From the NCBI GenBank assembly GCA_903918755.1, contig CAIXFN010000101.1, positions 124,001 to 188,000 on the forward strand: a stretch of DNA of 64,000 nucleotides. Reading direction: 5' to 3'. Below, piece after piece: positions 1 to 64,000 of the stretch (positions within the stretch are counted from its first letter, which is position 1; every line of letters begins with the position of its first letter). Source of the stretch: an uncultured Pedosphaera sp. Lineage in GTDB: Bacteria; Verrucomicrobiota; Verrucomicrobiia; Limisphaerales; Pedosphaeraceae. Under the pieces are notes generated by a model, which was not told the DNA's origin, did not search any database, and was given only the letters and a program-made list of their open reading frames with translations. The position numbers were made by a program, and so were the translations under genes.

Positions 1-242
1 AGGTAATCCTCCGCCAGCGTTTCGACCGGCGTGTTCCAGGAAGGATAACTCTCGTTGATGACCCGGTACCCACTGTGTTTGAGCCGGAGTTCGAGCCGTT
101 TCATGGACCACGCCGTCCGGCCGGAGCCGTGGAGCAAAATCACGTAATCTCCCTTGGCCGCCGCCGCGGTCTTCACTGGCTTGGCGGTGACTGTCAACAA
201 ACCGAAACCAAGCACCAGCGATGTCCAAGCGGTTCGGTGCAT
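1..242 (-). CDS. alpha/beta hydrolase (lipase-like), 3' end cut by window edge
   Basis: Partial gene. The first 80 codons are visible and the rest lies left of base 1. After a short hydrophobic N-terminus (residues 5-20, possibly a signal peptide) comes the strand-turn VILLHGSGRTAW (residues 34-45), the oxyanion-hole HG motif that opens alpha/beta-hydrolase folds. A second strand, GYRVINESYPSW, follows. The catalytic Ser, Asp and His would lie beyond the edge, so activity cannot be judged. The ATG lies only 3 bases past the stop codon of the upstream acyl-ACP synthetase gene, which makes this the last visible gene of a minus-strand operon with lnt and aas. A lipase or esterase acting on envelope lipids would fit that context, but this is inference. 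Confidence 0.75.
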   Translation of the reverse strand, partial: MHRTAWTSLVLGFGLLTVTAKPVKTAAAAKGDYVILLHGSGRTAWSMKRLELRLKHSGYRVINESYPSWNTPVETLAEDY

Positions 243-245
243 GGC

Positions 246-2381
246 TTAGATCAATTTGGCCAGCTCCCGGTGGTTGATCTTGCCGGTCCCGAGTTTGGGA
301 ATTTCCTGCACGACTTTGATTTCCCGGGGCGCGCTCAGGTTGCTCAAACCCTTGGCGCGGATCGCGGCCCGGATCTCCTCCAATGTCAGCTTGGCTTCAT
401 TCGTGACTGCGATCAACAACTCACCCTTGCTCTCGTCCGGGCGCGTGACCACCGCCACCTGGCAGCGCAGGCCATACTGTGGAAAGGCTCCGGCCAGCGC
501 GTCTTCCACGGCGGTCAGGCTGACCATTTCGCCGCTGACTTTGGCGAAGCGCTTCAACCGGCCGCGGATGAAGAAGAAACCGTCCGGGGTCACACTCACG
601 ATGTCCCCGGTGTCATACCAGCCCCCGAGTTCCTTGAATTTGGCGTTCGCCTCGGGATTCAAATAACCCGCCATGATGTTCGGACCTCGCACCAGGAGGC
701 GGCCGCCTTCGGTGACGCCTTCGACGGGTTCGAGTTTATACTCCATGCCCGGCATGATGCGTCCCACCGAGCCATAGCGCGGTTCCAGGGGCGTGTTGAC
801 ACAGACGCACGGGGCGCATTCCGTCGCGCCGTAGCCTTCCAGGATCCGCACGCCAAACTTTTGGGCCCAGGTGGTGGCGGTGGTTTCCTGGAGCTTTTCC
901 GCGGCGGCGAACAGGTAGCGCAGCGTGCGGAAATCATACGGATGCGCCCGGCGGCCATAGCCGTTGAGAAAGGTGTTCGTGCTGAGAAAAATGGTGGCAT
1001 CGGTGTCGTAAAACGCCGCCGGTACGATGCGATAGTGCAGGGGTGAAGGGTAGATGAACACATACAGACCCCGCACCAGGGGGAGGATCGTGCCCACCGT
1101 GAGCCCAAAGCTGTGAAACAGGGGTAGGCAGTTGAACAGCCGGTCGGTATCCATGATGTCCGTGACCGCGAGCATCTGCCGCAGGTTGGCCAGCAGATTG
1201 GTGTGGGTCAGGGCCACGGCCTTCGGCATGCCCTCCGAGCCGCTCGTAAACAGCACCACCGCGGTCCGGTCGTCCAGCGACCGGCCATCGGCCGCCCGTC
1301 CGAGGGAACGCGGATTCACGGTCATGCGCAACAGTGCCAGCAGCTTTTGGATTTTGCCGATTTGCCCCCGCAGATCTTCCAGGTAGATCATCTCAATGCC
1401 GGCAGCCGTCAGGTTGTCCACTTTCAATTTGGCGCGTTCGAGAAAGAGGCGGGAGGTGATGATTTGCTTCATCCCCGCGAGTTGGGCGCATGCCAGCATC
1501 GTCACCGGTCCGGTGGAGAAATTGAGCACGGCCGGGACCCGGCCCAGATGCCAGAGGCTGAGGAGCAGGACGGGCAGGGCATTCACATTGGGCAGGAGCA
1601 CACCTGTGTGCTCTGCGTCCGCATGCAAACGGCCGGCCAAAGGTCCGGCCAGCGCGCTGGCCCCCGTGAGAAAGCGTCGGTACGTCAGCGGCTGGCGCGT
1701 GGCGTCTTCCAGCGCGATTCGCTTCGGAAGTCGGCGCGCGGTTTCCACGATGGCGGCCAGCACGTTCCGGGGGCCAAAATCCATTTCCGCCTGAAACCGT
1801 TGTTGGAGCATCTTGTCCCGCAGCCAGGCGGTCATGTGTTCGCGGGCCTGGATCGTGCTCATATTCTCCAGTTTCGGCGGCGTGAAGACCGGGCTGAAAT
1901 GGGCGGTGACCGGCGGGAACCAGCGCCGCCAGCCGGGCTGCGGGCAAAACGGCATCCGCTCCGCGCCGCGCAGGTAGCAGGTGATTACGCGGGACGGGGT
2001 TTTGTGCAGCAGGAAACCCGTGCCATCAAACAGCTTCATCAGCGCCCCGGTCTTGGAAATGCGCCCTTCAGCGAACAGCACCAGCCGGCCGTTGGCATTC
2101 AGATATTCCGCCATCCGTTTGACCGCATAGGGCGAACTTGTGTCGATCGGAAAAGTGCGGCGATTCAGCATGATCAGCCGGTGCAGCCAGCTCTTTTGCG
2201 CCGTGACACTCGACACCACGAATTTCCAGTCCTTATCCAGGCAGGCGACGAGGAAAAGCCAGTCGAACCAGGAAACGTGATTCGGTACCAGCAGGACGGG
2301 CCCGGGAGTTTTCAAGACGCTTTCGTCGTAGGCGCGGAAGCGGAAGAGCCAGCCCAGCAGGAAGCGGATAAAGGCGATCAT
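246..2381 (-). CDS. aas: Aas-like bifunctional acyltransferase / acyl-ACP synthetase
   Basis: Likely re-acylates lysophospholipids at the inner membrane: an AMP-forming domain activates a fatty acid onto ACP and a PlsC-type domain transfers it to 2-acylglycerophosphoethanolamine. From the ATG at 2381 the protein has 711 aa, close to E. coli Aas (719 aa). The PlsC motif NHVSWFD (HX4D, residues 35-40) and FAEGRIS (about 105) are near the N-terminus. The adenylation motifs are TSGSEGMPKA (about 378), GYGATE (about 518), YDTGDI (about 587) and the terminal GTGKINH lysine. An in-frame extension of 25 residues is possible, but it overlaps the lnt stop, and MIAFIRFLLGW is the natural membrane-associated start. 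The gene begins 13 bases after lnt. Lnt releases lysophospholipid, so the pairing is metabolically meaningful. Confidence 0.88.
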   Translation of the reverse strand: MIAFIRFLLGWLFRFRAYDESVLKTPGPVLLVPNHVSWFDWLFLVACLDKDWKFVVSSVTAQKSWLHRLIMLNRRTFPIDTSSPYAVKRMAEYLNANGRLVLFAEGRISKTGALMKLFDGTGFLLHKTPSRVITCYLRGAERMPFCPQPGWRRWFPPVTAHFSPVFTPPKLENMSTIQAREHMTAWLRDKMLQQRFQAEMDFGPRNVLAAIVETARRLPKRIALEDATRQPLTYRRFLTGASALAGPLAGRLHADAEHTGVLLPNVNALPVLLLSLWHLGRVPAVLNFSTGPVTMLACAQLAGMKQIITSRLFLERAKLKVDNLTAAGIEMIYLEDLRGQIGKIQKLLALLRMTVNPRSLGRAADGRSLDDRTAVVLFTSGSEGMPKAVALTHTNLLANLRQMLAVTDIMDTDRLFNCLPLFHSFGLTVGTILPLVRGLYVFIYPSPLHYRIVPAAFYDTDATIFLSTNTFLNGYGRRAHPYDFRTLRYLFAAAEKLQETTATTWAQKFGVRILEGYGATECAPCVCVNTPLEPRYGSVGRIMPGMEYKLEPVEGVTEGGRLLVRGPNIMAGYLNPEANAKFKELGGWYDTGDIVSVTPDGFFFIRGRLKRFAKVSGEMVSLTAVEDALAGAFPQYGLRCQVAVVTRPDESKGELLIAVTNEAKLTLEEIRAAIRAKGLSNLSAPREIKVVQEIPKLGTGKINHRELAKLI

Positions 2382-2394
2382 AGTTCTTGTGAGA

Positions 2395-3837
2395 TCAAGG
2401 CTTGGTAGCGACGACGCGGTTTTTCCGGCGGTTTTGCCAGCTCTGGCGCACTCCATCCACCACGCACCAACCGGTCAGGAGCACGGTGATCCCCACCGCC
2501 AGCGGCACCAGCAGTCGGTCCATCGGCCGGGTTCCGGCTGGGCCCAAAGTCAGTTTGCCGATCAGCGTAGCCGAATCCCCCGGAAATGGGGCGGTCGCCA
2601 GGACTTCGCCCCGCGGGTTGACGACCTGCGAGATGCCGGAACTGGCCAGCCGAAAAATGGGAATGCCGTACTCCGCCGCCCGCAGTGGGGCCACGCGGGC
2701 ATGGAGCGCATGCTGGTGCGCGCCCCAGGTGGCCACATCCATCGTCGGCACGATCAACGCCTGGGCGCCTTGCCGCACCAGTTCATCCGTCACCTGCCGG
2801 TAGCTCAGGTCATAGCAGATGCAGAGACCGATTTTACCCCAGGGCGAATCCCACAAAGCCTGCGCGGCCGCCGGCTGACCGTCCTTGAAAAATTGAATGG
2901 GCACGCTCTTGGCCTGTTGGAAAAGGATGTCCCCCTGGGGCCCGATCACAAATGCCGTGTTGTAATACTGGTCGCCGGGAAGCATGGCCTCCGCTCCCAC
3001 GATGAGGTATTTCTGGCGCTGCCGACACCAGGCTTTCATCCGCTCCGGGAGGGGACCCGGAAAGGTGTATTCGCTCAGCACCAACAATTGGGCCTCCGGA
3101 TGCGCTTTGATCAGTTGGTCCAGCTTGAAAACCACTTCCGGCTCGGTGGGAAATTCCAGTTGCAGACCGGCCACCACCACGCTGGAATTCGGGGCCGCCG
3201 GACGCGAATCCACGGGCGCGGGCAGGGGCAGATTCACCAAACCGGCCAGCGCGGCCAGGCCGATCAGGCTGGCCACCATCCGGCGAGCCCCCGTAAGCCG
3301 GGACAGCAGCGCGATCCCTGCCATCAGGACAAAACCGCAGCCATACATCCCCAGTAGCGCGAGTGGCAGCCAACCCCGGTGTCCGGCGAAAACGTACCCC
3401 TCGTTAAACCAGGTGAAGCGGAGATAATACAATTCGCTCCGGAAATACTCCAACCCGGTCCACAGCAACGGCAGGAGGAGCGCGGCAACACCGGCCCCAA
3501 ACCGCAACCGCACCCACCGCCCGAGCACCAGGAACAACCGAATCCAAAAGGCCAGGACAAACCACAACGCCACCGCCGCCGGACCAAAAATGGTCCACAG
3601 AAAACCCATTTGCGGCGCAAAAATCAGCATGCCGATCGCTAGTCCCAGATAAGAGGCCTGCTTGGCGGTGGCGAGCCGGGTGAGCTCAAATAGTCCGAAA
3701 AGATAAACGGCAATCAGGAAATTCACCGCCGCAAAACCGTAACCGAGGTGAAAAGCCGTCACCGCGAGCATAGCCAGCCCCAGGGCCGTCCCCAGGCTTA
3801 ACGGTTTGAAATCCGCTCTGACCGTGCTATTCTCCAT
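2395..3837 (-). CDS. lnt: apolipoprotein N-acyltransferase
   Basis: Catalyses the last step of bacterial lipoprotein maturation, moving an acyl chain from phospholipid to the N-terminal cysteine of apolipoprotein in the inner membrane. From the ATG at 3837 the protein has 480 aa (E. coli Lnt 512). The N-terminal half is a bundle of hydrophobic segments and the C-terminal half a nitrilase-type domain. The Glu-Lys-Cys triad is visible: LSEYTFPG (Glu about 255), QQAKSVP (Lys about 308) and LCICYDLSYR (Cys about 340). A final membrane helix lies near residue 455. The start ATG overlaps the last 11 bases of the MarR gene, so the longer in-frame extension, which would run through MarR, is rejected. 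The overlap implies translational coupling to the regulator. Confidence 0.92.
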   Translation of the reverse strand: MENSTVRADFKPLSLGTALGLAMLAVTAFHLGYGFAAVNFLIAVYLFGLFELTRLATAKQASYLGLAIGMLIFAPQMGFLWTIFGPAAVALWFVLAFWIRLFLVLGRWVRLRFGAGVAALLLPLLWTGLEYFRSELYYLRFTWFNEGYVFAGHRGWLPLALLGMYGCGFVLMAGIALLSRLTGARRMVASLIGLAALAGLVNLPLPAPVDSRPAAPNSSVVVAGLQLEFPTEPEVVFKLDQLIKAHPEAQLLVLSEYTFPGPLPERMKAWCRQRQKYLIVGAEAMLPGDQYYNTAFVIGPQGDILFQQAKSVPIQFFKDGQPAAAQALWDSPWGKIGLCICYDLSYRQVTDELVRQGAQALIVPTMDVATWGAHQHALHARVAPLRAAEYGIPIFRLASSGISQVVNPRGEVLATAPFPGDSATLIGKLTLGPAGTRPMDRLLVPLAVGITVLLTGWCVVDGVRQSWQNRRKNRVVATKP

Positions 3838-4336
3838 GCTGCCCACTGGTTTTGACGATCGGTTTTGCGTTTGCCCCCGCAGCCGCCGCCAGTTGCGTCG
3901 CATTGCTGCTAACCTGGCCCAGTTCCGCCACCAGTTGCCGGGCGCGTTCCGGCGGCAGATCACCCCAAACCGTCTCCGCCGCCGCGTAATATTGCGGCAG
4001 GATTTGGACAATCAAAGCCACCCCGGCCGGGGTCAACACGACATTAAATGCCCGGCGATCCGTCGCGCTGTCCTCCCGTCGCACCAGCCCGCGGGCCTCC
4101 AACCGATCCACCAGCCCTGTGACATTGGAGCGGTGCATGATCAATTGACGGCTCAGTTGCACCTGCGAACACCCCTCCCGCTGCTGGTGCAACAGGTTCA
4201 AAATATTGAACTGGCTGGGGCTGAGGTCCCACCGCTCAAAAAACACCCGGCTCGCCGACCACAATGCCTCCGCCGTGCGCAACAACTCAATCAGCGCCGC
4301 ATAGCGCTCCCCCGGTTGCTGAATTCCCACGGTCAT
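3827..4336 (-). CDS. MarR-family transcriptional regulator
   Basis: 169-aa winged-helix regulator. The recognition region SQVQLSRQLIMHRSNVTGLV (residues about 57-76) is followed by RLEARGLVRR and the wing DSATDRRAFNVVLTPAG, whose D-R pair is the MarR hallmark. Flanking helices would form the dimer interface. No redox-sensing cysteine of the OhrR type stands out; the only cysteine is at about residue 56. It is the first gene of the minus-strand operon with lnt, aas and the hydrolase, and its stop overlaps the lnt start. A promoter-like element with two GTTTATA direct repeats lies just upstream and is a candidate autoregulatory site. The ligand is unknown; regulation by fatty acid or membrane stress would fit the neighbours but is inference. 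Confidence 0.9.
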   Translation of the reverse strand: MTVGIQQPGERYAALIELLRTAEALWSASRVFFERWDLSPSQFNILNLLHQQREGCSQVQLSRQLIMHRSNVTGLVDRLEARGLVRREDSATDRRAFNVVLTPAGVALIVQILPQYYAAAETVWGDLPPERARQLVAELGQVSSNATQLAAAAGANAKPIVKTSGQHGE

Positions 4337-4343
4337 GAAAACA

Positions 4344-4374
4344 GTTTATACGTGGATGGTTTATATAGCAACAA
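4344..4374 (-). promoter_or_regulatory. candidate promoter/operator of the MarR-lnt-aas operon
   Basis: Read on the minus strand, TTGTTG (4374-4369), an 18-base spacer and TATAAA (4350-4345) resemble a sigma70 promoter ending 8 bases before the MarR ATG. On the plus strand GTTTATA occurs twice, at 4344-4350 and 4359-4365, 15 bases apart and overlapping the -10. This is a plausible site for an autoregulating MarR dimer. Pattern evidence only. Confidence 0.4.
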
Positions 4375-4489
4375 GAAAATTCACCCCAGAAGTGGTGCGA
4401 GGGGGGATGGTGGTGAATGGTGCGTGCTGCACAAAAGCGCGAAGCGGTGAATCAGTTCCGATGGCCTGAAAGGGAATGAGCCCTCGGCC

Positions 4490-4504
4490 GAGCCTAACTG
4501 GCTC
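4490..4504. other. short inverted repeat (hairpin)
   Basis: GAGCC, a five-base loop TAACT, then GGCTC between the MarR and SRPBCC genes. It lies just beyond the terminator-like element at 4518-4540 in the minus direction. No function can be assigned. Confidence 0.3.
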
Positions 4505-4517
4505 TATGATAATGCAG

Positions 4518-4540
4518 AAAAAACTACCCCTTCCGGAGCC
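4518..4540 (-). terminator. weak rho-independent terminator after the SRPBCC gene
   Basis: On the minus strand a short stem (GCTCC/GGGGT, with wobble pairs) closes a GGAA tetraloop, followed by TA and a run of six T. It begins a few bases past the stop codon of the SRPBCC gene. The stem is short, so confidence is moderate. Confidence 0.45.
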
Positions 4541-4542
4541 CG

Positions 4543-5091
4543 TTAACCCGGCAATTTTGTTGTTCCGCCATCAACAGCCGCCTTGAGATTGGCCAGGCCG
4601 AGTTCAAGCTTATCCGCCATCATCTTGTCGCAACTGACAAAGACCAGGATGAGCTTGAAAAACCACGGGGCCTCGCCGGACATCTTCCAGGTCACGATGG
4701 TTTGGGAACCTTCGGCCTGCAAAGCGAATTCGTGGAGGTTGGTGCATTTGAGCGGCTTGCAAAAATCGAAGCGACAGCGGACCCGTTCGTTCGGGCGGCT
4801 TTCCGTGATCGTCAGCTTGCCCGCGCCGACCTTGCCGTTGCCTTCCCAGGTGCAATGGGCACCGCTGCCGATCGCTGGATCTCCGAAGGTCAACTTCATG
4901 TTGGGATCCTCATTCGCCCAAGGTGACCAAGCCAGGAATTTGTGGAGGTCGTCGAGGTAGGGAAAGATTTTGGCCGGGTCCGCCGGAAGGGTTGCCTGGC
5001 GTTGAATGGTCCAATCGTCAGGTTTGGTGGAAGCAATGAGGGCGATGATGCTGAACACGGCCAGCACCGCGAGCAGAATGTACCAAATCAT
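4543..5091 (-). CDS. SRPBCC-family (START-like) lipid/ligand-binding protein
   Basis: 182 aa. An N-terminal membrane segment (residues 2-20, IWYILLAVLAVFSIIALIA) is followed by a polyketide-cyclase/START-like domain. Family features are the opening strand IQRQATLPADPAKIFPYLDD, the tryptophan-rich FLAWSPWANEDPNM, the GSGAHCTWEGN turn and the long final helix CDKMMADKLELGLANLK. Such proteins bind hydrophobic ligands; the ligand here cannot be read from the sequence. The gene is monocistronic as far as can be seen, divergent from the Gp27-like gene, and separated from the MarR gene by about 200 bases. Confidence 0.8.
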   Translation of the reverse strand: MIWYILLAVLAVFSIIALIASTKPDDWTIQRQATLPADPAKIFPYLDDLHKFLAWSPWANEDPNMKLTFGDPAIGSGAHCTWEGNGKVGAGKLTITESRPNERVRCRFDFCKPLKCTNLHEFALQAEGSQTIVTWKMSGEAPWFFKLILVFVSCDKMMADKLELGLANLKAAVDGGTTKLPG

Positions 5092-5268
5092 TACTTTGCC
5101 TTTCGGTTTCGGTCGGTGGTTTGCGGAATTGCTTTGGCCAGTTTACGCGGAAGCGGTACGGACGCAATCGGAAAGGGCAGAGGCTACCCGTGGGCGGGCA
5201 ATGTTGCCTTGGCAGTTCCCCTCAGGTTCAGCCATCCGCCGGGTCGCTCCCGGAAATCTGCCCCTAAA

Positions 5269-5283
5269 TTCCTACCGTAGGAA
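5269..5283. promoter_or_regulatory. 15-bp palindrome upstream of the Gp27-like gene
   Basis: TTCCTACCGTAGGAA has perfect 7-base arms (TTCCTAC/GTAGGAA) around one central base. It ends 34 bases before the ATG at 5318, where a -35 region or operator would be expected. It also lies in the divergent region shared with the SRPBCC gene. A second inverted repeat, CATGCT...AGCATG, runs from 5301 to 5320 and includes the start codon. Confidence 0.5.
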
Positions 5284-5317
5284 TACGTTTCCCGCAATCC
5301 CATGCTATACCCGAAGC

Positions 5318-6529
5318 ATGGACGTCAAACGTCGCGGCAAAATCGCCCGGTTGCCCCAGCGCATCCGGCATGAATTAAATATCCGTCTCGACGACGGTGA
5401 TCCCTTCGCGGAGATCCTCGCCTGGCTTAATGCCCTCCCCGAAGTCCAGGCCGTCCTCGCCGAACACTTCGCCAGCGAACCAATTCTCCAACAAAATCTC
5501 TCCCAATGGAAAAAGGGCGGCCACCAGGACTGGCTGCAATGGCAGGACGAACTCGCCGCCGCCGAACTCCTCCGCGATACCACCGCCGAACTGCGCGACC
5601 GCTCCCCCGGCGCCCAAATCCTCGAAAACCTTGCCGTCTGGCTCACCGTCCAACTCACTGTCATCCTCAATCAACCCGCACCGGACGATCCCACCGAGGA
5701 ATTCGCCTTGCTTACCGCCGCCACCCAGGCCCTCACCCAACTCCAGCGCGGCGATGTCACCCGCGACCGCCTGGCCTGCCAGCGCGCCGAGTTCGAAAAA
5801 ACCCTCCCCGCCGATCTGGAGGAACAATTTCTCGAATACGCCCGACGCCCGGAAATCAAAGAGCAATTCTGCGGTCCGCCGCTCACCGACGAAGAGCGCG
5901 ATTACCATTTCCACGCCGCCCTCTGGACCGATTACGTTTACGAACGGGATATCGACAAAATGGTCCACGTCAGCCAGGCCAGCGAGTTGATCCGCCGCGA
6001 ATACGCCGCCTACCATGACCTCCCTTGGGACGGCGAACCCGCCCCCGAACTCACCGAAGCCGACTACCGAAGAATTTTTGGCCTTTCCCCCGACGAACCA
6101 TTTCCCACGGACCAGAACACCACCGACGAGTCGCCCTCAAAACCGCCCACCGCTGGACCTCCTACCACCACGCCACCAAAAACCAGCGACACCCCCGATC
6201 CCGCCGAAAGCGAAAGAGTGGATCCGTCCGAATTGCTGTTCGTCGTCGAAGGCCGCCCGCCCCGCCCTTGGAAGGAACTCAGCATCTGGGAGCAAGACCT
6301 CCTCTGGGCTATGAGCCAGCCGCCCGATCCCAACGAAAAGGAACCACCCGACCCGGAGTCCATCGATCCCTTGGCCCACACCCACCCGGAACCCGCACTC
6401 CGTGAGCCTACCGCGCCCGACATTCCAGACGCCTCCTCGGCTAGGAGTTCCGCCTTCAGGCGGCCGGGTGTTGATCCCAAACCCGCACCTCCTCCTCGCC
6501 AAAGCCGCCCGCACGAAAAAGACGAATAG
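5318..6529 (+). CDS. Mu Gp27/DUF3486-like protein with Pro-rich tail
   Basis: 403 aa, function unknown. The N-terminal segment RRGKIARLPQRIRHELN and FAEILAWLNALPEV (residues 4-45) resembles the first helices of phage Mu Gp27 (DUF3486), which read as a DNA-binding or HTH-like unit. The central part (50-230) is mostly charged helices, including QWKKGGHQDWLQWQ. From about 255 to the end the chain is Pro/Thr-rich and low in complexity. No phage genes flank it, so it looks like a domesticated or lineage-specific stand-alone gene. The ATG at 5318 was chosen because upstream in-frame codons are not protein-like and run over the palindrome at 5269-5283. The last 35 codons run through a repeat-like CCGCC-TTCA-GGCGG hairpin, suggesting the end was extended by repeat insertion. 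Confidence 0.65.
   Translation: MDVKRRGKIARLPQRIRHELNIRLDDGDPFAEILAWLNALPEVQAVLAEHFASEPILQQNLSQWKKGGHQDWLQWQDELAAAELLRDTTAELRDRSPGAQILENLAVWLTVQLTVILNQPAPDDPTEEFALLTAATQALTQLQRGDVTRDRLACQRAEFEKTLPADLEEQFLEYARRPEIKEQFCGPPLTDEERDYHFHAALWTDYVYERDIDKMVHVSQASELIRREYAAYHDLPWDGEPAPELTEADYRRIFGLSPDEPFPTDQNTTDESPSKPPTAGPPTTTPPKTSDTPDPAESERVDPSELLFVVEGRPPRPWKELSIWEQDLLWAMSQPPDPNEKEPPDPESIDPLAHTHPEPALREPTAPDIPDASSARSSAFRRPGVDPKPAPPPRQSRPHEKDE
6433..6470. repeat. REP-like quasi-palindrome inside a 3' coding end
   Basis: A perfect hairpin CCGCC-TTCA-GGCGG (6450-6463) is preceded by CTCGGCTAGGAGTT and followed by CCGGGTG. The form is that of short interspersed bacterial repeats. It sits in frame within the C-terminal tail of the Gp27-like gene. 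Other copies would confirm it; none was found elsewhere in the window by eye. Confidence 0.4.
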
Positions 6530-6631
6530 CGAAGCCGCCAAGTCCGAACATTGCCTCTATCCACGGATTTTGCGCCCCGCCACCTAAAATGGCCGGGCTC
6601 GCTCTTTTACATCCTATCCTCCAAACAACCG

Positions 6632-6663
6632 CCTGCCGGGACTCGGCACCCCCGGCAGGTTTT
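6632..6663 (+). terminator. hairpin with short T tail after the Gp27-like gene
   Basis: CCTGCCGGG, a 10-base loop, CCCGGCAGG (perfect 9-bp stem) and TTTT. It is placed about 100 bases after the stop codon of the plus-strand gene. The T run is only four long, so it could equally be a repeat hairpin. Confidence 0.4.
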
Positions 6664-6701
6664 GAGGCCGCGTATTCGCGCCAGCCCATCCAATCCCGGA
6701 G

Positions 6702-6721
6702 TGTGCCCATCCTTGGGCACA
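6702..6721. repeat. perfect 8-bp hairpin
   Basis: TGTGCCCA and TGGGCACA flank a TCCT loop. There is no T tract, so it is unlikely to be a terminator. It may belong to an interspersed repeat together with the hairpin at 6632. Confidence 0.35.
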
Positions 6722-7050
6722 GCAACATTCGGCCACCAACAGCAATCGCACAGAACCTCGATTGCCCACAACAACCACGTCTGGATCTTTGTCTCTCATT
6801 CAACCGCCTATCCGCCGACCAGCGGTCCAGCCTCGACACACTTAATCCAGTTTCCCGCTCCTGCAATCGCCATCCGCCCCAACCAAGATTCTCGACCAAA
6901 TGACGCATTGGCCCTAAGGAAGTCATATGTCCTTTTCTTTGTCGAATGCCCCCACGACGCGCCAGACGGCCGCCGGGCTGTTTCCCATTCCCACCTCGGC
7001 AGCCTTCTTTTTGCGCTTGCTGGAATCCCATTTCCATAGAAAGTTAATCT

Positions 7051-7227
7051 GTGAGTACGCAAGAAATGCTGATTGAAGAAATCAAGCGTCAGCCCGAGCC
7101 GTTGCTGCGCGAGGTGCTACATTACATGAAATTCCTCGCCCGGCTGCGGGCTCAGGAAGAGTGGGCGGATGTGCTGCCCGGGCGTCAGGTTGAGCAGGAA
7201 GTTTTGGATATTCTGGACAGCAAATGA
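7051..7227 (+). CDS. DUF2281-like antitoxin
   Basis: 58-aa antitoxin of a type II toxin-antitoxin pair. The sequence beginning with residues for STQEMLIEEIKRQPEPLL and continuing LREVLHYMKFL has the form of DUF2281/VapB-like short antitoxins: an amphipathic N-terminal helical region, then an acidic C-terminus (LEVLDILDSK-type) that would wrap the toxin. The GTG at 7051 is preferred because family members commonly begin M-S-T-x-E; an in-frame ATG at 7066 is the alternative. Its stop codon overlaps the toxin start as ATGA (7224-7227), the usual coupling that keeps antitoxin ahead of toxin. No strong Shine-Dalgarno site is visible. Confidence 0.75.
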   Translation: MSTQEMLIEEIKRQPEPLLREVLHYMKFLARLRAQEEWADVLPGRQVEQEVLDILDSK

Positions 7228-7541
7228 ACCCGCGCCACGGGGAAGTTTGGCTCGTGGACATGGGCATGGCTGCCAAGACCCGCCCTGCCGTGGTTCTTAT
7301 GGCTGACGATTTAGATGCGCCCCGCTCATTGGTCATCCATGTCCCCATCACCCGACAGAATCGCGGGAGTGAGCTGGAAGTATCGCTCGACGGCCTGTTT
7401 TTTCTGGAGGCTGACTCCATCGCGAATGTGCAAGGTATCGGTTCGCTGCCATCCGTTCGCTTTGAAAAGCGGCTGGGAATCCTGCCTGAAGCCGATTTGA
7501 AAAGGATCAAAGCCGCTTTGGTAAAGGCCTGTGCGCTCTGA
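7224..7541 (+). CDS. mazF: MazF/PemK-family endoribonuclease toxin
   Basis: 105-aa toxin expected to cleave mRNA at short sequence motifs when not bound by its antitoxin. Hallmarks are the opening RHGEVWLVDMG (residues 4-14), TRPAVVLMADD (about 19-29, the conserved Arg-Pro strand), VIHVPITR (about 37-44) and the late strand SIANVQGIGSLP (about 66-77). The length is typical of MazF-like proteins and no inactivating change is obvious. The ATG overlaps the stop codon of the DUF2281-like antitoxin. Family membership is secure; the RNA cleavage motif cannot be predicted. Confidence 0.9.
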   Translation: MNPRHGEVWLVDMGMAAKTRPAVVLMADDLDAPRSLVIHVPITRQNRGSELEVSLDGLFFLEADSIANVQGIGSLPSVRFEKRLGILPEADLKRIKAALVKACAL

Positions 7542-7627
7542 ACCTCTCAAACAATCGCTAGTCCTTGGATATTGGTGGGTCGGGTGGTTGTCGTGGATTT
7601 AGCAGGTTATTTCCGCTTTACCGCATC

Positions 7628-8053
7628 ATGAATCCCAATAACCGAACAGACCGAAAATTGATCTCCTCCGGCTCCACCTTCGAACAGGAAATCGGGTATT
7701 CCCGGGCGGTGGTAGCCGGGGATTGGATTTTCGTTTCCGGCACGACCGGGTTTAATTACCAGACCATGACCATCCCGGAGGGGTTGGCGGAACAAACGGA
7801 ACAGTGCTTCCAGAACATCGCATCTGCCCTGGCGCAGGCCGGGGCCACTTTGCGCGATGTGGTGCGGGTGGTTTACGTGCTGCCGAATGGCGCTGAGTTT
7901 TCCGAATGCTGGCCGGTGTTGCGCAAGTATTTCGGCGAGGTGCGCCCGGCGGCGATGATGATTTCCGCGGGGTTGGCCGATCCAAGAATGAGGATTGAAA
8001 TTGAGGTGACGGCGATTCGGCCGTCGGCGGTGCAGCCGCAGCAGAACCCGTGA
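7628..8053 (+). CDS. RidA (YjgF/YER057c/UK114) family protein
   Basis: 141 aa. Members of this family hydrolyse reactive enamine/imine intermediates or have diverged to other roles. Visible features are the N-terminal GYSRAVVAGDWIFVSGTTGF, the helix TEQCFQNIASALAQAGATLRDVVRV and the active-site region VRPAAMMISAGLADPRMRIEIEV. The last contains the motif with the conserved Arg and Glu of the ligand pocket. The ATG at 7628 is chosen because the upstream in-frame residues are not conserved-looking. It lies 86 bases after mazF and 32 before the membrane protein gene, with no clear functional link to either. Confidence 0.88.
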   Translation: MNPNNRTDRKLISSGSTFEQEIGYSRAVVAGDWIFVSGTTGFNYQTMTIPEGLAEQTEQCFQNIASALAQAGATLRDVVRVVYVLPNGAEFSECWPVLRKYFGEVRPAAMMISAGLADPRMRIEIEVTAIRPSAVQPQQNP

Positions 8054-8085
8054 TCCGCGTGCCGTCCTTTTGACCCACTCGCGAA

Positions 8086-8772
8086 ATGCCCACTTCCGCC
8101 AGATCCGACCTGGCCAAGCAGCTCCGGAGGGGTTTGCTATGCGGGGTCGCGGTTGCCCTGGTCCTGGTTCTGGTCGGACGCTTGCTGGCACCGACCTCCT
8201 CGATGATCAGCACGCTGGGCGCTTCCGGTATGCTAGTGGCGTACGGTGTCGCAGCCGCGATGTGTCCGCCGAGATTGAGCCGCCGGCAACCGGAGATTTT
8301 GTCCCGGGCGGTCCTTTTCGGAGGGTTGGCCGGGGCGGTGTTTGCGGGTGAAGTCCTCCTGGAATACGTGTTTTTGCCCGCTGACAATACGACCTACGGA
8401 ATGGTGGAGTTTGGGATTGTTCTAACGCTGTACTTCGGGGCGGCTTTCCTAACCGCCTGGCGGTCAGGCAGCCTGCCAAACGCGGCGTTGACTTCCGTGG
8501 CGAGTGCTTTCGTCGCGTCGCTCATTTGGATCATTACCGTGTTGGGGGTGTTTTACGCCTTCCGCGGGTCGGCGCGCCAGACCCAGGTTTTGCGAGCCGA
8601 GGGTGATTATGAGGATTTCGCTCGCAGCGGCATGACCGATTTCAACGCGTTCATCATGGAGGATTTTATGGGGGCCGCTTTTTTCCATCTTTTGTTGGGT
8701 TTGGTCGTGGCGGCGATCTTGGGGCTTTTGGGCGGATTGGCGGGGAAGCTCATGGCGCGATTGCGGAGATGA
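8086..8772 (+). CDS. hypothetical six-helix membrane protein
   Basis: 228 aa, family not recognised. Six hydrophobic stretches can be read: about 17-34, 40-60, 74-96, 108-127, 136-161 and 196-224. A charged extramembrane loop with RQTQVLRAEGDYEDFARSG lies between the fifth and sixth helices. Short basic ends (RSDLAKQLRR and MARLRR) suggest both termini are cytoplasmic. There are no signature catalytic residues. It is followed by a repeat-bearing intergenic region and a convergent DUF4256 gene. Confidence 0.65.
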   Translation: MPTSARSDLAKQLRRGLLCGVAVALVLVLVGRLLAPTSSMISTLGASGMLVAYGVAAAMCPPRLSRRQPEILSRAVLFGGLAGAVFAGEVLLEYVFLPADNTTYGMVEFGIVLTLYFGAAFLTAWRSGSLPNAALTSVASAFVASLIWIITVLGVFYAFRGSARQTQVLRAEGDYEDFARSGMTDFNAFIMEDFMGAAFFHLLLGLVVAAILGLLGGLAGKLMARLRR

Positions 8773-8827
8773 GGCGGTAGCTCGGCGTGGGGCAAGCCAT
8801 CACGATTTGGTACGTGCGGGTCGTTTT

Positions 8828-8899
8828 CATGCCGCTCCTCCGGAGCTTGGGACCGGTATTGTGGGGCGGTGTTATAAACATGGCGCTCCTACGGAGCTC
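8828..8899. repeat. two copies of a 21-base quasi-palindromic repeat
   Basis: The 21-base units at 8828-8848 and 8879-8899 match at 18 positions. Each contains GCTCC-N3-GGAGC. They lie 30 bases apart in direct orientation, between convergent genes, in a context (TTATAAACATGGCGCTCC) typical of short interspersed elements of this phylum. They could form alternative hairpins in either transcript. Confidence 0.6.
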
Positions 8900-8905
8900 G
8901 CCAAA

Positions 8906-9484
8906 TCAGACGTTTAACACGCCGCGGAATCCCCGTCCGCTGTAGTACGACTGCGCACCGTTGTGGTAGGCAAACACGCGGCCGAACCGACGATCACCGA
9001 ACAGGGCGCCGCCGAGTTCCCGCATCTCCGTCGGCGTCTTGAGCCAACTGGAAGACTTCGTATCGAATTGGCCCAGGGCTTGGAGGCCCCGGTATTGCTC
9101 TTCGGTCAACAGCTCAATGCCCATGGCGGCGGCCAGGTCCATGGCGCTATTGGCCGGGCGATGTTCTTTCCGGGATTCCAGTCCTTCCCGGTCGTAGCAA
9201 ACGCTGGTGCGGCCTTTGGGGCTCTCCGGAGAACAATCGTAGAAGATGAATCCGCCGGTGGCTTCGTCCTGGCCCACCACGTCCGGTTCGCCGCCCGTCG
9301 TTTCCATTTCCTGGAGCGACCACAGTTTTTCGGGGTGCGCCTCCAGTCGGGCTTTGACTTTGGTCCAGGCGAGTCCTTTGTGGCGGCCCGGGTTTTTCTC
9401 AAAGCGGGTTTGCAGCGTGCGGAGCAGTGCCTCCGTTTGGGCAGCGGACAATTCCTTTTTTGCGGCAGCGCCTTTGGTAGCCAT
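8906..9484 (-). CDS. DUF4256 domain-containing protein
   Basis: 192 aa, cytoplasmic, function unknown. The sequence fits the DUF4256 family over nearly its full length: LLRTLQTRFEKNPGRHKGL near the N-terminus, WSLQEMETTGGEPDVVG, FIFYDCSPESPKGRTSVCYD, the helix MDLAAAMGIELLTEEQYRGLQ, and the end SSSWLKTPTEMRELGGALFGDRRFGRVFAYHNGAQSYY. The ending GRGFRGVLNV is also family-like. The gene is convergent with the preceding membrane protein gene and appears to be transcribed alone. Confidence 0.85.
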   Translation of the reverse strand: MATKGAAAKKELSAAQTEALLRTLQTRFEKNPGRHKGLAWTKVKARLEAHPEKLWSLQEMETTGGEPDVVGQDEATGGFIFYDCSPESPKGRTSVCYDREGLESRKEHRPANSAMDLAAAMGIELLTEEQYRGLQALGQFDTKSSSWLKTPTEMRELGGALFGDRRFGRVFAYHNGAQSYYSGRGFRGVLNV

Positions 9485-9622
9485 TTTCGTTCTTTGGGTT
9501 GCAGTTGTTCACCGCAGCGAGTGTGTGCAGGTGGTTGGATTCTGAGCGGTTTTTGCGGAAGCTGGCAAGAATTGGTTTGGCTGGGGTCGGGGTTGGGGGC
9601 GAGAAGGATTAACCGGCATTGA

Positions 9623-9719
9623 GACAGGATTTACAGGATTGAACATGATGGAGCCGAATAAAGATCCAGCGGCGCGGCGCGTCTCCATCGGCCATCCTGA
9701 AAATCCTGTCCATCCTGTC
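9623..9719. repeat. ACAGGAT-type imperfect inverted repeat
   Basis: The left arm (9623-9650, GACAGGATTTACAGGATT...) and right arm (9692-9719, ...AATCCTGTCCATCCTGTC) are imperfect reverse complements about 28 bases long, separated by 41 bases. Each arm is built of 9-11-base CAGGAT/ATCCTG sub-repeats. This form recurs as an interspersed element in planctomycete and verrucomicrobial genomes (recalled knowledge, not checked). Confidence 0.6.
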
Positions 9720-9764
9720 CAAATTCTTGATCCTCTTGCCTCATTTTGGGGCGCCCGTTTCGCG

Positions 9765-9793
9765 TTGACCCGGGCAGGTGCGGTGATTACATA
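9765..9793 (+). promoter_or_regulatory. candidate promoter of the MoxR-vWA operon
   Basis: TTGACC (9765-9770), a 17-base spacer and TACATA (9788-9793) sit about 100 bases before the MoxR ATG. The -35 is good and the -10 is weak. Confidence 0.35.
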
Positions 9794-9892
9794 TGGGGGC
9801 GTAGCACGGCCTCACCTTTTTTGCGGGTGTTCCGCTGGTCGCGATGGCGGGCGGACGCAGGGAAGGGGGCGCGGACTGCCGTTCGATCCATT

Positions 9893-10921
9893 ATGTCAAA
9901 CACCGCCGCGCCGGGCCCGGTCACCAAAACCGAGGCCGCCCTCGTCGAGCAATTGTCGCATGCCCGGGCCGATCTGCTGGCCGAGATGCACCAGGTCATT
10001 GTGGGGCAGGACGAGGTGCTGGAGCAGTTGATTTACGCGGTGTTTTGTCGCGGTCACTGCCTGCTCGAGGGCGTGCCGGGGCTGGCGAAGACCGTGATGG
10101 TGCAGACGTTGGCGGCCGCTTTAAACCTGACCTTCCGGCGCATCCAATTCACCCCCGACCTCATGCCCGCGGACATCACGGGCACGGATATCATCCAGGA
10201 GGATCCGCAGACCGGCCGACGGCAGTTGGAGTTCATTTCCGGACCCATTTTCACCAACCTGCTGCTGGCAGACGAAATCAACCGAACACCCCCGAAGACG
10301 CAGGCGGCGTTGCTGGAAGCGATGCAGGAGCGGCGGACGACTTGTCGCGGGCGGACGTATGATTTGCCGAACCCGTTTTTTGTCCTGGCCACCCAGAATC
10401 CGATTGAGCAGGAAGGCACCTACACACTGCCCGAGGCGCAATTGGACCGGTTCATGTTCATGGTGAAAGTCGATTACCCGAGCCGGGCGGAGGAGATCGA
10501 GATTTTGAAGCGAACCACCAGTGATTCGGTTACCACCGTGAAGCCGCTGTTTTCCGCCGCGGAAATCCTGGAATTACAGCATATCGTGCGGCGGGTACCG
10601 GTGGCGGAGCACGTGTATAATTACGCGGTGGACCTGGTGACCTCGACTCGCAAGGGTCGGAACGAGGTGCCGGATGCCACGAACTGGCTCCAATGGGGGG
10701 CTGGACCGCGGGCGGGGCAGCAGTTGATCCTGGGTGGCAAGGCGCGGGCGTTGCTCCATGGCCGGTTTCATGTCACGACCGAGGATCTGGCGGCGGTGGC
10801 CAAACCGGTGCTGCGGCACCGCATCATTTGCAGTTTCGCGGCGCAGGCGGCCGGCCTGAACACGGACGTGATCGTGGAACGGTTGGTGGCGGCCCAGAAC
10901 AGACTCATCCAGGCCCCATGA
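9893..10921 (+). CDS. MoxR-family AAA+ ATPase
   Basis: 342-aa cytoplasmic ATPase thought to act as a chaperone for vWA-domain partners. Walker A is GVPGLAKT (about residues 62-69), Walker B is LLLADEINR (about 124-132), and the sensor/arginine region is [23 protein letters not shown]. The C-terminal lid helices include [14 protein letters not shown]. The ATG at 9893 was chosen over an in-frame extension that runs back through the promoter region. It is the first gene of a five-or-six-gene operon: its stop overlaps the DUF58 start as ATGA. In this family MoxR genes are regularly followed by DUF58 and vWA genes, so the clustered proteins are its likely clients. Confidence 0.93.
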
Positions 10922-11796
10922 GCACGGTGCCGGCGGTGCAGCCCGAGGTGCTGGCACGGTTGGGGAGTCTCAGCCTGACCGCCCGGCAGGCGGTGGAGAG
11001 CATCCTGGCGGGCCAGCATCGCTCGGTGCATCACGGGCTTTCCATTGAATTTGCGGATCACCGGGAATACCAGCCCGGTGACGATTTGCGACATTTGGAC
11101 TGGCTGGTCCTGGCGCGGAGCGACCGCTATCAAATCCGTCGTTACGAAGAGGAAACCCGGTTGCGAGCCACCATCGTATTGGACTGCTCCGGCTCCATGG
11201 GCTACGGCAAAACCGGGTCCACCAAACTGGAATTCGGCCGATCCCTCGCCGCGGCGTTGGGATATCTGATGGTGCGACAGAATGATTCGGTGGGGTTGGC
11301 CACGTTCGACACGGAAGTCCGGGAGTTTCTCCCGCCAGGCTCCACCATGTCGCATTACCTCCATCTGCTGGACGCCATGTCGCGGAGTCAACCGGGTGAG
11401 GAAACCCGGCTGGCTCCGGTGCTGGAGGAACTGGCGGGACGGTTGCGTCGGCGGGGTTTGGTCCTGCTGATCACCGATGCATTTGATGATTCCACGGCGT
11501 TGGTGCAGGCCCTCAAGCTGCTGCGTTATCGCAAGCAGGATGTGCGGCTGTTCCAGATCCTCGATCCCCGGGAACTCGACTTTCCCTTCTCCGGCATGAC
11601 CGAATTTGTGGGCCTGGAACATGAACCGCGCTTGAAGTTTGATGCGGACCGGATCCGGACGCATTACCGGCAGGAGTTCGCGGAACACCAGGCCCGGCTG
11701 AAGGCCGGTTGTCACGCCGCGGGCGTGCAATTGGAAGTTTGCCGCACGGACGAGGACCTGTTCACGGTGCTGGGCCGGGCGCTGGCCGCAAGGTAA
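10918..11796 (+). CDS. DUF58 / vWA-like protein
   Basis: 292 aa. The DUF58 core signature [20 protein letters not shown] (about residues 50-69) leads into a vWA fold with an intact MIDAS motif, DCSGSM (D-x-S-x-S, about 92-97). A second metal-site region is LLITDAFDD (about 183-191). No transmembrane segment is evident, so it is probably cytoplasmic or membrane-peripheral, unlike its larger downstream neighbours. It overlaps moxR by ATGA, and its TAA shares one base with the next ATG (TAATG), so the three products are probably made in fixed proportion. It is a likely direct partner of the MoxR ATPase. Confidence 0.9.
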
Positions 11797-14003
11797 TGGA
11801 ATTTCTCACGCCCATTTTGTTTGGCGGCCTGGCGCTGGTTTCCGCGCCGATCCTCCTCCATCTCCTGCACCGGCGCAACATCAAGCCGGTCGATTGGGCG
11901 GCCATGCGCTTTCTCATCGAAATGATGACGCGGAAGCGCCGCCGTTTGTTGCTCAACGAATTGCTGCTCTTGTTGGTTCGGATGGCCATCATCGCCTGCA
12001 TTGCGCTGGCCATGGTCCGGCCCGCGCTGAAGCACGCGGCGGACGGAGCCAGTGGCGCGGGCATCGTCCGGCATGGTCCCACGGCGGCGGTGTTGCTCCT
12101 CGATGACTGTTTGTCCACGCAGGCGGGGCGGGCGCAATCCTCCTTCGAGAACATGAAGCGGCTGGCCGTGGCCTATCTGGGGACACTGCGGGCCGGGGAT
12201 GAGGTGAGTGTGGTGCGGATGTCGCAAGTGGGCCAGGCAGTGGCGGACCCGGGGTTTGACCTCGAGGCGATCAAGGCGGGAGTGTTGGCGGCGCGGCCCA
12301 GCTTCGTGGCGTCGGATGTTCCGGGTTTGCTGGAAGCGGGTTTGGGACAGCTCAAGCATCACGCGAATCCGGGAGCCGAGTTGATTTTGGTGACGGACGG
12401 GATGGGCAATGGCTGGCGGTTCGGGGAAATCAGCCGGTGGGAGGAATTGCGCCGGCGTTTGCGCGGTCCGGCGAGTGCCGCGGCCGGGACCAAGGAGCAT
12501 CCGCGGTTGCTGGTGCTTTGCCCGGAAACGCCTGAGACGATGCGCAATATTGCGATTACCGCGGTGACCCCGGACCGGAGCATTCTGACCTCCGGGATGG
12601 AGTCATCCTTCAAAGTGAGCTTGAAAAGTCACGGGAACACCGTTGCGACCAGTGTGCCCGTCCAGTTCCTGGTCGATGGTCGCGCGGTGGGACAAAAAGC
12701 AGTGGCGCTGCCACCGGACGGGGAAGGGGAGGCGCTGTTTACGCATACCTTTGCCGAACCCGGGAGTTACGCGCTGGAAGCGCGGTTGGTCGATAATCAT
12801 GACTTTCTCGGCGCGGACGATCAACGCGCGCTCGCGATCCAGGTGGAGCCGGGGTTGCCGGTTCTGTTGGTGGATGGCAATGAGCGGGCGGGCTTGCGGT
12901 CCAAGTTGGGCTTTCTCCGCTACGCCCTCGATCCGGGTGGCCCGGGCGGGTCGCCGTTCAAGGTGACGACGGTTTCCCTCGCGCAGTTTGCGCCTTCGCT
13001 GCTGGCCAATTACCGGGTCGTCGTGTTGGGCGATGTCCGCGCGTTGGAGCCGGCCACGGTGGATGCGCTGGAGCGATACGTCGTGGGTGGCGGTGGTCTG
13101 TTGGTGGGACTCGGACCCGAGATCAACCCAGGCCTGATTAACCGGGCGTGGTCCCGGGGCGGCGAGGGATTTTTCCCCGCGGCACTCGGCAATGCCACGA
13201 GTCCGCCCAAAGGGGTGCGGCCGGCGGGAATGAACTCCACGCATCCGGCGTTTGCCGGATTTGGCGCGCAGGCCGAAGGCGCGTGGAAATCAGCAGCGGT
13301 GAAATCCTACTTCGGCCTGGCGCCGGAGGCCGGCCAGCGGGGCGATCTGGAAGTCGTGTTGAAGTATGACAATGGGGATCCGATGGTGCTGGAGCGCCGC
13401 CGCGGTCTCGGGCTCGTGGCCCTGGTCACGACCAGCCTCAACGCCGATTGGAATGACCTGCCCCTGCAACCGGCGTATGTGCCGCTGGTGCGGGGATTGG
13501 TGGGGCGACTCGGGAGTTTCATCATGCCGCCGCGCAACCTGCTGCCCGGGGAACCCATCATCTACGCGCAAGTCGCGGAACCGGGCCATCCCATCACCGG
13601 GGAGGATCAGGCCGGCAAACCACTACCGCTGGTCGCCGGCGGCTGGGAAGGGCGCGACGCCTTCCTGAGCGAAGCCTTGCCGACTCCCGGCATTTATTTG
13701 TTGCGGGATCCCAAAGTGCCCAAGCCGATCCGTTTTGTCGTGGCGGCGAGTCCGGGGGAAAGTCAATTGCAGCCGGTCACCGAGCATGATTTGACGCAAG
13801 CCGTGGAACCCGGCACCCCGCTGTACCGGCGGGGAGATCAGGTGACTGCCGCGCTGGCAACGGCGAGCCGGAACAGCGTCGAGATTTGGAAATGGCTGCT
13901 GGCGGGAGCGATCGGGTTCATTTTCCTTGAGACTTGGATGACCCGGCGAGCTGCTGCGGGAGCCGCGATGGGCGCGGTGGTGGGGGAACCGGAAAAGGCA
14001 TGA
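11796..14003 (+). CDS. BatA-type membrane protein with vWA and glutamine-amidotransferase-like domains
   Basis: 735 aa. The N-terminus is the BatA double-transmembrane unit: PILFGGLALVSAPILLHLLHR, then NIKPVDWAAMRFL, then a second helix at about 47-70. A vWA domain follows (about 95-280), with AAVLLLDDCLSTQAG where the MIDAS motif is expected; Cys replaces the first Ser, so metal binding may be lost. Residues about 285-360 are an Ig-like beta domain (TAVTPDRSILTSGMESSFKV). Residues about 360-470 resemble a class I glutamine amidotransferase fold (PVLLVDGNERAGL, YRVVVLGDVRALEPATVDAL) without a clear catalytic Cys. A last helix lies near 700. The large middle part is probably periplasmic. The start overlaps the DUF58 stop by one base. 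Confidence 0.85.
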   Translation: MEFLTPILFGGLALVSAPILLHLLHRRNIKPVDWAAMRFLIEMMTRKRRRLLLNELLLLLVRMAIIACIALAMVRPALKHAADGASGAGIVRHGPTAAVLLLDDCLSTQAGRAQSSFENMKRLAVAYLGTLRAGDEVSVVRMSQVGQAVADPGFDLEAIKAGVLAARPSFVASDVPGLLEAGLGQLKHHANPGAELILVTDGMGNGWRFGEISRWEELRRRLRGPASAAAGTKEHPRLLVLCPETPETMRNIAITAVTPDRSILTSGMESSFKVSLKSHGNTVATSVPVQFLVDGRAVGQKAVALPPDGEGEALFTHTFAEPGSYALEARLVDNHDFLGADDQRALAIQVEPGLPVLLVDGNERAGLRSKLGFLRYALDPGGPGGSPFKVTTVSLAQFAPSLLANYRVVVLGDVRALEPATVDALERYVVGGGGLLVGLGPEINPGLINRAWSRGGEGFFPAALGNATSPPKGVRPAGMNSTHPAFAGFGAQAEGAWKSAAVKSYFGLAPEAGQRGDLEVVLKYDNGDPMVLERRRGLGLVALVTTSLNADWNDLPLQPAYVPLVRGLVGRLGSFIMPPRNLLPGEPIIYAQVAEPGHPITGEDQAGKPLPLVAGGWEGRDAFLSEALPTPGIYLLRDPKVPKPIRFVVAASPGESQLQPVTEHDLTQAVEPGTPLYRRGDQVTAALATASRNSVEIWKWLLAGAIGFIFLETWMTRRAAAGAAMGAVVGEPEKA

Positions 14004-14019
14004 GCTCCAACTCCACGTC

Positions 14020-16953
14020 ATGACATTCTCCGGTTGGCAATTCAAATGCACCGGCTGGCCCTGGTGGTTGGTCCTGCCCTTAGCGGGGTTGGGGATCTGG
14101 AGCCTCGTGCGGCTGCATCGGCGGGAGTTGGCGGACCTCGCGCCGCGCATCCGCCGGCGTTTGCTGCTGCTGCGGGCCGGGGCGCTTGGCCTCCTCATCC
14201 TGTTCTTTCTGGAACCCAACTTTTCCCGGACCACCCGGGAACGTCTGCTGCCGACCGTGGCCGTGCTGGTGGATCAATCCGGGTCCATGGCGGTGCGCGA
14301 TGAAATGATGCCGGAAGCCGCGCGCGTGGCCGAAGCGCGGGGGTTGGGACTCCTGCCGCCTGCGGTGGCGACTACCACGGGTAAGACCAATGCCGGCGCC
14401 GCCATGGACGGACCTGCGCGGGCCGCGGTCACGAATGCCCTGCGGTCTTTGGACGGCGTGTCCCGCGCGGAGCGGGCCATGCGCCTGGCCCGGGAGAAGG
14501 TTTTACCGGCTTTGCAGGACAAGGCCCGGGTGGTGGTCTATGGTCTGGATACCCAACTCGAATCCCTGGACTTGCAGGGCTCGCCGGGATTGCCGGCCAA
14601 CCGCCCCACGGATTTTGAAGCGGTTCTGGGCGAACTGTCCCGGCGGCAGGGCCAGGATTACCTGGGCGGGGTGATTCTGCTGACTGACGGGCGGCAAACC
14701 GCCGGGCTTGATCCAGCGCCGGTGATCCGCGGATTGCATGCGCGAGGGGCCACGCTTTCCGGGGTGCTGGTCGGCGATCCCGCAGCGCCGCCGGATGCGG
14801 TGGTGGCAGAAATTGCGGGTCCTTCCGAGGTGTTTGCCGGCGAGAACACCCCACTGAGCGTGCGTTTCCGGATCACGGGCGCGAAGGACATGGAATGGGA
14901 TTTGGTCATGACCGGGAACGGCCGGGAAATCGCGCGCCGCGCGGTGCATGAAACCCATGGTTGGGAATATGAGAATTTCGTCTTCCCGGCCACCAACTCC
15001 GGGGTGAATGTTTACCGGGGGCGTCTGGAGCCGGCCCGGGATCCGGCGGCGAATCGGATTGGGGAACTGTCCAGCAACGTCCGGCTGGAGTTTTGGAAAA
15101 ACGTGCCCGGGAATCGGGTCGAGGATTTCTTTGGCCAACCTGCCATGGGGAAACCGCCCACCACCACCGGGGACTTGACCACGCTGCAATACAGCGGGCG
15201 CGGGATGAATTACGCCGCCCGGGTGCGGGGCTTCCTGTTGCCGCCGCAAACCGGGGATTATGTTTTTTGGGTGTCGTCCGACGACAGTTCGGAACTCTGG
15301 CTCAATCCGGGCGGGGAACCGACGAACCTGGTCCGGGTGGCCTACATTTCCGATTTTGTGCAAGCGGGTCATTGGAACGACCGGCCCACCCAAAAGAGCG
15401 CGCCCTTCACGCTACAAAAGGCGCATCCCTGTTACTTCGAAGTCCGCCACAAGCAGAGCGCGGGGGAGGATCATCTCGCGGTCGGTTGGACCCTGCCCGA
15501 CGGAACGCTGGAACGCCCCCTGCGGGGTTCCCGCTTTAGCCGGTTTGAGGACCAGGCGCTGGCGAAGCTACGAGAACGCCGGGAAGCCCTGATTGTGTCG
15601 CTGACAAATTTCTGGAAGGAAGCCAGCCTGGCGAACAACGCGGCGGACACGAGCGTGACCGTGAACGAGGATTCCTTGAAAGTGCTGCTGGTCGACGCCA
15701 CGCCGCGGTGGGAGAGTCGCTACTTGGCGGCGATGTTCGAGCGGGATCGGCGCGTGGCACTCACCCGGCGCTATCACTCCATCAGCGCTGATGACCCATC
15801 CGTCCCGTTTCTGCCCCGCAACCAGGCGGAATGGAATGCCTACGACATGGTCTGTCTCGGGGATCTGGATCCCCAGGAATTGCCCGCCGCCCAGCAAAAG
15901 TTCCTCGTCGATTTTGTGGCCCGCCGCGGAGGGTTCCTGGTGTGTCTGGCCGGACCGCGGGGATTGCCGCAGGGTTTCAGCCTGGGGCCGTTGAGCGACC
16001 TCTTGCCGGTGCGGGTGGGCGCGCCCTCCAACCGCAACCAGGAACCGGTCCGCGTGGCTTTGACGCGGCCCGGGAACGATCATCCCATCACGCAGGTGTT
16101 GGACGATCCGGTGAACAACGAAAAAATGTGGCCGTTGCTGCCGCCCTTGCAATGGGTCGCGGACGGGGTGATCGCCAAGCCCGCGGCAACCGTCCTGCTG
16201 GCGGCCCGGACGCCGGCGCAGACACCGATTGTGGCGTTTCAGCGCTTTGGCGCCGGACGGGTGTTCTGGATCGGGACGGAGGAAACCTGGCGGTGGCGTG
16301 ACCGCCTGGGGGATCGCATCCACCAGACTTTCTGGCTGCAAGCCATGCGCTGGGGCCTGGCCGGGCGGTTGCGGGGGAAGGATCCGCGGCTGCAGGTAGG
16401 GCTGGATCGCTCTTTGCTCCGCCTGGGCGAAACCGCCGAATTGAGGGCGCGGACGGCGTCGGCCGCCGGTGATGGGCCGGGGGCTGCTCCGGGATTGCAA
16501 TTGGAACTTTTGGATGAGCAAGGGCAGGTGGTGACGAATCTCAGCGCGGTTTCGGGGTGGTCGCCCGTGGGCGAATCACCGGGATTGTGGCGGGTGACGC
16601 TGGCCGATCTTCCGGAAGGCCGCTGGCGCGCGACTGTCCGACACGCGGATCCGGCGCTATCCCAGGTCACCGAATCCCGCGAGTTTCTGGTACGGGGGCA
16701 GAGTAGCGCGGAGGGGCTCGATCTGAGCGGTGATTTGCCTGCCTTGAACCGGCTCGCGACAATTGGCGGGGGCCGCGCCGGTACCATGGATCAGACCGAC
16801 GGCATCGTGCACGATCTCGTCGGCAAATTGAAACCGCGCTGGGAAGAACGCCGGGAAACGATCCGACTCTGGAACAACTACGGGAGCATGTTGCTGGTCA
16901 TTGCGTTGCTCTGCGTGGAGTGGGCGTTGCGGAAACGGCAGGGCTTGCCATGA
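14020..16953 (+). CDS. vWA membrane protein with inserted PA14 domain and GATase-like domain
   Basis: 977 aa. Two N-terminal helices (about 14-30 and 46-66) precede a vWA domain (about 73-255) with an intact MIDAS (VLVDQSGSMAVRD) and GGVILLTDGRQ. About residues 353-508 form a PA14 domain inserted in the chain, with YAARVRGFLLPPQTGDYVFW, SSDDSSELWL and HPCYFEVRHKQ; PA14 usually binds carbohydrate. A GATase-like domain (about 545-750) starts KVLLVDATPRWESRYL. An Ig-like domain (about 790-900) and a C-terminal membrane helix (about 950-968) complete it. It starts 16 bases after the previous gene. A periplasmic mechanical or sugar-sensing role for the PA14 insertion is inference. Confidence 0.85.
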   Translation: MTFSGWQFKCTGWPWWLVLPLAGLGIWSLVRLHRRELADLAPRIRRRLLLLRAGALGLLILFFLEPNFSRTTRERLLPTVAVLVDQSGSMAVRDEMMPEAARVAEARGLGLLPPAVATTTGKTNAGAAMDGPARAAVTNALRSLDGVSRAERAMRLAREKVLPALQDKARVVVYGLDTQLESLDLQGSPGLPANRPTDFEAVLGELSRRQGQDYLGGVILLTDGRQTAGLDPAPVIRGLHARGATLSGVLVGDPAAPPDAVVAEIAGPSEVFAGENTPLSVRFRITGAKDMEWDLVMTGNGREIARRAVHETHGWEYENFVFPATNSGVNVYRGRLEPARDPAANRIGELSSNVRLEFWKNVPGNRVEDFFGQPAMGKPPTTTGDLTTLQYSGRGMNYAARVRGFLLPPQTGDYVFWVSSDDSSELWLNPGGEPTNLVRVAYISDFVQAGHWNDRPTQKSAPFTLQKAHPCYFEVRHKQSAGEDHLAVGWTLPDGTLERPLRGSRFSRFEDQALAKLRERREALIVSLTNFWKEASLANNAADTSVTVNEDSLKVLLVDATPRWESRYLAAMFERDRRVALTRRYHSISADDPSVPFLPRNQAEWNAYDMVCLGDLDPQELPAAQQKFLVDFVARRGGFLVCLAGPRGLPQGFSLGPLSDLLPVRVGAPSNRNQEPVRVALTRPGNDHPITQVLDDPVNNEKMWPLLPPLQWVADGVIAKPAATVLLAARTPAQTPIVAFQRFGAGRVFWIGTEETWRWRDRLGDRIHQTFWLQAMRWGLAGRLRGKDPRLQVGLDRSLLRLGETAELRARTASAAGDGPGAAPGLQLELLDEQGQVVTNLSAVSGWSPVGESPGLWRVTLADLPEGRWRATVRHADPALSQVTESREFLVRGQSSAEGLDLSGDLPALNRLATIGGGRAGTMDQTDGIVHDLVGKLKPRWEERRETIRLWNNYGSMLLVIALLCVEWALRKRQGLP

Positions 16954-17060
16954 AAACCGCGTCTTCTCGACCAGCTGAATCGGAAGGGCGGGGCGCTGTC
17001 TGGCGCGGTCGTCGATTGCGATCTTGTCTTCCGAGGGGCAGGGGGTACTTTGGGATATGA
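16950..17060 (+). CDS. candidate 36-codon ORF coupled at both ends
   Basis: This short frame fits exactly between two large genes. Its ATG overlaps the stop of the 977-aa gene as ATGA (16950-16953), and its own TGA overlaps the ATG of the next gene as ATGA (17057-17060). The predicted peptide starts MKTASSRPAESEG and is strongly basic (ten Arg). Codon use is arginine-heavy and not clearly protein-like, so the product may matter less than carrying ribosomes across about 100 bases. It could also be chance. No homolog is known to me. Confidence 0.35.
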   Translation: MKTASSRPAESEGRGAVWRGRRLRSCLPRGRGYFGI

Positions 17061-20000
17061 TCAAAACGGGAGAAACTGAAGCTTCTCCGCTTACGCTGCC
17101 GCCCGAGATTCCGCGGCGACTGCGCGAGTTTGAGCGCGCCCGGCAACGGTTGCGCGCTTTGCAGGTTTTGGTCGATACACTTTTTGCCCTCGGATTGGGA
17201 CTGGTGGCGGTGGCGTTGATTGAAGGACTCGCCCATCCGGCGCTCCCGGGGCGGATGGTGCTATCCTATACGCTCGAAGGGGTGGCGGGAATTTGGTTGG
17301 TGGGGCGGTTGGGCATGGTCGCGCTTCGGCGTCGGGCTCTGCGCGATTTAGCGCGGGACTTTGAAAAAGCGGCCGGCCTCCTGGAAAAGGAGAGCATCTG
17401 GTCGGCGGTGGAGATGGCGGAAGCCCAGGTCGCGGGTGCGGGCACGAGTCGCTGGATGGTGGAGCAAACTCTGGCGCGAGCCGCGCGGCAGATCGCGGCG
17501 TTGGACCCGCGCGCCCTGCTGGACCGCGCGCCCCTGACCCGGAGCGGGCGACGAGCAGCGGGGGTTGCGGGGTTGCTGCTGCTCGGTTTGCTGGTTGGGG
17601 CGCGCGAGCGACTTTGGTTGGCGTTGAATCCCCGCGCGGCCGCCTTCGTGCTGGCCCGGGTGCAATTTACGGTGACGCCGGGAAATTGCACGGTGACGGA
17701 GGGCACCAATTTCGTGGTCACCGTGGCCACCGACCGTTTTCCCGAGAATGGCAAGCTCGCGGTGACGTGGGCGGATGGCGGTCACGAAACCATTCCCCTG
17801 AACCAGACCGGGACCAATCTGTTCCAAAGCGAGATTCCCGGAGTGGCCCAGTCCTTGCGCTACCAGGTGCTGGCGGAGGGAGCGGAGAGTCCGGTGTTTA
17901 CTGCCCAAATTGTCCGGGCACCGAAACTGGCCCGCCTGGCGGTCCTGGTGCAACCGCCGGCGTACACCGGTTGGACCAATCAAACGGTGGAGGGCGGCAG
18001 TGCGGATTTTCTCGCCGGCAGCCGGGTGACGGTGGAACTCAGCGCAACCGGCGAAAAGGTGGCGCGGGCGGAGTTCCGGACGGAGGGCGGCACCAACCAG
18101 ATTTTTCAGCCCGCCGAGGGGCAGTTCCGATTGGCCTTGGAGCCGACCGAGCCGATTCGTTATGGACTACGTCTGGCGGGGGAGAACCAACTGGTGACGG
18201 AATCCGCCACCGACAATCTCCTCACGCCCACCCCGGACCTGCCCCCGACCGCGCTGCTGACCGCCGTCGGCTCCGGCTATGGTCTCGTGGAACGCGATGA
18301 GATTTTGCCCCTGACGGTGCAGGCCGCAGATGATGTCGGCCTGCAAAGCGTGGATCTGGTCATTCTGACCGCCGATTTGCGGCGCACGGTCCGCAACCTT
18401 TACCACGCGCCGACGAACGGAGTTGGGGTGACGCAGGCCGGGCTCCGGGATTTTTCGGGCGGTCCCAATTTCAACCTGCTCGACCTACAGCCAAATGCGG
18501 GCGAGGAAGTGCAATTTGTCCTGCTCGCGACCGATGTGAAGGGGCAGACCAATCAGAGCAGCCCCGTCAGCTTCATCGTGGGTTCCGCGGAAAAATTGCG
18601 GGAAGCCCGATTGGCGGCCCGGCTGAAGTTGCTGTTGGGCGGGATGCAGGCGGGGGCGGAAAATTTGCGCCTGACCCGCACCGCCTGGCTCGCGGGGGGC
18701 CGAAATTTTCGCGAACAAGATGCGACCACCCGGGCGGAATCGCTCAAACTCGTGCAAAGCCGGGTGACCGAATTGGGACGCGAGATCGACCGCATCGGCC
18801 GGGAGTTGGTGACCGAATCCCAGACCAACGAAGTTCACGACACGCGTTTGCTGTACCGGTTGGGTTCGTCGTTGTCCGTGTGGGCGCAGGAGCAGGGCAG
18901 GGTGCTGCACGCGGAGATGGGGCGCCTCGGTCCGGCCAGCGGGGACGAAGCCCCGGTTATTTTCAACCGCGGGGGCGACCTGCTGAACCTCGCGTCCGGG
19001 GACCTGGCCAATTTCACCCACACCGTGGCGGTGCTGCAAGGCGCGCTGGAATCCGACGTGCTCGCCAGCCGCTGCGAAATGTCGCAGGGACGCTATAAAC
19101 GCGTGTTCCCGGTGGTACGGGGCGAAGCCAAATCCCTGGCGGACGCCCTGGTGACCACCGGCGGTCTGCAGGCCACTTTCTACGAGGGGACCGAATTGCG
19201 GGGCAAGGTGCTGGAGGAACAAGTCGCGTTGCCCCGCGTGGCCAATAACGCCCCTGCGGGTCGCCGGGAGAACTGGAGCGCCCGGTATGAGGGCCAGTTC
19301 TATGTGACGGAATCGGGGGATTGGACCCTGGCCTGTGTCGTGGACGACGGGGTGCGCTTGTTTGTGGATGGCAAGTCATTGCTGCCCGGGAATGCCTGGG
19401 GACCCCATAGCGCGACCGAATTTCGGGCGGACGTGAAGCTCACCGCGGGCTGGCACCCGGTGAAGATTGAGTTTTATCAGGGAGCGTCGGAATCCAAGCT
19501 CCAATTCCTCCAGGCCAAGAAAGGCGCGCCGTTGGTCGAGGTGCCCGCCCATCGCCTGCGCCCGCGCGAAGCGACGGCTTCGCCTGAACTGGTTGCCAGC
19601 ACCAACAGCGTGACGCCGGAGACGCTGGAACTACTGCGCGCGCGGCTGGCCACCAGCCTGGCGGCGACCGCCACCGTCCCGCCGAAATTGAGTGAAATCA
19701 CCAATGCCGTGGAAATGCCCAAGCTGACCGCGCTCGTGGCGGACGGCGGCGGGACGGCGGTGCAACTGACCAACCACCTCGCCCGGGCGGCCACGTGGGA
19801 ACCGGAGGAAAGCAATTTGATGGAGGGACAGGCGGATGACTTGACCGTGCTGGCGGAGGAAGCGCGCCGCCTGTTGCGGGAAGAGTTGGACTGGCATCGC
19901 TGGCAGTACGAAGGGGCAGAGGCTTTGAAAGAGGTCCAGACGGCCATCAACGAGTTGCGGTCGATCAATGAGCGCTTGCGTCGCCTGCCGTGGAACGATC

Positions 20001-21523
20001 ACAAAAAGCTGGATGAAACGGAGCAGGCGCAGGTGGATCTGGCCAAAGTTTGGGAGAAGGAACTGGCGCGGGCCACCGCCGAGGCGGCGCATCAACTTTT
20101 TGAACAAGCGCGGCAGAAGGACGCCACGCTCGCGGAACGGATGTGGGCCTTGAATGCCAGCGTGAAGGCGGAACGGGAACTCGCCCCCGCCGTCGCCAAA
20201 CTGGCGCCCAAACTGGAGGAGAACCGGAACAAGAACGACATGGGCGATGAGATTGACCGTCGCCTGAACGAGATCAACGACCGGTATCGCGAACTCAACG
20301 ATCAGCAGGAACGGATCAACCGGGAACATGTGGCCGGGCTGGCCCGGGCGGCCTTGCCGACGGTGCGCGCGTTTGCCCGCGCGCCCCAGGGCGCGGATGA
20401 TCCCGCGACCGCCGAGAAATTCAACCAGGCACATGAGGCGGCGGAGCGGATCGCCGCCGCGGAACGGGTGGTGGGGGATTATCAGACCGCCGCCAAACTC
20501 GAAGCGCTGGCCGGGAACTCGCCCCAAACCGCGGATGCCCGCGCCCTCGCGAATGAAGTGCGGGGGATTGCCAGCCAGACCGACCGCAATCCCCCGAGCC
20601 TGGCCCAGGCCATTCCTCCCCCGATGCAGAAAACCACCGCCGATCTGGCCGCGCAGCGCGCGACTCCGGCGGCGGCGGCGGACCAATTGGCCGTGCCGCG
20701 GCTCGCGATGTCGTTGGAAGCGGCGCGGCTCAACCGTCAGGGCGACGGAAAGGCGGCGGTGGCTTATGAACTGCTCGGACAGGATTTGGGTCAGGCCATC
20801 AACACACCCGACGCCTTGAACGAACAGACTTTGCAACCGCTGACCGATCGGGCCCTGGCGCTTGCGGGCGCGAAGGGGGATGAAGCGCGCAAGGCGGAAT
20901 TGCTCGCCGCGGCGGAACGCGCGGCCAAGTTGCCCGCCAATGCGCCCGGACCGCTCGCGCTGGCGAATGAATTGGAGAGCCTGTCCGGCCTGGCAAAACA
21001 AGGCGAAAGCGATGCCTCCAAGGATGCCCCATTGATGGAGCGGTTGGATAAATTAAGTGGCTTGGCCGCACCGGTGCCCAACTGGTCAGAATCTTCCGAT
21101 CCCGTTGAAGTGGCGGCCAGTGCCGCGCATGAATCCGAGGCGGGGCTGGCCGCGGCACCCCGGAATTGGGAAGCCCATAATCAGGCTTCCGAGATGCTCG
21201 GGGACGCGGCGCGGCAATTGCGCATGGCGGCCGCCCTGAAAGATCTGGCCGGGCACGAGCCGTTTCCCGCCCCGCCCGGCGACAAGCCGTCGGACCAGGC
21301 CTCGGATGACCCCGGGGCGAAGGACGACAAAACCACCCAATTGGAGGGGGCGACCGGCAAGGCCCTCACCCAGCCCGCACCCCGCGGTGTGGATCAAGCC
21401 GAATGGGCCCGGCTCAACGATCGTTTGCGCAAAAACATCCGGAACGCCGGGGCGGAGAATTTTACCGCCGAACAACGCGCCGCCATCCAGGCCTATTTTG
21501 AGAAACTCGGTTCCGCCAAATGA
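17057..21523 (+). CDS. giant membrane protein with PA14 domain and coiled-coil C-terminus
   Basis: 1488 aa from the ATG at 17057 (an in-frame start 33 bases upstream is possible). Three hydrophobic segments lie in the first 200 residues (about 34-58, 70-95 and 170-190), then a long extracytoplasmic part. Early regions are Ig-like beta domains (KVARAEFRTEGG, DVGLQSVDLVILTADLR). A PA14 domain occupies about 705-835 (YEGQFYVTESGDWTLACVVDDGVRLFVDGK). From about 890 to 1450 the chain is Ala/Glu/Arg-rich and predicted helical, with coiled-coil stretches such as NEINDRYRELNDQQERINRE. Overall layout recalls DUF4175-like proteins of MoxR clusters, but assignment is loose. It overlaps the following toroid gene by ATGA. 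Confidence 0.8.
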   Translation: MIKTGETEASPLTLPPEIPRRLREFERARQRLRALQVLVDTLFALGLGLVAVALIEGLAHPALPGRMVLSYTLEGVAGIWLVGRLGMVALRRRALRDLARDFEKAAGLLEKESIWSAVEMAEAQVAGAGTSRWMVEQTLARAARQIAALDPRALLDRAPLTRSGRRAAGVAGLLLLGLLVGARERLWLALNPRAAAFVLARVQFTVTPGNCTVTEGTNFVVTVATDRFPENGKLAVTWADGGHETIPLNQTGTNLFQSEIPGVAQSLRYQVLAEGAESPVFTAQIVRAPKLARLAVLVQPPAYTGWTNQTVEGGSADFLAGSRVTVELSATGEKVARAEFRTEGGTNQIFQPAEGQFRLALEPTEPIRYGLRLAGENQLVTESATDNLLTPTPDLPPTALLTAVGSGYGLVERDEILPLTVQAADDVGLQSVDLVILTADLRRTVRNLYHAPTNGVGVTQAGLRDFSGGPNFNLLDLQPNAGEEVQFVLLATDVKGQTNQSSPVSFIVGSAEKLREARLAARLKLLLGGMQAGAENLRLTRTAWLAGGRNFREQDATTRAESLKLVQSRVTELGREIDRIGRELVTESQTNEVHDTRLLYRLGSSLSVWAQEQGRVLHAEMGRLGPASGDEAPVIFNRGGDLLNLASGDLANFTHTVAVLQGALESDVLASRCEMSQGRYKRVFPVVRGEAKSLADALVTTGGLQATFYEGTELRGKVLEEQVALPRVANNAPAGRRENWSARYEGQFYVTESGDWTLACVVDDGVRLFVDGKSLLPGNAWGPHSATEFRADVKLTAGWHPVKIEFYQGASESKLQFLQAKKGAPLVEVPAHRLRPREATASPELVASTNSVTPETLELLRARLATSLAATATVPPKLSEITNAVEMPKLTALVADGGGTAVQLTNHLARAATWEPEESNLMEGQADDLTVLAEEARRLLREELDWHRWQYEGAEALKEVQTAINELRSINERLRRLPWNDHKKLDETEQAQVDLAKVWEKELARATAEAAHQLFEQARQKDATLAERMWALNASVKAERELAPAVAKLAPKLEENRNKNDMGDEIDRRLNEINDRYRELNDQQERINREHVAGLARAALPTVRAFARAPQGADDPATAEKFNQAHEAAERIAAAERVVGDYQTAAKLEALAGNSPQTADARALANEVRGIASQTDRNPPSLAQAIPPPMQKTTADLAAQRATPAAAADQLAVPRLAMSLEAARLNRQGDGKAAVAYELLGQDLGQAINTPDALNEQTLQPLTDRALALAGAKGDEARKAELLAAAERAAKLPANAPGPLALANELESLSGLAKQGESDASKDAPLMERLDKLSGLAAPVPNWSESSDPVEVAASAAHESEAGLAAAPRNWEAHNQASEMLGDAARQLRMAAALKDLAGHEPFPAPPGDKPSDQASDDPGAKDDKTTQLEGATGKALTQPAPRGVDQAEWARLNDRLRKNIRNAGAENFTAEQRAAIQAYFEKLGSAK

Positions 21524-22575
21524 AAAGTATTCTTCACCTGCTACTTCTTACCAGCCTGCTGGCCATTTTGGGCAACCAGACCATTCTGGCTCAACAATCC
21601 GACCAGGAGGTCCTCAAAGCGCTCACGGCGGAACAGCCGCGCGATCTGGCGGTTCGCCGGGCATTGGACTATTTGCGGCGACAGCAAAAGCCCGACGGTT
21701 CGGTGGGTAAGCGTTTTCCGGCGGCCCTGACCGCCATGGCCGTCATGGCTCATTTTGCCGCCGGTCATCCGCCGGCGGATAAGGAGTACGGTCCCTGGCT
21801 GAAGCGGAGCATCAACTATGTGCTCAACCAGCAGACCGGCGACGGCTACCTCGGGGAGCGGGATGGCAGCCGGATGTATGGGCACGGCGTCTGCACGCTG
21901 ATGCTGGCCGAGGCGTTGGGCATGCCGCGCGACGACGAACTGGATGAACTCATTCGCCGCGCGCTCAGGAAGGCGGTGCGCGTCACCGTGAACGCGGCCC
22001 TTGTTTCCAAGAGCAGCCGGGATGCGGGCGGCTGGCGCTATACGCCCGATGCCACCGACTCCGACCTCAGTCTTTCGGGTTGGCAGATCCTGGGGTTGCA
22101 TGCCACGCAGCAAGTGGGAATTCCCGTGCCGGAAGCCGTCATGACCAATGCCGTGGCTTATGCCCTCCGTATGGTGGATGATGAAGGGCATGTGGCCTAT
22201 CAGAATCCCGGGGACGACCGGCCTGCGCTGCGCGGGCTCGCGCTGCTCTCCTTCGTCATCGGACACCAGGAAAAAGCGGCGGTTACCCACCGGTTGGCGG
22301 AGCGGATTCTGGCGGAACCCCTGGCCTGGACCGGTGACCGTTTTTATTATCGCGCTTATTACGATGCCGTGGGGCTGAGCCGCGCCTTCCCGGCGGAGTG
22401 GCAAAAATATCTGCCGGTGTATGAGGCCACCTTGCTCTCCCATCAATCGGCGGATGGCTCCTTTGAAACGGAAGGCGACAGTGAGGCGAATGGCGCCGGG
22501 CCGGTGTACAGCACCAGCATGGCGGTGATGGCGCTGGCGGTGCAGCGGCACGTGCTGCCCGCTTACCAGCGCTGA
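21520..22575 (+). CDS. secreted alpha/alpha-toroid (prenyltransferase/squalene-cyclase-like repeat) protein
   Basis: 351 aa with a signal peptide (residues 1-24, LLLLTSLLAILGNQTILAQ). The rest is helical repeats of the terpenoid-cyclase/prenyltransferase toroid type, each with a QxxDG or GG-W turn: LRRQQKPDGSVG, LNQQTGDGYLG, DAGGWRYTPD and LSHQSADGSF. The DxDD acid motif of squalene-hopene cyclase is not seen, and the length is about half a full cyclase. It is therefore more likely a structural or binding toroid in the periplasm than an enzyme. Such genes commonly close MoxR/vWA operons in planctomycetes and relatives. Its ATG overlaps the stop of the 1488-aa gene. Confidence 0.8.
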   Translation: MKSILHLLLLTSLLAILGNQTILAQQSDQEVLKALTAEQPRDLAVRRALDYLRRQQKPDGSVGKRFPAALTAMAVMAHFAAGHPPADKEYGPWLKRSINYVLNQQTGDGYLGERDGSRMYGHGVCTLMLAEALGMPRDDELDELIRRALRKAVRVTVNAALVSKSSRDAGGWRYTPDATDSDLSLSGWQILGLHATQQVGIPVPEAVMTNAVAYALRMVDDEGHVAYQNPGDDRPALRGLALLSFVIGHQEKAAVTHRLAERILAEPLAWTGDRFYYRAYYDAVGLSRAFPAEWQKYLPVYEATLLSHQSADGSFETEGDSEANGAGPVYSTSMAVMALAVQRHVLPAYQR

Positions 22576-22718
22576 CCCAATCATGCCACAATCCGCGCGA
22601 TTTGCCGCGCCGCTCCGCCACCGATACCGTTTGTGCAAAAGCCGTTCGGGGCTTAGGTTGAATTGTCAGGGCCATTGGGGTGCGCATCGCGCGCGCGTCA
22701 ACGGCGGAGATTTTAAAG

Positions 22719-23498
22719 ATGAAAATGTATTTGAAGCGACGGTTTTTTACGATGGCCGGCAGTTCGGCCTTTTTGGCGGGGGTGGTGTTCAGTGTGCCCT
22801 TGCCCGCGGCCTTCGCTGGTGACGAAGCGCCAGTGACCAACGGTCCGGCAGTCACCGCCCCAGCGAGTGCCCTGGCACCGGCGCCCGATCTGGCTCCGGG
22901 AGTCCGCGAGGTTTTGAAGATGCACCAGGCCGGGATTCAAAAGGACATCCTGGTGCAATTCATCACCAGCACCCCCTTGCCTTACCACCTGAACGCGGAT
23001 GGGATCATCTATTTGCATTCGTTGGGCGTGCCGCAGGAAGTGATTCAGACGATGCTGTTGCAGGATTTGAAAACGCGCCGGCCCGAGACCCGGCCTAACG
23101 TGGCACCGCCGCAACCCCAGCCATTGCCGCAACCGGCGGCACCGGCTCCCGTTTATCAACCAGCTCCGACGTCGACGCTGGCGCAACCGGTTCCGGAGGT
23201 GGTTTACGCCCCGACACCCGCGCCCACGGTGGTTTATACGACTCCGGACTATGTGGACCCCTACTACTACAGCTACGGTGGCTATCCTTATTATTACGGC
23301 CCGTCCGTGGTGATCGGCGGCGGATGGGGCTGGGGTTGGGGCGGATACCGCGGTTATTACGGCCATGGCGGCTATTATGGCGGTCGTGGCGGGTACGGTG
23401 GTGGCCACCCGGGTGGTTTTGGGGGTGGTGGGCATCCGGGCGGCGGTGGTCGGAGCGGTGGCGGTGGCGGCGGTCACGGCGGGGGCGGGCATCGCTAA
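22719..23498 (+). CDS. exported Pro-rich / Gly-Tyr-rich protein
   Basis: 259 aa. The ATG at 22719 has a GGCGGAG Shine-Dalgarno-like site about ten bases upstream and is preferred over an earlier GTG. A signal peptide (about 1-33, ending LPAAFAG) is followed by a small helical domain (about 55-115) with VREVLKMHQAGIQKDILVQF and GVPQEVIQTMLLQD. Next comes a Pro/Ala-rich linker (about 120-165). The tail (about 175-259) is almost wholly Gly, Tyr, Trp and His, ending GGGGHR. The tail resembles glycine-rich surface or adhesive polymers; no catalytic motif is seen. It lies 143 bases after the MoxR operon and may be separate from it. Confidence 0.75.
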   Translation: MKMYLKRRFFTMAGSSAFLAGVVFSVPLPAAFAGDEAPVTNGPAVTAPASALAPAPDLAPGVREVLKMHQAGIQKDILVQFITSTPLPYHLNADGIIYLHSLGVPQEVIQTMLLQDLKTRRPETRPNVAPPQPQPLPQPAAPAPVYQPAPTSTLAQPVPEVVYAPTPAPTVVYTTPDYVDPYYYSYGGYPYYYGPSVVIGGGWGWGWGGYRGYYGHGGYYGGRGGYGGGHPGGFGGGGHPGGGGRSGGGGGGHGGGGHR

Positions 23499-23725
23499 TC
23501 CTGCTTTTACGTTGCCGGTGTCAGGAAGTTGGTGTCGGCCCAAGCGCTATGACCGGACAACTTCCGTCATTTGACCGGGGAACATACGGGCTGCCGATGC
23601 GATGGAATCTGAGCGGTTGGTTTAGCTGGGAGAGAGGGCAGACTTCGAACCGCAGGAATTTGTCATGGCCCGGATGAATCGAGCCGGTTCGGTTGGAGGG
23701 GGAAGCGCCGATCCTCGCCGCGCAC

Positions 23726-23760
23726 AAAAAAAGCCCCGGGTGTTCAGCACACTCCGGGGC
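23726..23760 (-). terminator. rho-independent terminator of the Gld-type ABC operon
   Basis: On the minus strand, GCCCCGG-A-GTGT, a short loop, ACACCCGGGGC and then seven T. It begins 23 bases past the stop codon of the DUF4340 gene. Confidence 0.85.
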
Positions 23761-23783
23761 GCGTTAAAAAGAATGGCTGACCG

Positions 23784-24989
23784 CTATTTAAGCGGAGGCA
23801 GGCCGGGAATAGTGGGAGGAGCGCCAGCGTCCGCGGGGGCACCCGGTTTGGCTTCTTCCTTCTTCTCCTCGAACAGGTCTTTGCGCTGTTTCAGCACTGG
23901 GTCGATGTTCCAAGCGGGCACCAGATAGATCCATTGCTCAAAATTTTTCGCTTCCTTCAGCTTGTCTTCCAAGGTCTTTTGACGATCTTTGAAGGCTTTG
24001 TCCGCTTTGTCTTTATCCTCGGGCTTCTCATCTTTGGCCGGGGTCCGTTCCTTGGGGAAATTGGCGGATACCGTCAGGGACAGGGAGTAATCTTCTCCGA
24101 CTTTCTTGCCGATATTGACCGTGTAGGTGTAATCGTCAAAGGTTTCCACGACGACCGTGGTGGGATGATCCAGACCAAATTCCTCCGGCTTGGCGGTGGA
24201 TAACGCGACATCGTTCAGTGACGGCGAGGCGAAGGGGGAGGTGACCCCGGACACCTTGGTCGCGTCCAATTTCTCGGTGGGCTTCGCATCGGCGAGCTTC
24301 CACTCCCCCGACTCGGTGTCTCGGGTGAGCTTCCAGGAATTCGTGGCTTCGGGGAACGTCACCGTGATGGCCTTGGGCCGTTCAACCTTGAAGAAATCCT
24401 TCTTCAACCATTGCTCGGGTTTGGGCTCCAGCGTGGTGAGGGGATCGCTGATCAAGAGCGCGTGGTGGGTGTCACTGCCGGCGAGCACGTAGCGGCCATC
24501 GGGGAATCCCTCGTCGCCAAATTGGGACATCTGGGCGGACTTGCGCACGTGCTTCTTGCCCAGCGTGATGGACTTCATGGTCTTGTCATCCTTGTCCTTG
24601 AGTTCCACGATGGTGCCGGAATTGGTCGCGGTGCCCGCGGCGAGTTCGAGGCGGCCGAGGTCGGAGGCGCCGATTTCATCGGCCTGCACCACTTTCAGTT
24701 CGGCGGCTTTGAGGAGGAAATCGCCGATCGAGGAGTAATTGGCGGAGTAATCGCTACGCTCGCGCACGCGCCAACGGTCATCCTTTTTGACCAGGTTTAA
24801 CTCATTGGTGCCGTGTTTGACGACGATATGCGCGACATCGTTGACGGGGAACTTTTCACCGAGCAATTTCTGCCCGGCGCCTTGTTCGCCGGTGTTCGCG
24901 GCGGTGTCCCGGTTTTTCTGGAGCAGGAGGCCTGCGCCACCGAGGACGACCAAAAGGACGAGGAGGAGGAGGAATTGTTTGCGGTTCAT
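23784..24989 (-). CDS. DUF4340 domain-containing membrane-anchored protein
   Basis: 401 aa. One N-terminal membrane anchor (KQFLLLLVLLVVLGGAGLLL, residues 4-23) is followed by a periplasmic DUF4340 region of repeated beta units (VAHIVVKHGTNELNLVKKDDRWRVRE, TIVELKDKDDKTMKSITLGKK, RPKAITVTFPEATNSWKLTRD). The C-terminal 100 residues are Lys/Glu-rich, likely helical, and end Pro-rich. It overlaps the GldG-like gene by ATGA. DUF4340 proteins are regularly the last member of GldA/F/G-type operons, so it is probably part of, or acted on by, that transporter complex. The mechanism is unknown. Confidence 0.88.
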   Translation of the reverse strand: MNRKQFLLLLVLLVVLGGAGLLLQKNRDTAANTGEQGAGQKLLGEKFPVNDVAHIVVKHGTNELNLVKKDDRWRVRERSDYSANYSSIGDFLLKAAELKVVQADEIGASDLGRLELAAGTATNSGTIVELKDKDDKTMKSITLGKKHVRKSAQMSQFGDEGFPDGRYVLAGSDTHHALLISDPLTTLEPKPEQWLKKDFFKVERPKAITVTFPEATNSWKLTRDTESGEWKLADAKPTEKLDATKVSGVTSPFASPSLNDVALSTAKPEEFGLDHPTTVVVETFDDYTYTVNIGKKVGEDYSLSLTVSANFPKERTPAKDEKPEDKDKADKAFKDRQKTLEDKLKEAKNFEQWIYLVPAWNIDPVLKQRKDLFEEKKEEAKPGAPADAGAPPTIPGLPPLK

Positions 24990-26911
24990 TTTGCCGACGT
25001 GCGTTTCCGTTTGATACCTGCGAGACAGAGGCCCGAGAGCGCCACCAGCGCGGGCATCGCGATGATGTTACCCCACTTGATGGTGTTTTCGAGAGAGTCG
25101 ATGTCATGCGCGAGCTTTTTGCGCTCGGCCTTCAATTGCACCGAAACATCCGCCTTCTTTTTCTTGAATTTTTCCACTTCGGCGGCCTGTTCGGGCGAAA
25201 GGATGAAGCGTTGCTGGCCCTGTTCCTTGGTCCGTTGCAACTCCGAGAGTTTCTGCTGCGCTTCCTGGAGGGATTCCTCCAGTTCCTTGATCTTGCTCTG
25301 GTAGCGTTCGGCCGCCTCGGTTTGCATCGCCTTGATGCGAGTGAAGGGGCGGTTCAGGGTGGTGCGGCTGCGGACGCCGATCAAATTGGCATCTCCGGTA
25401 AGTTGGTCCACCAGATTTTGTGCCAGGTTCAAGTTCGCGTTCATCGGTTGGGCGATGGCGCCGAAAGGCGTGTTCATCTGCCGGATCGTGAACTGGTCGG
25501 CCAGCATGTCGGCGTCGCCGAAGAGGACCACGACGTTGTCGTTCTTGGTTTCCTTCAGGGAGTCACCGGCTTTCGCCTTGTCGTCCGCGGGTTTGGTGGG
25601 ATCTTTCTTATCATCCTTGGCATCCGCCGGCTTGCCATCCGGGAAGGCGGTCTTGAACTTGCCCTTCAATTCCACCGCGAGGGCGTACTGGGTGCCGGAT
25701 TTCTTGAATTCCTTGATGATGTTCTCGCCCGCCATGGTCGCCATCATGCCATCCACCAATTGCGAGTCCGCCGTGGTTTTCAACAGCACGGTTTGCTTCA
25801 GGCCCGCCGCCGGGGTGCCGGTGAAAACGCCGCCAAAGGGAATCCAGATGTTATCGATCTGGCTGGTGGCGACGTCGTCCTTATTGATGCCATCCGCGGT
25901 GATCGACAGAAACGCCGGGGCATCGGTCGGTTGATTGTTCCGGCCCATGAGTCGCATCTTGTAATTGAGGTCCGCGGCCACTTTGCCGGTGTCAAACGTC
26001 AAGCCCCAGGCTTTGAGCAGCTTTTCCAGGTTGGAGCCGCCGCCCGGCATCTGGCCCATCATCGGATTCTGGCTGCGGCTGCTGTCCGAAAGGGAAGTGG
26101 CATCGAGGAAGGCCACCAGCTTGCCACCGCGCATGATGAACTGGTCGATGGCGAATTGGGCCGTTTCGGTGATTTCTTTGGGATGGATCACAATGAGCAG
26201 CTTGACCTCTGGATCAATCTTGTCCGCGGTCATCTCAATTTGCCGCACGGTGTAATCGGCTTTCATTTCCTTGACGAAGGTCCAGGGCTCCTGACCCTGC
26301 TGCTGGCCCATGCGCATCATCATGGGGTTCATCGGTTGCCCGAAGATCGGCAGCGGGCTCATGATGCCCACCACCGGCTTCTCGGGCGTCACCACGCGGG
26401 TGATGGCGCGGGCGAGTTCATATTCCAACAGGCGTTCGCGGTTGGGATCCAGGAAGGCCAGGGTCTCCTTGGAATCCAGCCGGCTGACCGCGATGCCGAG
26501 GTAGAATTTTTCCCCGCTGGGCAGCATCTGGCCCTCGACCCCATCCAAGCCGGCCGAATCCTCGGCGTCCGAATCAGGCTTGGGATCAAACTGCTCCAGG
26601 ATGATCCGGCCCTTGGAAGCCTGTTTGAACTCCGCGAGCAAATCCTCGACATGCTGCGCGTAGGTTTTCAGGAACACGGTGTTCGGAGTGCCGCTGTCGC
26701 TGCGGGAGTAATAGAAGCGGAGTTTAACCGGCGCATCGAGCTTCTGCAGGATGGTCCGGGTGCCGTCGGAAAGCGTGTAGGCTTTCTCGCGGGTGAGGTC
26801 CACGCGCTGTTTCACGGTGCCGGTCAAGGCGTTGAAGGCGATCAGGATGACCACCATCGCGGCGACGCCGCCCACGGAGTAGAGTAACGTTTCGAAGGAA
26901 TTTTTCTTCAT
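24986..26911 (-). CDS. GldG-like ABC-system auxiliary protein
   Basis: 641 aa. One N-terminal helix (LLYSVGGVAAMVVILIAFNAL, about 9-29) and one C-terminal helix (about 614-634) bracket a large periplasmic domain. The region VDLTREKAYTLSDGTRTILQKLDAPVKLRFYYS (about 38-70) is characteristic of GldG/ABC-type uncharacterised proteins. KPVVGIMSPLPIFG, LIVIHPKEITETAQFAIDQF and GGKLVAFLDATS complete a GATase-like fold. A coiled coil (about 535-610, with KIKELEESLQEAQQKLSELQ) precedes the last helix. It begins 18 bases after the permease gene. By analogy with GldAFG it would work with the permease and ATPase at the inner membrane; the substrate is unknown. Confidence 0.9.
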   Translation of the reverse strand: MKKNSFETLLYSVGGVAAMVVILIAFNALTGTVKQRVDLTREKAYTLSDGTRTILQKLDAPVKLRFYYSRSDSGTPNTVFLKTYAQHVEDLLAEFKQASKGRIILEQFDPKPDSDAEDSAGLDGVEGQMLPSGEKFYLGIAVSRLDSKETLAFLDPNRERLLEYELARAITRVVTPEKPVVGIMSPLPIFGQPMNPMMMRMGQQQGQEPWTFVKEMKADYTVRQIEMTADKIDPEVKLLIVIHPKEITETAQFAIDQFIMRGGKLVAFLDATSLSDSSRSQNPMMGQMPGGGSNLEKLLKAWGLTFDTGKVAADLNYKMRLMGRNNQPTDAPAFLSITADGINKDDVATSQIDNIWIPFGGVFTGTPAAGLKQTVLLKTTADSQLVDGMMATMAGENIIKEFKKSGTQYALAVELKGKFKTAFPDGKPADAKDDKKDPTKPADDKAKAGDSLKETKNDNVVVLFGDADMLADQFTIRQMNTPFGAIAQPMNANLNLAQNLVDQLTGDANLIGVRSRTTLNRPFTRIKAMQTEAAERYQSKIKELEESLQEAQQKLSELQRTKEQGQQRFILSPEQAAEVEKFKKKKADVSVQLKAERKKLAHDIDSLENTIKWGNIIAMPALVALSGLCLAGIKRKRTSAK

Positions 26912-26929
26912 CGCACTTAAAATCGTCTG

Positions 26930-27670
26930 TTAGCCCGCCCGATGTCCGCGAATAATCACGCCGGTGGTGAAAAGCGAAAAGACCATCACCGACAAAAAGA
27001 AGATCAGGTCCCGGGAATCCAGGATGCCCTTTTGGAACCCGTCGAAATGGGTCATGACGCTGAAGGCGGCGATAATTTCCACCAGCCAGGGTTTGAAGTT
27101 CAATACCTGGTAGAGGAAATTCGTCACCGGCGGAAAGCCGACCAGAATCAACAGGAAGCACAGGACCACCGAGATGATGAAGCTGATGACCTGGTTGCGG
27201 GTCATGGCCGAGGTCATGCAACTGATGGCGAGGTAACTGCCGGCCAGCAACCAACTGCCGACGTAACTGCCGAAGATCACCCCATTATCCGGACTGCCGA
27301 GGTAGTTGACCGTCAGTCCGATGGGAAAGGTCAGGATCAAGGCGATGGCCAGGAAGATCCAGGACGCCAGGAATTTGCCGACAATCGCTTGCCACGGAGT
27401 GATCGGCATGGTCAGGAGCAATTCCATGGTGCCGGAACGGCGCTCTTCGGACCACAGGCGCATGCCCACGGCCGGGACCAGGAACAGGTAGAGCCACGGA
27501 TGCCAGATAAAAAACGAGGTGAGGGTGGCCTCGCCGCGTTCAAAAAAGCCGCCGAGCATGAAGGTGAAAAAGCCCGTCAGGAGCAGGAAGATGACGATGA
27601 CCACGTAGGCCACCGGCGAGGCGAAATAGGCCAGCAACTCGCGTTTGGCGATGGTTTTGATGTTGTTCAT
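26930..27670 (-). CDS. ABC-2 type permease (GldF-like)
   Basis: 246 aa, six membrane helices. The start NNIKTIAKRELLAYFASPVAYVV and the loop RLWSEERRSGTMELLLTMPI (about 72-91) are hallmark ABC-2 permease features; the latter contains the conserved E-R-x-x-G-T motif that contacts the ATPase. The length is as expected for GldF-type subunits. The start overlaps the ATPase gene stop as ATGA. With the ATPase and the GldG-like protein it would form an exporter or mechanotransducing complex in the inner membrane. Confidence 0.93.
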   Translation of the reverse strand: MNNIKTIAKRELLAYFASPVAYVVIVIFLLLTGFFTFMLGGFFERGEATLTSFFIWHPWLYLFLVPAVGMRLWSEERRSGTMELLLTMPITPWQAIVGKFLASWIFLAIALILTFPIGLTVNYLGSPDNGVIFGSYVGSWLLAGSYLAISCMTSAMTRNQVISFIISVVLCFLLILVGFPPVTNFLYQVLNFKPWLVEIIAAFSVMTHFDGFQKGILDSRDLIFFLSVMVFSLFTTGVIIRGHRAG

Positions 27671-28623
27671 TTCGCTTCTCCCTTCACGGTATCCGGCATG
27701 GTGATGCTGCGGAAGACTTCGTCCAAGCGGCCTTCCTCGGTATGCAATTCTTCAATCCGCCAGCCACGCACTGCGTCGGCGACGTTCTGGGTCAGCGCCC
27801 CGTTGACGCCCGGCTTGGGCATGATTCGCACGGTGGCGCTGGTGGCTTCCTCCTTGAGGAGGACGGCCCGTTTGGCGGACGGCAGCGCCGCCAATTTCTG
27901 CATGGCCTCGGCGGCGGAAACGCCGCTGACCCGCACGGTCACCGCCCCGGCCCAATCCGACTTTTGGCGTAGTTGTTGGGGAGTGCCATTGGCCACGATC
28001 CGGCCGCGGTCAATGATAATGGCGCGGGAGCAGACCGCATCGACTTCTTCCAGGATGTGAGTGGAGAAAATAATCGCCTTCTTCTCGCCCATCTTGCGGA
28101 TGAGCGTCCGGACCTCGTGCTTCTGATTGGGATCCAGGCCGTCGGTGGGTTCGTCCAGGATCAGCACATCCGGGTCATGGATGATGGATTGGGCGAAGCA
28201 GGTGCGATGGCGGTAGCCTTTCGAAAGCGTGTCCACCGATTGGTGGAGGACCGCTTCCAGAAAGCACATTTCGACCGCGCGGTTGACCGCCCGTTTCCGG
28301 GCATCGCCCGCGAGACCGCGGATCTCCGCCGTGAAGCTGAGGAATCCGTAGACCGTCATGTCCGGATACGCCGGAGCGTTCTCCGGCAGGTAACCGATCA
28401 GGCGTTTGGCGGGGATCGGGTTTTCCACCATGTCGAAACCGCCGACACTAATGGAGCCTTCCGTGGGGGGAATGAAACCCGTGATCATCCGCATGGAGGT
28501 GGATTTCCCGGCGCCGTTGGGCCCGAGGAAACCGAGAACTTCGCCCCGTTCTACCGAGAACGAAATTCCGTCCACCGCCCGTTTGGGGCCGAAAGTTTTA
28601 ACCAGGTTCTGGACCTTAATCAT
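27667..28623 (-). CDS. ABC transporter ATP-binding protein (GldA-like)
   Basis: 318 aa. Walker A is GPNGAGKS (about residues 34-41), the Q-loop region is GYLPENAP, the signature is LSKGYRHR (variant of LSGGQ, about 134-141), Walker B is DVLILDEPTDGLD (about 152-164), and the switch His is in FSTHILEEV. A C-terminal extension (about 225-318) is typical of ABC-2 drug/gliding-type ATPases. It is the first gene of the minus-strand operon with the permease, GldG-like and DUF4340 genes, all overlapping or within 18 bases. The permease start overlaps its stop. It couples ATP hydrolysis to the work of this complex. Confidence 0.94.
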   Translation of the reverse strand: MIKVQNLVKTFGPKRAVDGISFSVERGEVLGFLGPNGAGKSTSMRMITGFIPPTEGSISVGGFDMVENPIPAKRLIGYLPENAPAYPDMTVYGFLSFTAEIRGLAGDARKRAVNRAVEMCFLEAVLHQSVDTLSKGYRHRTCFAQSIIHDPDVLILDEPTDGLDPNQKHEVRTLIRKMGEKKAIIFSTHILEEVDAVCSRAIIIDRGRIVANGTPQQLRQKSDWAGAVTVRVSGVSAAEAMQKLAALPSAKRAVLLKEEATSATVRIMPKPGVNGALTQNVADAVRGWRIEELHTEEGRLDEVFRSITMPDTVKGEAK

Positions 28624-28948
28624 TGCTCAAACATTTATTGTTGTCGGATTGACGGCTGGAAATAGCCACTGCCGCACCCGAAGTAAAGATAAATTTCGTT
28701 ATCTCATTGTCCAAACCCGTCACTTAGAACAACACACGTGCCGGGCGTGATTTTTGACAGTAACGGGAAAATATGTTCAAAATTTTTTCTCGACCGTCAA
28801 ACTTTTTTTCAACCCGGTGGCCGGCAGATTTTCGGCGGCTCCGGGGCGGCCGGGTTTTATATGCGGCTTGACGGCGCGGAATCCAAATCTGATAAAGAGC
28901 CGGTCATTATTATTATCGTGAACAACCCGGCGGAATCCTTCGTTCCAT
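28624..28948. other. 325-base divergent intergenic region
   Basis: Lies between the GldA-like gene (minus) and the YfhO-like gene (plus). It is AT-richer than the flanks, with runs of T around 28786 and 28804. It contains a sigma70-like promoter for the plus-strand gene (28868-28896). No gene is seen in it. Confidence 0.6.
28868..28896 (+). promoter_or_regulatory. sigma70-like promoter of the YfhO-like gene
   Basis: TTGACG (28868-28873), a 17-base spacer and GATAAA (28891-28896). It lies 52 bases before the ATG at 28949. Both hexamers match the consensus at most positions. Confidence 0.5.
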
Positions 28949-31264
28949 ATGCGCCCCCAACGGCCTGAGGAGGTCGCGGGGAACGCGCTCGAATTGGAGC
29001 AATGGTTTACGCCCGGTCGGTTGGCGGCCATTCTGGGGATGTTGCTGGTGGTGTCCTTCCCGCAAGTCGTTGGCGGATTGGAGTGCTTTTTTTATCGCGA
29101 TTTTGGCAATTTCGCCTTTCCCGCCGCGTTCTTCCATCAGGAGGCGTTCTGGCGCGGGGATTTGCCGTTATGGAATCCCCTGCATTACTGCGGGATCCCC
29201 TTCCTGGCGCAATGGAACACCCTGACGCTCTATCCGCCCTCGCTATTCTATCTGGTGTTTCCCCTGACTTGGTCGCTGCCGGTGTTTTGCCTGCTTCATT
29301 GGCTGCTGGGCGGCGTCGGGATGTACTATCTGGCGCAGCGCTGGACCGGCACGCGATTGGGGGCGACCATCGCGGGGGTGGCATTTGCCTTTAACGGTGT
29401 GACGTGGCATTGCGTTTCGCTGCCGAACTACCTGGTGGCGCTGGGTTGGATGCCCTGGGTTTTGCTGGCCGCCGATGCGGTGGCCAAGGGAGGAACTCGG
29501 CAGGTGATTCTGGCGGCTTTGGTCGGGGCGATGCAGATGCTGTCGGGTGCGCCCGAGATTATTTTGCTGACGTGGTTTTGCGCCGGTGTGTTGTGGTGCC
29601 GCGAGTTGTGGCCGGCGGGCCCCGCCCGGTGGGCCATGGCCGGTCGGATGCTGGCGCTGCCCGTCCTGGTGGCGGCATTGGCGGCCGCGCAGTTGCTGCC
29701 CTTTTTGCAACTCGTGATCCACGCCCAGCGCGACGCCACCTTTGGTGGGGTGGGGGACACGCAAGGGGCCATCCCCCTGTCCGGCTGGATGAACTATTTC
29801 GTGCCCATGGTGCACCTCTTTCCGACGCCGCAGGGGGCCTGGGTGCAGCCGAACCAGGTTTTCTTTGGCTCGTATTACCTCGGCATTGGCACGGTTGTGT
29901 TGGCGGGATTGGCCGCCGTACGCGTGCGGGATGGCCGGCTCCGCTGGCTGGGTCTATTGGCGCTGGTCAGCATCGTCATGGCGATGGGCGATCATGCGGG
30001 ACTCTATACGGTGGTGAAGCGGCTGATTCCGCAACTCGGGGTGTTCCGGTTCCCGGTGAAGTTCACCATGCTGCCGGTCCTGGTGGGGCCCTTGCTGACA
30101 GCGGCGGCGGTGGGCTGGCTGCTGCGGCTACCGCCGAAGCAGGGGGACGCGGGCCGGCTCGCTGTGCGCTGGGCGGGTGGGGGCGGGATCGCCCTGATCG
30201 CAATTATCGCACTGGCGGCTGCGGCTGCGCCCCGACCCGGGGATGTTCCCGCCGCCATGCTGGCCAATGCGGTGGAGCGCGCTTTGTTTCTGGCCGCCAT
30301 CCTCTTTTGCGTCCTGGGATTGGGCCGGACGGCGGACCCGCGGCGCTGGCGGTGGCGGGCTTTGGCGCTGCCGTTGCTCTGCTGGTTTGATGTTTACACC
30401 CACCAACCCATGGTGGGACCGGCGATTTCGTCCAGCGTCTATGAGCCGGATACCGTGCGGGAACATTTTGGCTGGACCAACACGTTGCACGCCGGCGAGT
30501 CCCGTGCCTTGCAAAGCCTGGCTTCCATGAACCGGTTGCTGGCGGTGCCGGTGCCGGATACCACGGTGGATTTCAACGGTCGTCGGTTGGCGATGTATTC
30601 CGACTACAATGCGCTCGATCACATCCCGAAAGTGGATGGCAGTTATTCGCTCTATCCGCGGGAGTCACAAGAAGTGATCGCCCGCCTTTACACTTCCCGC
30701 GAGGAGTTGTCCGCCCTGGAGGATTTTCTGGGCGTGGCGCAGGTCAGTGACCCCGCCAATCCGGTGGGTTGGGTGGCGCGGACGAATTTTATGCCGCTGG
30801 TGACCATCGGGCAGGAACCGAAGGCCGCCGGCGAGCGGGAAATCTTGCAACAGGTTACCAGCCCCGGTTTCCGTCCCCGGGAGGAGGTCTGGCTGCCCCT
30901 GATAGCCGGGGCTGAGGTGCATGCCCGGCGGTGTCTCGGCGCCCGCGTGGTCAGCATTACCAATAGCACGCCCGAGGAATGGACCGCCGAAGTGGAAAGC
31001 CCGGCCCCGGCCATGGTGGTGATTGCCCAAACACATTACCCCGCCTGGCAGGCGGAGGTGGATGGCCGGCTGACGTGGTTATGGCCGGCGAACCATGCTT
31101 TCCAGGCGCTGGAGGTTCCGGCCGGTCACCATCAGGTGCGCTTGATTTACCGTGACGGCGCCCTCCGGATCGGCGTGATGATTTCATTGCTGTCCCTGGT
31201 TGCCTGCCTCGTGGTGGGGCGGGTGGCGGCAAAAGCGCCCACCGTGGAGCCGGCCTCCCCATAA
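28949..31264 (+). CDS. YfhO-like integral membrane protein
   Basis: 771 aa with about eleven membrane helices between residues 25 and 480, then a soluble C-terminal part. The first loop holds YRDFGNFAFPAAFF and LWNPLHYCGIPFLAQWN, as in GT-C-type YfhO proteins, where an Asp in this loop is important. The C-terminal region VVIAQTHYPAWQAEVDG and FQALEVPAGHHQVRLIYRDG is the family's beta domain, followed by a last helix. Family members are linked to glycosylation of lipoteichoic acid or cell-surface polymers in Firmicutes; the substrate here is unknown. It is preceded by a good promoter and followed 20 bases later by a small membrane protein gene that is probably co-transcribed. Confidence 0.85.
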   Translation: MRPQRPEEVAGNALELEQWFTPGRLAAILGMLLVVSFPQVVGGLECFFYRDFGNFAFPAAFFHQEAFWRGDLPLWNPLHYCGIPFLAQWNTLTLYPPSLFYLVFPLTWSLPVFCLLHWLLGGVGMYYLAQRWTGTRLGATIAGVAFAFNGVTWHCVSLPNYLVALGWMPWVLLAADAVAKGGTRQVILAALVGAMQMLSGAPEIILLTWFCAGVLWCRELWPAGPARWAMAGRMLALPVLVAALAAAQLLPFLQLVIHAQRDATFGGVGDTQGAIPLSGWMNYFVPMVHLFPTPQGAWVQPNQVFFGSYYLGIGTVVLAGLAAVRVRDGRLRWLGLLALVSIVMAMGDHAGLYTVVKRLIPQLGVFRFPVKFTMLPVLVGPLLTAAAVGWLLRLPPKQGDAGRLAVRWAGGGGIALIAIIALAAAAAPRPGDVPAAMLANAVERALFLAAILFCVLGLGRTADPRRWRWRALALPLLCWFDVYTHQPMVGPAISSSVYEPDTVREHFGWTNTLHAGESRALQSLASMNRLLAVPVPDTTVDFNGRRLAMYSDYNALDHIPKVDGSYSLYPRESQEVIARLYTSREELSALEDFLGVAQVSDPANPVGWVARTNFMPLVTIGQEPKAAGEREILQQVTSPGFRPREEVWLPLIAGAEVHARRCLGARVVSITNSTPEEWTAEVESPAPAMVVIAQTHYPAWQAEVDGRLTWLWPANHAFQALEVPAGHHQVRLIYRDGALRIGVMISLLSLVACLVVGRVAAKAPTVEPASP

Positions 31265-31284
31265 GTTTACCACGCCCAACCGCC

Positions 31285-32001
31285 ATGTTCTCACTCGATC
31301 CGGAAAGCGTTGTCAGTCGCGTGCGCGCGGCCAGGCGGCCGCTCCCGATTCCGACGCTGTGGCAATCCACGTTCCGCGGCATGCTGGGCTTTACGGTGGT
31401 CAGTTTGGGCGGATTTGGTCCGTGGGTGCTGGGGAGCGGGTGGTTTCACCGGCACGGCGGCGAACTGTTCATGTACGCGGTTTGTGCCGCCTGTTTCATC
31501 GGCTTGAGCGGGATGATGCTGGGCGGTTTGATCATTGGTCCCGGCTCGCTCCGCCCATTTTACCAGGTCTTTGGACTGGGGTTCGGCGTTTACGCCGTGG
31601 GCTGGACCGCCGCCTGGATGCTGATTGGCGGGGATATCGGGGGAGTGGTCGGATTACTGGCGGGGACTGCCGGCATGGGTGCAGTCATGACCCTGGCCTT
31701 TCAAGCACCCCGCACGTTCGTGCCGGTGGTGGCCGTCCTTTTCATAGCCAACGCGTTGGGTTATTTCGGGGGTGGCTGGGCGCATACCGTAATCCTTAAC
31801 TGGCAACCTCCCGTCACGGGTGATGCTCAGTTTTTGGTTCCTTGGAAGGTGCCGGCAGCAAAGACTGTCTGGGGAATCGGGTATGGCCTGGGTTTTGGGT
31901 TGGGCATCGGTGTGGCGTTTCATCTGTGCCAAGGTCGCGCCCGGTGCCGGTTGGCAACGGAGCAAGCCCCACTCATCCCTCCCGCGCAACCACGGGCATG
32001 A
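31285..32001 (+). CDS. hypothetical membrane protein
   Basis: 238 aa, family not recognised. About six hydrophobic, Gly-rich helices can be read (about 33-50, 63-86, 93-113, 115-135, 143-160, 190-210), with a short basic N-terminus (SRVRAARRPLP) and a Pro-rich end. Small-xxx-small patterns such as GLGFGLGIG suggest tightly packed helices. It lies 20 bases after the YfhO-like gene on the same strand, so a shared transcript is likely. Function cannot be assigned. Confidence 0.65.
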   Translation: MFSLDPESVVSRVRAARRPLPIPTLWQSTFRGMLGFTVVSLGGFGPWVLGSGWFHRHGGELFMYAVCAACFIGLSGMMLGGLIIGPGSLRPFYQVFGLGFGVYAVGWTAAWMLIGGDIGGVVGLLAGTAGMGAVMTLAFQAPRTFVPVVAVLFIANALGYFGGGWAHTVILNWQPPVTGDAQFLVPWKVPAAKTVWGIGYGLGFGLGIGVAFHLCQGRARCRLATEQAPLIPPAQPRA

Positions 32002-32036
32002 TTTGTCGGTCCTTGGTCGGTAAACGGGGGAAATGT

Positions 32037-32588
32037 TTACCGGTTTCGGAGCAGACAAGTGATCACCCATGCCGCAAACACCATCACCTCCAACGATGCC
32101 GAACTGAAGAGCAAAAGTTTGGGCTCCCTTCGCGGGGCGAACAGGCCGCCGAGCAGAAAAAGCAGGGCCGCCAGGGGCGCCAGCAAAATCCGGATGAACC
32201 CGAGACTGGCCGCCAGGGAGCGGGGATTCATGAACCAGGCAGTTAACGCGACTAATCCGGTCACGACAAACGTGAGGGCCAACGCGGCCGCCACCGGCCA
32301 AAACGCCCGTTTGGATCGCAGGAAATACAATGCCACGCAGGTGGGTGGGATGCAGCCGACCGTGAAAACGGCGAGGAAGATGAGAGCGTCGCCAAAGGCC
32401 GCCATGCCGCTGGAAGTTGTGCCGTCAGAATTGACGGAAAGAAGTCGGCTGGCCGCCACGACTCCGGCCGCGAATAGTAACGCCAGTAAATAGCCTGTGA
32501 TCACCCAACCGACCTTGGCGAAAGACAGCTTTGAAGTGGGATGGGAGGGGACTTGGCCAGCGGGGACGGAAGCGGGATTGGAATTCAT
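32037..32588 (-). CDS. hypothetical four-helix membrane protein
   Basis: 183 aa from the ATG at 32588. An in-frame TTG at 32663 is rejected because that TTGACG is better read as a -35 box. Four hydrophobic segments lie at about 25-47, 62-80, 92-112 and 120-145, with a final one near 160-180. The N-terminus is Ser/Pro-rich and polar. No family was recognised. It is convergent with the preceding plus-strand membrane protein gene and divergent from the giant exoprotein gene. A perfect inverted repeat lies upstream. Confidence 0.6.
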   Translation of the reverse strand: MNSNPASVPAGQVPSHPTSKLSFAKVGWVITGYLLALLFAAGVVAASRLLSVNSDGTTSSGMAAFGDALIFLAVFTVGCIPPTCVALYFLRSKRAFWPVAAALALTFVVTGLVALTAWFMNPRSLAASLGFIRILLAPLAALLFLLGGLFAPRREPKLLLFSSASLEVMVFAAWVITCLLRNR

Positions 32589-32634
32589 GGATGGGCGGGT
32601 TGTGTTTCCATTGTTTTGTCCATCACTGATATTA

Positions 32635-32663
32635 ACTTTGTAAGACAAAGTGATGTTCGTCAA
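32635..32663 (-). promoter_or_regulatory. promoter-like -35 with 17-bp palindromic operator candidate
   Basis: On the plus strand ACTTTGT-AAG-ACAAAGT (32635-32651) is a perfect inverted repeat with 7-base arms. On the minus strand TTGACG (32663-32658) precedes it. The palindrome would therefore cover the spacer and -10 of a promoter for the membrane protein gene at 32588, a classic repressor site geometry. Confidence 0.5.
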
Positions 32664-32696
32664 GCGGGATTGCTCGAGTGACCTTCTTCTGGCAGC

Positions 32697-32736
32697 GGGA
32701 CCAGTCCAGGACGGAAGTTAAGGCTGGCCCTTTTTT
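32697..32736 (+). terminator. orphan hairpin with T6 tract upstream of the giant gene
   Basis: GGGACCAG and CTGGCCC pair with one mismatch around a 19-base loop and are followed by six T. No plus-strand gene ends nearby, and the giant gene starts 160 bases downstream. It could be an attenuator in a long leader or the end of a small RNA. Confidence 0.35.
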
Positions 32737-32895
32737 GCTCGCCCACGTACTGGTTTCCGATTGACTTTGGCTCCTCGGCTGATTCAATCCTCCGCGCACT
32801 GGAGGCCGGTGCCCAGTTTCCTTGGATCATCGGTTGTCAACCGCGGATGATTACGGAGGTGGTTTGAACCCGGTGAGGTAACGATTTGCTCGATT

Positions 32896-35800
32896 ATGAA
32901 AAACCGACTGTCCGCCGGCTTGATCTTGCTCTGGGTCCTAAATCTCCCCGGCTTTTCCCAGGCCGCGCAAATTGTCTTCGTTAATCAAACCGCGCCCCCT
33001 GGTTCTACACAGAGCGGCGCGTCCTGGGCCAACGCCTACCGGGAATTGCGGGATGCCCTGCCGCAGGCCACGGGTTCAGCGTCCAGCAACAATCCGGTGG
33101 AGATTTGGGTTGCCGCCGGCACCTACAAGCCAACCGCCGGTATCATTCGGTCATCTTCCTTCGCCCTGCCGGGCTATACGACGATTCGCGGCGGCTTTGC
33201 CGGTACCGAAAGCAGTCCGGGCCAGCGTTCGGCCAGCGGTTCCTGGACCGTGTTGAGCGGGGACATTGGAAGTGCGGATGCCAATGGGATCACTTCCGCA
33301 AACATTGGTGCAATTCTCACCGGGGCCGCGCCAGCCCCCAACCTCAGCGCCACGAATGTCACCGCCGGTTTCAACGACAACTGCTACAATGTGGTCACCT
33401 GCCTGGGAGTGGACAATGCCGTCCTGGACAACTTGGTTATTACGGGTGGCAATGCCAACAACCTCGATGTTCAAGGCAGCGTCCGGTATACTTCCGGAAA
33501 CCTGGAGGCGATGACGATGCTGGACTTTGGGACGGATGCCAATCCCTCGCATGACGGACACCCGGCGATGCAGCCCGATCCCGTCGTGGTGGGCGGGGGT
33601 ATCTTTGTCACCAATCGTCACTCACGGCCGAGCGGCCAAATGACGCTCACCGTGACCAACTGTGTGTTGCTCCATAATCTGGCGGCAAATTTTGGCGGTG
33701 GCCTGGGAGCTTACGAGGCCAACCTGAAAGTCACCGGTTGCGCCTTTCTGAACAATTTCGCAACTTGGGAAGGGGGAGCGTTCGCCGGTGTCAACACCTT
33801 ATGCGCCTTCCAGAGTTGCACGTTTGCCAAAAACAGTGCCCTCACTGCGGGGGGGGCGGTTTGTTTCATGACCCTGCCTTCGGTCAACAACCTGCCGAAC
33901 GCCGCGCAAATCACTGATCCGGACGCCGTTCTAAAAGCGGTGGCCGCCGGCTTGCAGGTCGTGGTCTCCGCCGGCAAATATGCCTATGCCCTTTATTCGC
34001 AGGCGACTGAGGGTTCCCTTTATAATCTCGCCAAACCGGCGATCAATCAACCCGCCGACCTCAGCACGGATCTGGCCCTGGACGGCCTGGCGGACGCTTA
34101 CGCGGAGGTGGGACTGGCTTTTGCGATTGGCAATTTCGCCATTGATCTCGCCGTGGCGCTGGGGGGGGATCCGAACTCGCCGGCGATTAAGAACTGGATT
34201 GCCGCCGACAACTTTTTCAACCAGTACCTTACACCGCTCGGAATATTGGAGTTGTTGAGCAGCGCGACCGGCGGGAGTTTGGGGACGGTGTTCCATCAGC
34301 CATCTCCGGAAGACCAGCAGAACCAATACGCGCAGGCGCAGTTGGTGAACTTCAATGCCGCGGCCTATTCCACCATGCGGGATTGTTCTTTTACGGGCAA
34401 CAACTGCTCCGGAATTGGCGGCGCAGGCTATGTCGTCTATGACAACGTTGAATTTAATCGGTGCTGGTTCCTGACCAACAACGCCGGCACCGTCGCCGGC
34501 GGGTTGGCCTTGATAGGGTGGAACACGCCGCGGGTTTTCGATTCCGCCTTCAGCGGCAACACCTGCCAGTCCGGCTGCAGCGCATTGCTGTGCAGTTTTC
34601 ACGACCGCGCGCAAATCCTCAATACCACTTTTGTGGGAAATACTTCGGCCAAGTCGGGCAGTTGCCTTCAAGTGGAATTGGGCGCAGCGGCCAAGCTTTT
34701 CAACTCGCTCGTCTGGGGGAACTCGGCCGGGCAGATGACCAATGCCGCCGCGCAGATTTACGTGGCGACCGGCGACAACCTCAGCGGCAACCTGCGGGAC
34801 GATTACAATAATGCCGGACCCGGCAAAGGCGATTACGTGGCCACGTTGGATTTGCGGTTCAGCACGGTCCAGGATTTTGACAATTTGCCCCATGGTTTCG
34901 ATCAATATGAGTATTATTCGTGGAACGCGGCGGCGGCTGAGATCTTCAATGCCACCCAGGCTTTTCAGCAGGCCGACGACAACGGCGTCGCGGATCTGGC
35001 CGGCTATGGCAATTTGGGTGAGGGAATTCGGCCGGGAGCTTTTGTGATCCTCGCCGGGAACGGCAATCCGTATAATTATTATTATAACAACGGGATCCGC
35101 CCACTTTTGGTGGGAAAAGGAGGGGTGGTGCCGCTCGGCGCATCCCGGGATTTATATTCGCAACGGCTGGCTAGCCAGATCCTGTGGGGTTCCAGTTCGG
35201 CGCACAGCCCGTTTATCGACATATTTGGCCAGGGTGTTGGGGTGACCGGAGCACTGCAACGGGGCTGCGCGCAATTTCAGGGGCCCCGCCAGCAGGGGCT
35301 GCGCGACAGCAATGGCGCGCCGTACGCCATTTATCATGTGCGCGCGGGGGCGCCAGCCAATGGCGATGGCCTTGCCTGGGGCACCGCCTTTTCCAGTCTG
35401 GCACCGCTCTTGCCGGGGGATGACACGGTGGCGCCTTTGCCCGTCTGGGTGGCGGGCGGCTCCTATGATATTTCGGGCAGCGCCATTCCCGCGGCGGAAT
35501 TTCACGGCGGCTTTGCCGGCACGGAAACCAATTTGAGCCAGCGCAACCCGCTCAGCAGCCCGACCCTGCTCGCGGGCGGCCTGATTTGCCCCGGTGATGT
35601 CCTGTTCGACGGCTTGGTGTTCACCAACTACCACAGCGCCGATTACCCGTTGATCAGCGCTGCCGAGGGTGGCAGCGTGGCCACGATCACGAATTGCACG
35701 TTCGTCAATAATTCCGGCGCATACGCCGGAGCGATTTACTGGTCCGGGTCGTTGTATCTGTTCAATTCCAGGTTTGTGGGCAATGCCTCCCCCAGCGCCG

Positions 35801-38800
35801 GTGGGGCGGTCAACGCCGACAACTGCACCGCGATCAATTGCTGGTTTGAGAACAACAGCTCCGGTTACGAGGGGGGCGCCATTTTTGGCAATAACAACAT
35901 TACGGCGATCAACTGCGTCTTCGCCGGCAACCACGCGCCGGAGGGCGGGGCGATTACGGGAAATGGCATTTCCAACCAATGGCAACTTTACAATGACACT
36001 TTTTACGGCAATGGTCCGGCCGCCGTCGTCATCAACGGCTCGTACAATCCCAACTCGCCACTCCAAGGTGTAACCGGCCCGGCCCCGGTACCGGTAAACT
36101 GCCTTTTCTGGGGCAATGCTTCCGATGGCGTGACCGCGCAGGGATACGATCCCTTGTTCCTCAATCCACCCGCTGACAATTTTCAACTGAGCCCCAATTC
36201 CGCGGCCATCGGGCAGGGCACCACCAATGGCCTCCCCGCCAGTTTTCCAACCAAGGATCTGGCCGGCAATCCGCGCATTGTGAACGGGCGGTTGGACTTG
36301 GGCGCGCTCGCCTTCCAAACTCCCCACGGGCTGTTCACGGAAATCTCGGTGAATGGCGCCACGCAGTTTTTTTCAGCGTTTGCCGCCGGCACCACATTTG
36401 GCGGCTTGCAGTGGCAGACGTTTACCAACGGGGCCTGGGCGAATCTGGTCAATGGTTCCAACTACGCCGGGGTCAACAGCACGCAACTCGTCGTTACCCC
36501 CACCGCGGCGCTCTACGGCAGTCAATATCGCGTCACAGGAACTACGAACGGCGCGCCCTTTCAAAGCGTCCCGGTGGGGCTGGTCAGTTCGGTTCCCAGC
36601 GGTTTGCTTTACGTACGCCAGGGAGCGACCGGCAGCGGCGACGGCTCCAGTTGGCAGAATGCCTTTCCCAGCATGCAGAGCCTTTTTACCTATGCGGGAG
36701 ATACGCCGGTGCAAGTTTGGGTGGCCAAAGGTGCCTATACGGGAACCGGCCAGGGCAATGCCGGCATCCAGCTTTATGGGGGTTTTGCCGGCAATGAAGT
36801 CGATCTCAGCCAGCGCAATTGGAGCAATAATTCCACCTTGTTTACGGGCCAGATCGAAGCCCGCGGGGATTTCCTCCTCGACGGATTCATCGTGACCAAT
36901 TGTCATAGTTCCAGCTACGGCGCGATTTACAATCTGGCCGGTTCCGCCACCATCAAAAATTCCCTCTTCATCAATAATTCCGCCGCGTATGGGGGGCCGA
37001 TTGATTGGCAGGGCTCGGTGACAGTTTCCAATTCCCAGTTCATTGGCAATTCCACGGGGAATAACGGCGGCGCAATCAGTGGCAACGAAGTCACGGCGCT
37101 CAACTGTATTTTTCTCAGCAACCACGCTGATTTCGCGGGGGGCGCCATCTGGTGCGTGGATTATGTAGCAGCGGTGAATGGTATTTTTGCCGGCAACACC
37201 AGCCCGCAGGGAGCGGCCATATTTGGCAATCAAACCCCGCCGGCCGCCTGGCATCTGTACCACGACACCTTCTACGGCAACGGTGCGGCCACGCTGGCCA
37301 TCGCCGGATCATATGATCCCCGCTATCCGTTGCTGGGGTTCCTGGGGCCGCTTCCCGTTCCCAGCAATTGCCTGTTCTGGGGCAACCTTTCCGACGGGGT
37401 GGCCGCGCAGGGTTATGATCCGTTGTTCCTGAATCCGGCGGCCGGGAATTTCACCTTGAGCGCCAGTTCTCCGGCCATCGGGTCCGCCACGACCAATGGC
37501 CTGCCGGCCAATTTTCCCACCATCGACCTGGCCGGCAACCCCCGGATCATCAACGGGCGTTTGGACCTGGGAGCTTTGGAATTTCAAAGCCCCACCGGGT
37601 TGAGCACTATCATCACCCTGAGCGGCGGATCCCAGGATTTCAGCGTCCAATTGGCCGGCCAAGCCGCGCCCACTTCATTACAGTGGCAAATCCTGACCAA
37701 CGGGAGTTGGGTGAATCTGGCCAGCAACTCCCTCTACCAAGGGGTGAACAGCCTGGACCTCCTCATTGCCAATCCGCCCGCATCGCTTTATGGCGGTCAG
37801 TATCGGTTAAGCGGCATTGGCGCGGGAGTCCCAACGACACCCGTGGAATTGAGCAGCCCGACGCCCAGTGGAGTTTATTTTGTGCGACAAGGAGCCACTG
37901 GCAGCGGTGATGGCTCCAGTTGGCAGAATGCCTTCACCAACTTGGCCAGCCTGCTCAATGGCGCGGGAAACCTCCCGGTTCAGGTCTGGGTGGCCGCCGG
38001 TTCCTACACCGGAATCGGTCAGGCTAATGCGGGCATTCAGGTTTATGGGGGCTTTGCCGGCAACGAAGTCGTGTTGAGCCAGCGCCAGTGGACCAACCAT
38101 CCCACTCTGTTCACCGGCAGCATCCAGGCCCGCGGGGACTTCCTCATGGATGGATTGGTCATTACCAACTGTTCGTCTTATTTTGGGGCGATCTACAATT
38201 CCGGGGGAGGTTCGGCAACCATCAACAACTGCCGGTTTGTGAACAATTCCGCCACGCTTTACAGCGCGGTCAACTGGCACCAGGGATTCCTGACTGTCTC
38301 CAATTCCCAGTTTTTCGCCAATAGCGATCCGGTCTTCGGCGAGAACCTCCTGGCGGTAAACAGTGGGTTTTCCGGCAACACGGGCCACGCGATCTTTGTC
38401 AATAATGCGGCCAGCGTCATCAACTGCGTCTTTGCCGGCAACCTGGCGGGGCAGGGATCGTCCATTTACAATGACGGCCAGGGGGGCTGCCAGCTTTACA
38501 ACGATACCTTTTACGGCAACGGACCGTTGACCGTTTACAGTAACTTCGCGGGAACCACGGCTGTTAATTGCTTGTTCTGGAACGATGTTTCCGATGGCCT
38601 GCCCGCGCAGGTCTTTCCGGGTTACTCTTCCGATCCGCTCTTTCTGAATGCAGCCGGCGGGAATTTCCAATTGAACGCCTTTTCGCTTGCAGTGGGTGCC
38701 GGCACCACCAACGGATTGCCGGCGACATTTCCAGCCGTCGATGCTGCCGGCCATCCGCGGATCGTCAATGGCCGAATCGATTTGGGTGCCTATGAGTTTC

Positions 38801-41800
38801 AGGGAACTCCGCTGGTGCCGCCCGCCCTTGCCACGCAAACCAGCGCCGGATACCGCAACGGATTGTATGGTCCGTACTACACTTTTTCCGTCGCGCTGGG
38901 AACCAACGCCCCGCTCGCCTCCCTGCAATGGCAGGTGAATGCCGGCAATGGAACGTGGCTAAACCTTACCAACGGCGCGCAGTATCAGGGGGCCACGAGC
39001 TTGCAATTGAGCGTCTTCAACCCGGACGCCACCCTGAACCAAAGGCAATATCGTTTGACCGGAATCGCGGCCAATGGGGCCTTCTTTCAACTGGCACCGG
39101 CGACCCTGCAACTGCAAAACTTCACCAGCAGCTATTCAGCCAACCAGACAGTGCAAGGCGGCCTTTCGCCCGGTGGGCAATGGGGACCCATTTACGTGGT
39201 TACCACCACCCTCGGCACGAATGCCGTCGGCGCGGTTTTGCAGTGGCAGGTGAACGGCGGCAACGGGATCTGGTCGAATGTGGTCAATGGCACGCTCTAC
39301 CAAGGGGCCACCAACTCGCAATTGACGATTGGGAACCCCGGCGCCTCCCTGGCGGGCTATCAGTATCGTTTGACGGGAACCGCCGCGCCGGGCGCCTTCG
39401 TTTTACCGGCGGTAACCATTGCCCCGAATTTTCCCCGGGTCATTTATGTCGATGGCAGCCACGGCTATCCTTATTACACCAACTGGGTCGCCACCCACGG
39501 TGTGCCGCCCAAGTATGACGGTCTCGGTTGGAGCACCGCGTATCCGACGCTGCATGATGCCTTCGCCGTTGCCCAACCTGGCGCCGAAATCTGGGTGCGG
39601 GCCGGCGCCTACTTTCCGTTGCGCCGTCTGCCGACGGATCCCAATGCTCTACCTGCCTCGTTGTCGCTGGCCCGCGGCGTGCGGGTTTTGGGCGGATTCC
39701 TGGGCACGGAAACGAACGACTCGCAGCGCAATGCGGGCGTCAATCTGACGATTTTAAGCGGCAGTTCCGCGGCGCCGGGCGATGATCCGACCCTGTCCGC
39801 GTACAACTACGCCGCGAGTCCCAGCATCTTTGTGAATGGGCCCGGCATCACGAACGATTCGGTCCTGGATGGGGTTACGCTGACAGCGGCGACGGGCGGT
39901 GCCATCGTCAATCTCGGCGGCAGCCCGGTCGTTCAAAACTGCTTGTTCGTCAGCAATTCGGCGCCGGTGGGTGCCGCCATGGCCAATTGGAGCAATGCCA
40001 GCCCGCTCCTGATCAATTGTACTTTGTTTGCCAACAGCGCCAATGAAGGTCCCCTTTACTTCAACGGCGCTTCCGGCACGTTGGAAAACTGTTTGCTCTT
40101 CCGCAACACTTCCTTCCAGGAGGGTGGCGCTCTTTATGCCAGCAATGCCGTGGTTTCCCTGCTGAACACGGCCGTGCTGTTCAATTCCACAGCCGGCACT
40201 GCGGGCGGGATATTCACGGGCGGGGGCAGCAATTCGATTATCAACTCGATCCTGTGGGGAAACTCCGGCGCGCAAGCGGGCGGCTCCGGCAGCATCGCCG
40301 CTGCCTATTCCTGCATCCAGGGCGGGGGAACGACCAATCACAATTTGGCGGTCGATCCGATCTTTGTTTTGCCCGCTTCCAATAATTTCCAACTCTCCGC
40401 GTTCTCGCCATTGCTGAACGCCGGCGGTTCGGCCGCGGCTGCCGCCGTTGCCGTTGATCTCAATGGCAACCCCCGCACGTCCAGCGGACTGGTGGACATC
40501 GGGCCATATCAGCATCAGTTGTCGCCGGCAATCGCGCTGGCCGTGACCTCGCTCCCGTATTCGCTGACGGTGACCAATCTGGGCATTTACAGTTTTGTGA
40601 TTAGCGGAACGCCGGGGACATTCACTAACCTGCAATGGCAGGTGAACTCCGGGAGCGGCTTTGCCGCTGTCACCAATACGACTCTCCTGAACTACGGCAC
40701 GACTGCCGCCGGCAATTCCGCCTCGCTGAACCTGTTTTTTACCAACGCGGCCACCGCTTCCACGGCCTACAACGCTTTGAATGGTGCGCAGTATCGATTT
40801 ATCGTTCCGGGCCTGAATTTCACCTCGCCGCCAGCGGTGCTTTTGGTGCAATTGCCGGTGCCGCTGTTCGTCAACAGCCAGGCCCAGGGTGCCACTCACG
40901 ATGGTCTGACGTGGGCAACGGCCTTCACCAATCTCGCGCCGGCGTTGGCAGCGGCCACGCCCAATGTCAGCCAACTCTGGGTGGCGGCCGGAACCTATGC
41001 CCTGCCGGCGACTGCCATCGACGCGGCTCTCTATGGCGGGTTCGCCGGCAACGAGACTGCGCTGTCACAGCGCAATTGGAGCAATAACATCACCGTGATC
41101 ACCCCGACGAATGGCAATTTATCCGGCACGCTGGATGGGGTTCAAGTGCGTGGTTCTTCCTCCAGCCCCAGCAGCATCGCCATTAACAACGCTTCGCCAC
41201 TCATCCAGAATTGCGTTTTTTCCGGCGGCAACACCCAGGTCGCCCTCAACCTTGGCCACCCGACCATCGCGAACTGCGTTTTCAGTAATGCTGCCGATGG
41301 CATCAACATCACGGCGGGCAGCCCTAACATTGTGGACTGCCGGTTCGGCGCCGTCCTCACGAATGCCGTGCTGGCCGGAGCCGGCGGCACGCTGATCTCC
41401 AACTGCACTTTCGCGTCAACCTCCACCGGCGTGTTGGTGGCGGGAGCGGGAGCCGGTGCCACCATTTCACGGTCGCTTTTTTCCAGCAACAATTTGGCTT
41501 GCGTCGTGGACGGCCCGGGCGGCGCGGTAACGGTAAAAGACTGTTTTTTCGTCAGCAACAGTTGCAATTCGATCATCCACAATGGTTCCCTGGGCGCCAC
41601 CATGGCGGTGCTGAATTGCACCCTGGCCAATAACCGGCAGCCCGATGGCGCCATCACCGCACTTGGTGAGTCTGACGCCACCGGCCTCCAGGTCCGCAAC
41701 TGCATTTTATGGAACAACTACTCCACGAACTGGAATGCTTACGTGGTTTCCAATCCATCCATCTTCGCGGGTCCAGTAGCGGCCGCCTTTGCCAATGGCG

Positions 41801-44800
41801 AGCTCAATGAGATCGATACTTACAACGCCTACTACTATAACCGCTACACCGCCGAGGCGCAGTCCCTGGCCAACGCCGGTCAGCCCGATGCCGCCGCCAC
41901 ATACCAAGGCCTGGCGCAGCAGTACGCCATGACCAACGGCGTGCCGACCGCGGCCAATTCCTGCGTGCAAGGACTCTTCTTCTTCAGCGGCAACAACAAC
42001 CAGCCAACCGATCCGCTGTGGGTGAATCCGTCCACCGGAAGTTTTGTGCCGGGAGCATACAGTCCCGCGCAGGATGCCGGCGATTCCACGTTCGTTGCCC
42101 CGGGCGATCTTGATCTGGCCGGAAATCCGCGCGTTTTTGGCGCCGCGGTGGACCTGGGGGCGTACGAGGTCCAAACGGCGTCCGCGGGCGTGATAGGCAT
42201 TCTGCAAGGGCCGCAATCCGTGATTGCGACCACTCCGGGTGCGGCGAGTTTTTCGGCCGCCGTGGCGACGAACAGTTCGTTGACCAATTATGTTTGGCAG
42301 ATGAACCTCGGCGCGGGTTGGGTTGCCGTGGTCACCAACACCATTTTTACCATTTCCAACGCCGCCAATGCGACCACGCTGAAGATCAATCCGGTGGACT
42401 TGACCATGAACGCCGAGCAATTCCGGCTGGCCGCGCTCCCGATTGCTTACTCCTCTGCGCCGGCCGCGCTGACCGTGGGACCGGGACCGCTGGGCGGGAC
42501 GCCCGGGCAAACGGCCAGCACCACGGCGGTCCTGCCGCCGGGCGCGAACGCTGCGGGTTACGTCTGGCAATTCAATGCCGGTTCCGGATGGGCCGGGATT
42601 TCCAACGGGGGCAATTACGCCATTACATACTCGGGCAATTCCAGCTCTTTGACGATTCTTTCCCTGCAACCCGCCTTGAACGGGCAATATCGTTTAGCCG
42701 CCACCAACGGTTCGTTTTTCTCCGCTGCGGTCACGCTATCAACATACGTATCACCGGTGCTCTACGTCCGGTCCGAGGCGACCGGGAACGGTCTGGGAAC
42801 CAATTGGAACAACGCCTTCCCGACTCTGGGCCAGGCCCTGCGCGCGGCCGCTCCCGGTGAGCAAATTTGGGTTGCCGGGGCCACGTACACCGCGACAAAT
42901 GGACTCTGGCAGCTTCCCCCGGGCGTTCCGATTTATGGCGGCTTTGCCGGTTTCGAAACCAACCTTTCCCAGCGGCAATGGACTTCCAATCCTTCTGTCT
43001 TGGTGGCCGGATCGAATGCGCCCATACTCAGTCTCCTGGCCGCGCAGCCAACTCCCGCCAGCCTCCTGGATGGGTTTATTTTGACGGGCGGCAACGGCCT
43101 GCCCGCCTTGGTGGAGGTGGGCGGGAGCGCGACCATTCAGAACTGCACGTTTTCCAATAATGTGGCTTCGGCCGTCTCCAACGCCAACGCTTCGGTGACT
43201 TTCTCAAATTGTCTATTCCTCGCCAATCAGACGACCAATGGCGGCGGGGCGATCATGGCCTTCGGCGGCACCAACTCGCTCAACCAATGCAGGTTTCTGA
43301 CCAATACCGCGACCGGTGATGGCGGCGCGGCCTTTGCGCTGTCCGCGCGGATCAATGCTACGCAGTGCTCCTTCAGCGGCAACCGTTCGGGTGCCAACGG
43401 CGGGGCGTTGGCGTTCTCCGGCGCTTCCGCCCTCGCGAGTTTGCTGGCATCGTCGTTTGTGGGGAATTCCGCCAGCAACGGCGGTGGTATCTATGGCGAC
43501 ACCATCCTCAATTCCGGCAGCATGATCAGTTGTTTGGTGGCGGAAAATTACGCCGGCGGCGTGGGAGGCGGTATCATGTGGGGACAAATCAATGTTGCGA
43601 GCGGCATGATTCTCAACAACTGCACCGTGGCCAACAATTCTTCCGGGAGCAACGGCGGCGGACTGTGGACGGCCAAGAATACGCAGCTCCACAATTCCAT
43701 TTTTTGGGGAAACACCAGCGCCGCGGGCGACACTGTCGAGTTCCAGCAAGTTTACGGCACTAATTTTCTCTCCGACCTGGCCACCTATCCCCAAGTTGGA
43801 TTCCCGGTGCCTTACGACCTCGAATACTACAACTCGATCATCCAGGGCTTGAATATTTTCAACGCCACGCACCCCGGAGCCACCGGCCTTTATGTCCGAA
43901 GTGTTGCCAACAATTCCGGCCTGGATCCGGCTTTTGTTAATCCGGCCGCCGGTGACTTCCGGCTGCTGGCGAATTCGCCCGCGGTCAATAACGGCAGCAA
44001 TTATTGGGTCGGAACGCCCTTCGACCTGCCGGGCAATCCGCGCATCTACAACTCAACTGTGGATGTGGGTGCTTACGAGTTGCAGGTCAACCCCGCGCCT
44101 CCGCTGCTCGGTGCCGTCTTTCCCGCCTCCCAATCGGTTTGCACCGGGGCCAAGGTCAGTTTCACTTTGACGGTCACCAATGCCCTGAACATTGCCAATC
44201 TCGTCTGGGAGGTCAGTTCGGGCGGGGCTTTTTCCCCGGTTGTGCCCTCTGGCATTTACAATATCAGCACGACCGCAACGCAAGCGGTCCTCACCATCAA
44301 TCCCGTGACATTTGCCCTAAATGGCTATCAGTTCCGGTTGCGCGTGAATGGTTGGGTGTACACCACCCCGCCGGTCACTCTCTCAGTGAGTCCCCTGGCC
44401 GTCGCGTATGTCAATCCGGCCGCGACGGGCAACGGGACCGGAATCAACTGGGCCAATGCCTTCACCAATTTGCCGGCGGCCCTGACCGGCTCCGATTGTT
44501 TGCAGGTCTGGGTTACGCAAGGCGCTTACGTCATTCCCACGGGGACGAATGGCACCACTTCCTTCCGCCTGCGCCAGGGACTGGACCTGCGGGGCGGATT
44601 TGCGGGTGGCGAAACCAATCTTTCCCAGCGGGACTACGTGAATCACCCAACGGTTCTGCTGGCGACGAATGGGCAGAGTATTTTCCTCAATGACGGCACC
44701 GCCGGGACCATCGACCAGACCGCGATCTTGGATGGTTTTGTGCTTGCCGGCGCGACGATTAATCCGGCGATCATCAATCTGGATGCCAGCCCGGTGATTC

Positions 44801-47800
44801 GCAACTGCGTGTTCACGAACAATCAGGCGCGCGCCCTGCAAAACCTCGGGATCATCACCGGCTCGGACGGCACGATCAGCAATTGCCTGTTCCTCAACAA
44901 TCCGGGCGGTGGCATTCTTAATCGATTCTCCGCCCCGGCCATTGTGGCCTGTTCCTTCACCGGCAACGCCACCACGGGAGCCGGTGCTGGCATTGACAAT
45001 GAGCAAGGTTCTCCCTCCATCAGCAATTGCTTGTTCGCGCAGAATGCGGCCAGTCTGGGAGGGGGTATTTACAACCGCACGACCAACTCCGGCACGGTCC
45101 TGTTCCGCAATTCGTTTCGCAACAATTCCGCCCGGCAGGGCGGTGCGCTCTACAACACCTTCGGCAGCACGCTTTCCATCCGGGACTCGGTCCTGGGGCA
45201 AAATTATGCCTCCGTCCAGGGCGGTGCCATCTTTGATTCCGGCGCGCTGGAAATCGTGAACTGCACTGTCGCGAACAACGCGGCGGGGTATGCCGCGGGC
45301 GGTTTGTGGCTGGACAGCGGCGCGGTCTTGGCCGCGGGTAACTGCATCCTGTGGGATAACGTCGTCCACACCCCGGGCGTCGCGCCGTTGCCGGCCCAGA
45401 TCAATGGGGCGTCGCCTCCGACCGTATTGAACGGCGTATCCAATTCAATCGTCCAGGGTTGGGTGGCCGCATCGGCCGCGAATAATCTGGCGTTCGCTCC
45501 GCTCTTCCTGAATGAATCAGCCGGTGACTACCATTTGACGGCCTCCTCTCCAGCGGTCAACGCCGGCAATAGCGCACTCCTGCTGCCCGGTGAGGCCGAT
45601 TTCGACGGCAATGCGCGGTCGGCCCGGTCCAGCGTCGATCTCGGCGCTTATGAATTCCAAGGGACTCCCGCCTTGCCGGTCGATCTTTCTCTGGTTCCCC
45701 AGTCCATCACCGCCTGCGCTTCGAACACGGTGGTCTTTTCCGTGGCCGGCCCCGCCAGTCCCGCGCTCACTTTCACCTGGCAGCGACAAAACGGTGCTAT
45801 TTTTACCAATCTTGGCTCCGACAGCGTCTATTCCCTGGCCGGAACAAATGGCGCGGCCTCGCTCACCATTGCCAATGTCTCCGAAGTTTTGAATGGCTCT
45901 GTTTACAGAGTCATTATTGCGGGGAACTCCTTGTCGGCCACTTCGGCGGTCTTTACGTTGACGGTCAATCCGCGCCCGGTCATTTATGTTAATGGCCAGG
46001 CCGCGCCGGGCGGAAACGGCGCGAGTTGGGCCACGGCCTTGGCCAACCTGGCCGATGCGCTCGACCAGGGGGATTGCAGTGACATCTGGATTGCCGGTGG
46101 CACCTATGCGCCGACCAACGCAACTCCGCTGGCGTTGACGAGCGGCGCGCGCCTGTTCGGCGGCTTTGCCGGAACGGAAACCCTGCTGGCCCAGCGCAAC
46201 CCGGTTGCCCACCCCACAGTTTTAATCGGTGCGGCCGGGACAACGGCGCTGCAGGGACTCGGCACGGGGGTTCCGATTGATAATTCCACCGTGCTCGACG
46301 GCCTGACCATTGCGGGCAGCAGCAACGCGCCGGCGGTGCTGCTCTCCGGTGCCAGCCCGCTACTGCGCAACTGTGTGTTCACCGGCAACTTTGCAGGCGC
46401 GGTTTTGGCGCAGGCGGGCGCGCGGCCGTCATTTGTCAACTGTGTCTTTAAGAACAACACGGGTTCCTCGGCCGTTTCGGCGCAGAATGCCGGTTTGTCG
46501 TTCGTTGGCTGTCTTTTCGCCGGCAATCAGGCGCCGAATGGTCAGAGTGGCGGCGCGATCTCGGCCACCGCGGCTTCCACCATCTCCCTGGCGCAATGTG
46601 CCTTTTCCAACAATGTGGCGGGGGACAACGGAGGCGCGCTTTTCCTGGACACCTCGTCGGGCGCGATCACGAATTCGCTGCTGCACGATAATGTCGCGAG
46701 TGCGGGCGCGGGCGGCGCCATTTATGGCCTCAACGCTTCTTTGTCGCTGATCAATGATACCGTGGCGAACAATCAAGCGCCCACCGTTGCCGGCATTTGG
46801 ATTCAGGGCGCCGCCGGGATCACCAATTGCATTCTCTGGAACAATGGTACCACGGAAGGTTCGCAGCTCTCCGGCAGCGTGGCGGTGGCGTATTCTGATA
46901 TCGAAGGACTGAATCTCTTTGCGGGTAACCAGAACATTTCCGCCGATCCGCTTTTCACAAACCCCGCAGGCGGCCTGTTTACGCTGCAAAGCAATTCGCC
47001 TGGTATCGATGCCGGCGATAATGCCGCGATCAGCACCAGTACTGATTTGGCGGGGAATGCTCGCTTGCAGGGTTATTCCAGCGACATGGGGGCATACGAG
47101 GCCGCCGGATTCGGCAGCTACATCCAGGTCATCCGGCAACCGCTTTCACAAACCGGTTGTGTGGGTGGCAGCGTCTCCTTCACCGCGGTAGGCCCGCTCA
47201 ATTTTGGCAGCAATTTTAACTGGCAGGTTAACACCGGTTCCGGTTTTGTGCCCCTGGTCCCGGGTCCCAACTATTCGATCATCACGAACCGGAATGCTTC
47301 CGAGTTGGTGGTCAGCGGCCTGAACCTCAGTTTAAGCGGCCGGCAATTTCGGGCGCAGATTGCCGATTTCGGGATTTATTCCAGTGCGGCGAGTTTGACG
47401 GTTCGGACGCCGGGAGTTTTGTATGTCAACGCCGCGGTTGGCGCCAATGGTTCCGGAGCCAGTTGGGCGCAGGCTTTCAAGAGCCTTGACGCCGCCCTGG
47501 CGGTGGCGAGCGTTTGCGACCAGGTTTGGGTCGCCGCCGGCACCTACGCTTCGAGCAACCCGGCCGGCGGTCCGGGGTTTGCCTTCGCCACCGGCACCTC
47601 CGTTTATGGTGGCTTTGCGGGGACGGAAACCGATCTGTCCCAGCGAAACCGGGCCGGCCACCCAACCGTACTGACCAGCGCCGGTCAGCGCAATGTGCTG
47701 AGCTTCTCGACGGGCGGCGTGCTGGATGGCTTCACCATCACAGCATCCCCCGGTGCCGGCGGCATTTTCATCCAGCACGCCAATCCCAGCCTACAAAATT

Positions 47801-50508
47801 GCACCTTTGCCTCCAATTCGGCTCCCGCTCTGGTCAATTCCGGCGGCGCGCCCAGCTTTCAAAATTGCTCCTTTGAATTCAACACGGCCACCCCGCTGGT
47901 CAATCTAGCCAACGGTTCGGCGGCACTCGCTAACTGCGTGTTTGCGACCAACCACGTCGGGGGCCCGGGCGGAGCGATCCTGAATCAAGGCGCGAATCTG
48001 TCGGTCACACAAAGTTCGTTTATCGGGAACCGTGCCACCCAGGGCGGCGCAATTTGCAACTTGTCCAATTGTCCCGTGGTCTTGCTGGATCACTGCGTCT
48101 TTGGCGCGAATACCGCTACCCGCGAAGGCGGGGCGGTTTTCGGCGACCAGGGAGTTGGGCTTTCGGTCGGCAACTGCCTGCTTTACCAGAACTCGGCCGT
48201 CAACGGTGGCGCGCTGGCCAACTATGGACAATTGACGGTGCTCAGTTCCACGTTCGCCGGCAACCAGGCCGCATACCTGGGTGGCGCGTGCTATGGCCCG
48301 CAGGGCGGGGGCCAGTTGACCAATTCCATCTTGTGGGGGGACCTTCCCTCCGAGTTGCAAGGCTCGGTCGCCGCCGCTTATTGCATCATCCAGGGAAACA
48401 CCGATGGCAGTACCGGCAATTCGGGTTTTGATCCCCAATTTCAAAATCCGGAGGGTAACGATTACCATCTGCATCAGTATTCGCCCGCCATTTCCAGCGG
48501 CTCGCTGCCGGAGGCCGCGGGGATCGCCACCGACCTGGATGGCAATCCGCGGGAGGCGGCGTGGGGACTGGATCTCGGCGCCTATCAGAGCATAGCGGGG
48601 CCGTTGGATACCGTTTACCTCACCATGGAACCAAGGCTGCCGCCCGTTTGCGGCAATCAATCCACGGTCCAAATCACCTTCGCGTCCCCCAATCCTGATA
48701 ACTATGCCTGGCAATTGACTACGCCTTATTTGCAGATGATCACCGACGGTTTCCGAGGCGGCGCCGGCGAAGTCTATTCCATCAGTGGTTCAACCCTGAC
48801 CATCAACAACGTCAACCCAGGCATGAATGGTTTTCAATACCAGCTCTACGACGTCAATACTTACGACTATATGTCTCCCGTGCTGACCCTAACCTTCCTG
48901 CCGTCGGGGCCGATCTATGTCAATGCGGCGGCCTCGCCGGGCGGCGATGGCGGTAGTTGGGGCAGCGCGTTGCTGGATCTGACCTCCGCCCTTAATGCCG
49001 CCAGCGACTGTCAGAATGTCATTTGGGTCGCGGCGGGCACCTACTATTCCCCGGCCGGCGCCAACTCCAGCATGGTCGTTCCTTCCCTCCCGGGCGGCCT
49101 GAAGATTTATGGCGGGTTCGACGGTTCTGAAACGGACCTTTCCCAACGCCATTGGGCGGCCAATCCCAGTTTTCTAACCGGCTCCAACACCGCGGCTGTT
49201 GTCACTTTCAACGGATCGGCGGGGCTAATCGACACCAATACGGTGTTGGACGGCTTCACCATCACGGGCAGCGGCACCGGCATCAATATCACGCTGGCCA
49301 GTCCCCGGATCATCAATTGCACCCTTGCTTCCAATTTGCTCGGAGGCGTCCAGGTTGGCGGTGGCAGTCCGGTTTTTGTCAATGATCAGTTCCTGGTCAA
49401 TGCCGCTGCGACGGGCGGTGGCTTGAACGTCAGCAGCAATCTTGAACCTTCAGCGGTCATGGTGCGGGCCTGCGTCTTTCGCGGGAACACTTCCGCCACC
49501 GGCGCGGCCATCTATGCCCGCAATGCCGCGCTGACAGTGGCGGACACCCTCCTGAGTGGTAATGCCGGCACCGCCCTGATCTTCAGCAACAGTTCCGCCA
49601 CGCTGATCAATGACACCGTGACCGCCAACGAAGCCGGCCTCATCGCCACCGCCGCCCCGGTGCAAATCTTCAACAGCATATTCTGGAACAACGGCGCTTC
49701 GGGAACGAACGTCGAGCTAACGCAATTGTCCGGCGCCGTCACCGTCGCCAATTCCTGCGTCCAAGGACTCAGTGTCTACTCCGGTTCCGGCAACATCGGA
49801 TTCGACCCCCTGTTTCGTGCGCCGACACAACCGTCCAACGCCCCAACCCTCGGCGGCAATTTTCATCTCTTCGCTTCTTCACCCGCCTTGCGCGCTGGCA
49901 ATCCCGGGGTGGACGCTGCGCTCCTCCTTGATCTGGACGGAAATCCGCGGCTCAGCAATCTTGGGGACGTGGACATGGGCGCGTACGAATTCCCGGGAGT
50001 TCCAATGACACCGCTGATTGTCTCCAACCTGCCGCCTTCCCTCAACGCGTCCATCGGGACTTCCTTGACCGTGGCTGCCGCCGCATCGGGTGGCGGCCTG
50101 AGCTACCAATGGCAGGGCAACTTTGGCCTGGGCTGGATTGCCCTGGGCAACGGTGGGGTATACAGCGGTGTTGCGACCCCTTCGCTCACCCTCCTCAACG
50201 TGACCGCCAACCTCGCCAATGCGCAGTACCGAATCCTGGTCTCCGATGCAACCGGAGCCAGTACCGTTTCCTCCGCAACGACGCTGCTGCTGACCCAACC
50301 CATGATTACCAGTTTCGGTCTGACCGCCGATCACACTTTCCAAATGAGCATCACCGGTTCCGGCAGCACCTATACCATGTTGGTCTCCGCGGATTTGGTG
50401 CACTGGTCCGTGCTGGGACCTTTTGTTCCGCAAGGCAACAACTCGTTTGGCTTTACCGACACCAATGCCCCCTCCCAAATTCGGTTCTATCGCGTTCGCT
50501 CACCTTGA
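32896..50508 (+). CDS. 5870-aa exported mosaic of beta-helix and Ig-like modules
   Basis: A signal peptide (about 1-23, LILLWVLNLPGFSQA) is followed by eleven modules. They start near residues 24, 812, 1236, 1659, 2181, 2655, 3288, 3836, 4362, 4840 and 5339. Each opens with a YVN/YVR...GSSWxNAF-type segment, then VWVAAGTY, GGFAGxExxLSQR, many right-handed beta-helix rungs (NCxFxxNSAxxGGA), and closes DPLFxNPxxGxFxL...DLxGNPRxxxGxVDLGAYE. An Ig-like domain of about 90 residues (LQWQVNxGxG) follows most modules, and module 4 is followed by two. The C-terminal 70 residues form a W-S-V...RFYRV domain shared with two other proteins here. There is no catalytic signature, sortase motif or PEP-CTERM. 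It is probably a secreted or surface-bound adhesin or polysaccharide-binding fibre (inference). Confidence 0.9.
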   Translation: MKNRLSAGLILLWVLNLPGFSQAAQIVFVNQTAPPGSTQSGASWANAYRELRDALPQATGSASSNNPVEIWVAAGTYKPTAGIIRSSSFALPGYTTIRGGFAGTESSPGQRSASGSWTVLSGDIGSADANGITSANIGAILTGAAPAPNLSATNVTAGFNDNCYNVVTCLGVDNAVLDNLVITGGNANNLDVQGSVRYTSGNLEAMTMLDFGTDANPSHDGHPAMQPDPVVVGGGIFVTNRHSRPSGQMTLTVTNCVLLHNLAANFGGGLGAYEANLKVTGCAFLNNFATWEGGAFAGVNTLCAFQSCTFAKNSALTAGGAVCFMTLPSVNNLPNAAQITDPDAVLKAVAAGLQVVVSAGKYAYALYSQATEGSLYNLAKPAINQPADLSTDLALDGLADAYAEVGLAFAIGNFAIDLAVALGGDPNSPAIKNWIAADNFFNQYLTPLGILELLSSATGGSLGTVFHQPSPEDQQNQYAQAQLVNFNAAAYSTMRDCSFTGNNCSGIGGAGYVVYDNVEFNRCWFLTNNAGTVAGGLALIGWNTPRVFDSAFSGNTCQSGCSALLCSFHDRAQILNTTFVGNTSAKSGSCLQVELGAAAKLFNSLVWGNSAGQMTNAAAQIYVATGDNLSGNLRDDYNNAGPGKGDYVATLDLRFSTVQDFDNLPHGFDQYEYYSWNAAAAEIFNATQAFQQADDNGVADLAGYGNLGEGIRPGAFVILAGNGNPYNYYYNNGIRPLLVGKGGVVPLGASRDLYSQRLASQILWGSSSAHSPFIDIFGQGVGVTGALQRGCAQFQGPRQQGLRDSNGAPYAIYHVRAGAPANGDGLAWGTAFSSLAPLLPGDDTVAPLPVWVAGGSYDISGSAIPAAEFHGGFAGTETNLSQRNPLSSPTLLAGGLICPGDVLFDGLVFTNYHSADYPLISAAEGGSVATITNCTFVNNSGAYAGAIYWSGSLYLFNSRFVGNASPSAGGAVNADNCTAINCWFENNSSGYEGGAIFGNNNITAINCVFAGNHAPEGGAITGNGISNQWQLYNDTFYGNGPAAVVINGSYNPNSPLQGVTGPAPVPVNCLFWGNASDGVTAQGYDPLFLNPPADNFQLSPNSAAIGQGTTNGLPASFPTKDLAGNPRIVNGRLDLGALAFQTPHGLFTEISVNGATQFFSAFAAGTTFGGLQWQTFTNGAWANLVNGSNYAGVNSTQLVVTPTAALYGSQYRVTGTTNGAPFQSVPVGLVSSVPSGLLYVRQGATGSGDGSSWQNAFPSMQSLFTYAGDTPVQVWVAKGAYTGTGQGNAGIQLYGGFAGNEVDLSQRNWSNNSTLFTGQIEARGDFLLDGFIVTNCHSSSYGAIYNLAGSATIKNSLFINNSAAYGGPIDWQGSVTVSNSQFIGNSTGNNGGAISGNEVTALNCIFLSNHADFAGGAIWCVDYVAAVNGIFAGNTSPQGAAIFGNQTPPAAWHLYHDTFYGNGAATLAIAGSYDPRYPLLGFLGPLPVPSNCLFWGNLSDGVAAQGYDPLFLNPAAGNFTLSASSPAIGSATTNGLPANFPTIDLAGNPRIINGRLDLGALEFQSPTGLSTIITLSGGSQDFSVQLAGQAAPTSLQWQILTNGSWVNLASNSLYQGVNSLDLLIANPPASLYGGQYRLSGIGAGVPTTPVELSSPTPSGVYFVRQGATGSGDGSSWQNAFTNLASLLNGAGNLPVQVWVAAGSYTGIGQANAGIQVYGGFAGNEVVLSQRQWTNHPTLFTGSIQARGDFLMDGLVITNCSSYFGAIYNSGGGSATINNCRFVNNSATLYSAVNWHQGFLTVSNSQFFANSDPVFGENLLAVNSGFSGNTGHAIFVNNAASVINCVFAGNLAGQGSSIYNDGQGGCQLYNDTFYGNGPLTVYSNFAGTTAVNCLFWNDVSDGLPAQVFPGYSSDPLFLNAAGGNFQLNAFSLAVGAGTTNGLPATFPAVDAAGHPRIVNGRIDLGAYEFQGTPLVPPALATQTSAGYRNGLYGPYYTFSVALGTNAPLASLQWQVNAGNGTWLNLTNGAQYQGATSLQLSVFNPDATLNQRQYRLTGIAANGAFFQLAPATLQLQNFTSSYSANQTVQGGLSPGGQWGPIYVVTTTLGTNAVGAVLQWQVNGGNGIWSNVVNGTLYQGATNSQLTIGNPGASLAGYQYRLTGTAAPGAFVLPAVTIAPNFPRVIYVDGSHGYPYYTNWVATHGVPPKYDGLGWSTAYPTLHDAFAVAQPGAEIWVRAGAYFPLRRLPTDPNALPASLSLARGVRVLGGFLGTETNDSQRNAGVNLTILSGSSAAPGDDPTLSAYNYAASPSIFVNGPGITNDSVLDGVTLTAATGGAIVNLGGSPVVQNCLFVSNSAPVGAAMANWSNASPLLINCTLFANSANEGPLYFNGASGTLENCLLFRNTSFQEGGALYASNAVVSLLNTAVLFNSTAGTAGGIFTGGGSNSIINSILWGNSGAQAGGSGSIAAAYSCIQGGGTTNHNLAVDPIFVLPASNNFQLSAFSPLLNAGGSAAAAAVAVDLNGNPRTSSGLVDIGPYQHQLSPAIALAVTSLPYSLTVTNLGIYSFVISGTPGTFTNLQWQVNSGSGFAAVTNTTLLNYGTTAAGNSASLNLFFTNAATASTAYNALNGAQYRFIVPGLNFTSPPAVLLVQLPVPLFVNSQAQGATHDGLTWATAFTNLAPALAAATPNVSQLWVAAGTYALPATAIDAALYGGFAGNETALSQRNWSNNITVITPTNGNLSGTLDGVQVRGSSSSPSSIAINNASPLIQNCVFSGGNTQVALNLGHPTIANCVFSNAADGINITAGSPNIVDCRFGAVLTNAVLAGAGGTLISNCTFASTSTGVLVAGAGAGATISRSLFSSNNLACVVDGPGGAVTVKDCFFVSNSCNSIIHNGSLGATMAVLNCTLANNRQPDGAITALGESDATGLQVRNCILWNNYSTNWNAYVVSNPSIFAGPVAAAFANGELNEIDTYNAYYYNRYTAEAQSLANAGQPDAAATYQGLAQQYAMTNGVPTAANSCVQGLFFFSGNNNQPTDPLWVNPSTGSFVPGAYSPAQDAGDSTFVAPGDLDLAGNPRVFGAAVDLGAYEVQTASAGVIGILQGPQSVIATTPGAASFSAAVATNSSLTNYVWQMNLGAGWVAVVTNTIFTISNAANATTLKINPVDLTMNAEQFRLAALPIAYSSAPAALTVGPGPLGGTPGQTASTTAVLPPGANAAGYVWQFNAGSGWAGISNGGNYAITYSGNSSSLTILSLQPALNGQYRLAATNGSFFSAAVTLSTYVSPVLYVRSEATGNGLGTNWNNAFPTLGQALRAAAPGEQIWVAGATYTATNGLWQLPPGVPIYGGFAGFETNLSQRQWTSNPSVLVAGSNAPILSLLAAQPTPASLLDGFILTGGNGLPALVEVGGSATIQNCTFSNNVASAVSNANASVTFSNCLFLANQTTNGGGAIMAFGGTNSLNQCRFLTNTATGDGGAAFALSARINATQCSFSGNRSGANGGALAFSGASALASLLASSFVGNSASNGGGIYGDTILNSGSMISCLVAENYAGGVGGGIMWGQINVASGMILNNCTVANNSSGSNGGGLWTAKNTQLHNSIFWGNTSAAGDTVEFQQVYGTNFLSDLATYPQVGFPVPYDLEYYNSIIQGLNIFNATHPGATGLYVRSVANNSGLDPAFVNPAAGDFRLLANSPAVNNGSNYWVGTPFDLPGNPRIYNSTVDVGAYELQVNPAPPLLGAVFPASQSVCTGAKVSFTLTVTNALNIANLVWEVSSGGAFSPVVPSGIYNISTTATQAVLTINPVTFALNGYQFRLRVNGWVYTTPPVTLSVSPLAVAYVNPAATGNGTGINWANAFTNLPAALTGSDCLQVWVTQGAYVIPTGTNGTTSFRLRQGLDLRGGFAGGETNLSQRDYVNHPTVLLATNGQSIFLNDGTAGTIDQTAILDGFVLAGATINPAIINLDASPVIRNCVFTNNQARALQNLGIITGSDGTISNCLFLNNPGGGILNRFSAPAIVACSFTGNATTGAGAGIDNEQGSPSISNCLFAQNAASLGGGIYNRTTNSGTVLFRNSFRNNSARQGGALYNTFGSTLSIRDSVLGQNYASVQGGAIFDSGALEIVNCTVANNAAGYAAGGLWLDSGAVLAAGNCILWDNVVHTPGVAPLPAQINGASPPTVLNGVSNSIVQGWVAASAANNLAFAPLFLNESAGDYHLTASSPAVNAGNSALLLPGEADFDGNARSARSSVDLGAYEFQGTPALPVDLSLVPQSITACASNTVVFSVAGPASPALTFTWQRQNGAIFTNLGSDSVYSLAGTNGAASLTIANVSEVLNGSVYRVIIAGNSLSATSAVFTLTVNPRPVIYVNGQAAPGGNGASWATALANLADALDQGDCSDIWIAGGTYAPTNATPLALTSGARLFGGFAGTETLLAQRNPVAHPTVLIGAAGTTALQGLGTGVPIDNSTVLDGLTIAGSSNAPAVLLSGASPLLRNCVFTGNFAGAVLAQAGARPSFVNCVFKNNTGSSAVSAQNAGLSFVGCLFAGNQAPNGQSGGAISATAASTISLAQCAFSNNVAGDNGGALFLDTSSGAITNSLLHDNVASAGAGGAIYGLNASLSLINDTVANNQAPTVAGIWIQGAAGITNCILWNNGTTEGSQLSGSVAVAYSDIEGLNLFAGNQNISADPLFTNPAGGLFTLQSNSPGIDAGDNAAISTSTDLAGNARLQGYSSDMGAYEAAGFGSYIQVIRQPLSQTGCVGGSVSFTAVGPLNFGSNFNWQVNTGSGFVPLVPGPNYSIITNRNASELVVSGLNLSLSGRQFRAQIADFGIYSSAASLTVRTPGVLYVNAAVGANGSGASWAQAFKSLDAALAVASVCDQVWVAAGTYASSNPAGGPGFAFATGTSVYGGFAGTETDLSQRNRAGHPTVLTSAGQRNVLSFSTGGVLDGFTITASPGAGGIFIQHANPSLQNCTFASNSAPALVNSGGAPSFQNCSFEFNTATPLVNLANGSAALANCVFATNHVGGPGGAILNQGANLSVTQSSFIGNRATQGGAICNLSNCPVVLLDHCVFGANTATREGGAVFGDQGVGLSVGNCLLYQNSAVNGGALANYGQLTVLSSTFAGNQAAYLGGACYGPQGGGQLTNSILWGDLPSELQGSVAAAYCIIQGNTDGSTGNSGFDPQFQNPEGNDYHLHQYSPAISSGSLPEAAGIATDLDGNPREAAWGLDLGAYQSIAGPLDTVYLTMEPRLPPVCGNQSTVQITFASPNPDNYAWQLTTPYLQMITDGFRGGAGEVYSISGSTLTINNVNPGMNGFQYQLYDVNTYDYMSPVLTLTFLPSGPIYVNAAASPGGDGGSWGSALLDLTSALNAASDCQNVIWVAAGTYYSPAGANSSMVVPSLPGGLKIYGGFDGSETDLSQRHWAANPSFLTGSNTAAVVTFNGSAGLIDTNTVLDGFTITGSGTGINITLASPRIINCTLASNLLGGVQVGGGSPVFVNDQFLVNAAATGGGLNVSSNLEPSAVMVRACVFRGNTSATGAAIYARNAALTVADTLLSGNAGTALIFSNSSATLINDTVTANEAGLIATAAPVQIFNSIFWNNGASGTNVELTQLSGAVTVANSCVQGLSVYSGSGNIGFDPLFRAPTQPSNAPTLGGNFHLFASSPALRAGNPGVDAALLLDLDGNPRLSNLGDVDMGAYEFPGVPMTPLIVSNLPPSLNASIGTSLTVAAAASGGGLSYQWQGNFGLGWIALGNGGVYSGVATPSLTLLNVTANLANAQYRILVSDATGASTVSSATTLLLTQPMITSFGLTADHTFQMSITGSGSTYTMLVSADLVHWSVLGPFVPQGNNSFGFTDTNAPSQIRFYRVRSP
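33849..33856 (+). repeat. G8 homopolymer in the giant gene
   Basis: Eight consecutive G within codons for TAGGAV, about residue 320. Slippage by one base would truncate the protein. Confidence 0.8.
34161..34168 (+). repeat. second G8 homopolymer in the giant gene
   Basis: Eight consecutive G within codons for ALGGDP, about residue 423. It lies 312 bases after the first tract, on the far side of most of a helical insertion in module 1. Confidence 0.8.
35325..38813 (+). repeat. three recent tandem module copies in the giant gene
   Basis: Modules 2, 3 and 4 recur with a period close to 1270 bases. They share near-identical blocks: RQGATGSGDGSSWQNAF in 3 and 4, GGFAGNEV-LSQR, QLYNDTFYGNG, CLFWGNxSDGVxAQGYDPLFLNP and TTNGLPAxFPxxDLAGNPRI. 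They are much closer to each other than to the other eight modules. Confidence 0.8.
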
Positions 50509-50532
50509 GATGATGCAGTAGTGGTTAATTTC

Positions 50533-50560
50533 TGATTGCCAAGGAGCGGGCGGGCAATCA
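50533..50560. terminator. possible terminator hairpin after the giant gene
   Basis: TGATTGCC and GGCAATCA (perfect 8-bp arms) enclose a 12-base loop. It starts 24 bases past the stop codon and is followed by ATTTAGC rather than a clear T run. Confidence 0.4.
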
Positions 50561-50592
50561 ATTTAGCGGCGGAAGAAATCGGTTTAAGTTTT

Positions 50593-51576
50593 ATGAATCG
50601 CCGAAAATTTCTGATGGTTTCGGGGGCTGCGGCGGCAGTTTCCGCGGGTATGGCAACGCTGCCCGCCCAGGAGGTTCGTCCGCTGACTTCCGGGGGAGGT
50701 AACGGGGTTGGGGGGAGCAAGCCCCGGGTCAAATTGGGGATTTCGACCTATTCGTATTGGCATTTCCGGGCGCCAAAAATCTCGATTGAAACGGTGATTG
50801 ACCGGGCCAGCGAGATCGGGGTGGAAGGCGTGGACATTTTGCATCGGCAGATGGAGGGGGAGGAGAAGGGGCCGCTGGATGCCGCCTACCGGGCATATTG
50901 CAACCGGCTCAAACGGCGGGCTTATGTGAACGGAATCGACCTGATCTGTCTTTCGACCCACCAGAATTTCGTGATTCCCGATCCGGCGGAAGTGCGGGTG
51001 AACGTGGAGCACACGAAGAAGTGCATCGAGATTGCGTATCAGTTGGGGATTCCCTGCATCCGGATCAATACGGGCCGGTGGAACACGGTCAATTTTGACA
51101 CGCTAATGGCGAACCGGGGGATCGAGCCGATTTTGCCGGGGCACACCGAGGATGAGGGGTTCAAGTGGTGCCAGGACGCGATTGAGCAATGCCTGCCAAA
51201 GGCCGAGGAGTGCGGCGTGATTCTGGCCCTGGAGAATCACTGGGGCTTGGCGCGCACGCCGGAGGGGCTATTGCGAATTCTGAACGCGATTCACTCTCCT
51301 TGGCTGGGCTGCTTGATGGATACGGGGAATTTTCTGGAGGAGCCCTACCCCAAATTGGAAAAAATTGCGCCGAAAGCTGTCTTTGTGCAGGCGAAAACTT
51401 ATTACGGCGGGGGCGAATGGTATTCGCTGGATCTGGATTACGACCGGATTGCCGGGATCCTGGCGGCGGCGAATTACACGGGGTACGTGTCGCTGGAATT
51501 TGAGGGCAAGGAGGATCCGAACATTGCGGTGCCGAAGAGTATCGCGCAGCTGCGGAAGGCCTTTGGGAAAGCTTGA
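50593..51576 (+). CDS. Tat-exported sugar phosphate isomerase/epimerase-like protein
   Basis: 327 aa from the ATG at 50593, where MNRRKFLMVSGAAAAV is a twin-arginine signal; earlier in-frame codons would bury it. The mature part is an AP endonuclease 2/xylose-isomerase-like TIM barrel: KLGISTYSYWHF (strand 1), IGVEGVDIL, IPCIRINTG, ILALENHWG (metal-ligand Glu), WLGCLMDTGNF (metal-ligand Asp) and GYVSLEFEG (final Glu). Such enzymes isomerise sugars or oxidise 3-keto-sugar derivatives, and verrucomicrobial and planctomycete genomes encode many exported copies. The substrate is unknown. It follows the giant gene by 84 bases, probably as a separate unit. Confidence 0.85.
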   Translation: MNRRKFLMVSGAAAAVSAGMATLPAQEVRPLTSGGGNGVGGSKPRVKLGISTYSYWHFRAPKISIETVIDRASEIGVEGVDILHRQMEGEEKGPLDAAYRAYCNRLKRRAYVNGIDLICLSTHQNFVIPDPAEVRVNVEHTKKCIEIAYQLGIPCIRINTGRWNTVNFDTLMANRGIEPILPGHTEDEGFKWCQDAIEQCLPKAEECGVILALENHWGLARTPEGLLRILNAIHSPWLGCLMDTGNFLEEPYPKLEKIAPKAVFVQAKTYYGGGEWYSLDLDYDRIAGILAAANYTGYVSLEFEGKEDPNIAVPKSIAQLRKAFGKA

Positions 51577-51610
51577 AGGGTAGCCTGTCGCGCAAGCGGC
51601 AGGTGCCCTT
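51576..51610. other. long hairpin at the end of the isomerase gene
   Basis: AAGGG-TAG-CCTGTCGC, a GCAA tetraloop and GCGGCAGG-TG-CCCTT form a long stem starting at the last base of the stop codon. It is followed by an A-rich stretch, not T. It may be a repeat element or a 3' stabiliser rather than a standard terminator. Confidence 0.5.
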
Positions 51611-52002
51611 AAAATAAAAAAACCCCACCGTAATGCCGTGTGCGTCAGGTTCCTTTGAACGTCTTAGGAACAGGTGGAACCCGATCGATTTCTTTCGACT
51701 TCCAGTGAAGGCCTGTCGGCCACAACCGAAATAGAGGCTCCGTGTTTGGTTAATTACGGTTCAAGGACATATGACGAATCACGAACATGGCAGGGCAAAT
51801 TTGACTGCTGCCAACTCTGGCAAAGAACAACGCGCGACCCACTTTTCACCGCGCTTCTGACTGATTTGATGATCGCACGACAGGAGGATGTTTTCAACTG
51901 ATTTATTGCGGTATTTTATCGCTGGCGGGGGAGCAACAATGGCGGAAATTCACCGCGTAACATTCCCTGAGCTTCGGCCCGGGGCTTCCCGCGAGTGGGG
52001 AA
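51577..52002. other. 426-base intergenic region
   Basis: Convergent region between the isomerase-like gene and the 961-aa gene. Apart from the hairpin at its start, I see no gene. A 29-codon frame at 51771-51860 and a longer weak frame around 51674-51901 lack supporting features. Confidence 0.5.
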
Positions 52003-54888
52003 TCAAGGCCCCACCAAGACGCGGTAAAACCGCGCGGTGCCGAAGGTGCCCGGATCGCTGATGATTACGGAATCTCCCGGGGCGTTGGTAGTGATAAGGC
52101 CGGTCCAGTGGGCGAGGTCGGCGGAGAATTGCACCGTGTAGTTTTGCCCGGGAACCGTCGTGATGGCGAATTGGAAAATGTTGGGAGCGGAAAAACCCAG
52201 GGGCGTCAGGGTGGGGCGGGGGACGATTCGGGGGACGTTTAGGCCCAGCATCTGATCCAAGAAGTGCCCCTGCGCATCCGTCACCCGGACGACGAAGAAG
52301 AAGATGCCGGCGGCGGTGGGAACTCCGGTGATTTGTCCGGAAGAGGTCAACGAGAGGCCGGTCGGCAGTGGCGAGGAGGTCTGATTCGTGGTCCAGGAAT
52401 AGGGCGCCTGACCATTGGTGGCGACAAGTGAGGTGGTGTAGGGGATTCCCAGCGTGGCATTGGGTAGAGAGGTGGTGAGGATCTGGAGCGGGGCGTCGAT
52501 CCGGAGAGCAACGGCCTGACTGCTGGTGCTCTGGCCGTCGCTGACGCGGACCGAAAAATTATAGAGTCCGGCGAGTCCGGCCGGACCGCTGAGCAGACCG
52601 TTGGTGGCGAGGGTGAGGCCAGCGGGCAAAGGCGCGGACCCGGGGGCGAGCGACCAGACCAAAGGGGAGTAGCAACTCGCGGCCGCAAATTGATAGCTAT
52701 ATTGGTATCCCGATGAACCGTCCGGAATTTGCGATGGTGCATTGATCGCGAGCGGAGGACAGGAGCGGAGGACAAAGGTGGCGCTGTTCGTGTTATGCGC
52801 GACCGTTAGGGACTGCTGGGCGACGTTGCCGGGATATCCCGCGTTGACCACATCGGCGTTGTTGATAAAGACGTTCCAGGTGCCATCGAACACTCCGAAG
52901 AGGGCATTGCCGCTGGCGTCGGTGCGGAAGGTGCCGGTATAATAATTCGTGCCGTTGGCCGTAATAGTGGCGCCCGCTCCAATGCCCGGGATGCCAGCGT
53001 TGGTGCCGTTGCGCACCAGCACGGCGATGGCAGCGGTGAAATGGCGCGGAATCAATTTCAGGCCGCCGTTGGTGGTGTTGTCGGCGATGGTGACGTAAAA
53101 GTTGGGACCGACGAGTCCCCGCGCGGGGAGCCCCGAGTTGGCATCCACGTTCAATTGCACGAGATAGGTGCCGCCCACAACCCCGAGGTCAAAATTGCCG
53201 CCGGCGTCGGTCGTGGCCTGGAATTGGGTGCCGTTATTGGTGGTGGCGGCGAAAATGTTCATGAACGCTACCGGGGAGCCGTGATCGTCGATCACTTGTC
53301 CCTGCAAGTGTGCCGTGAGCAAGGGCACGGTGAAATCCAGGACGACATTTGCTCCGGCGATATTGGTGCTGCGCTGGTTGATACAAGGATAACCGAAGCT
53401 GCTGAGGCTGGCGTCGCCGCCGTTGCAGTCAGGACCGACATTCCAAGCGCCATTGGCCACGGGAAGGGAATAAGATCCGTCCGCAGCGGTGTTCTGTCCG
53501 ACCGCTAGAAAACCGGAGCTGTCCTGCGCGAAAATATAGATCCCGGCGATGGGATTGCCTTGGCTGTCGCGCAAATGGCCAGTGATCTGATAAGGGGCCG
53601 GCTTCATCGTGAAATTCTGCCGCACCGACTGAAGCGGACCGAAACTGAAATTCGCATAACCCGGGGCAATGATGGAATTGGCCAGGAGTGGGTTGTTGCT
53701 GTCCAGACTGAGTTCCCAACTCGCGCTGAGGGAGGCGCCGAGGGCGTAGTTCCCGTCCCCGTCAGTGACCGTGTTTTGATCGCCCGCGAGGCCGCTTTGA
53801 TCATGGCCATCCAGGACAATTCCCGGGACTGGCTGGCCAAGGGTGTTGGTGACCGTGCCATAAATCAAGGCCGAGGCTTTGGCCAGGCTGAGAGTTACTC
53901 CGGAGACACTGCCGGTGGTGGTGTTGATGGAGGCATCATCCGGGGGGCTGAGATAGCCGTGAAAAGCCACTTCCCAGTCGGAAGGTTTGAAACGCCAGAT
54001 GTCCGGGGTGACGGTGGCTACGAAATTGCCATTCACATCCGTAAAGGCGATGGCCAGGGACCCGCCGGCGGATTCCATGGGGAGGAAAAGGCCGGGGATG
54101 CCCTTGGCGGGATTGGCGGCATCCACAATCTGGCCCGCGATGGAATTGGCGGCTGGGAGAAGCGCCAGCGTGCTGGCAAGGTGGGCGCCAGGGGCCAGGG
54201 TGCTGCCGGGACCGGCAAGGCTCGCCACGTAATTGCCAGCCGCTGCTGCCAGCAGGTAGGTTCCCGGGGGCAGAGGCAGTTGATAATTGCCGCTGCCATC
54301 CGCCAGCGTGCCCGCGACGAGCCTCCCCCCGCCGGAGGTCGAAGCATCAAGGGCAATCACAATGGCGTTGGGTATATTGGTGCCGACACTTTGGACCTGT
54401 CCGGTGAACCCCTGGGCGGCGGGAGGGTTCGTGACGGTGAAGACATTGGTCAGGGGCGGGGGCCCGCCCGCGGGAAAACTGAGCCGGTAGAGATACTGCG
54501 CCGCGATGGGGGCCATCTGACTGCTTTGTTGAAAGTTAATGCGCGAGGTGATGCTGCCATTCATGACGCCGTCGTTGTCTCCCGCCACATTCAGATTTGT
54601 CGCTCCGCCAAGCAGGCTTAACTGCCCATCCAGGACGCGAAACCGCTGCACGGCAATTTCCCCGGAATCAATCACGCCATTGCGATTGGCGTCCAGATAC
54701 TTTTCCAGAAACACTTGCTGGCCATTGGTCAGCCCGCCGATTTGAAAAGTGAGGTAGCCGGTGTGCTGGCTGCTCACCGCTGGAGGGGTGATGGAAAAGT
54801 CCACCGCGGAAGCGGCGGAAATGATTGTGAAGGAGAGCCAAAGCCGAATTAGCCACCAACCCCTGCGGGAAAAGAGAATGTGCGTCAT
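52003..54888 (-). CDS. 961-aa secreted protein of carboxypeptidase-regulatory-like and Ig-like domains
   Basis: A signal peptide (about 1-28) is followed by a beta domain and an EF-hand/dockerin-like loop, DANRNGVIDSGE (about 67-78). Next come five or so carboxypeptidase-regulatory-like units (about 160-680), seen in phrases such as GTLADGSGNYQLPLPPGTY, GTVTNTLGQPVPGIVLDG and GQVIDDHGSPVAFMNIFA. Two putative Ig (He_PIG) domains follow (about 715-890) with SPLPTGLSLTSSGQITGVPT. The last 70 residues (FQFAITTVPGQNYTVQFS, DLAHW, ARFYRV) match the C-terminus of the giant protein in form. No catalytic site is seen. It is likely extracellular and structural or binding. A perfect 14-base palindrome lies just upstream. 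Confidence 0.85.
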   Translation of the reverse strand: MTHILFSRRGWWLIRLWLSFTIISAASAVDFSITPPAVSSQHTGYLTFQIGGLTNGQQVFLEKYLDANRNGVIDSGEIAVQRFRVLDGQLSLLGGATNLNVAGDNDGVMNGSITSRINFQQSSQMAPIAAQYLYRLSFPAGGPPPLTNVFTVTNPPAAQGFTGQVQSVGTNIPNAIVIALDASTSGGGRLVAGTLADGSGNYQLPLPPGTYLLAAAAGNYVASLAGPGSTLAPGAHLASTLALLPAANSIAGQIVDAANPAKGIPGLFLPMESAGGSLAIAFTDVNGNFVATVTPDIWRFKPSDWEVAFHGYLSPPDDASINTTTGSVSGVTLSLAKASALIYGTVTNTLGQPVPGIVLDGHDQSGLAGDQNTVTDGDGNYALGASLSASWELSLDSNNPLLANSIIAPGYANFSFGPLQSVRQNFTMKPAPYQITGHLRDSQGNPIAGIYIFAQDSSGFLAVGQNTAADGSYSLPVANGAWNVGPDCNGGDASLSSFGYPCINQRSTNIAGANVVLDFTVPLLTAHLQGQVIDDHGSPVAFMNIFAATTNNGTQFQATTDAGGNFDLGVVGGTYLVQLNVDANSGLPARGLVGPNFYVTIADNTTNGGLKLIPRHFTAAIAVLVRNGTNAGIPGIGAGATITANGTNYYTGTFRTDASGNALFGVFDGTWNVFINNADVVNAGYPGNVAQQSLTVAHNTNSATFVLRSCPPLAINAPSQIPDGSSGYQYSYQFAAASCYSPLVWSLAPGSAPLPAGLTLATNGLLSGPAGLAGLYNFSVRVSDGQSTSSQAVALRIDAPLQILTTSLPNATLGIPYTTSLVATNGQAPYSWTTNQTSSPLPTGLSLTSSGQITGVPTAAGIFFFVVRVTDAQGHFLDQMLGLNVPRIVPRPTLTPLGFSAPNIFQFAITTVPGQNYTVQFSADLAHWTGLITTNAPGDSVIISDPGTFGTARFYRVLVGP

Positions 54889-54900
54889 AGGGAGCTTGCG

Positions 54901-54914
54901 GTCGCAATTGCGAC
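54901..54914. promoter_or_regulatory. 14-bp perfect palindrome upstream of the 961-aa gene
   Basis: GTCGCAATTGCGAC lies 12 bases before the ATG of the minus-strand gene. It has no loop, so a protein-binding site is more likely than a hairpin. The divergent AsmA-like gene starts 146 bases away. Confidence 0.4.
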
Positions 54915-55060
54915 AAAATTAACTACACCAACAATGTATGGCTGAAAGGTCCGAGAATTACCAGCCAATAAACCGCCATGTCGCGCCTTGCTTACGGTCC
55001 TTTCGACGGGGTGACAAAACACTGGCGGGGCATCATCGTTTGGGCTAATTTTCCGCCCGC

Positions 55061-55867
55061 ATGAAGAAGATCATTATAGGCGTCGTGGCGGCGGTGGTAG
55101 TGCTGGGCTTGCTCGGTTTGGTCGTTGTCTTTCTTTCCCTGAATCCGATCGTGAAGAAAGGCGTGGAGACCGTGGGTCCGGCTTTGACCAAGGTCGAAGT
55201 GCGGTTGGGCGCAGCGAATATTTCCCCTTTCTCGGGCCGCGGCACGCTGACGAAACTGTTTGTCGGCAATCCGGAGGGCTTTAAGACACCTTCCGCGATT
55301 AAACTCGAAGAAGTGACTCTCGCAGTGGAAGCTTCAACGCTGACCAAGGAGGTCATCGTGATTGACGAACTCACGATCAAGGAGCCCCACGTCACCCTGG
55401 AAGGCACGTTGACCGGCGACAACAACGTTTCCAAAATTCTGGCCAATTTGCAGGCGGTAACGGGTGGTGGTGGAAAAGGCACGCCCGCACCCGTCCCGGC
55501 GGCCGGGGGCAAGGAGAAGAAGTTTATTGTCAAGAAATTGGTTTTTGAGGGCGGTAAGGTGAGTCTCAGCCTGAATCTTCCGGTCCTGGGTGGGAAATCC
55601 GCCACGGCGCCACTTCCGCCCATTCACGCCGAAAATATCGGCGTGGCGGAAAACGGGGTAACGGCCGCCCAGTTGGCCGTCGAGATCGTCAAGCCGATGC
55701 TGGCGGGGGCAGTTTCGGAAGGCGGCAAGGTGATTGCCGAATTGACCAAGAACTTCACCGATTTGGGCAAGCAAGGTGCCGACCAGTTGAACAAGACCAT
55801 TCAAGGTGGGACCGGTGATCTGGGCAAGTCCATCAAAGACGTGGGCGGCTTGTTTAAGAAGAAATAA
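55061..55867 (+). CDS. AsmA-like membrane-anchored protein
   Basis: 268 aa. One N-terminal anchor (IIIGVVAAVVVLGLLGLVVVFL, residues 3-24) is followed by a periplasmic beta-rich domain. VEVRLGAANISPFSGRGTLTKLFVGNPEGF and VIVIDELTIKEPHVTLEG are typical of AsmA/DUF748-like proteins. A low-complexity Gly/Pro/Ala linker (about 135-148) splits the domain, and the C-terminus is amphipathic helix ending FKKK. Family members are associated with lipid transport to, or assembly of, the outer membrane; the role here is unproven. It seems to be monocistronic. Confidence 0.7.
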   Translation: MKKIIIGVVAAVVVLGLLGLVVVFLSLNPIVKKGVETVGPALTKVEVRLGAANISPFSGRGTLTKLFVGNPEGFKTPSAIKLEEVTLAVEASTLTKEVIVIDELTIKEPHVTLEGTLTGDNNVSKILANLQAVTGGGGKGTPAPVPAAGGKEKKFIVKKLVFEGGKVSLSLNLPVLGGKSATAPLPPIHAENIGVAENGVTAAQLAVEIVKPMLAGAVSEGGKVIAELTKNFTDLGKQGADQLNKTIQGGTGDLGKSIKDVGGLFKKK

Positions 55868-55978
55868 CGCGGTTCGGCTCGCAACGCCCGCGGTGCCGGA
55901 AAGCGTTTTCTGCCCCCCAGGTGGTCCTGGGACCCACTGAAAGGACCGGGGTTAAGTTGGGGCAGTCCCGAGGTCGAA

Positions 55979-57097
55979 CTACCAAGGCTTCTGCTCATTC
56001 AGGGCCTTGACGATGACGGGCTTGAGGGCAAGGGGATCGATGCGGTCAAACTGGCGAAATAATACTTTCCCATCAGGGGAGAGCAGGATGGTATAGGGAA
56101 TCTGACCTTGCCAGTCGGGGTCGAAGGCGTCGATTAGTTTGTCCCGGTTTTCCGAGGCAAACAGCAGATTCTCACCGGAAGATTGACGTTTTTGCAGGAA
56201 GGCCAGAACCTGCTTTTGTTCGTCGGGATCATTAAGCGCCACCGTGATTAACTCAAAATCGCGCTGGCGGTACATGCGGTTGATCGTGACGAACTCGGGA
56301 AACTCCGCGACACAGGGGGCGCACCACGTCGCCCAGAAATTGATCAACCGGAATTTGCCGGAATCATTTTTACGCAAGGCCTTCAGCCGCTCCGCGTCCG
56401 CCAGTTGGACAGTTACGGGTTCGGCGGCCAGTATTTCCACGTGTGCCCGGGCGGATTCTTCTTTCGCGGCCCATTTTACAGAACAGCCGACGATCTTGGT
56501 TTTCGTCACCGCTGGTTCGCGACCGGCGAGGAGGGCGTCGATTACCTCCCGCGCGTAGCGCTGTTTCACATTCTTGATGCGTTCGGCATCATCGAAGGCA
56601 CCTTGGTAGCGCAACTTGCGAGCGGCATCGAAAATAAAGACATGCGGGGTGGCCACCGGCCCATAGGCGTGGGCTACGGACTCCGTTTCGCCATCGTACA
56701 AATAAGGGAAATTGAATTGGCGATCCCGGGCGCGGAATTTCATCTCCGGGAAAGTGTCACCCAAATCGGTATAACCCAACTCGTCCAGACGTACGGATTT
56801 GGGATCGTTGGGCATGATTGCAACCACCGCGACTCCTTGCGGAGTGTAGTCAGTCACGAGGGCTTTGATGCGCTCTTCATAATACTGGGCACTGGGGCAA
56901 TGGTTGCAGGTGAAAATGACCACCAAGACCTTCGCGGCGGCGTATTCCTTGAGGGAGTGGGTTTGATCATCCACTCCGGGCAGTTGGAAATCCGGCGCGG
57001 GAGAACCCAAGGACAGCGGGACGGGTTGGAAATCCGCGGCGAGAGCGGGGCGCAAAAACGCGCCGAGAACGAGCAAGAGCAGTGCGGCACGGTTCAT
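55979..57097 (-). CDS. exported tandem-thioredoxin (redoxin + TlpA-like) protein
   Basis: 372 aa from the ATG at 57097, with a signal peptide (about 1-21, LLLLVLGAFLRPALA). The first domain (about 28-190) is peroxiredoxin/redoxin-like, with APDFQLPGVDDQTHSLKEY and the motif FTCNHCPSA (Cys64, Cys67). The second (about 225-372) is TlpA/ResA-like with FWATWCAPCVAEFP (Cys258, Cys261) and the cis-Pro region QIPYTILLSPDG. A further Cys, in VGCSVKW, lies in the linker. The fusion could pass electrons between the two CxxC sites. It is downstream of the Gfo/Idh/MocA gene but separated by a strong terminator, so it is probably transcribed from its own promoter. Confidence 0.88.
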   Translation of the reverse strand: MNRAALLLLVLGAFLRPALAADFQPVPLSLGSPAPDFQLPGVDDQTHSLKEYAAAKVLVVIFTCNHCPSAQYYEERIKALVTDYTPQGVAVVAIMPNDPKSVRLDELGYTDLGDTFPEMKFRARDRQFNFPYLYDGETESVAHAYGPVATPHVFIFDAARKLRYQGAFDDAERIKNVKQRYAREVIDALLAGREPAVTKTKIVGCSVKWAAKEESARAHVEILAAEPVTVQLADAERLKALRKNDSGKFRLINFWATWCAPCVAEFPEFVTINRMYRQRDFELITVALNDPDEQKQVLAFLQKRQSSGENLLFASENRDKLIDAFDPDWQGQIPYTILLSPDGKVLFRQFDRIDPLALKPVIVKALNEQKPW

Positions 57098-57181
57098 GGA
57101 GGAAAAGTAGACGGAGCGGGGGAAACCGGCAAGCCCGGACTCCGGTGGCAGATTCAACACTTTGGGAAGGCCCTGGTTAAC

Positions 57182-57214
57182 AAAAAACCGCGGTTGGCTT
57201 TGGGCCAACCGCGG
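57182..57214 (-). terminator. strong rho-independent terminator
   Basis: On the minus strand CCGCGGTTGG, a 7-base loop, CCAACCGCGG (perfect 10-bp stem) and TTTTTTG. It lies 35 bases past the stop codon of the Gfo/Idh/MocA gene. Confidence 0.9.
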
Positions 57215-57248
57215 ATGAAAGCGGAAGTTGATTTGCGCTACCAGCGGA

Positions 57249-58646
57249 TCAGAACTCGCGCAGGCGGGTCAAGCCGGGACGCGGGATCGGATAGACTCCG
57301 TCCGCATTGGCCACGAGGGGCGCGGGTGAATCCATCGTGAATTTGTCCACGCCGGGGGCGTATTCGTGATCGGAATTGAGCGTTTGATCAAAGGTGATTT
57401 CCTGACCCGTGTGCGCCGCAATGCGGCCCATGGAGGTGACCACGCTGGCTTCCACGCCGCGTTTGACTTCATTGTACGGCTTGTCATTGCGGATGGCGAA
57501 GATAAGTTCGTTCCACTCGTTCTGATAAGGATCACGTTCATCTTCGGGGACATTGGAAGTCCAAATCCGGTTGGCACGGTCCGCGTTCTGACCTTTGTAA
57601 GTGCTGGAAGGACCGTCGCAATCGTTGGCGTTGGAAACAATCGCCATGCCTTTGCTACCCTGGGCAAAACTGCGGTAGAGGGGCAGGGCGCCGTTCATGC
57701 AGCGGCCGTCCATGAGCATCTTGGCACCGTCGGCGAAGGTGTATTCCACGCTGTAGGCGTCGAAGTTCTGATCCACATAAAGCGTGCCATCCTGATTGTG
57801 GCGATAATGACGGCCACCGAGGGCCTGGGCCTTCACCGGCCAGGCGTTCTTCATCCAGCACAGATGGTCAATAATGTGAATGTAGAAATCACTAAAGCAA
57901 CCGCCGCTGGCCCAAATGAAGCTGTGGAATCGTTTGATCTGCCAGAGCAATTCGCTCGGGGAACCACCGGGGTATTTCAGGGAGAACGCCGATCCGAGAT
58001 CGCCGCCGGCCATCCGGTAACCGCGCATCAGCACGATGTCGCCGATTTCGCCGTCCTGGATCCGCTTCTGCAATTCCTGCAAATGCCGGGCATGGCGGCT
58101 CATCAGGCCCACGCCTACCTTGAGGTTCTTGGCCGTGGCTTCCTCGGCCAACTGCAGCATCTTCCGGGAACTGGGGCCGTCCGCGGTGAGCGGCTTTTCC
58201 ATGAACACATTCAGGCCCTTGGAAATGGCATAGGTGAAATGGACCCAGCGGAAGGCCAGCGGGGTGGTGAAAATGGCCACATCTCCGGGCTTCAGGCAAT
58301 CCATCGCCTTTTTATAGGCGTCGAAACCGATAAATTTGCGCTCTTCCGGCACATCTACGCGGTCTTCCGCGGCCCGTTTCAAAGCATTGTACGCGCCATC
58401 CAGCCGGTTGCGGAAAACGTCGGCCATGGCCACCAATTTGACGGGGCCGTATTTGACGTTCAACGCGTTGGCCGCCGCGCCACCGCCGCGTCCACCGCAG
58501 CCGATGAGGGCGATTTGAATGGTGTTATTTTCCGCCGCGTGGACATGGGGCAGGACCATGCCTGCCAGTGCCGATACGGCGGCGACCCGGCCGGTCGTTT
58601 TCAAAAACTCCCGCCGGGTGGGATTGGAAGATTCGTTGGAATTCAT
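57249..58646 (-). CDS. Tat-exported Gfo/Idh/MocA-family oxidoreductase
   Basis: 465 aa. The Tat signal TRREFLKTTGRVAAVSALAG (residues 10-29) is followed by a Rossmann fold with ALIGCGGRGGGAAANAL (about 46-62). The NAD-site motif EKPLTADG (about 150-157) carries the catalytic-region Lys. The C-terminal alpha/beta domain has WASGGCFSDFYIHIIDHLCWM, with the conserved D-x-x-x-H in the active-site helix. Family members oxidise or reduce sugars and polyols; exported copies are numerous in Verrucomicrobiota and Planctomycetes and are thought to act on periplasmic sugar derivatives. Substrate not predictable. It ends at a strong terminator and stands alone. Confidence 0.92.
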   Translation of the reverse strand: MNSNESSNPTRREFLKTTGRVAAVSALAGMVLPHVHAAENNTIQIALIGCGGRGGGAAANALNVKYGPVKLVAMADVFRNRLDGAYNALKRAAEDRVDVPEERKFIGFDAYKKAMDCLKPGDVAIFTTPLAFRWVHFTYAISKGLNVFMEKPLTADGPSSRKMLQLAEEATAKNLKVGVGLMSRHARHLQELQKRIQDGEIGDIVLMRGYRMAGGDLGSAFSLKYPGGSPSELLWQIKRFHSFIWASGGCFSDFYIHIIDHLCWMKNAWPVKAQALGGRHYRHNQDGTLYVDQNFDAYSVEYTFADGAKMLMDGRCMNGALPLYRSFAQGSKGMAIVSNANDCDGPSSTYKGQNADRANRIWTSNVPEDERDPYQNEWNELIFAIRNDKPYNEVKRGVEASVVTSMGRIAAHTGQEITFDQTLNSDHEYAPGVDKFTMDSPAPLVANADGVYPIPRPGLTRLREF

Positions 58647-58694
58647 GATGGGTGACTTTGCTTTAAGTAGACGGATTTTGCAATCGCCTTGTTA

Positions 58695-58709
58695 CAACAA
58701 TTTTTGTTG
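58695..58709. promoter_or_regulatory. 15-bp inverted repeat upstream of the oxidoreductase gene
   Basis: CAACAA-TTT-TTGTTG is a perfect inverted repeat 49-63 bases upstream of the oxidoreductase ATG. It could be an operator; there is no T tail that would make it a terminator. Confidence 0.3.
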
Positions 58710-58733
58710 GAAATCACCCCGATTAGCAATTCG

Positions 58734-58758
58734 TGGCGGACCGGTGGGTTGTCCGCCA
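58734..58758. other. hairpin beyond the small secreted protein gene
   Basis: TGGCGGAC and GTCCGCCA (8-bp arms) enclose 9 bases, 65 bases past the stop of the minus-strand gene. There is no T tract. It may mark the 3' end of the cysteine-rich operon. Confidence 0.35.
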
Positions 58759-58823
58759 GTCCTTGTCCAGCGGTCGGCAATTCCAGTGGGGTCGGCAGCG
58801 ACGATCAGGCAGGGACTGGATTG

Positions 58824-59687
58824 CTATGGGGACAACGGGCGAATCGCCAGCACCCGGTAGAAACGGGTGGGCGCAGCGCTTTCGTTGAAGGTCCGGGCGG
58901 TCAGGGCACCGTCGGGAAAGATTAATCCCAAGGGGCTGTCGGCCCACGCAGCACCCGCCAGATCGGTGGTATCCTGCAGCCGGTAAAAACGGTTCGGCAC
59001 GCTGGTCCAGGCCAGGCTGGCACTGGTGCCGTCGGGGGTGGGAGAGAAGTTGACAATCCGGAGGAAATCCCCGGGATCGCGGGGATTGGTGCCCGCGAGG
59101 TATTCGGCATAATTCGTGACCCCGTCGCCATCAGCGTCGCCGTTTGGATCCACGTTGGTCATGCCGAAGTACAGCAACTCCCAGGCGAGGGGCAGGCCGT
59201 TGGCATCCAGAATTCCCGGGAAAAGGGTGTCGGTTTGGATCCGGGCCACGGCATTGCTGAGACTGATCCAGCCGCAATTGGCACTCCACACATTGCCACT
59301 GAAAAGGCCGGTGGCCAGGTCGAAGCGGGGGGCTCCGGTGGCCTCAAAATTCAACCAGCCGATGTTGGCGCCCCAGGCATAGCCGCGCAAATTGCCCACG
59401 CCATCCTGGTTGACGCCGAAATCGGAGGCGTCCAAATTCTGGTATTGGATGCCGTTGGTGGGGGAGCCGCTGCCCAAATTGATCCAGCCCACGTTGGCGG
59501 AATAGAGAAAACCGGAACAGACGTAATCCCCGATCACGGCACCGTTGGTGCCATCGGCGCGGGCATCCACCCAGCCGATGTTGGCGCCATAGGCGAACCG
59601 GTTGGTGAGGTTGATCGTCGAGTCGGCGGAGGTGGACCAGCCCAGGCTGATGAAGCACGCAACGAGTATGGCCGCCGGAATTCTCAT
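58824..59687 (-). CDS. small secreted protein with ANxGW repeats and FYRV C-terminus
   Basis: 287 aa from the ATG at 59687, which overlaps the stop of the Cys-rich gene as ATGA. A signal peptide (about 1-21, IPAAILVACFISLGWSTSA) is followed by four copies of an [AS]N-x-GW unit: YGANIGWVDA, YSANVGWINL, WGANIGWLNF and WSANCGWISL (about 30-150). A calcium-binding-like segment DPNGDADGDGVTNYAEYL (about 190-207) follows. The C-terminal domain (about 220-287, RFYRLQDTTDL...RFYRVLA) is of the type found in the giant and 961-aa proteins. There is no enzyme signature. Translational coupling to the Cys-rich protein suggests the two work together at the surface. Confidence 0.8.
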   Translation of the reverse strand: MRIPAAILVACFISLGWSTSADSTINLTNRFAYGANIGWVDARADGTNGAVIGDYVCSGFLYSANVGWINLGSGSPTNGIQYQNLDASDFGVNQDGVGNLRGYAWGANIGWLNFEATGAPRFDLATGLFSGNVWSANCGWISLSNAVARIQTDTLFPGILDANGLPLAWELLYFGMTNVDPNGDADGDGVTNYAEYLAGTNPRDPGDFLRIVNFSPTPDGTSASLAWTSVPNRFYRLQDTTDLAGAAWADSPLGLIFPDGALTARTFNESAAPTRFYRVLAIRPLSP

Positions 59688-61825
59688 CCGCACCTTCCCG
59701 AGGTGCATATGCCACTCGCACACTGGATGCCAACCGTGCATACCTGCCCGCTTTTCAATTTGCAAATGCCACCCGCACAAGTGTTGGTGGAAGAGCAAAC
59801 CGTGCCGCAGTGCCCGCAATTATTAGAGTCTGTGTTGATATTTACTTCGCAACCGTCAAGGGCGTTGCCGTTGCAGTCGGCGAAACCCGCATTGCAGGCG
59901 CCGGTGACGCAAGATCCCGAACTGCAGGCGGGGGTGCCGTTGGGCGTGATGCAGACCCGGCCGCAAGCGCCACAATTGTTGGGATCGACGGCGGTGCGCG
60001 TTTCGCAACCGTTGCTGGGATTGCCATCACAGTCGGCGAATCCCGCATTGCAGGAGGCCGTGACGCAAGCGCCGGCGGTGCAGGCGGGGGTGCCGTTGGG
60101 CGTGGCGCAGACCCGGCCACAAGTGCCGCAATTGTTCACATCCGTGGCGGTGCGCACTTCGCAGCCATCGCTGGGATTCCCATTACAGTCGGCGAAACCC
60201 GCATTGCAGGAGGCGGTGACGCAAAGGCCGGAAGTGCAGGCGGGGGTGCCGTTGGGCGTGGTGCAGCGTTTGCCGCAGGTCCCGCAATTGTTCACATCCG
60301 CGGTGGTGCGCACTTCGCAGCCATCGGCAGGATTCCCATTACAATCGGCGAAACCAAAGTTGCAGGCGGCGATCACGCAAGCGCCCGCGGTGCAGGCCGG
60401 GGTGCCATTGGGCGTGGAGCAAGCCCGACCGCAGGCCCCGCAATTGTTTGGATCCGTGGTGGTGTGCGTCTCGCAGCCGTTGCCGGCATTGCCATCGCAG
60501 TCGGCGAAACCCGTATTGCAGGAAGCAGTGACGCACGCGCCGGCGGTGCAGGCGGGTGTGCCATTGGGCGTAATGCAGGCGCGGCCGCAGGCCCCGCAAT
60601 TGTTCAGGTCCGTGGCGGTGCGCGTTTCGCAACCGTCCAAGGGATTGCTATTACAGTCCGCAAAACCTGCATTGCAGGCGGCAATCACGCAGGATCCCGA
60701 GAAACACCCCGGTATGGAGTTGGGCCGCGTGGGGCAAACGACGCCGCAGCCACCGCAGTTATTTTGGTCAATCTGGGTGTTGATTTCGCAGCCATTCCCG
60801 GGATTTCGATCGCAATCGGCGAAGCCGGAATTGCAAGCCGCGATCACACAGGCACCCGCAGCGCAGCCGGGAGTTGCGTTGGCGGTGGTACACACCGTTC
60901 CGCAAGCCCCGCAATTACTGACGTCGGTCGCCAGCGCTTTGCAAATCCCATCGCCACAAAAACTCTGTCCGGGAGGACAGGCGGAAGAGAAATTCGCCCA
61001 GGCCGAGGCGTTGGCGAAGCCGGCTCCCGGGGCCACCACCAATTGACCGTAACTGCTGCCCGGGGCGATATCGTAGTCCGTAAAAGTGTTGAACGCCGCG
61101 TTATTGCGGATGATCAAGTTGGCGCCAGCGTCCACCCGGATGCCGCGGCCGGAGTTGGCGGTGAGATGGTTCCCATCAATGCGGTTGCCGGTCCCGAGGG
61201 CGTGGATGCCGGCATCCGTGGCGCTGGTGCCGTTGGTGCTGCAGGCGTTGTTCTGGACGAAGCATTGGGAGTCCACGACAATGCCGTCGCTTCCATTCGC
61301 GGTCACCAGGCAATCCGCCACCACGCTATTGAAGCCGACCGCCAATCCCGCGCCGGCATTCCGGGTGGCGAGCAAATGTTCTGCGCGGACGCCCGTTGCT
61401 CCCAGCGCGGCCACTCCGGCAAGACCCCAGCCTCGCAAGACTCCATTAATCAAAACGATATTCTGCAGGTTGGTGTTGACGGCGATTCCGGCCCCGGATC
61501 CTGCGGCGCCCAGCAGAGTGAAGCCGTTCAAGTCCACGGTCACGTTATCGACTTGAATTATGATTCCCGATTGTCCGGGACTGCCGGTAAGATTGGCGGC
61601 AAGGTAAAACGAACCGGCGTTGGTGATAGTGAAGGGCAGGGTGGAAATCAACGTTCGTGGCTCCACTTGAGCCAAGGTTTTCATGGATGGGCCCGGGGCT
61701 CCTGGAGGGGTCAGGCTGCCCTGGCCGAAGGTCAAGCCGCTGGCGGCAAAAAATAAAAGTAAACCAAGACCCCAGATCCGAAGCTGGAGATCCTTGGTCA
61801 ACCCCATTTTCGCAATGGCACGCAT
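59684..61825 (-). CDS. secreted cysteine-rich repeat protein with beta-helix N-terminus
   Basis: 713 aa from the ATG at 61825 (an in-frame ATG at 61807 is the alternative). A signal peptide (about 13-38) leads to a small beta-helix region (about 60-270) with VDLNGFTLLG, IVLINGVLRGWG and NRIDGNHLTANSGRGIRV, like NosD-type parallel-helix repeats. Residues 301-665 are seven tandem repeats of 52-53 residues, each with eight cysteines in the pattern NCGxCGxxC...C...C...C...C...GCE. An eighth, altered repeat ends the protein. About 70 cysteines in all imply heavy disulfide bonding. Similar Cys-rich repeats occur in large myxobacterial secreted proteins (family recollection). Upstream genes encode likely disulfide machinery; the downstream gene overlaps by ATGA. 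Confidence 0.85.
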   Translation of the reverse strand: MRAIAKMGLTKDLQLRIWGLGLLLFFAASGLTFGQGSLTPPGAPGPSMKTLAQVEPRTLISTLPFTITNAGSFYLAANLTGSPGQSGIIIQVDNVTVDLNGFTLLGAAGSGAGIAVNTNLQNIVLINGVLRGWGLAGVAALGATGVRAEHLLATRNAGAGLAVGFNSVVADCLVTANGSDGIVVDSQCFVQNNACSTNGTSATDAGIHALGTGNRIDGNHLTANSGRGIRVDAGANLIIRNNAAFNTFTDYDIAPGSSYGQLVVAPGAGFANASAWANFSSACPPGQSFCGDGICKALATDVSNCGACGTVCTTANATPGCAAGACVIAACNSGFADCDRNPGNGCEINTQIDQNNCGGCGVVCPTRPNSIPGCFSGSCVIAACNAGFADCNSNPLDGCETRTATDLNNCGACGRACITPNGTPACTAGACVTASCNTGFADCDGNAGNGCETHTTTDPNNCGACGRACSTPNGTPACTAGACVIAACNFGFADCNGNPADGCEVRTTADVNNCGTCGKRCTTPNGTPACTSGLCVTASCNAGFADCNGNPSDGCEVRTATDVNNCGTCGRVCATPNGTPACTAGACVTASCNAGFADCDGNPSNGCETRTAVDPNNCGACGRVCITPNGTPACSSGSCVTGACNAGFADCNGNALDGCEVNINTDSNNCGHCGTVCSSTNTCAGGICKLKSGQVCTVGIQCASGICTSGRCG
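59831..60925 (-). repeat. seven tandem 156-bp repeats encoding the Cys-rich units
   Basis: Each unit is 156 bases (159 in the second, which codes one extra residue). Copies 3 to 7 are highly alike at the DNA level, sharing blocks such as NCGACGR, TPNGTPAC and GFADC with few silent differences. Copies 1, 2 and 8 are more diverged. This fits recent internal expansion by unequal recombination. Confidence 0.9.
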
Positions 61826-61906
61826 CGTTTTTTCAGTAGCAAAATGGCGGCTGGATGGCAAGCGCAAAGTTGTCCGCATCCACCCCAAAACGTGCGCCAG
61901 AGCCGG

Positions 61907-62389
61907 TTAATCGGTGGCGGGATTTTCCGTCCGAACCGGTCCCCGAAAAAGATAAACCGCCACGATCCCCAGCAAGCTGGCCCGGACAAACGCAAACCCG
62001 GGGGATTGGAGCCAATGCACACCGGCGCCCTTGGGATCACCGCCCAGTCCCAGCCAATCGAGGTTGAGGCAACCGCAGGAAATTTCAAGACCCCGGCCCC
62101 AGGCCTGACCGGTGGCCAGGACGAAAACCCCGCAGAGTAACACGGTCCAGGCCAGGGCGGCCCGCAACCAGACGCCACTCAACAAGGCCAGACCGCAGCA
62201 GAGTTCCAACCAGGGGAGCACCACCGCGGTGAGGCGCAGCAGACCGGCCGGCAGGGGCAATTGATATGCCACCAAGTGGCTGAAAAAATCCTGGGGATTG
62301 GCTAATTTTGACAGGGCAGCCCAAAGGAAAATGATCGCCAGCAACCCGCGGAGCAGGTGGCGGCGGTTGAGTTCCAGGGTGATTTTCAT
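61907..62389 (-). CDS. MauE/DoxX-like membrane protein
   Basis: 160 aa from the ATG at 62389, which overlaps the stop of the rhodanese gene as ATGA. Four membrane helices: about 12-28 (HLLRGLLAIIFLWAALSKL), 45-66, 70-92 and 128-148. The start LLRGLLAIIFLWAALSKLANP and the mid-membrane LPWLELCCGLALL fit the MauE/DoxX family. A Cys pair (LELCC) and CGC in LEISCGCLNLD could be redox-active. MauE works with the thioredoxin-like MauD in forming the many disulfides of methylamine dehydrogenase, so this protein is a good candidate electron-transfer partner for the DsbA-like protein encoded upstream. That role is inferred from family and context. Confidence 0.82.
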   Translation of the reverse strand: MKITLELNRRHLLRGLLAIIFLWAALSKLANPQDFFSHLVAYQLPLPAGLLRLTAVVLPWLELCCGLALLSGVWLRAALAWTVLLCGVFVLATGQAWGRGLEISCGCLNLDWLGLGGDPKGAGVHWLQSPGFAFVRASLLGIVAVYLFRGPVRTENPATD

Positions 62390-63057
62390 CGGGCGCCTCC
62401 GGGGGCTGCCTGGGATTCGACCTGCCGGTATTCCACGAACCCGCCCGGCATTTCCCGGATATTGGTGTAGCCATACTGGCTCATCAGCAGACTCACGAGT
62501 TGGTTGGACAGGGGACACGAAGCCGAACCGCAGTAAACCACGAACGGTGTGGCTTTGGGATATTTGGCAGCGAAGGCCGCGAAATCCGCCGGACTGCTCG
62601 CCGCGGGAAGGGATATCGCGCCGGGAATGTGCTCGGTCTGGTAATACGCGGCGGCCCGGGCATCCACCAAAACGATTTGGCCGGTGGCCAGGAGTTGGCG
62701 GGTCTCGGGCCAGGTCAGGCTGGGGACTGACGGGACCACGCTCGGGGCCGGGGCGATTGCGGGCGCGGCCACCGGGGCGACGGCCGCGGCGCGAGCGGCG
62801 GTGGGAGATTCCGCTTCCAAGCTGAGACCCAGGGTTTCGTTGTTATACAGGGGGACAGGACCACGAGGGGACGTGGGCCCTTGATTGGCGGCCGGATTGG
62901 CGCTCGCGGCGGTGTCTTTGGCAGGCAGGCTCCAGCGGACCCCCAGAGGGTTCATGGTGTTGAAGGCCAAACCAAGTAACAGCGCCACCACCAGCATCGC
63001 GCCCATGCGGGCGGCGGTGGGGGGCGTTTCGGGAACCGTGGAATCAAGCGGGTTCAT
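62386..63057 (-). CDS. membrane-anchored rhodanese-like domain protein
   Basis: 223 aa from the ATG at 63057. An N-terminal anchor (about 18-34, GAMLVVALLLGLAFNTM) and an Ala/Pro-rich linker (about 45-110) lead to a C-terminal rhodanese domain (about 115-210): WPETRQLLATGQIVLVDARAAAYY, HIPGAISLP, then the active-site loop VVYCGSASCPLSNQLV with the expected catalytic Cys, and GYTNIREMPGGFVEY. The catalytic domain is probably periplasmic. Rhodaneses move sulfane sulfur or act as redox modules. The gene is 25 bases after the DsbA-like gene and overlaps the MauE-like gene, so it belongs to the same thiol-chemistry unit. Confidence 0.88.
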   Translation of the reverse strand: MNPLDSTVPETPPTAARMGAMLVVALLLGLAFNTMNPLGVRWSLPAKDTAASANPAANQGPTSPRGPVPLYNNETLGLSLEAESPTAARAAAVAPVAAPAIAPAPSVVPSVPSLTWPETRQLLATGQIVLVDARAAAYYQTEHIPGAISLPAASSPADFAAFAAKYPKATPFVVYCGSASCPLSNQLVSLLMSQYGYTNIREMPGGFVEYRQVESQAAPGGAR

Positions 63058-63082
63058 GAAAAGGGAGGAATTGGCTTGCCGG

Positions 63083-64000
63083 TTACCTGGCCGCCAGCAG
63101 CTTCTGAATTTCGGCCGCAAAAACGTTCACCGGCTGCGTGCCCACAATGATCAAGCCCCGGACATGGTCTCCCTCCGGCTTGCCAACGACAAAACTGGGA
63201 GTTCCGGAGATACCGACCGCTTCGGCCTCTTGACTGTCCTTTTTCAAGGCTGCCTCGAAGCCCTTGGCGTCCAGGCATGCCTGGAATTTCGGCAGGTCAA
63301 GGGTTGCGGCGGTAGCGGCAAGGAGAATATTGGTGGCGGTTAATTCGCTGCTGTGGGCGAAGAGCTTCTCGCGCATGGCCCAGTATTTGTCCTGCTGGTT
63401 GGCGCAGGCGGCGGCCAGCGCGGCGGGACCGGCGTTGGGATGGAAGGGGAGGGGAAGGTTACGGCTGATGATTCGCAACTTGCCCGTATCCACAAACTGC
63501 CGGACCAATTCAGGCATGATGGATTCGTGAAATTTCTTGCAGAAGGGACACTGGTAATCGGTGAATTCCACCAATACCACCGGGGCATCGGCCCGGCCCA
63601 TTACCGGACCGGCCAGGGTCACGGTGCCATATGTCGGAGGCTCCGGCGCCGGCGTGGGCGCGGCAGCGCGATTGGGTTGCGTTAACGCGATGCGCAGTTC
63701 ACGCAGTTCCTGCAGGATGGCGTCCGTTTGGTTGCCCGTGAGGGGACGTTTGCCACTCTCCGCCAGACTGGCCAGGAGCGGATCCAGGGGGACATCGTCA
63801 CCCGCCCGCTGCCAGCCATGGCGGGCATCATTGAACCAAACTTTCAGGCGGGGATGGGATAAACGCTGCAAGCCGCCCAAACCCAGGGGTGGCATCCCGC
63901 TGCCGGTTTGACCCAGGCGCACGGAATAGGCGCCTCCCTGGGCGGATAGCCGGAGTGCGTTGGCAGGGATGTTGGTGGATCCGGCGAATGGAAAATCGCC
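63083..64000 (-). CDS. DsbA-like thioredoxin protein, 5' end beyond window edge
   Basis: At least 305 codons are open to base 64000 with no stop, so the start lies beyond the window; an internal GTG at 63922 should not be taken as the start. The visible N-terminal part (about 90 residues, with RLKVWFNDARHGWQ) is a separate region of unknown function. A short helical linker (TDAILQELRELRIAL) follows. The last 190 residues are a DsbA-family thioredoxin domain: VVLVEFTDYQCPFCKKFHESI with the CPFC active site, RNLPLPFHPNAGPAALAAACA, and the cis-Pro loop GISGTPSFVVG. It would oxidise or isomerise disulfides in the periplasm. It leads the rhodanese, MauE-like and Cys-rich genes. Confidence 0.88.
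   Translation of the reverse strand, partial: GDFPFAGSTNIPANALRLSAQGGAYSVRLGQTGSGMPPLGLGGLQRLSHPRLKVWFNDARHGWQRAGDDVPLDPLLASLAESGKRPLTGNQTDAILQELRELRIALTQPNRAAAPTPAPEPPTYGTVTLAGPVMGRADAPVVLVEFTDYQCPFCKKFHESIMPELVRQFVDTGKLRIISRNLPLPFHPNAGPAALAAACANQQDKYWAMREKLFAHSSELTATNILLAATAATLDLPKFQACLDAKGFEAALKKDSQEAEAVGISGTPSFVVGKPEGDHVRGLIIVGTQPVNVFAAEIQKLLAAR

Follow-up and report, generated by a model that had tools for sequence, protein, structure and literature searches.

In the DsbL/DsbI system, a DsbA-like oxidase and its DsbB-like partner are encoded beside an arylsulfate sulfotransferase. Passages in two papers (PMC7794033, PMC2474590) speculate that MauE helps to form the disulfides of methylamine dehydrogenase, a secreted substrate with many disulfides, and, according to parts of two others, the periplasmic rhodanese PspE together with DsbC partly replaces DsbA/DsbB in E. 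coli (PMC3733917, PMC5403849). In the open-access literature we found no paper that joins MauE with a rhodanese and disulfides, none that joins MauE with DoxX and DsbA, and none that covers MXAN_6577.

The locus described here contains members of these families side by side; it lies at the end of a 64,000-nucleotide stretch of DNA (the window) from an uncultured Pedosphaera sp. whose genome is G000 in the comparisons below. Its five minus-strand genes encode, in order, a DsbA-like, a rhodanese, a MauE/DoxX-like, a Cys-rich and an ANxGW protein; the first three are called the trio. What the initial annotation had given for this row (order, strand, both ATGA overlaps and the CPFC and CGSASC motifs) was all confirmed in the sequence. 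The features are:

63083 to 64186 (window edge at 64000), minus strand: DsbA-like oxidase with a fused N-terminal beta domain, 367 aa (contig sequence, PF13462)
63539 to 63550, minus strand: CPFC active site of the DsbA domain (sequence)
62386 to 63057, minus strand: rhodanese-domain protein with a putative membrane anchor, 223 aa (PF00581)
62515 to 62532, minus strand: rhodanese loop CGSASC, of the CX4C type (sequence, alignment)
61907 to 62389, minus strand: MauE/DoxX-family membrane protein, 160 aa (PF07291)
62069 to 62077, minus strand: CGC motif of MauE (alignment)
59684 to 61825, minus strand: Cys-rich secreted protein, 713 aa, 71 Cys (ORF, NF041328)
59687 to 60916, minus strand: Cys-rich tail, eight NCGxCG units of 52-53 aa (sequence)
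58824 to 59687, minus strand: ANxGW secreted protein, 287 aa (ORF)

The DsbA stop and the rhodanese ATG are 25 bp apart, the rhodanese and MauE genes overlap by ATGA (62386-62389), as do the Cys-rich and ANxGW genes (59684-59687), and 81 bp separate the MauE stop from the chosen ATG of the Cys-rich gene at 61825 (an alternative in-frame ATG lies at 61879). The DsbA-like gene extends 186 bp beyond the window, its start being 64186 in window numbering (L002 1083-2186), and the window contains the C-terminal 305 of its 367 aa. The initial annotation was right about CPFC in this truncated copy and missed the N-terminal domain; its estimate of about 70 cysteines in eight tandem units agrees with the counts, while the ANxGW protein, at 287 aa, is not the small protein it had been called.

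How does this arrangement compare with the described ones? It resembles DsbL/DsbI in that a DsbA-like oxidase and a membrane partner lie beside one secreted protein, whose role as substrate we infer. There are two differences: (i), the partner in DsbL/DsbI is DsbB-like, whereas here it is a MauE/DoxX-like protein plus a rhodanese, in a genome without a DsbB match; (ii), the presumed substrate here has 53-79 cysteines. As in MauD/MauE, a MauE-family membrane protein is tied to a Cys-rich secreted protein. Unlike in MauD/MauE, its partners are a rhodanese and a DsbA-like protein that carries a fused beta domain, and methylamine dehydrogenase genes (mauA/mauB) were not seen by eye beside the trio. 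The rhodanese, like PspE, would act in the envelope; PspE supports disulfide formation, as the present protein may, and has one cysteine, whereas the rhodanese found here has an invariant CX4C pair and is encoded with MauE and, at trio loci, with the Cys-rich gene. Lastly, the NCGxC repeat of MXAN_6577-like/STIG1-like proteins (NF041328, PF04885) is common to the window protein and its paralogue C28, but here the repeats sit on a beta-helix carrier, and the tails at two further loci (G555, G556) are of other repeat kinds.

We think that the locus is probably a dedicated oxidative-folding cassette, in which a MauE-rhodanese membrane unit stands in for DsbB/VKOR. The secreted DsbA fusion would insert disulfides into the many Cys-rich units that make up the tail of the beta-helix protein encoded next to it; MauE and the anchored CX4C rhodanese would accept the electrons from DsbA and hand them on to an acceptor such as the quinone pool, as DsbB/VKOR do elsewhere. 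Rhodanese and MauE would form the more general membrane unit, and its specialised addition would consist of the DsbA fusion with the Cys-rich and ANxGW proteins. The direction of electron flow, the order of the relay and the substrate are what we infer.

The DsbA fusion is laid out as a beta domain (residues about 24-130), a linker helix (135-169) and a DsbA domain (186-365). The latter belongs to the DsbA family (108 bits to PF13462; PF13462 and PF01323 both above cut-off), with a GTP (cis-Pro) motif that is invariant, like the CxxC pair, in all five aligned fusions. The best Foldseek matches of its AlphaFold model (pLDDT 89.2) were DsbA/BdbD structures, ScsC structures also being present, and both sequence and fold comparisons put the DsbA domain nearest to BdbD and Corynebacterium DsbA. 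Matches to the DsbA domain filled the Foldseek list for the whole model, none of them placing the N-terminal domain. That domain (motif NYQGRV) is common in the order, where it starts many long ORFs (matches to query residues about 20-140). The idea that it serves for docking, with N-terminal domain and beta-helix carrier as general neighbours, found no support: among the loci compared, only L010 had both outside the trio loci, 4.7 kb apart.

The second protein is a rhodanese-domain protein by profile (PF00581, 57.7 bits against a cut-off of 22.2), with an N-terminal hydrophobic stretch, seen by eye, as putative anchor. The usual active loop of rhodaneses is CRxGxR, whereas the window rhodanese has CX4C, and these are the sole conserved cysteines of the MauE-linked rhodaneses. 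An invariant cysteine pair is in fact present in each trio protein: CxxC in 5/5 fusions, CX4C in 24/24 rhodaneses and CGC, with both cysteines, in 25/25 aligned MauE proteins. A selenoprotein rhodanese with a UxxxxU motif is listed in part of PMC13188914, which suggests that the CX4C pair is a redox site. MauE itself is a member of PF07291 (72.6 bits against 27); the family matches of the window protein are PF07291 and DoxX only, which leaves it outside the DsbB and VKOR profiles. Its model (pLDDT 87.2) is mainly helical and gave no PDB match in Foldseek at E 0.001 or better; by fold comparison the best Z was 12.5, to NACHO/TMEM35A, and the values for DsbB (6.1) and VKOR-like (5.9) are within helical-bundle noise.

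The window genome has no match to PF02600 or PF07884 in a Pfam search that divergent DsbB/VKOR in draft genomes may escape, and the MauE of the trio is the sole MauE above the Pfam cut-off there. Across 11 genomes, the profiles detected no DsbB and a single VKOR (G556), profile controls being matched in 6/14 and 3/14; VKOR is present in some other Verrucomicrobia according to part of PMC4555120. This absence of a separate known oxidase (DsbB missing in 11/11, VKOR in 10/11) bears on a reading in which the pathway runs the other way: MauE and the rhodanese would bring electrons in, and the DsbA-like protein would be a reductase or isomerase correcting tail disulfides. Substrates with many cysteines require such correction, DsbD systems import electrons and some ScsC proteins shuffle disulfides, so that the ScsC structures among the fold matches of the fusion would fit, as would a weak match of the rhodanese to the model of TsoB, a rhodanese/DsbD-fusion-like selenoprotein (E 9.8e-5, far below cut-off). 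The best matches in both sequence and fold are nevertheless BdbD and DsbA, which are oxidases, and we consider a reducing or shuffling pathway unlikely. The isomerising activity proposed in the initial annotation finds no support either, the closest solved relatives of the DsbA-like protein being DsbA/BdbD.

Is the trio really tied to the Cys-rich protein? We queried 245 genomes of the order with the DsbA fusion, MauE, the beta-helix carrier and the NF041328 family. The top MauE group comprises 20 loci in 19 of these genomes (E 3.2e-20 or better); together with two loci from a species-wide scan and three picked from many weaker matches, 25 MauE loci were read, and a rhodanese adjoins MauE at 24 of them. 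Rhodanese and MauE thus pair generally in the order and are not private to the cassette; it is the DsbA fusion alone that accompanies the Cys-rich gene. Other arrangements of the pair were also seen. At L103 (5356-7414), L104 (3024-4926) and L105 (1287-3243), which represent a more distant arrangement, a DUF1573-like gene (by eye) is followed by rhodanese and MauE. At L097 (2272-7769) and L100 (601-5913), a rhodanese with two CX4C loops and MauE precede a protein (about 1250 aa, 44-45 cysteines) that is a possible second substrate class.

The DsbA fusion itself is much rarer. Among the 245 genomes it was near full length in G000, G073, G103 and G227 and, across two contig pieces, in G173. The best 80 matches from a scan of 84,980 named species genomes include G103 and G173 (G073 and G227 are not among them) and two further MAGs, labelled Akkermansiaceae: L149 (G555) and L151/L152 (G556). 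A class-wide search of 384 genomes, in which at most the best five candidates were scored in each, gave the full-length fusion in G000 and G073 only. At 11 lower-ranked relatives from other phyla (L153-L162, L166), the DsbA part was matched and no rhodanese/MauE pair was seen by eye among genes called with a window-trained caller.

Seven loci (G000, G073, G103, G173, G227, G555, G556) have the full DsbA-rhodanese-MauE trio, and six of them have, no more than about 2.5 kb from MauE, both an ANxGW gene and one for a beta-helix protein rich in cysteine (at least 8% Cys). The contig of G173 contains just a tail fragment of the latter (174 aa, 28 cysteines), with one unrelated gene in between; the exception, G227, has a trio without a Cys-rich neighbour, the adjoining fragment having 2.4% Cys where the contig ends. 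At the 18 other MauE loci, some on short contigs, no neighbour with at least 8% Cys was found up to 5 kb away, or up to the contig end where that comes first; G164, G035 and G081 are MauE loci without the trio near large proteins with 44-57 cysteines (2.9-3.6%). For the 20 order-sample loci, a Cys-rich neighbour is present at 4/5 trio and 0/15 other loci (hypergeometric 0.001, a value overstated by relatedness). The initial annotation had named trios that usually lie away from Cys-rich repeat genes as grounds for giving up its proposal, and the opposite was found. Its proposal holds in outline, with a specific tie for the full trio (6/7 loci) and with rhodanese and MauE as a general pair (24/25 loci).

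The same strand and five-gene order are kept in G000, G103, G555 and G556 (with a contig break inside DsbA in G556), whereas the Cys-rich/ANxGW pair faces the trio in convergent orientation in G073 and G173, so adjacency outlives breakup of the operon. Co-transcription is consequently no requirement. A site scan found no promoter- or terminator-like site in the gap 61826-61906; across the window region, terminator-like sites are at background (7 against 6.7 expected). The corresponding gap has no terminator-like site in L149 (G555) and L152 (G556), but in G103 it has three where 0.7 are expected, and the coding strand carries two of these, so that the expectation of a clear gap held at three loci and failed at one. 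An operon was discarded as the main evidence, given the convergent genes in two genomes and the terminator-like sites in G103.

It could be argued that the genes are neighbours by descent, the trio having been placed once beside the Cys-rich pair and serving envelope proteins in general. A single change on the rhodanese+MauE tree is indeed enough for the Cys-rich association, which means one origin and not repeated gains; moreover, the trio of G227 is without the partner and the C28 partner in the window genome is without the trio. Adjacency nevertheless persists down to 46% DsbA identity, over an inversion and over replacement of the Cys repeats, and Cys-rich genes are otherwise rare in the stretches that were read: among 314 called genes of at least 150 aa in 37 stretches, five have at least 6% Cys, namely four trio neighbours and one paralogue taken for its similarity. 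Joint absence points the same way. G124 and G143, of the same family, share with G103 an upstream flanking gene (60% identity), and at this place they have rhodanese-MauE alone, with no NF041328 match and no full-length fusion match in either genome (8 of 13 candidates scored in G143). G159, from the window's own genus, gave no match to the DsbA fusion, MauE, the beta-helix carrier or NF041328. Relatedness does not explain well the adjacency after inversion, the tail replacement and the joint absence in G124/G143, and we give descent as the sole reason little credit. The gene-level link between the trio and the Cys-rich protein is well supported.

The Cys-rich protein of the window is a composite. 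Its N-terminal half is a beta-helix (PF13229, 24.6 bits, slightly below the cut-off of 25.9; the partners in G103, G555 and G556 are above it), and its tail contains the eight NCGxCG units, which recur every 52 or 53 aa (156/159 nt in the DNA) and have 8 cysteines each, the last one 9. The protein belongs to NF041328 by the curated cut-off (106.6 bits against 100). Two relatives are found elsewhere in the window genome. C28, a beta-helix protein with 87 cysteines and the NCGxC repeat, has no trio beside it, and for this reason the trio may also act in trans. C14 (L012 5817-8064) is a beta-helix protein with 10 cysteines, followed by an ANxGW gene; since this pair has neither trio nor Cys tail, the pairing of beta-helix and ANxGW is independent of the trio, with the Cys-rich tail as an extra on the beta-helix carrier. 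At six trio loci an ANxGW gene is next to the Cys-rich gene, the other five proteins being 54-60% identical to that of the window.

The five complete Cys-rich trio neighbours have 53-79 cysteines each (whole-protein figures were used for G000, the C28 paralogue, G173 and G556). The number of NCGxC units in them varies from 8 in G000, 4 in G073 and 6 in G103 to none in G555 and G556, whose tails match DUF4215, Cu-binding_MopE and Dicty_CTDC motifs, with EGF in addition in G555. The NCGxCGxxC repeat, put forward earlier as the co-occurring feature, was rejected as a conserved property of the partner, two trio loci being without any. In agreement, the sample-wide search for Cys-rich repeats, which covered the NF041328 family, gave matches at E 0.001 in 5/245 order genomes (G000, G073, G103, G173 and, weakly at 4.9e-4, G077), G000 alone passing the cut-off. 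The beta-helix carrier is present in 43/245 order genomes; beta-helix ORFs with at least 53 cysteines occur only in trio genomes and the richest elsewhere has 20, as judged by the best match in 26 of the 38 genomes that have a carrier match but no trio. Going by the predicted proteins, cysteine-richness on the beta-helix carrier is kept and repeat type is not.

The copper-binding motif in two of these tails raises the question of metal handling, in which Cys-rich or MopE-like tails would bind copper or another metal and MauE/DoxX and its partners would load or mature them. A weak match of MauE to the model of HvfX, from copper-RiPP maturation (E 4.7e-4, 20.3 bits against 80), would go along with this. 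The tails mainly resemble STIG1-, EGF- and DUF4215-type repeats, however, which are thought to be disulfide-bonded, and by eye no metal transporter was seen among the called neighbours. We find this reading very improbable.

Some other genes of the region deserve mention. About 1.6 kb downstream of the cassette, past a Gfo/Idh-type gene, the minus strand of the window (55979-57208) encodes a tandem AhpC/TSA and thioredoxin-like protein with CNHC and CAPC motifs; relatives of it are absent from the genes of the other compared loci. The plus strand at 32896-50508 is taken up by one ORF of 5870 aa with 81 cysteines (about 1.4%). At L002 12063-15832, two adjoining genes each appear to be half methyltransferase-like and half ATP-grasp-like (translation, by eye).

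Returning to the oxidative-folding cassette, a broader proposal is that a CX4C rhodanese and MauE make up an undescribed disulfide generator, widespread in the order, that replaces DsbB/VKOR and that in this lineage is coupled, by the fusion of DsbA with a surface-protein domain, to a single family of beta-helix surface proteins with exchangeable Cys-rich tails of any kind; this we advance only tentatively. The locus bears on how disulfides form outside the cell in bacteria without a recognisable DsbB or VKOR. A MauE-rhodanese pair with invariant cysteine pairs, beside a protein with 71 cysteines, makes MauE-type proteins testable as disulfide generators, and the cassette is a possible tool for producing Cys-rich proteins. 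In a few uncultured Verrucomicrobia the trio proteins, which probably make disulfide bonds, are found together with a secreted protein of 53 to 79 cysteines; this suggests a folding line reserved for a single surface protein, with an unusual membrane partner instead of DsbB/VKOR. Such a line would show that a folding machine is co-inherited with cysteine-richness itself, and not with a particular repeat.
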